A stretch of DNA of 24,861 nt from Plicaturopsis crispa FD-325 SS-3 (Eukaryota > Basidiomycota > Agaricomycetes > Amylocorticiales > Amylocorticiaceae), in contig KN832577.1 of the NCBI GenBank assembly GCA_000827205.1, positions 223,105 to 247,965 of the forward strand. The letters are read 5' to 3'. The translations under genes were made by a program, and so were the position numbers. Below are positions 1-24,861 of this stretch, one piece after another. The notes below the pieces were generated by a model. It was not told the origin of the DNA. It worked only from the letters and a program-made list of their open reading frames with translations, and made no database searches. Within the stretch, counting starts at the first letter, position 1, and every line of letters starts with the position of its first letter.

Positions 1-640
1 ATCTCATTATCGAATATCCCGTCTCACGACGCGCACTTAGTCGCGGCTGATCTCAAAGAACTTCACGCCTACTTACGCGACCAGATACGCACCGCCAACA
101 AAGCTTACGCAAACACGTGGACGCGCATCGTACTCCCACTCCCGACTGGTCCGTCGGTGACAAAGTCTGGCTGGATCTCCGGAACGTCAAAACGAAACGC
201 GCTATGAAGAAGCTCAATCACAAACGCCACGGCCCCTTCCCCATCACGGCCAAGATCGGCTCTCACGCTTATCGACTCGAGCTACCCCGCACCCTCCAAG
301 GCATCCACAACGTATTCCATGTCTCCTACTCGAACGCGCCCACGACGAACGCTTCCCGCAGCGACGACACCTTCCACCGCCTCCCGTCAAAGTTGAAGGA
401 GCGCCGGAATACGAGGTCGACACCATTCTCGACTCACGCCGAAATCGCGGCCGCGTCTTGTACCTTGTGCAGTGGCGCGGCTACGGCCCGGAGGAAAACA
501 GCTGGGAACCTCTCGCAAACCTTTCAAACGCGATTGACGCCATCCGCGACTTCCACGAACGCCAGCCCCGGAAGCCACGTGCAACCGGGATCGACCTTGC
601 CCCACCTCAATAGTGGGGAGCGCGACGCGTTGCGACAATG
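1..640 (+). pseudogene. chromovirus integrase C-terminus and chromodomain remnant
   Basis: This is the tail of the pol gene of element A. Around 140-340 the translation reads VGDKVWLDLRN, then HKRHGPFPI and NVFHVSY, the GPY/F-type region at the end of Ty3/gypsy integrases. Around 400-580 it contains YLVQWRGYGPEENSWEP, a typical chromodomain core with its aromatic residues, followed by a basic tail. In the family the chromodomain steers integration to chromatin marks. The coding region is partial at the window edge and looks broken, with at least one break. Downstream, to about 770, no further pol domain is recognised. Confidence 0.85.
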
Positions 641-769
641 GCGCACAAGGAGTGGATCAACGATCTTGCTCAATCGACGCCACCGCGTCTTAGGACGCGG
701 CGCAGCTCTACGTCCCTCGACTTTGTGCCGCGCCGGCTTTGAGTTTCCCGCCCATCCCACCACGTACTG

Positions 770-1145
770 AGGCCTGAGTAGCCAAATATGTGGTGTGGAT
801 TGCCGTTGGCGAAGCGCCGTGGAGACTCGAGCTCCCGGTAAGCAGAGGCGTAACCCTCGATCTCACTTCTGCGGATTCAACTCCGCGTATACCCCAAAGC
901 CCACATATTTTGCTATGCCATCTCCTTCCACAGACCACCTATTCTCTGTTCACGACCAAACACGACTTCATTTCTTGTCTCTCATCTCGTCTTTTTTTTT
1001 CTTTTCTTTCCTTTCCGACTCACTGCTTTCGGAGTCTTCCCTCGACCCGTCTTGCGTCGCGACTTCACACCGGCAACCGACCAAGAAACACGATATACAT
1101 TTTCGCGACTTTACAACGGCCAAGAAATATGACAAGAAAAGCGCC
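770..1145. other. spacer between pol remnant and antisense gene
   Basis: About 375 bases with no recognisable coding domain. A T-rich stretch near 985-1010 reads as an A-rich tract on the minus strand, just beyond the end of the antisense gene. The equivalent region of element B (17588-17760) has a similar A-rich tract and a similar ttgtttcttggtc segment, so I read it as the 3' untranslated part of the antisense gene. Confidence 0.45.
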
Positions 1146-2639
1146 TTACTGACGGCGCTGCGCCAAAACCCGCTCCACCGCGTCTTTGGGCAGGGCCGCG
1201 AGATCGACCCACACGCCCCCCGCGTCGAAGAGATCATCAACGATGACCTCGAACGACTCGCGTAACGCGACCAGGGACGCTCGAGCGCCGTCAACGTCCG
1301 CCTGCTCAACGCAACGTCCAACAGCCGCGACATCGCGCGACAAACGACGGAGGCGCACGCCAAACGCAACCATCTGCGAGGCCGCACGCCGGCGCACCGC
1401 GTCCAGATCCACCGCGGCTAGAAATCGACACGGGTCAGCCTTATACCGACACCGACGAACGCGAAAGAACTTACCTCGCGCCTGTTCATGGACGCGCATG
1501 CGATGCACCTCCACGTCAACAGCGTCGCCGCTATCCAAGGTGGGCGCCGGGGGCAAACCACGAACAAGCTCCGCCACTTCATGACGCTGGGCGAGCTCGT
1601 CCTGCAACACATCGCGCTCGCGCTCCACCGCTGCGAACTGCTCCTCGAGACCGACGACGCGATCCACGAGCTCACGCATCTCGCGCACCGACTGCACACG
1701 GAAAGCGGACGAGTCCGCCCTCTGCTGCCGCAGCAGATCCTGTGCACTGCGCGCGTCATCACGGGCGCCCTCGTAACGAGCCAAGAGCGCGGCATAGTCG
1801 GGCGCGACCGACAAAGCACGAGGAGAAAGCGCAGGACCAAGACCCGCGGGCAACGACTCCGCGCCCGCCTGGACCCCCACCGCCCAAACCGGGCGTCGCG
1901 GCGTAAGGACGACGCGCAGAGACGCCTGAGCGATCGACCGCAATTGCGCGACCTCGCGCTGCGCCGCATCATACTTCTGGCGCGGCACAGACGTCAAAAG
2001 CGCTGCCTGCGCCGATAGGAGCTCGGCACGCGCTTCCGCCAACTGCGCACGGAGAGTGGCGGACGCCTGCACAAACTCGTCGGTCCGCTGGATGTTCTCC
2101 GACTCCAGGCTCGCGTTGCCAGCCGCCTGGTTGTCATATGCGAGGGACTTGGCCGCGAGCGCCTCCTTCGTAGCACGGAGCTCGCGATCCAATTGGCCAA
2201 CGCGGTCCTGCGACGCCGCGAGAGTGAGCTGCGACGCGGTAAGGCGTTGCTGAAGGTCCGTCGCGCGAGCTTGGGAGGGCGCAGCAGCCGCTTCAGCCGT
2301 ACGACGGGCCTTCTCCGAATCAACCCACTTGGCCGTGAGCGATTCGACCTGCGCTTGCAAGTCGCGATTGGTCTGGCGCAACTGGCGAGCGCCGACACGG
2401 AGACGGTCGTTGTCGGTGTGCAATTCCGCATTTTCCGCACGAAGCGCTTGCAGCGCCTGGAGCTCCTCGGCGTACTCCTCGTCCAACGAGCCGAAGATCG
2501 CCTCCTCCGACGGCGAAGGCGGGGCTTGCTCGGTCGGGGGCGAGGGGCTACGCGGCGTGCGCAAAGTCAGGCGCAACTGCAGCGACATCCTCAGCACGGA
2601 CGCACCACAGAAAACGGGGCTTACGTACCTTTTTCGCGA
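1146..2639 (-). pseudogene. element-borne antisense gene, coiled-coil half (copy A)
   Basis: This is the C-terminal half of the opposite-strand gene of element A. After a Pro/Ser-rich start, it encodes a long charged region (roughly 2490-1480) with heptad-like spacing of Leu, Ala, Glu and Arg, most likely a coiled coil. A region shared with copy B follows, including DLLRQQRAD, DRVVGLEE and VDVEVHR. Two intron-like GT...AG intervals of about 50 bases (near 2577-2628 and 1428-1474) sit at the same places as in copy B. The last exon ends with a stop at 1146. The N-terminal half lies at 6557-7437, beyond the DNA transposon that splits the gene. I do not recognise the family by name. The coiled coil suggests self-association, by inference. 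Confidence 0.7.
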
Positions 2640-2647
2640 CCGGAGCC
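2640..2647 (+). repeat. target site duplication, left copy
   Basis: CCGGAGCC here matches 6557-6564 exactly and brackets the 3.9-kb DNA transposon. Eight bases fit hAT or KDZ-type insertion. Seven bases is also possible, because the outermost base is ambiguous with the inverted repeat. Confidence 0.75.
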
Positions 2648-2810
2648 AGCTGATGCTGTAGTATTAATACATTGAGCCCCTGCATGATCTGAAATTGCTA
2701 ATGCACCATTTTCTGGATCATGCTGGTCCGAACTTTAATGCATTGCAATTCTCCAAGGCTTTTCCCTGCCACTGTCCGGCTCCCCGGCTTGGCTTCTGAC
2801 TTCGAAAATT
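2648..2810 (+). repeat. left terminal inverted repeat
   Basis: Matches the reverse complement of 6396-6556 with scattered substitutions and small gaps. The best blocks are near the tip, around 2684-2702, and around 2780-2800. Confidence 0.75.
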
Positions 2811-3289
2811 TTCAACTCCCTGCCTCGGACTACCAAATTGCTTTCGGAAAGGTCCGGCTATGTGCACGGGCCTCACCTGTACTCGCCTACCCTTCCTCAA
2901 TCACCGGCTACGTGCACGTGACCTTTTCGATAACGCACGCAACAGTGCACTGGGGCTATTCGAATATTTTTCCGATTTTTCCGATTTTTTTTTGTTTTTT
3001 TTTCTCTCTCTCTCCCTATCTGTCATGGTCTGCACTCATTGAGCACAAGCAGGGGTGTGAAAAGTATTTTTATTGAGCAGTATGTGTACAGTAAGCAAGG
3101 TATGTAGCAATAGTAGAGGAAGAGAAAAAATGCCATATATGTGGGCATGCACGAGCGCGTCGGCACGACGCGGGCACCGCAGCACCGTGGGAGTGATGAG
3201 AAAGCGGGGTAGGCGACATGGGGAGAGCGCCATGGGCGTGTTGTCGAAAGCGCGGGATGCCCTAGGCAGCGCGGAGCCAGCGTACATGG

Positions 3290-3775
3290 CGCGGGACGGG
3301 CGTGGGATTGACGTGGATAGCGCGGGACTGGTGTGGACGGCGCGGGGGCTAACGCGGACGGCGCGAGGGCTAACGCGGACGGCGCGAGGGCTAACGTGGA
3401 CGGCGCGGGGCTGGCGTCGACGTCGCGGGGCTCGCCTAGTGGCGGGCTCGCGTAGATGGCGCGGTGCTCGCATCGACGTCGCGGGGCTGACGTGGATGGC
3501 GCGGGGGCTGACGTGGACAGCGCGGGGGATAACGTGGATGGCGCGGGGACTAACGTGGACGGCGTGGGGGATAACGTGGATGGCGCGGGGCTGGCGTCGA
3601 CGTCGCGGGGCTAACGTAAATGGCGCGGGGCTGGCGTCAACATCGCGGGGCTAACGTGCACAACGCGGTGCTTGCGTCAACGGCGCGGTGCTCGCATCGA
3701 CGTCGCGGGGCTGACGTGGATGGCGCGGGGGCTGACGTGGACGGTGCGGGCTCACGTAGACGGCGCGGGGAGGAG
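3290..3775 (+). repeat. left 21-base minisatellite
   Basis: More than twenty degenerate units of the form GCGCGGGGCTGACGTGGATG, mostly 20-21 bases. Because the unit is near 21, the plus strand stays open and would read a heptad such as TARGLTW repeatedly. I do not regard this as a gene. Units are GC-rich and vary mainly at the fourth or fifth G of the run and at CTGACG versus CTAACG. Confidence 0.8.
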
Positions 3776-4109
3776 GTGGACACAGCGGTGCGGGAGAGCG
3801 CGTCGCTCCTCCCAACCCCGTTTGTTGCTGCTCCTGGTGGGCTGTCCGCACTACTCCAGAGCGAGCGCCTCGCACTCGCCCGCATCTCTCCATGCGCCTG
3901 CCTCCGTCCATCGCCCTGCCTGGTCCTCCTGGCGCGGGCTTGCGTTGTTTGGCTGCACGCGGCCGGGCTCTGTCCCTCCGTGGGTTTGTGGCACTGCCAG
4001 ACTCGTGGCGGGATGTGCGCGTGTGGTGTGGGTGGGTGGTGTATGTGGGTGCATGGGTGGTGTGGGTGGGTGGATACCGCTCGGCGTGGGTGTGGTGCGC
4101 GGTGGGCAG

Positions 4110-5287
4110 GTGACGTGGCCTGCAAAATTGTCGTTAGCGCGAGAACTAACGGTTGGAAAACCGAAAAAACTTACAAATTAGTGAACATACCAAAAAGACA
4201 CCCCCGCGCGGAGTTGCGGGGGGGATCGACGTCGCAGCGAGCTGGGACGCGGAGGATATGGGCGACGACGATGAGGAAGGGGGAAACAACGACGACGACG
4301 AAGGTTTCGGAGATTCAAACTCCGCCGGCTTTCGCCGCGCTGGCTGTCGACGACGTCGAGCCTCTTTCCTCAGGCTCCACCGCATGTTTTTTCGTCCTGT
4401 AAAATACGTTCTGGCATCGAATATACTCGTAGATACCGTAGATTAAATTTCAGATTTTCTTGATGCCTGAGGAAGTGTAGGGAAACAAAAATGCACCGAA
4501 AAGTCGCGAACCACCGTATTTTGACGGGCGCTTCGCGTATAGCAGCTCACCCTCTTCATATCGCGCTCCGAAAAAATTGGATTCGTGTTCAGAGGGCTCG
4601 ATTACAGCCCCCATGAATTTACAGAAAAGATCCAGCCAATGTACCCAGAGCAAGAGAAGAAAATTGCTTTGTACGCACTAGAATCGTCGATCCCGAATGC
4701 TCGGAATTGTCGATTCTGGTGCGTACAGGGCCATTTCCTAGTCCTACACTGGGCACATCAGCTGTATCTTTTCTGTACATTCATGGGGGCTGTAATCAAG
4801 CCCTCTGAACACGAATCCAATTTTTTCGGAGCGCGATATGAAGAGGGTGAGCTGCTATACGCGAAGCGCCCGTCAAAATACGGTGGTTCGCGACTTTTCG
4901 GTGCATTTTTGTTTCCCTACACTTCCTCAGGCATCAAGAAAATCTGAAATTTAATCTACGGTATCTACGAGTATATTCGATGCCAGAACGTATTTTACAG
5001 GACGAAAAAACATGCGGTGGAGCCTGAGGAAAGAGGCTCGACGTCGTCGACAGCCAGCGCGGCAAAAGCCGGCGGAGTTTGAACTGGCCAAACCTTCGTC
5101 GTTGTCGTTTCTCCCTTCCTCATCGTTGTCACCCACATCCTCCGTGCCCCAGCACGCTGCGACGACGCCCCACCCCCCGCAACTTCGCGCGGGGGTGTCT
5201 TTTTGGTATCTATTTTCATTTGTAAGTTCATTCATTTTTCTAACCGTTGGTTCATGCGCTAACGACGTTTTTGCAGGCCACGTCACA
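4110..5287. repeat. 1.18-kb near-perfect palindrome
   Basis: The two arms, about 4110-4697 and 4699-5287, are reverse complements with scattered differences, meeting near 4698 with almost no spacer. The GTGACGTGGCCTGC left edge pairs with GCAGGCCACGTCAC on the right. The segment around 4440-4620 pairs almost perfectly with 4775-4950, so both arms encode the same short peptide in opposite directions. The outer parts (4150-4330 against 5070-5230) have more differences, including GAC/GAG triplet-length changes. Such a structure could form a large hairpin or cruciform. Confidence 0.85.
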
Positions 5288-5489
5288 CCACTCACCGCAT
5301 GCCATCTGCCGCACCCCCCCTCCCCACGCGCAACACCTCCAGTCCCGCGCATTTGCGCTCTCGCCGCCGCCGCCTTTATCTACCCCGTCGCCGCGCCATT
5401 TCCATGCGAACGTGAACACCCTCCGCCTGCTGCATCCATGAGCCCCGACACCACGGCTATCAAGCGACGCGCACAAGCACAACGTGCAG

Positions 5490-6120
5490 GCCAGCACGCC
5501 CCACAGCACACAGCAAACGGAACCCCATCGCGCGGCCTGCGCACCCCACAGTACCGCCACCGCACCCCACCGCGCGGCCTGCACATCCCACGGCACCACC
5601 AGCTCCCCCCGCGGCATTGTCTGCGCACTTCACAGCAGACGGCACCCCACGCCAGTGCCTGTGCATCCCACGGCACCGCCAGCGCACCACACAGCGCCGT
5701 CAGCGCATACCACCGCGTGGCCTGCGGTCCCCACGACCCCGCTAGCTCCCCACAGCGAACGGCACCCCACTGCGCCGTCAGCTCCCCCACGCGGCACCGT
5801 CTGCGCACCCCACAGCAGACGGCAACCCACGGCACCTCCAGCGCACCCCCCGGCGAACGGCACCCCACCGCGCCGCCAGCTCCCCCACGCGGCACCGTCT
5901 GCGCACCCCACAGCATTGCCAGCGCACCCCACGGCAACACCATCTCACCCCACAGCGTCGCCAGCGTACCCCGGCGGCGCCGCCTGCGCACTCACGGTGG
6001 ACGGCACCCCACGGCATTGCCAGCGCACCCCCCGGCGAACGGCACCCTGCGGTACCGCTGGCGCAACCCGCCGCGTGGCCACCCCCCTCCCCCCGCGACA
6101 CCGTTTGCGTACCCCACGGC
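5490..6120 (+). repeat. right 21-base minisatellite
   Basis: Degenerate units like CACCCCACGGCACCGCCAGCG repeat here, most with a period near 21 bases, giving an open frame with HPTAPPA-type heptads. The units are not simple reverse complements of the left minisatellite, although both sit at matching distances from the palindrome. I do not call a protein. Confidence 0.75.
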
Positions 6121-6395
6121 GCCTGTGTGCTATCCCCCACATGCACCGCCTTTCCAGTGTCCTCATGTGTACCGGCCTCGTGGCCATTCTCTATTGTATC
6201 ATATGTAGTACTAATTATATACTATGTTTTCCCCTCTCATTGACTAGTCCCCCCTACAGATTATAATCATTTTTTTCTTTTTTTTCACAAATTTTCGAGT
6301 GCAGGGGGTGCTTTCGCGCGGCAGGAAAAAATCACGTGACCCTGCGGGTCCGTGCGTATGAGCCAGAGGGTGCGACAGGTAGGGAGAGAGAGAGA

Positions 6396-6556
6396 TTTGA
6401 AAGTCCGAAGCCAAGCCGGGCAGCCGAAGAGCGGCTAGGGAAAGCCCTGGAGAGTTGTAATGCATTAACGATCGGACCGGCATGATTCGGAATATGGCGC
6501 ATTAGCAATTTCTGATCATGCCAGAGTTTTAATTTATAACACTACAACATCAGGTG
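6396..6556 (-). repeat. right terminal inverted repeat
   Basis: Partner of 2648-2810. The tip reads CACCTGATGTTGTAGT on the minus strand, against AGCTGATGCTGTAGT on the left. Confidence 0.75.
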
Positions 6557-6564
6557 CCGGAGCC
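6557..6564 (+). repeat. target site duplication, right copy
   Basis: CCGGAGCC, identical to 2640-2647. Confidence 0.75.
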
Positions 6565-7437
6565 AACGATGCCTGGGACACATCCTGCATCATCGACGGA
6601 CCGGCCTCACCCTGCACGTCCACCGACGGCTCTCGGACCCGACGCTTTCCCAGCGACTTCTCGGACGGCGTGTCCTTGGCCGCGCGACCGCGAGTACGAG
6701 GGCGGGACGCGGAAGCACTGGCGACCACGGGCTGCTTCTTTGAGGTGCGACGAGCACGCTTGGGCTTCGCGGGGCGCGCGCCGGCAGGAATCTCCTTCTC
6801 GCGCGTCGCATAGAAAAATCCTCCAGGAAACGAGCAAACTCCCCACAACCGCCCAAATCGGCGATCTCGGGGTCCTTCTCCATGTTCTCGCAAACACGCC
6901 ATTCATGGAAAGACTGAATGCGCGAACACGGCGAATGGAGGGTGTCGCACGGGACACACTTCGCGCGATCGTACTGCACAACGCAGTCACGACCCTTCTC
7001 CGCGCAATGCAAACAGCCCTACCATGTCTTGTCAGAACACAGGAACACGCCAAAGGACCAACGCGACTTACTACCAGACGACCGGGGCCGGCATTGTACT
7101 CCTCGACGCCGCACAGACGATCCGTGGTCACCCACGAACGGAACCGAGCGCGCTGCTCCCAAGTTATCTGGGGATCTTTGACCCCTTGCTGGAACGGGAC
7201 CTGGTTTTTCGACACCATGAAGTTCTCCTTACCCGTCTCAAAATCTGTGGCCCTCCACTGCGCGGGCAAACCCGACGCAGACGTGACTGCAGGCGACGAG
7301 GGCGCGTTTTGTTCCTCCTCACCCTCCTGCATCGACGCGTCCACGTCTTCTTCATGCTCCGGCGGTGACGCGCCTTGATCCTCCTCGCGCCCCGGCGACG
7401 ACGGGTCTTGCTCTTCAAAGCGATCCTGCGACGACAT
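6557..7437 (-). pseudogene. element-borne antisense gene, Zn2Cys6 half (copy A)
   Basis: This is the N-terminal half of the antisense gene of element A. The start is taken at 7437, where ATG is followed by Ser-Ser-Gln as in copy B (15219). The first part is acidic and Pro/Ser/Glu-rich. A block follows with DFETG, FRSWVTTDRL and GPGRLVVS, shared with copy B. After an intron-like interval near 7019-7071 comes C-X2-C-X6-C-X8-C-X2-C-X6-C (about 7015-6926), an exact Zn2Cys6 binuclear-cluster pattern. A basic linker with Arg-Thr-Arg-Gly and Gly-Lys-Arg motifs follows, suitable for nuclear import or DNA contact. The DNA transposon separates this half from the coiled-coil half. Confidence 0.7.
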
Positions 7438-7737
7438 CTTCAAGCGCTGTACTTGGGCGTAGCGAGGGTCTCGGCGATTATTGTCGTTGACGGCGGCAAT
7501 GAGCGAGGCAAGCTCGGATCGGGGAGAGCGTTCGGCAGCGGCGACAAGCGCAAGTTCAACTTCAAGCTGCGAACCGGGAGGAGGAGGCAGCATGCGACAG
7601 AGAGACGCGACCACACCAACGAAAATTTGAACAAGTCCAGTTTCCCACGCCACCGCAGCTAGCGCCCAAGCACGTATCCATGACGTCTGGGGACACGCGG
7701 CGCCGCTGCGGCCTTAGGCGCTCACGGGGTTCACGCC

Positions 7738-7750
7738 TTGAGGGGGAGAC
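7738..7750 (+). promoter_or_regulatory. polypurine tract of element A
   Basis: TTGAGGGGGAGAC lies just before the 3' LTR. The minus-strand counterpart in element B (14934-14921) reads CTTGAAGGGGGGTAC and is followed at once by TGTCACGACC. In Ty3/gypsy elements this tract primes plus-strand DNA synthesis. Its position between the antisense gene and the LTR fixes the element's direction. Confidence 0.65.
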
Positions 7751-7895
7751 GCGACTCGCGAACCAGCACAACGATCAGACGCACGAACCGCCACTACGAA
7801 CCGCGCGACTCCGATAACAACTGAACATCACGACATCGGACCGTACACCCCCCTCGGACCGGTCCGCTGCCGACGGAAAGGCCATGCAATCAAAC

Positions 7896-7978
7896 CATCA
7901 ACACGCGCCCCGTGACCCACGCGACCCGCCGACACGAAGTCTCGCGTATCACCGACACGTGTATCACTCGCATCAAAA
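7896..7978 (-). promoter_or_regulatory. two conserved U3 blocks with E-box (element A)
   Basis: Two blocks are conserved against element B inside otherwise diverged U3. One (7955-7978) contains AGTGATACACGTGT on the minus strand with a CACGTG E-box core. The other (7896-7912) reads GGGGCGCGTGTTGATG on the minus strand. They lie upstream of the antisense gene, so they may belong to its promoter, to the LTR's own, or to both. Confidence 0.5.
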
Positions 7979-8159
7979 GCAATGCACGTCGACCCTACGC
8001 CCGCCGCGACTAACGCCAACAATGGAAACTGAACGAGGAGTCATCCTCGCGTATCGCCAGCACCCCGGCACCGACATACACGTTGACGCCTCAAGGACGA
8101 TACCGTGCCTTTATCTTTATATCCTTTTGGACAATTCCCCTTTTCTTGCTCTCCACTCG

Positions 8160-8167
8160 TATAAATA
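8160..8167 (+). promoter_or_regulatory. TATA box in LTR of element A
   Basis: TATAAATA in the LTR, about 410 bases after its start, at the place expected for the sense promoter near the U3/R border. Confidence 0.5.
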
Positions 8168-8839
8168 CCTCTCGACGATGTACATACTCCTTATACTTTA
8201 AATTGTGTTTATCTCACTAAACTGCGTTTCGCGACTTCGTCTTGTCGTCCCCTCCTCACCTCTCGCTCCTACGCGTCTTCCCCGGTTGACTCTAGTCCCG
8301 GGTCCCTTATCTGTCTCCTTATCTAATCTCTCTGCTTGTTTCTCTCTCCTCCCGTCGCTCGGCTCTCTAACCTTGCTGACTAGCTTCCTCTCTCGCTCTC
8401 CCGTCGCTGGGCTCCCTTCTAACCGCGTCTAACTACTGACTTGCATCTTATCTAGCCTTAACCTCTCTCGCTCCTAGCCGCGGCGTCCCCGCGACTTGTC
8501 CCTTTCATCTCCTCTCCTCCGCCACTTCACCACGGCTTCACCTCGTCCCCTCCACCCACTCGCGACTCCAGCCGCAACTCCATTCCTCGCCTCTTCCCTT
8601 CGCGATCGTCTCAGCGAGTCCGCAGAACCCGCTCCGCCGAAACGCGACAGTCTAGTGAACCTTCGGTTCTGATCCTCACACCACGGTCCTTGCACCGTCT
8701 GCCCTCGTATCGGGTCGCCTGGCGAGTTTTTCCACTTTTACCTCTTTTTACTCCTTTACTTTAGAGGTTTAAAGGCCTCGACCTTTTCTTTGGTCGGGTC
8801 CTTACAACATGCTCATTCACGACGGCCGGCGTGGAAGAA

Positions 8840-8921
8840 TACGGTGAGCCGCTAGCGCCTCGCTTATAATCGATTGTAAGCAAATATAATTGCCGGAGGT
8901 CCTGGGTTCAATTCCCGCTAA
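8840..8921 (+). other. tRNA-like fragment, resembling intron-bearing tRNA-Ile(UAU)
   Basis: A pol III B-box-like GGTTCAATTCC lies at 8905-8915 in a plausible T-arm. Upstream, CCTCG-CTTATAA (8858-8869) looks like an anticodon arm with UAU. After about 24 bases that could be an intron, GGAGG could close the arm apart from one pair. The D-arm is poor and I cannot pair an acceptor stem, so this is a decayed tRNA, the head of a SINE, or chance. Confidence 0.35.
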
Positions 8922-8929
8922 TGGAAAAC

Positions 8930-9546
8930 ATTTTGCAGGCCTGACAGACAAAGGATGTGTGCGGGCACCCCTCATATTCTGTCAGGATGTGTGGACCAGT
9001 CGAAAGACAGTTCAAGTTTGCGGTGGCCGTACCTACAACAATCCAAAACTTCAACTTTGAGGTTATCGAATACAAGATGCTGTGTGGGGTAATAATCTGG
9101 CCGCTTCTCGTCCTTGACCTTTTGTCCAAGGAGCAGGTTGACAGTGCGGAAGGAAGAGATGTCATCAATACCCGCCCCGCCCCAGTGAGTACGCAACATG
9201 CGCTTCAAGTTGGCCCAGCCCATATGCCATAATTAAATCAGCGGTAAGACCCAACCATAATTTGAATATCCGGCGTGGGGGCACGTCGCAAGGAACTTCT
9301 TCAGGACACGCAGTTTTTCCACCGTAGATTGATAACCACGCCACCGATTAACACCAAAAGACACGCAACTTCCTCCTTTGTAAGGTCCAGCTGCTTGGCG
9401 AGATCGTCGAGGACATAGGCATTCACATTCTCCCCGGTGACACCTTCGTTGAAATTTGACGTAGCGAGAGAGAGAGAGAGAGAGGGTAGATGCCCAACTT
9501 CCGACCATGGCGCATGTGGTGGATGGCTAATGCAACAATGCAACAT
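8930..9546 (-). pseudogene. protein-like fragments, unrecognised
   Basis: The minus strand holds two stretches that read like ordinary protein: one about 9460-9310, including LDDLAKQLDLTKEEVACLL, and one about 9223-8972, including DDISSFRTVNLLLGQKVKDE. They are in different frames with no convincing introns between them, so if coding they are a decayed gene. A short (AG)n tract at about 9464-9485 precedes the first. I do not recognise the family. Confidence 0.3.
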
Positions 9547-9640
9547 GAAGGCGTAGCTCTAGGACTTCCGGTGCCGCTTAGTTTCCCGAGAGTTGGTACA
9601 TGGTCCACCAAGATCAAAGCACAATGAAGTGCTAGTGTCT

Positions 9641-9952
9641 TGTTGAGCTTCCTCCAATCGACGCGGTCGTTGTTTTCGGTTATTGTTTTCTAAGAAACCT
9701 ACCCTAGATCTAGTCGGGTCAAACTTGTTGTTTTATTGTCTGGCTGCACTCGTAGCGGTTAGGCTTTGTGGTCCACACGCGTGAGGACTTCACCTCTCGT
9801 GCTGTCCCTTATATATTGATATATTGTACAGTACATGTATCTGGTCTATTCTACTTTGTTCTCCAAGAGTCCGGCGCTTTCCTGCTTAGTCAGCACCTAC
9901 CATATCGGGTATGCGCCACCGGGGATGTACCCGGATCGCATCCCTACTAACA
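9641..9952 (+). repeat. possible solo LTR (copia-like size)
   Basis: The 312-base stretch starts TGTTGAGC, ends CTAACA and contains a TATATATT box near 9808, as a small LTR would. I see no flanking target duplication and no primer-binding site, so this is a weak call. Confidence 0.25.
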
Positions 9953-10268
9953 AAACTATCATCACCAGACTACAAATCTAGTCGTTCGAGGGCACTTGTG
10001 AGAAAGGGAAGTTCTAAGGCAAATAGATTCAGAGCAGCTAAACTAACTACTTACAAATGTTCTTACTGTGACTAGGACTGTAAGAACCAGAATACAAGAC
10101 TGTCTGTGAGTGACAGCAAACTACGGTATATGAACTACGGTCGTATACGGCAATAACAAAAATACTTTAAACTGATTTTCCTACTTACGTTTCGGAATGG
10201 CGGGCGTTAATGATTCAAATGGTCGTAGGGCCAAAGATGTTTTAAAAATGACCTGGTGAATGACCAGT
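9953..10268. other. no gene seen
   Basis: AT-richer sequence with no convincing open frame, repeat pair or RNA gene. A short inverted pair, TTCTTAC (about 10055) and GTAAGAAC (about 10080), can form a small hairpin. Confidence 0.4.
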
Positions 10269-10374
10269 GGTAAGGCCACCATAAATTTGGGTGGTGTTTT
10301 GTAAATCAGTTTGTGGGTTTGCGGTGTTTGGCAGTGGGTTTTTAAAAACCCCTGCAGAGACTGGTGGTCTTACC
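10269..10374. mobile_element. 106-base MITE-like element
   Basis: GGTAAGGCCACCA at the left end and TGGTGGTCTTACC at the right end are inverted repeats with one mismatch in 13. The inside is GT-rich with no coding. No clear target duplication was seen. Confidence 0.5.
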
Positions 10375-10899
10375 CGCCTCGGGCCCTGCACCCCGCGCCC
10401 CCTCAGTACAGCGGTCAACGGATCGTGCACCGTCACCTCCGTGCACGTCTCTGTCACGACCCGACCATTTCTCCACTTGCGCACATGTCCCGGGACTTCC
10501 TTCTGGGACCTACCTATGACGCTCTTTTTGACCGCGCTTCGATCCCTCAAGCATCCCGGACCCTTAACGCTTCGTTCACCTGCGCGTTTCGGCCCATTTT
10601 GCGTTGATTCAACCTCCGGGACCGTTTCGCCGCTGAAGCGCGACTTGGGCGCACTGCAGGACATCCCCGCGCGCGACCTCTAGTTCGATCCCTGAGGCTG
10701 CGCTTGGGTCCCTATAGCGTCCTTGGCCTCTAAACCCCTTGTCCACCTGCGCGTTCTCATCAGCAAAACAGCCATTTGGTCATAGTTTTATAGCACACCA
10801 TAGTAAGTCATAGTAAAATAACCTGTTCTCATAGTTGCCATAGACACTTCATAGCACCATAGTACTCCCCAGTGCTAGCTAGTTACACCTCAGATCTGT

Positions 10900-11940
10900 A
10901 CAGTGCATATAATGTTCTTGACAGTACTTCATATCTCTGTATCTCCGAACGCCATCGTCAATACTCAAAGCAGCAGCTCCGCTCACTTGAGCAATATGCA
11001 CTTGCTGGTCACAATGGATTCCCGCAGTCTGCCTATACTTGACTCAAAGACCTGAACGAAAACTACAAGCAAAAATTATGCATTGATCTCGAGTAAAAAA
11101 CATTGTCAGGGTTGAGATTTTATATGAACCAGTGGCATGATAGCGAGCACGCTATCCGCCGTGAAGAGTGTCGAGGGTCAGCTACAAGTAGTTACCTATG
11201 ATGTGTCTAACACAGTGACAGCATTGCGGTGATATGCAAGCTAAGCAAGAGCTTGAGGCAGGTTAGCAGACAACGCTGGAAGAAAAGGTATGGAAACATA
11301 CATGGCCGCGTATGTATACGTTTCACGGGTGCACCCAGTGACGGTAAGGAGGCACTTCGTCAACGTTCGTCAACGGCGGACGCGCCTCTGGCATCACAAA
11401 TATGCATGCGCCGACAGATCGACGAATTGCGCGAAGGCTGTATGTGACGGATGTCCGAAGCCGGGTCGGGCAGTGGGAAGAGCCGTCGATGCGCAAAGCT
11501 GTTGAAGTAAACGAGGGGGTCTGCACCGAGACTGCGAGACTGCGTAGGCAGAACGGTACTACGCGGCATGCATAGACACAGCGTCGCGATACCTGACGAA
11601 TTTCTTTGTTTCTAAACTCGCAAAGGTCCCAGAAATGTAGATCAGGCGTACCGGGATGCGTAAAGCAGCTGCTGTAGAGGGTCCACCGCTGATTATCTGC
11701 CGTCAGGTTCCCGTTCCCACTGCATGTGTACGCTGCGCTAGCCTCCGAGCCCGTGCCGTGGTGGCCTACGCGCCGTTCCGCGTAGCCCATTCTGTCACTT
11801 TGCGGTGCTATGCCGTGATTGTCGCTAACGTGCATCGGAGCGCGTGGTGATGGGAGTCCAGCGCTCAGCGGTGGTATGAGAACGTGAGCAGGAGGGGCAA
11901 GAGAGGGTGAGCGACAATGGACATGCTCGAGAGTCGAAAC
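10900..11940. other. no recognisable gene inside the 2.1-kb element
   Basis: The only long frame is a minus-strand run of about 235 codons (11323-12030). It has no domain that I recognise and an amino-acid make-up rich in Ser, Pro and Arg. I do not call it as a gene. Confidence 0.35.
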
Positions 11941-11949
11941 TTGCTTGAG

Positions 11950-12588
11950 ACTTGGAAAAAAGTTGTGCAGTGGCTGAGGCGACGTGGCCGTGGCCGCGGT
12001 GTGGCGTGAGAATTCAAAACAACTCCGCACACTTCAACTCGACGCGACGACTTGCGAGTTTCCTCTCCAGTTTCCCTCTCTCTGTGTCGTTTCCCAAGCC
12101 CTCACTGTTTGCCTCGACGCTCTTGCATCCTCTGCTCTGGCCCTCGCTTCGCCCGCCCTTCAATACTCAAGACGGCACTGATTGCAACCGCTGGCTCCCA
12201 CTGTGTTGTGCACGCGCCAGCGCAACGCCCATTCTGGAGGTATGTAAAACATTTGCCTCCGTGGCTTGTGAGCATCTCGCGTTAACCAAGCCCGTCGCTC
12301 ACCAGAGTAGCCCTCACGGAACCCTATCACTTGCTTCGTTCAAGTTTTGGTAAGTGTCTCGTTCATTTGTGTTGCACATCACGACTGATGCCCCACATGT
12401 TTGTAGGTACGGTGTGGTGGTTTGTACGACTTCCCAGTGAGTTGGACCTTTGTTGGCCTATCACTTCAGATTGCTAATACCTGTTGGAACTTTTGTAGAA
12501 TATGCCACCGCCGGCTGGTTTCCATCTGCGTGCCTCCGTTTGTTACCGCGTGGCCCGGGTTCAGTTGTATGAGTACTGTTCAATGTAG
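11950..12588 (+). pseudogene. intron-bearing gene start or remnant inside the 2.1-kb element
   Basis: Three close intervals have strong fungal intron signals: GTATGT...CACCAG (12240-12304), GTAAGT with CTGAT and TTTGTAG (12350-12407), and GTGAGT with TGCTAAT and TTTTGTAG (12438-12499). The pieces between them are only about 30-46 bases. An ATG at 12502 opens only a 28-codon frame (MPPPAGFHLR...), ending at 12588. This looks like the spliced leader and first codons of a gene, possibly a lost transposase or a captured host 5' end. No domain is visible. Confidence 0.45.
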
Positions 12589-13465
12589 CTTTCTAGGTTC
12601 AATATATTCTGCTTTTGTTACCTCCTAGCCATATATGAAGAAAGACTGTTAGAATCTGCACAACTTGATTATTATGATCATAGTGAGGTATATATAAGAA
12701 TATTGTATTTCTTAGCAGTGCTGTATAGTGCAGTTATGTGACTGTCCAGTACTATGAGATCTAGGGCACTATGGGGCTACTATGATGTTACTGTACAGTG
12801 CTGGCAAAACCCCCACCTTCCTATGAGAACTATGACACTATGAGGACTGTATAGTGCTGTCCAATGCTGGCTAATGTGCGGCTGTTTTGCTGATGCTGGC
12901 CCAGCTTGTGTCGTTCAGCCTCCAGGCTTGTTTCGCCAGCCACCTCCGCAGCAGCTAAAGTGTGACTTGGGCGCACTACGGGACATCACTGATCACTGTG
13001 CAACCTCTAGTTCGCTTCCCGAAGCTGTGCTCGGGTCCTTATGGCGTCTTCGGCCTGCAAACACTCTGTTCACCTGCACATTTTGGCCCTCTTGCCTCTT
13101 TCAGCCTTTGCGACTGCTCTACCACCTCCGCAGCTGCGGCACGACTTCCCTGCATGACTTAATGGCATTGCATGCAACCCCCCAGTCCATCACACGTCGC
13201 CCCATGTTGACCCCTTGTGTCTATGCGCCACAACTCCGCTTCCCTCGGCACCGGTCCGCGGCTTCGGAGCATCACGTGATTTCGTCGCGCGACTCCCCCC
13301 TTGGTCGCGCATCACCTCGTGTTGGCTGTATTGCCCTTTATTCCCTTATTTCGCATTTACCCTTGATTTCCTCCACATGTATCCTCGTTCCTCTTCCCCA
13401 TTTCACATTCTCCACCTTAGGAACTCTACACCTTACCTTCTCACCATCATCCCATCCATTTTTCG

Positions 13466-13472
13466 TATATAA
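13466..13472 (+). promoter_or_regulatory. TATA box in the 10452-14023 LTR
   Basis: TATATAA lies in the LTR about 560 bases before its end, matching the placement of the TATA box in the LTR of element A. Confidence 0.45.
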
Positions 13473-14096
13473 GTCAGCTGGCATGTACATAGTTCGACAG
13501 ACTTAATATTGTTGTGATCTCTCCTCTTGCTTAGTGTCCTTGTCTCAATGCTTGCTTGACTTTTGCCGGTTCTGTCCCTGTTTTTCTCGCGCTCCATCAC
13601 GACCAGGTTCCACCCTGACCCCTTTGCGCTCTGTCGCGACCTCTGCGTTCCATCGCCACTCTCCTGCGCTCCAGCGCCACTTCCGCATCCCATCGCGTCC
13701 CCTTTCCCACACTCTAGAATACCCTCGCGTCCTACCACGACTTTTTCCCGCGCTCCGCCGCTTCCCTGTATTATTTCCGCCACTCTTCTGCCTTTGCCGC
13801 ACCTCTCCTGCGCTCCACTCCGCCGCCACTCTCGCGTCTCACCGCAACTTTTTCCCACGCTTCGCGACTTCTACCGCGTCCCGTTGCATCACTCCGCCAC
13901 GGTCCTTGCACCGTCTGCCCTCGTATCGGGTCGCCTGGCGAGTTTTTGCCACTTTTACCACTTTTACTCTTTTTACTTTAGAGGTTTAAAGGCCTCGACC
14001 TTTTCTTTGGCCGGGTCCTTACAATCAGGGTTTGTCTAGGAGAAATCAGAAAAGCATATCCTGGTCCAGTACTTGTGGGATGCGCGGTGCGCGAGT

Positions 14097-14148
14097 TTTT
14101 GATGCAAGTGATACACGTGTATCCGTACCACGGGGGCGCGTGTTGATG
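14097..14148 (+). promoter_or_regulatory. conserved U3 blocks with palindromic E-box (element B)
   Basis: GATACACGTGTATC at 14110-14123 is a perfect 14-base palindrome around CACGTG, inside a 24-base block that differs from element A at one position. GGGGGCGCGTGTTGATG at 14132-14148 is the second block. Both lie upstream of the antisense gene. Confidence 0.5.
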
Positions 14149-14318
14149 ACTTGGGGAATTGATTGGATTGTGTTCCCGTACAGCCGGCCCATATCGAGCA
14201 GAATGCGCGGGCCGGATTCGCATACTCGGTGTTGTGTTGATCTCCCGAGGGTTCGGAGTGCTGGATCTTGCGTGAAGTGGCTGATCCATGTCGTGTAGAC
14301 GTATCTGTGTAGTGTAAG

Positions 14319-14883
14319 ACTTGCCCTAAGGCCTTAATAAGGGCACCCCTCGCGTCTTAAGGCTTAATAAGGGTTCAAAAGGCTCAATGTGCTAAGGGCT
14401 AAGGGCTTAATAAGGGTGGGTCACAAATAATCGAATTAAATATTATTTACCATATGGCTGCGGGAACTCTTCGGCCTCGACTTCAGTAGCGCTTCAACCC
14501 GGCGTACTGTGAGATTGCTTCACTTGGGCTTTAGGGACACACCTGCTAGCACTGAACCTCAGCTAGGGTGTGCCCAAAACCTAGGAGATCCTATAGATAA
14601 TAATTAAATATTCTACTTATCTACTTAAGGCCTTACTTAAGGCCTTAGCGCAAACAGGCCCCGGGAAGCTCACCCATTTCCGTGTCTGCCGAAATGGCCA
14701 AATTTGGCCCTCAAATATGCTATAATTTTGGCCTCAAATATGCTATCCGGACAAGGAAATGGCCAATTTTGAGCCCTCAAATATGCTATTCTCGGACACG
14801 GAAATGGGTGAGCTTCCCGGGGCCTGCGCAAGGCCTTAATAAGCCTTAACATTTACAAGGTTTAGCCCTTAGGGCAAACACTG
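14319..14883. mobile_element. hAT-like MITE in the LTR of element B
   Basis: GTGTAAG is duplicated at 14312-14318 and 14884-14890 (7 of 8 bases if extended). The right end reads CAGTGTTTGCCCTAAGG inward; the left reads ACTTGCCCTAAGG and is slightly shortened. Several copies of CTTAATAAGGG or its complement lie under both ends. The CAGTG tip and the 7-8-base duplication point to hAT. No coding is present, and a palindromic MITE is nested inside. Confidence 0.7.
14654..14825. mobile_element. palindromic MITE nested in the hAT-like MITE
   Basis: About 170 bases form a fold-back: AGGCCCCGGGAAGCTCACCC at the left pairs with its exact complement at the right, and the pairing continues through CATTTCCGTGTC. 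Three copies of CTCAAATATGCTAT fill the middle. GCGCAA flanks it on both sides (14648-14653 and 14826-14831), a likely 6-base duplication. Confidence 0.75.
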
Positions 14884-14920
14884 GTGTAAGTCTGCGAGCG
14901 CGTTGGTACGGGTCGTGACA

Positions 14921-14934
14921 GTACCCCCCTTCAA
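14921..14934 (-). promoter_or_regulatory. polypurine tract of element B
   Basis: Reads TTGAAGGGGGGTAC on the minus strand, followed directly by the LTR start TGTCACGACC. It establishes that the plus-strand gene beside it is antisense to the element. Confidence 0.7.
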
Positions 14935-15218
14935 GGTGCGAGCCCCGCGAGCGCTTAAGTCTGCAGGGCCGCCGCAGGGCCGCAGCTCTTTTGCGGTCAG
15001 GGTCAGTGGGCGCTTGTCGCGGTGGCGTGGGAAAATGGACTTGCGAAAATTTTTGTCGTTGTCGTCCGCCTCCTTGTTGAATGCCACCACCTCCCTGGTT
15101 CTCAACTCGCGACTGAGCTCGCACTTGCCGCGCTTCGGTCGAACTCGACCTGCTGCTGGCCGAGGTTGCTGCAAAAAATCGTCGCGATCCCCGTTACGCT
15201 TTCGTGCAAGCCCGTAAG

Positions 15219-17587
15219 ATGTCCTCGCCCCAGCCCGGTTTTGACACCGTGTCCACGCATGGGGAAGCTGCGCCAGAGTCCAGCGAGGCCGCGCCTTCGC
15301 CGAGCGGGGACGCGCCTTTGCCGAGTGAGGCCGCGTCGTCGCCGAGTGAGGCTGCGCCGTCGCTACATGAAGCCGCGTCTCCGCTGGGTGAGGAGCTGGC
15401 GCCTGACGTCGCCGACCCCGGAGTATGGTTGGCCGAGGATTTCGAGACTGGGAGCCTCAACCTTCTCGTGCCCAAGAATGTGATCAACGATCAGGAAGGC
15501 GTCCAGGACGACTCTATCAATTGGACCCTGCGCCTCCGCTTTCGGTCCTGGGTCACGAACGACCGCCTGTATGGCTGTGAAGCGTACAATCTTGGTCCGG
15601 GTCGCCTAGTGGTGAGTCGCTCCGAGCTCGATCGCCCTGTTTGTGCTGATATCGCTTCGTCCCCAGGGTTGCTTGACTTGTCCAAAGCAGGGCAAGCGAT
15701 GCTCGGTCACCGCTGGGTCGGCCAAGTGCTATCCGTGCTCGAGGTCGCGCATGCAGTGCTCGCGCCTCCAGTCCTACCATGATTGGCGGATCCGCGAGCA
15801 TATGGATGAAGACTCCGCGTTCGTGGCGTTGGGCGGGAGCGCGCAGTACGAGCGCTTCCTGCAGGACCTTTACGCAACGAAAAGTCTCGTTGCCCCGCCT
15901 AGCGCCCAGCCGCCGAAAACGAAGAAGGCGCGTGGTCCGTCGAAGAAGGCTGCGCCGCCGGTAGCGCCTGGTGGTGCATCCCCGCCGCGCACGCGTGGTC
16001 GTGCTGCCGCTGCTGGGCCCTCGGTCAAGGCCCTCGGCAAGCGTCCAGCGCGTGAGCCGTTCCCCGAGGTTGAAGGAGCAGCGAGCGCATCGGCCGTCCA
16101 GGGTGCGCCGCGTGTGTCCGATTCGCGTTCGCGGAAAAAGGTGCGGTTCGCCCAGCGCTTGTTAGTTGGTTGCTGGCTGATGTGCTCTGCTGCAGGCGCG
16201 TCTTATCCCGGACACGCCACAGAGTCCTCCTCCCGATGCGACAGAGGACGTGACCCCACCGCCGGCGGATTCGATCCTCGGCGATCTTGATTTCGACCTC
16301 GACGTGGACCTTCGGGAGCTGCACGACACTCGCAGCGCCAATACGCGCCTGCAGAAAGACAACGACAACTTGCGCGCCATGCTTCGGCAGGCGCGTGAAG
16401 CTGGTCGGGACCTCCAGTATGAGCAGGCCACCCTGCAAACATCGTTGCAAGCGGCGGAGCAGGCGCGTCTTGCCGCTGAACAGTCGGCGCGTCCTGCGCA
16501 AACCCGGGCCACGGAACTTCAACGCCGCCTCACCGCCACAACCGGAGCTCTCACGGCGTCTCAAGATCAGCTCGGCCTCTTACGCGCTGAGCTTCGTGAT
16601 ACGCAGGCAAGCCTGGCCGCCGCGGAGAAGAAACTCGCGGACACGGAGGAGAGGCTGCGGGTGTTGCAGGTGTGTTACAACAACCAGGCTAACGCCACGG
16701 TTGGTGCAGAGGCGGAGCGCGATGAGATCGACCTCGAACGGGCTCGCGCTGCCGTGCGTCGTGCCACGGTTCACGATGCCCGTGAGCCCCCGTACGAAGG
16801 TCGTCTTGCCCAGGCGCGGCCCGAGACAACAGATGCGTCCGGCACTTCGACGCTCGTTGTCTCTCTCCGCGCTCAGATTACCGACCTCGAGCGATCGCTT
16901 GCGCTGGCGCGCGAGGAGGCCGAGGAGGCCGCGGATGCGCCGTTCGTGGAGTTGCGCGAGCGTTACGAGCGCGCCAGTGAGGAGGTGCAGGCCGCGCAGG
17001 CGCTTCTGCGTCAGCAGCGCGCAGATTTTTCGGATTTCCGCCGTAAGTCCGCGCGAGAGACCGCGGTCCTCGCCGATCGTGTTGTCGGGCTCGAGGAGCA
17101 CTACCACGTGCTGGAGAGGGAGTGTGACGAGCTCCAGGAGGAGTTGTCCCAGCGAAGCGCTGTTGTGGATCTGGTGCGCGACCTTCCGCCATCGGGAGAC
17201 CTCGACGATGCCGATTTTGTCGACGTCGAGGTGCATCGTGCTCGTGTCCGGGATCAAGCGCGAGGTGAGTCCATTCGCGCTTTGCCGTGTGTTCTTGTCG
17301 CGAACTGATGGTTTTCGTCGTTCCAGCGGCCGTCGAGCGCGATGCTCTGCGTCAGCAGGCTGGTTCGCTGCTGACAGGCTTCTTCAAGCGCATCGCGAAG
17401 CCTGGATAGCGCGATCGGTCTTGTTGAGCGTGCTGACGTCGATCAGGCCAGCGTCGCACTCGCCGATATCCGCGGCGCGTTTGTCGCGCTCCTGAGCAAC
17501 ATGCTCGAGCAGGGCGCGGCGTGGGTGGATACCGCGTTGTTGCCTAGCGACGCGTCGGCGGGTGTGCTGGTGCGCTTCGGGCAGTGA
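15219..17587 (+). pseudogene. element-borne antisense gene: Zn2Cys6 and coiled coil (copy B)
   Basis: This uninterrupted second copy shows the whole layout. ATG at 15219 is followed by Ser-Ser-Pro-Gln, then an acidic Ala/Glu/Ser/Pro repeat-like region and the DFETG...FRSWVTNDRLYG...GPGRLVVS block. After an intron-like interval (about 15612-15666) comes C-X2-C-X6-C-X8-C-X2-C-X6-C at 15670-15759, the Gal4-type zinc-cluster spacing. A Lys/Arg-rich linker with PPRTRGRA follows. After a second interval (about 16141-16195) there is a long coiled coil with many Glu, Arg, Leu and Ala; a third interval is near 17265-17326. The stop at 17587 ends a tail shared with copy A (ADVD, WVDTALLP). The copy looks old, with few breaks. 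A DNA-binding, self-associating protein is inferred; no family name is known to me. Confidence 0.7.
15670..15759 (+). other. Zn2Cys6 binuclear cluster, copy B
   Basis: Six cysteines are spaced 2, 6, 8, 2 and 6, all kept in copy A (7015-6926), while most residues between them differ. In fungi this cluster binds DNA, usually CGG-type half-sites. The block SR[L/I]QS[Y/F]H[D/E]WR follows in both copies. Confidence 0.75.
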
Positions 17588-17820
17588 GGGATCGGTGGCG
17601 GTATTGTTTCTTGGTCTTGTAGTATAGATAGCCTTTTGTGCTTGTCGTCTTTTTGAATGTTACGTTGGTGCGTTTGTCCCGCCGGTCCAGGGAAAGGAAA
17701 TTAGGAGAGTGAACTTCGAGAAGGCAAGAAAAAAAAGAAAAGATGTTTGATTATGAAGTGCAGTAGAACAGAGTCCGAACGTAGTCTGGATCAAGTGAGG
17801 TACACCCCCAGACCGGAATT
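17588..17820 (+). other. 3' flank of the antisense gene, copy B
   Basis: No coding seen. The TTGTTTCTTGGTC segment and an A-rich tract (about 17726-17742) resemble the same region of element A. The homology fades near 17820. Confidence 0.45.
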
Positions 17821-17823
17821 CAA

Positions 17824-18090
17824 TAGACTCGAGCCAGTCAAAATTTTACAGCCGACACTCGAAGATAGTCGTTCGAGTTGCCGAATCCGAGCCACAAAAC
17901 GACTATCTTTTGTGTAGCGTAGTTTTCGGGCACTGGTTCGAGTCTAGGAATTCAATGAAAAATCTTTGGAGAGTGAGATCAGGCAATCAGCAAACCTGCG
18001 GCCGTCTGAATCGTCTTGGCCAAGCTAGACTCGAGGCAGTCAAAATGTCACAGCCGACACTCGAAGATAATCGTTTGAGTTGGCTGGAAG
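17824..18090 (+). repeat. tRNA-like (SINE-like) repeat, one copy plus a partial copy
   Basis: TAGACTCGAG.CAGTCAAAAT starts at 17824 and again at 18026. The first copy runs through ACGACTATCTTTTG and an A-box-like TAGCGTAGTTTTCGG to a B-box-like GGTTCGAGTCT at 17935-17945. The second stops at about 18090, where a DNA element begins. A third copy of the latter half lies at 21392-21455. The A-to-B distance is short for a tRNA gene, so this is at most tRNA-derived. Confidence 0.5.
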
Positions 18091-18401
18091 GGGACTGGAG
18101 CATAACGCGGCCATTTAGGACGGTCAAAGTTCCGAATACCTTCCGGCCATCACATGACCAGAATAAAATGGACTTAGAAAAAATCGAGCACACTTGAAAT
18201 TCAAACTCGTTGGATCGTATTTCTGAGGAGACAGAAAGTCTCGCAATGTATTCGCCAAGACGCCCCCGAAGTTTCGAGACGCGAAGCAACATTTTACGCG
18301 TGTTAATCTCGAAACAACGACTCAACCTGAACATTTACCTCGTTCACCCCCGCGCTCACCTCACGACGCGCGTCCATCTCTGAACTTCATCTTACGGCCT
18401 T

Positions 18402-19198
18402 TTATAGCTTAGTCTGGCAGCCGGAACTCATGGATTTGCTGTAGATTATACCCGCTGACCGTTCTTGAGCAGTTTTCACGCCCCCGTGCAGGTAGCTCGG
18501 GAGTGCGGCGGCGGCCCCGAGTGGCGTTGTGTCTCTGATTGCACGGTGCGCACTCGAGCTTTGACCTAACCAACTAGCATCACACTGACACCCTTTAATT
18601 GTGTAGCATTCTATTTGAAGCGGTCCTCCCAGAGAGGCTACAATTAGCATGCCAGGAGCTATGCCACTGGGCGCACAGATTCGAGGCTCGAGCACCCAAG
18701 CCATCTCAATCGGAATGCGGGTGAGCATGCTCCCTCGCAAAAGGAGGAAGCGAGATGGCAAATCCCTGGGCTACAGGACAGGATTTTTCGACCGGTACGT
18801 CGTCTTTCAACTTGATCATGGCACGGGGTGGGTCTTCTGATTGACCTCCGAAGCACAAAACGACGAGCGCCGTCCTCGTTTGACTCAAAAAAGCACCGTC
18901 GTTTTGGCGTGCAGTCAGGGGTCTCAGGCTCTCTAGTGTGGAGACGGAGGCCGCTCAGTAATGGCTTCGAGTCGGTAAAACACGCGACATTGGACAAGTA
19001 CCACTTCACATCTGCCAGCTGAGGAGGTAAGAATTCTGGCTGTACTTCTGCGGAGCCATCACTTATAACGTCTTTAGCTGTAATCCTCTCGATAGCGCGG
19101 GGCCACGCTACGATTTTCGAGTTACGAAGCAGAGATACGAGGATGGGCGCCGCGCCGCACCTCAATTGAGGGTGTTTGTTGATAACAACATTACCCAC
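18402..19198 (-). pseudogene. unrecognised protein-like segment in the 18091-21391 element
   Basis: The minus strand carries two overlapping open stretches. One is about 19198-18659 and includes EFLPPQLADVKWYLSNVACF; the other is about 18761-18402 and includes GMLIVASLGGPLQIECYT. They read like normal protein and lie head to tail in different frames, so an intron or decay separates them. No ATG or domain fixes the start. They may be a captured host gene fragment. No transposase motif is visible. Confidence 0.35.
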
Positions 19199-19466
19199 TT
19201 CTCATGCAACGTCCTGTTCAATGCTGAGATAGTTCGGGGGTGGCTCTATCTGTATATTTCGCGATACTCCGTCGGCGCGGAAATCAATTCTAACCTTGCT
19301 CGACTGCATACCATTTGGGTGGCCGTTGACCCACTTTTGAGTATCTTCATGCACAACTTCGGGGGCCTTTTAAAGAGTACAAGGCCGAACTTTCTGTCTC
19401 CTCAGAAATACGATCCAACGAGTTTGAATTTTCAAGTGTGCTCGATTTTTTCTAAGTCCATTTTAT

Positions 19467-21317
19467 CATCAGGGAAAAGGGGGATCCTTAATTCCGTGAA
19501 TATGTCCTAATTATCGAGAATTAAGGCTAATTAGCGATAATTTGCAGTAAATAAAATTAGAGGTTTTAGCTACCCCCCCCTCTAATTTAGCATCACATTA
19601 AGAGCATTAGTAGACTTTGCTATGAATTTCGGGTTATTAGCATCTACTTAGAGCAAAGTTGATAGCCATTTGATGCAGTTTAATGCCTATGCGCGTTACT
19701 ATACAAACATACTTCAAGATAGGTACGGTCCGGTTGTTCAAGGACTAGGAGATAAATGGGAGAAAAAACATATTGCATTGTTCTACACTAGATACACGAG
19801 ACAGTATCCTACAACACTTGATATATCCAAAATGTCCTATCCGCAACCTATGCCATGATAACGGGGGCATCTAAGTGTGTTTAAGGTCAGACAATATGTA
19901 CTGCTGTAAATGAGCGATCACCTTACCTCCGGCGCAAACGCACGCAGCGATCTCCGGAGCACACTGTCGTTAGCGCAGTGCAAACCACGTAACACTTAGA
20001 CACGGCCGCAAGCATGTGAATATGCGACAACGCACAACGCGGCTGCAGCGAAAATCTGTGACACAAGTAGTTAGTGGACAAAGAACCGGAATAAATAACT
20101 CCTCACGCACCGGCCGTCATGCTCCTCCCGTCCGACGAAAAAGAGCGCGAGATGCTGTGTATAATGACATGATAGTCACGGGCTAGTGTAAATATCAGTG
20201 CGGGGGTCGGATGAGGTATGAGCAATTGCGAGAAAGAGATAATCAGAAGAGGATGGCCTCACCGTGACGCCGAGCCAGCGAGTATGATGCTGCACAAACC
20301 TCGAATGGGAGAGAGACAACGACACGAAGGGAAATGGAAGGGAACAGCAGAGAGGAAAGAGACGAGACGAACATAAACGCAAAGTCGAATTGACGTGGCA
20401 GGCAAGTTCAAGCGGAGTTTAAACTTCTAGTGCCGGCGCGCCACACGGAGTCGTGTCTTTGTCTCATTTCTGCCACGTCAAGTCCTTATTCCTCGTCTGC
20501 CGTCCGCGTCGCCGCCATATGCAGTGCAGGACACGCTAGACGACAAAGAACATCGCATTGGATGCGTAGGGGCACGGTTTCTCATGTCCACGGTGAGTCC
20601 TGACTATTCTACAGTTATATAGCACGCTCATCTTGTCCATGCAAGCCCGTATCGCCTCTCGACTTCAAGGCACCCACGTCGACGGCCATCTACCGCCCGC
20701 CCTCCCTCCGTCTTTCCCTCCTTCCTCTACCCCTCCCGTGCATGCGCACGCCCGTGCCCACGCATTCACGCAACGGCCTCGTCCCTGGGCCGCTGCGCCT
20801 CGCGTGCGCCCGCCGCATAACTACTTTACTTTGCGCGCAAGCAGCGTGTTCCTGTCGACGTCCCACCGCACCTCCCAGTTGCTCGCGCAGATGCGCTGCG
20901 CCACGACTTGGACCGTGTATGCACCATGCAGGTGGACGTCAACGACAGGTGCGCGACGTCGCGTACATGTTTGTCGCAATAGCATTGTTTAGAAGACTAG
21001 CACATCCTGATTTACACTCTCCTGTACTACGCTACTGGACAATAGAATATACTTTTTCTCGAGAAACGTCACAATTGAAGATCACGGATACAATTTGGAG
21101 TTCGGCTTTGAATGCCATTACAATGAGCTACAGTGGACGTACACTCATACCAATCACAATTATACTTGTACGACAGTGAGACTACTTAGCATGAAGCTTT
21201 CTAACTTATGAAAACTTAGGGACTTAGAGACATTAGTGCCCTTTACCGCCGTTATGCAAAATTGATGCGAAATTAGCAAGCCTTAAGGATGTTTAAGAAT
21301 CCAGTGTTTTCCTGATG
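19467..21317. mobile_element. 1.85-kb element nested in the right arm of the 18091-21391 element
   Basis: The borders are exact because the left arm of the host element gives the uninterrupted sequence. The insertion runs from CATCAGGGAAAA to its complement TTTTCCTGATG, with AT on both sides: either a 2-base duplication or none, if the tips are TCATCAGG...CCTGATGA. The ends share GGAT[C/T]CTTAA and an AAGGCT/GCTAATT region. No transposase is recognised. Small frames at 19670-19858 and 20633-20992 match nothing I know. The middle (about 19860-20640) shows no gene. Confidence 0.7.
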
Positions 21318-21391
21318 ATTCTGGTCATGTGATGGCCGGAAGGTATTCGGAACTTTGACCGTCCTAAATGGCCGCGTTATGCTCCAGTCCC

Positions 21392-21455
21392 GAATCCGAG
21401 CGACAAAACGACTATCTTTTGCGTAGCGTAGTTTTCGGGCACTGGTTCGAGTCTA
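21392..21455 (+). repeat. tRNA-like repeat, right copy
   Basis: CGAATCCGAGCGACAAAACG through the B-box-like GGTTCGAGTCT (21444-21454) matches 17882-17945 closely. It continues the repeat that the 18091-21391 element entered. Confidence 0.55.
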
Positions 21456-22849
21456 TGGCCAAGAGCAATAAGAGTGAGAGTGATCAGACTCTCAGAACTG
21501 ATGTCTGGCGTAAGCTATGTACCTCTCAGTCAGACCCGAATTCCTGGACCAAGATGGATTAAGACCCATTCAAGGACACAGTTCAGGGTTTCCGCTGCGA
21601 AAAGGCGGGCTGCAGCACGATCGTCTTGTTTAAATGTCACCACGCTCAACGTCCCGTAGAAAGAGTGGGCCGAGGGGGTGCTCAATGATATCGCGCAGCA
21701 TGGCAAAATGAATAGGGAAGTTGCCGATTGTGAGTGTACGTGCGCCGCTTTGGGGCTGGTTACGACCTGTCTTCCTCGCATGCTTGGAGTCCTGCGTATT
21801 GATGACAGGGTGGTCGTAGAAAAGCGGTACATCGAAGTTGAGGGAGCAGCCGGGTACGGAGTTGGGGATTTGGTAGTGACAAACAGAATGTGCATGAGCG
21901 GCAACAATCTGTTGTAGAGCGCGCTCTGCCTCTGTGCCGTCTGCAGCAAAGGACGTTGCATGCAGATTTTCGTCGTGCATCATCGAAAAATGCATTTCTG
22001 CTAGTGCCTCTGTTGACTCTTTTCCGTCGCGCGCAACTGCAGCCAAAAGGATAGGGGGAATCTTCGGCAGTGGCAGTGGGATGGTTAGCACCCAGATCCG
22101 TAGCTGTACGATAATGATGGTCAGTAAGCAGGACAATAGACTATCACAACACAAGTCAGTCGCACCTTTTTTGCTTTATCCAGACGCGCCTGTAGGCCCA
22201 TGCGCGGCTCCAAGGACAAGCCACGCCGTCTTCGACTCTTGCCAGATCGACTAAGCCTCGAGATCCCTATCGTCCCAAGATAAACCAAGAGGGCAATGAT
22301 AATCGAGATTTCGTAGGCTCTGCTTTGCGAGCCTGATATTGTTGCGCGAGAATCCAGGTTCGAACCGTGGCTACTTGGAGGGAAGATTTCTGTGATCGGG
22401 ACGTCAACACATGTTTCCAATGTGAGTGAAAAATCTTACCGAATGCTCCTGATTCCTCTTCCGCCGAACTGGTTCTGAAAAGTCTTGTATGCGCGAGGAG
22501 AGATTGAGGCAAGCATACTACAAAAGGTGTCCAACGCGCCGGACATGTTCCGGAGGCTCTTTCCCTTCAGTAACCGTTCAGTTTTCAGTACCATAGCCTC
22601 TGCCATGCCCAGAACGACCTCCTGGGATTTATAGACCCCAGCTGCCGCACCCTTTGCAAATCGTAGCCATGGGGTTTGACCGTTATCCTAGATGTTGACA
22701 CATGAGTACAAACCTCAGTGACACTTCAGAAAAACACATCACATACCTCAAGTGAAGACGAATCACTGTTGGTGTCTTCAAAGCCTTCGGATGACTACAG
22801 ATGATCAGTTAGTAACGTCAGAAGGCACATATGAGTGGAAAGCGTACAT

Positions 22850-23420
22850 TGCTGTGGTGTTGCAGTGTCTCCCTCCGATAAACAAAGAAACCACCATATG
22901 CTCCGCCGCATATGTCGCTTGACTCCAAGGAGCGTAACCGAGATATATTCAGATGTGAGTGTGCTCAAATACACGACACCACAGGAATTGCCGTCGTGCT
23001 GCTGAGGCATGCGGATAGCCCCAATATCTACCAGACTGGTACTGGCAATGTCCGAGTGGAGAGTGGATAGGAACCACTCAAGGAGTGCGACATCGTTGAG
23101 GCTGGCAGTCGCCGTAGGGTTGTATCCGTCGCAGTATGCAATTGTATTGTGCCCTAGATCCACGCGCGCGCCGGCCCAATGCCCAGCTGGGTTGACAGGA
23201 ACTTCCACGATGTCAACATGATCCGAAGAGATAGCTTTGTCGAGGGAGGAGGACTAGCGGCGCACGTAATCATCGTTGGCCGCACGCGTATTACGAAGGG
23301 AGTGCAGCAGCAAGCAGTTGGCAACCATGACTCGGCTGCCTTGGCCTAACTAACGGACAATGAAGTCACTGCCCGCGTTCATCGTGTCGTCGTTGAGCCA
23401 ATCATCTCACAAGAACGCTG
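22850..23420 (-). other. Ulp1-like (C48) cysteine peptidase domain
   Basis: In order: WLNDD, VEVPVNPAGHWAGARVDLG, IAYCDGYN and PQQHDGNSCGVVYL. Known Ulp1 proteases use His (HW), Asp, Gln and Cys (in D/N-S/D-CG) in this order and cut ubiquitin-like tails. All four are present by eye. The domain is interrupted by stops, so it is unlikely to be made whole. Confidence 0.75.
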
Positions 23421-23454
23421 CAAGGTCCAATGCAGTGAGATATACGGCACTCCC

Positions 23455-23490
23455 GAGACCCGGCACCGAAACGAGACCCGGCACCGAAAC
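23455..23490 (-). repeat. 18-base tandem duplication in the protease gene
   Basis: GAGACCCGGCACCGAAAC occurs twice without a gap, doubling the six residues VSVPGL in the minus-strand reading. It keeps the frame and is probably a recent slippage event. Confidence 0.8.
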
Positions 23491-24330
23491 GTTCCATGCG
23501 ATATCATCAAGTCGTACCCGGCACTCCTCAATGAGATCAGTTGTTCGGTCGTCGCCCAACGATGCTACAGCCACGCGATCAAGCCAGTCAGATGCCTGAG
23601 CCCATTTATCCAACATCTGTGAGGCGATGTGGAGCGGCCGAGAAGACGTTCAGTCCACAGGGGATAATGGAACGCGGGAGCACCGGGGAGCTGTATGGAC
23701 TGCGCCCCGATAGCCAAGCATCGTCGAATGTAGTGCGCAGCGACTTCGAATGAAGTTGTGATGCAGGGAAAAGCACCGGGCGGTGGATTGTGACAAGGGA
23801 CACGATGGACTCGGGGGCAGTTGGGTCCTCGCAAAGGACGTTCGGCATCTCATGACTATAACGCGGCGCTGGGGAAGGGGATGGCGATGTACCGACGGCT
23901 GGGAGTGTAGAATGCTCCTCAAGACAGAGGACACCATATAGCACGAGAAGTGCGGGCCATGAGTGCCAAAAGGCAACAGGCGCTAGCGGGGCGAATACTC
24001 GGGGCTGCTAAAAAAATAAAGAATCAGTACGAATGAGCAGTGCGAAGCGACGGATATGTACTTCGAGTTTTCATAGTGGAGAAACCTTGCGACGACGACG
24101 TTATGTCGAGGCAAAGCGAGGGGAGAAAACGGGGTTTGTTGGAAGCAAGGCCCAAACTTTGTGCTTGTGCCATTTTCCTAGCGGTCCAAAAGTTAGAGAA
24201 GCTCGATATATCAGCCTCGTCAATAAGTTCATGAGCATGAGCTCGCTGACCTACCGTATCCAGTTAAGTACTAGGGTCTTCCTTAAGCTTCAACAAATGA
24301 GAGCGCTCGCACGCTAATAACAGAGATCGA

Positions 24331-24861
24331 GCTAGGTTACAGGGTCCGATTCCGCGGTCCAAATGTCGCTAGCAATCGTTTTGGCAGCGGAGGATGTTGG
24401 CCATGAGCACAACACTGCCCTCGTCTACGACGTGACATACGACGTCGGCGTGGTAAGAGAATGACATTATTGACGCGCCGCCGTACACGACCAAGTCCCC
24501 GCGACTGGTAGCGGAGTCTGAATCACTCCTTGCTTTTGACCACGACGTCCTCTCGACGACTTGGACAAATTCACAGAGTATCGACTAGTCTCGGATCCAT
24601 CCCCTCTGTGGCGGTCGGAGCCCGGAAGTCGGAGTCAAAAACCTGTAAGGTTCACTCGCAAGCTCCTGCCACAGAGGGTCTGGTGCAACGGCTATAGGCA
24701 GGGGGTAGCTAGGTCCTGGCTGCGCAAAGCTCGCGCACAAGGTCCTCTGCCTCGTCGTCATCTCCTCGTCGTTCCTCATCGTCTACACCTATCTTCTTCA
24801 CTCTATGCATCTATCTTGCCAATTTCGATGGTCTCTCCCTTCCTACACACCCTTCGACGCT
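24331..24861. other. no gene seen; one hairpin
   Basis: No convincing coding domain. A 64-codon minus-strand frame (24585-24779) matches nothing I recognise; it could be an upstream exon of the protease gene. CCCTCTGTGGC (24602-24612) and GCCACAGAGGG (24668-24678) are perfect inverted repeats around a 55-base loop. Confidence 0.4.

Follow-up and report, generated by a model that had tools for sequence, protein, structure and literature searches.

Two antisense genes at the locus

The window, i.e. the whole stretch of DNA that was analysed, comprises 24,861 nt of Plicaturopsis crispa FD-325 SS-3 (contig KN832577.1, positions 223,105-247,965 of the forward strand, assembly GCA_000827205.1). It contains two homologous genes, A and B, whose stop codons lie at positions 1146 and 17587 in the window coordinates used throughout. 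A sequence-only reading had described both genes as antisense to LTR elements, and this observation is confirmed.

Element A is represented by the 3' end of its pol gene (1..613, forward strand), which encodes the C-terminus of the integrase with an SH3_Tf2-1 domain, shows frame changes and includes a chromodomain (about 410-562, forward strand). Its LTR (7746..8680, forward strand) lacks the first bases beside the polypurine tract (PPT) and is 84% identical to the 5' LTR of C25a, a copy on another contig. Gene A (1146..7593, reverse strand) was found between these landmarks, in the place that had been claimed for it; it runs tail to tail with pol, 0.53 kb from the chromodomain, and lies 0.15 kb from its own LTR. 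Its exon 1 (7072..7593, 522 nt), which is as long as its counterpart in C25a, encodes a block with the motifs FETG and FRSWVT.DRL and is followed by intron 1 (7019..7071, 53 nt, GTAAGT..TAG). Exon 2 carries a frame break and encodes a cluster of six cysteines (Cys6 cluster) in the part up to an insertion (6557..7018, end approximate). This insertion, a transposon of 3.9 kb with 161-nt terminal inverted repeats (about 2647..6556, no strand assigned), splits the gene and is absent from a further copy, D. Exon 3 (1475..2576, 1102 nt) encodes a coiled coil and the motifs DRVVGLEE and VDVEVHR, and is separated by intron 3 (1418..1474, 57 nt) from exon 4 (1146..1417, 272 nt), which ends at the stop codon; all exons and introns of gene A are on the reverse strand.

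Element B points the other way. Its 3' LTR is present in pieces interrupted by an insert (14097..14920, reverse strand) and is preceded by the PPT with the PPT/LTR junction (14921..14935, reverse strand, limits approximate). Gene B occupies about 15081..17587 on the forward strand, with a start read by eye 0.16 kb from this junction; the same junction was found in C25a and in copy C30, which bears out the proposed equivalent placement of both genes relative to PPT and LTR. The reading frame of gene B is broken in exon 1 and again in exon 4. Intron 1 (15612..15666, 55 nt) is followed by exon 2 with the Cys6 cluster (15667..16140, 474 nt), intron 2 (16141..16195, 55 nt), exon 3 with the coiled coil (16196..17264), intron 3 (17265..17326, 62 nt) and the broken exon 4 (17327..17587, stop codon at 17585-17587), all on the forward strand. 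No pol was found beside gene B among 25 chromodomain hits, 42 reverse transcriptase (RT) hits and the matches to pol pieces, on the right side up to the end of the contig, and the copy may be truncated. The designation as chromovirus fossil holds for element A with its chromodomain; element B is a putative chromovirus, tied to the lineage by gene, PPT and LTR and not by a chromodomain.

In the larger aligned pieces, the proteins of A and B share 38-45% of their amino acids, and 61% over one piece of 36 amino acids; the best E-values range from 3e-60 to 4e-61. Outside the gene, only short stretches are common to both elements. An origin of the two neighbourhoods from one segmental duplication was rejected on these grounds, in agreement with the sequence-only reading.

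The uninterrupted copy and the gene family

C25a harbors an uninterrupted antisense gene with four exons that encodes 789 amino acids without a stop codon. Beside it, a pol frame of 1321 codons and a gag frame are both open. The element has the order gag, followed by protease, RT, RNase H and integrase in pol, with matches for protease and gag just below the Pfam cut-offs, and carries a chromodomain at the C-terminus of the integrase. Its LTRs have TG..CA ends, and a PPT precedes the 3' LTR, which is visible for its first 329 nt only; over these 329 nt, the two LTRs flanking the gene agree by 99.7%. C25a is a chromovirus, i.e. a Ty3/gypsy element with chromodomain, and it is young. Exons 1, 3, and 4 are identical in length in A and C25a.

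A census of this one genome revealed 18 members of the antisense-gene family, including copies named A and B (in the window), C25a, C25b, C30, C2 and D as well as array genes on the contigs C40 and C44. Five members, namely A, C25a, D, B and C30, come from diverged subfamilies and sit next to element landmarks, always in one and the same antisense slot; the landmarks are found on both sides of the gene in A and C25a and on one side in D, B and C30. Only two family members bearing pol were found in the genome. The antisense gene is present at all four places with pol or chromodomain if C2 is counted, and firmly at three of the four, the copy number being small; at C2, pol belongs to the element lineage, but the partial gene lies 11.5 kb off and no LTR was seen there. 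Same slot, orientation and distances in five copies, an uninterrupted young copy and purifying selection (see below) support the earlier claim that the antisense zinc-cluster-like gene belongs to, and travelled with, this LTR-element lineage.

Two further members are undecidable as to their linkage to an element, and the remaining 11 are grouped in three tandem arrays in which neither RT nor chromodomain nor an LTR of the C25a type was detected. The expectation that homologs would repeatedly lie antisense at elements was thus borne out in this genome for 5 of the 18. The sequence-only reading had named, as a finding that would speak against it, that most homologs are single-copy host genes far from LTRs; most of them indeed show no link to a detected element, but they lie in tandem arrays and not as single copies. 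Since these 11 homologs occur in arrays without a detected element, the gene has apparent cellular relatives.

As a side observation, A and D resemble partial duplicates. Their pol ends are identical up to about 450, 99% identical up to 600 and 95-96% up to 900, while identity within the gene is 75-90%, with one window of 78% in between. Both copies border a long stretch that reads N, and N also stands beside C25a, C25b and C2. Template switching or gene conversion may account for the likeness of A and D, or it may be an artefact, and nothing is built on it here.

Selection on the antisense frame

For A versus C25a, dN/dS is 0.15 (bootstrap range 0.12-0.18; 765 codons without a stop codon). 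Comparisons with C25a gave 0.15 and 0.17 for pieces of D and 0.16 for C25b, the antisense gene of which contains one stop codon. Exons 1-3 of B versus C30 yielded 0.24, 0.25, and 0.18, with dS above 1. In a frame control for A and D, the unspliced coding frame had a dN/dS of 0.25-0.26, while four of the five other frames exceeded 1 and the fifth reached 0.39-0.40, by which a spurious open reading frame or a gene on the sense strand was ruled out for these copies. The same control was not clear-cut for C25b (0.49 for the unspliced coding frame; 0.54 and 0.69 for others). Low dN/dS in its coding frame together with matching canonical introns places the antisense gene beyond chance, and the substitution ratios indicate that purifying selection keeps its protein frame while the elements diverge.

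These values bear on two other explanations. The gene might be a transduced passenger carried without benefit to the element, in keeping with the fact that most copies, including both in the window, are broken and that only one uninterrupted copy was found; given that exon lengths are equal and that dN/dS stays at 0.15-0.25 across deep divergence, neutral carriage is already hard to hold and appears extremely improbable. Alternatively, the antisense transcript and not the protein could matter, by pairing or interfering with the pol transcript and thereby limiting copy number. The stop codons of gene and pol lie only 0.53 kb apart, so that tail-to-tail transcripts may overlap, but selection acts on the protein frame and the two genes themselves do not overlap, which leaves an action of the transcript very improbable.

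Protein domains and cellular relatives

Three features are common to the array genes and the element genes, namely the Cys6 cluster, the block that precedes its cysteines, and an intron at a fixed place: the position of intron 1 is the same in all 16 testable members, 11 of which are array genes. Six cysteines, two glycines, one arginine and one aspartate are invariant in all 14 aligned members, with slightly variable cysteine spacing in two of them. In A, B and C25a the spacing is C-x2-C-x6-C-x8-C-x2-C-x6-C, the spacing of the Zn2Cys6 class. The Pfam family Zn_clus (PF00172) was matched weakly, in 4 of the 14 members at E-values up to 1 (best 0.0018), and exon 3 gave matches of the coiled-coil type. 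An AlphaFold model computed from an input of two sequences was poor (mean pLDDT 54), and a profile search against the PDB yielded a single match with an E-value of 0.36. CGG..CCG pairs were not in excess in the LTR of C25a, as 8 pairs compare with a mean of 6.2 in shuffled sequences and 78 of 300 shuffles were as high.

Exons 3 and 4 were not found in the array genes (best 0.062), so that cellular relatives are seen for exons 1 and 2 only. By score, the three C40 genes come closest among the non-element genes, and they share sequence upstream of the start with the element gene. In an unrooted gene tree without outgroup, the element genes form one group (93/91). Among viral contigs, none of 31 pattern matches was confirmed, and a literature search on the cellular gene family gave no lead.

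As the tree is unrooted, the array genes may have arisen from the element: the gene would then be native to the latter, with the array genes as domesticated former element genes. Lack of an outgroup and the proximity and common upstream sequence of the C40 genes would fit this direction; against it, diversity among the array genes far exceeds that among the element genes, and the array genes occupy three tandem arrays and lack detected RT, chromodomain and C25a-type LTR, bearing in mind that the contigs C40 and C44 are short. We regard this direction as unlikely.

Proposed origin and function

Taken together, we lean towards the explanation that a cellular gene of the Zn2Cys6-like/coiled-coil type was captured in antisense orientation and kept as an accessory regulator that tunes expression or silencing of the element. 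A Ty3/gypsy chromodomain lineage would have acquired a four-exon gene of a cellular family between pol and the 3' PPT, perhaps including a short piece of the 5' flank of the gene. Since the gene is antisense, its introns would not present splice sites in the genomic RNA of the element and could survive replication. Transcription probably proceeds from the LTR-proximal side toward pol, and the conserved splice sites suggest that the transcript is spliced. The predicted protein of about 790 amino acids, with conserved N-terminal block, Cys6 cluster and long coiled coil, may dimerise via the coiled coil and bind DNA, either in its own LTR or at targets of its cellular relatives. Such binding would tune expression or silencing of the element, an accessory regulator being the most likely action, similar to that of HTLV HBZ or the plant antisense TRP28 proteins, for which relatedness is not required. 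The more specific proposal that a whole intron-bearing gene of the host transcription factor type was taken up as an HBZ-like antisense regulator, which may share targets or partners with the array genes, is tentative and somewhat doubtful.

The protein could instead act on its cellular paralogues and not on the LTR, disturbing host function by mixed dimers or competition. Paralogues with the same cysteine cluster do exist in the same genome, and the element gene departs from them in exons 3 and 4; an altered coiled coil may equally block mixed dimers, and we consider this action fairly unlikely. Under the preferred reading of a captured regulator of the element, the case illustrates a way for a retrotransposon to retain introns, namely in a gene carried antisense. 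The cellular origin of such a gene would be visible from LTR-free relatives in this genome that share its intron, and these relatives together with the common intron make the origin of antisense genes testable.

Comparison with known systems

Antisense open reading frames in the slot between pol and 3' LTR are known from plant LTR elements (PMC7264820, PMC11963269). According to the accessible parts of these reports, they resemble the P. crispa gene in slot, orientation, recurrence across a lineage and a suspected role as DNA-binding regulator, but have no known relatives outside transposable elements, in contrast to the LTR-free relatives with common introns described here; the same parts leave their origin and function open (PMC7264820, PMC11963269). 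The plant Retand elements are a non-chromovirus lineage, and the domain of the P. crispa family is a Cys6 cluster. Antisense genes in this slot thus are a known kind that recurs in LTR elements, the unusual aspect here being the visible cellular relatives.

For fungi, Zhao et al. reportedly described in 2011 an antisense gene, brtn, in a Boty-like element of Botrytis cinerea. In the accessible text on Boty, the likeness consists in a fungal LTR element with gag-pol, chromodomain and an extra antisense gene (PMC4227169, PMC8365987); the two are compared by description alone, and no protein homology is implied. The sequence-only reading knew of no described fungal zinc-cluster case. With brtn already in print, only the zinc cluster and the cellular relatives may be new.

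The encoded protein resembles fungal Zn2Cys6 transcription factors in its cysteine spacing and in a coiled coil further on; it differs from these in the weak Pfam matches of 4 of 14 members and in the conserved block and intron before the cluster. HBZ of HTLV-1 is likewise described as an antisense gene of a retroelement that is transcribed from the side of the 3' LTR and encodes a regulator of the leucine-zipper DNA-binding type. It differs in belonging to an animal retrovirus and in being a bZIP and not a Cys6 protein, and homology is not claimed. Should the product of the P. crispa gene bind DNA, HBZ would have a counterpart in a fungus.

Two homologous antisense genes and their elements

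The antisense gene is a real feature and is part of the element lineage. The two homologous antisense genes that the sequence-only reading had claimed for the window, which is the end of contig C24, were recovered as gene A (7593 to 1146, minus strand) and gene B (about 15081 to 17587, plus strand), and the limits of that finding, 1146 and 17587, fall at their stop codons. In the genome searched (33.2 Mb, 49 contigs), the profile of the fungal peroxidase extension domain matched in 11 rows, which would fit a lignin-degrading agaricomycete.

Gene A lies tail-to-tail with the pol end of its element (1-613, plus strand; SH3_Tf2-1 domain and chromodomain in more than one frame) at a distance of 0.53 kb. 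At its other end, some 150 bp separate the start codon from the LTR (7746-8680), which shares 84% identity with the 5' LTR of C25a, a copy with open frames elsewhere in the same genome. Exons 1, 3, and 4 of gene A (522, 1102, and 272 nt) are equal to those of C25a despite a dS of 0.64. A transposon of 3.9 kb, bounded by terminal inverted repeats of 161 nt, splits the gene and is lacking in the further copy D; two other copies, C30 and C25b, are both cut short beside sequence resembling the ends of this transposon. Within the inserted transposon (2647-6556) lies a near-palindrome whose arms measure 430 nt (4267-4696/4701-5130, 92%). Compared with copy D, window positions 1-900 show an identity of 99% or more in the pol end as far as position 600, and the neighbouring antisense gene differs by 10-25%. 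A 127-nt direct repeat (8681-8807 and 13897-14024, about 95% identical) lies beside both LTR regions and has an additional 60-nt match on contig C25; the repeat does not belong to the C25a LTR.

Gene B starts about 160 bp from TGTCACGACCCGTACC (minus strand), which is preceded by a G-rich tract, and this junction recurs in C25a and C30. Frame breaks occur in its exons 1 and 4, as read partly by eye from the sequence. The description of element B as a chromovirus held in part: by its gene, polypurine tract (PPT), and LTR it belongs to the lineage, but genome-wide profile and pol searches gave no pol, reverse transcriptase (RT), or chromodomain match to the right of gene B as far as the contig end. 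This region contains a perfect inverted repeat of 74 nt (18091-18164/21318-21391, 3.2 kb apart) with direct repeats nearby (17881-17946 and 21390-21455), perhaps another mobile element, and a fragment of a Ulp1-type protease (Peptidase_C48; 22795-23253, minus strand, E 1.2e-5).

The copy with open frames

The C25a element occupies about 237.0 to 226.2 kb of contig C25 on the minus strand, in the order 5' LTR, gag, pol with chromodomain, antisense gene, PPT, and 3' LTR, of which 329 nt are present before the sequence turns to N; over these 329 nt the LTR pair agrees to 99.7%. Gag has at least 456 aa, measured to the edge of the stretch examined, and pol is a frame of 1321 aa including the chromodomain. 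The antisense gene has four exons encoding 789 aa, with the start codon chosen by similarity to the array gene at 8 kb on contig C40, and its introns (53, 52, and 54 nt) all run from GT to AG and contain CTGAC.

Distribution and origin of the gene family

The main gain of the analysis is that cellular relatives of the antisense gene become visible. The six-cysteine cluster (Cys6) as query matched at least 19 rows at no fewer than 18 places, these counts being lower bounds, and queries with two array members and with the conserved FRSW block gave no places beyond those 18. The expectation that homologues lie antisense beside element landmarks applies to five of the seven non-array places and not to the other 11, which form tandem arrays on C3 (804-818 kb, five genes) and on the short contigs C40 and C44 (three each). 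None of the 42 RT, 25 chromodomain, and 25 LTR rows listed, the last from a search with the C25a type only, lies at an array. A and C25a have landmarks at either end; for D the landmark is the chromodomain, and for B and C30 it is the PPT/LTR junction. The LTR side of C25b adjoins a run of N. The pol on C2 is related (RT 93%, gag 65% at the amino acid level), but the chromodomain and the partial gene there are 11.5 kb apart, separated by a run of N, and a matching LTR was not seen. The RNase H part of pol has its nearest other genome match at 40% identity, so that the lineage here comprises two members with pol and two chromodomain remnants (A and D). Further chromodomain or RT matches occur in open frames of about 2,570-3,380 aa, longer than expected of gag-pol (C20 146-149 kb, C3 1961-1964 kb, C2 523-526 kb, C22 25-26 kb).

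The block preceding the cluster is common to array and element genes, as are the six cysteines, a GG pair, and further invariant residues. An intron of 49-58 nt is found at one fixed place in all 16 members with both sides present (five element copies and 11 array genes; D and C2 excluded). In an unrooted tree with three strong inner branches out of 13, the element genes form one group (93/91), the C40 genes a second (81/84), and the C3/C44 genes a third (75/81), the attachment of the first two being left unsettled by the tree; in search score, the group nearest to the element genes is C40. The C3 and C44 members pair (C3_804 with C44_18k, C3_811/813 with C44_15k, C3_818 with C44_10k), and between C3 804-818 kb and C44 10-19 kb the order matches at great divergence, which reads as an old duplicated or a very divergent alternative locus.

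The sequence GTGGGAANNTNNACTTG has 13 exact matches in the genome (reversed control: one). Six of them lie directly upstream of family members, namely A, B, C25a, and all three genes on C40; C30 is without an exact match. It can be read as a kept piece of the 5' flank of the gene. Since the other seven matches lie elsewhere, it may also be a general element. Exons 3-4 had no convincing partner among the array genes (best E 0.062) and would be either replaced or fast-evolving.

Substitution ratios

By Nei-Gojobori counts with C25a as reference, dN/dS was 0.15 for A (bootstrap 0.12-0.18; 765 codons, no stop), 0.15 and 0.17 for the pieces of D, 0.16 for C25b, which contains one stop, and 0.20 for B over the 102 codons within reach of DNA alignment. 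By exon, B gave 0.35 (exon 1) and 0.30 (exon 3) with exon 2 saturated, and against C30 0.24, 0.25, and 0.18 for exons 1 to 3. In the unspliced frame control, the coding frame gave 0.25 in A (0.39-1.74 in the other five, four above 1), 0.26 in D (0.40-1.78, again four of five above 1), and, less clearly set apart, 0.49 in C25b (0.54-1.71). For comparison, pol gave 0.07 between C25a and A (203 codons) and 0.06 between C25a and C2 (dS 2.3). The dS of A relative to C25a was 0.18 in the pol end but 0.64 in the antisense gene.

Proposed function and comparison with known elements

The gene would be transcribed and spliced. Because it is antisense to the element, its introns are not removed from the sense genomic RNA and persist. 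From the Cys6 cluster and the coiled-coil-type profile matches present in the protein, a nuclear, dimerizing, DNA-binding protein is predicted. The Pfam family Zn_clus matched four of 14 members (best E 0.0018); a PDB profile search, an LTR motif test, and a structure model gave no direct support for DNA binding.

In the literature listings searched, with most subscription journals outside their coverage, no antisense gene of zinc-cluster type or host derivation turned up for fungal LTR elements, and a term search of the main text of PMC3248453, on fungal LTR elements, did not return 'antisense'. In PMC7264820 and PMC11963269, plant elements are described with antisense ORFs in the same slot between pol and the 3' LTR, their origin being open and a regulatory role suspected. 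Outside plants and fungi, HBZ of the animal retrovirus HTLV-1 is an antisense gene transcribed from the 3' LTR side, compared here with no claim of homology. Among fungi, an additional antisense gene, brtn, is cited for the Boty-like elements (reference list of PMC7264820; PMC8365987; PMC4227169), whose gag-pol, according to PMC4227169, carries a CHROMO domain.
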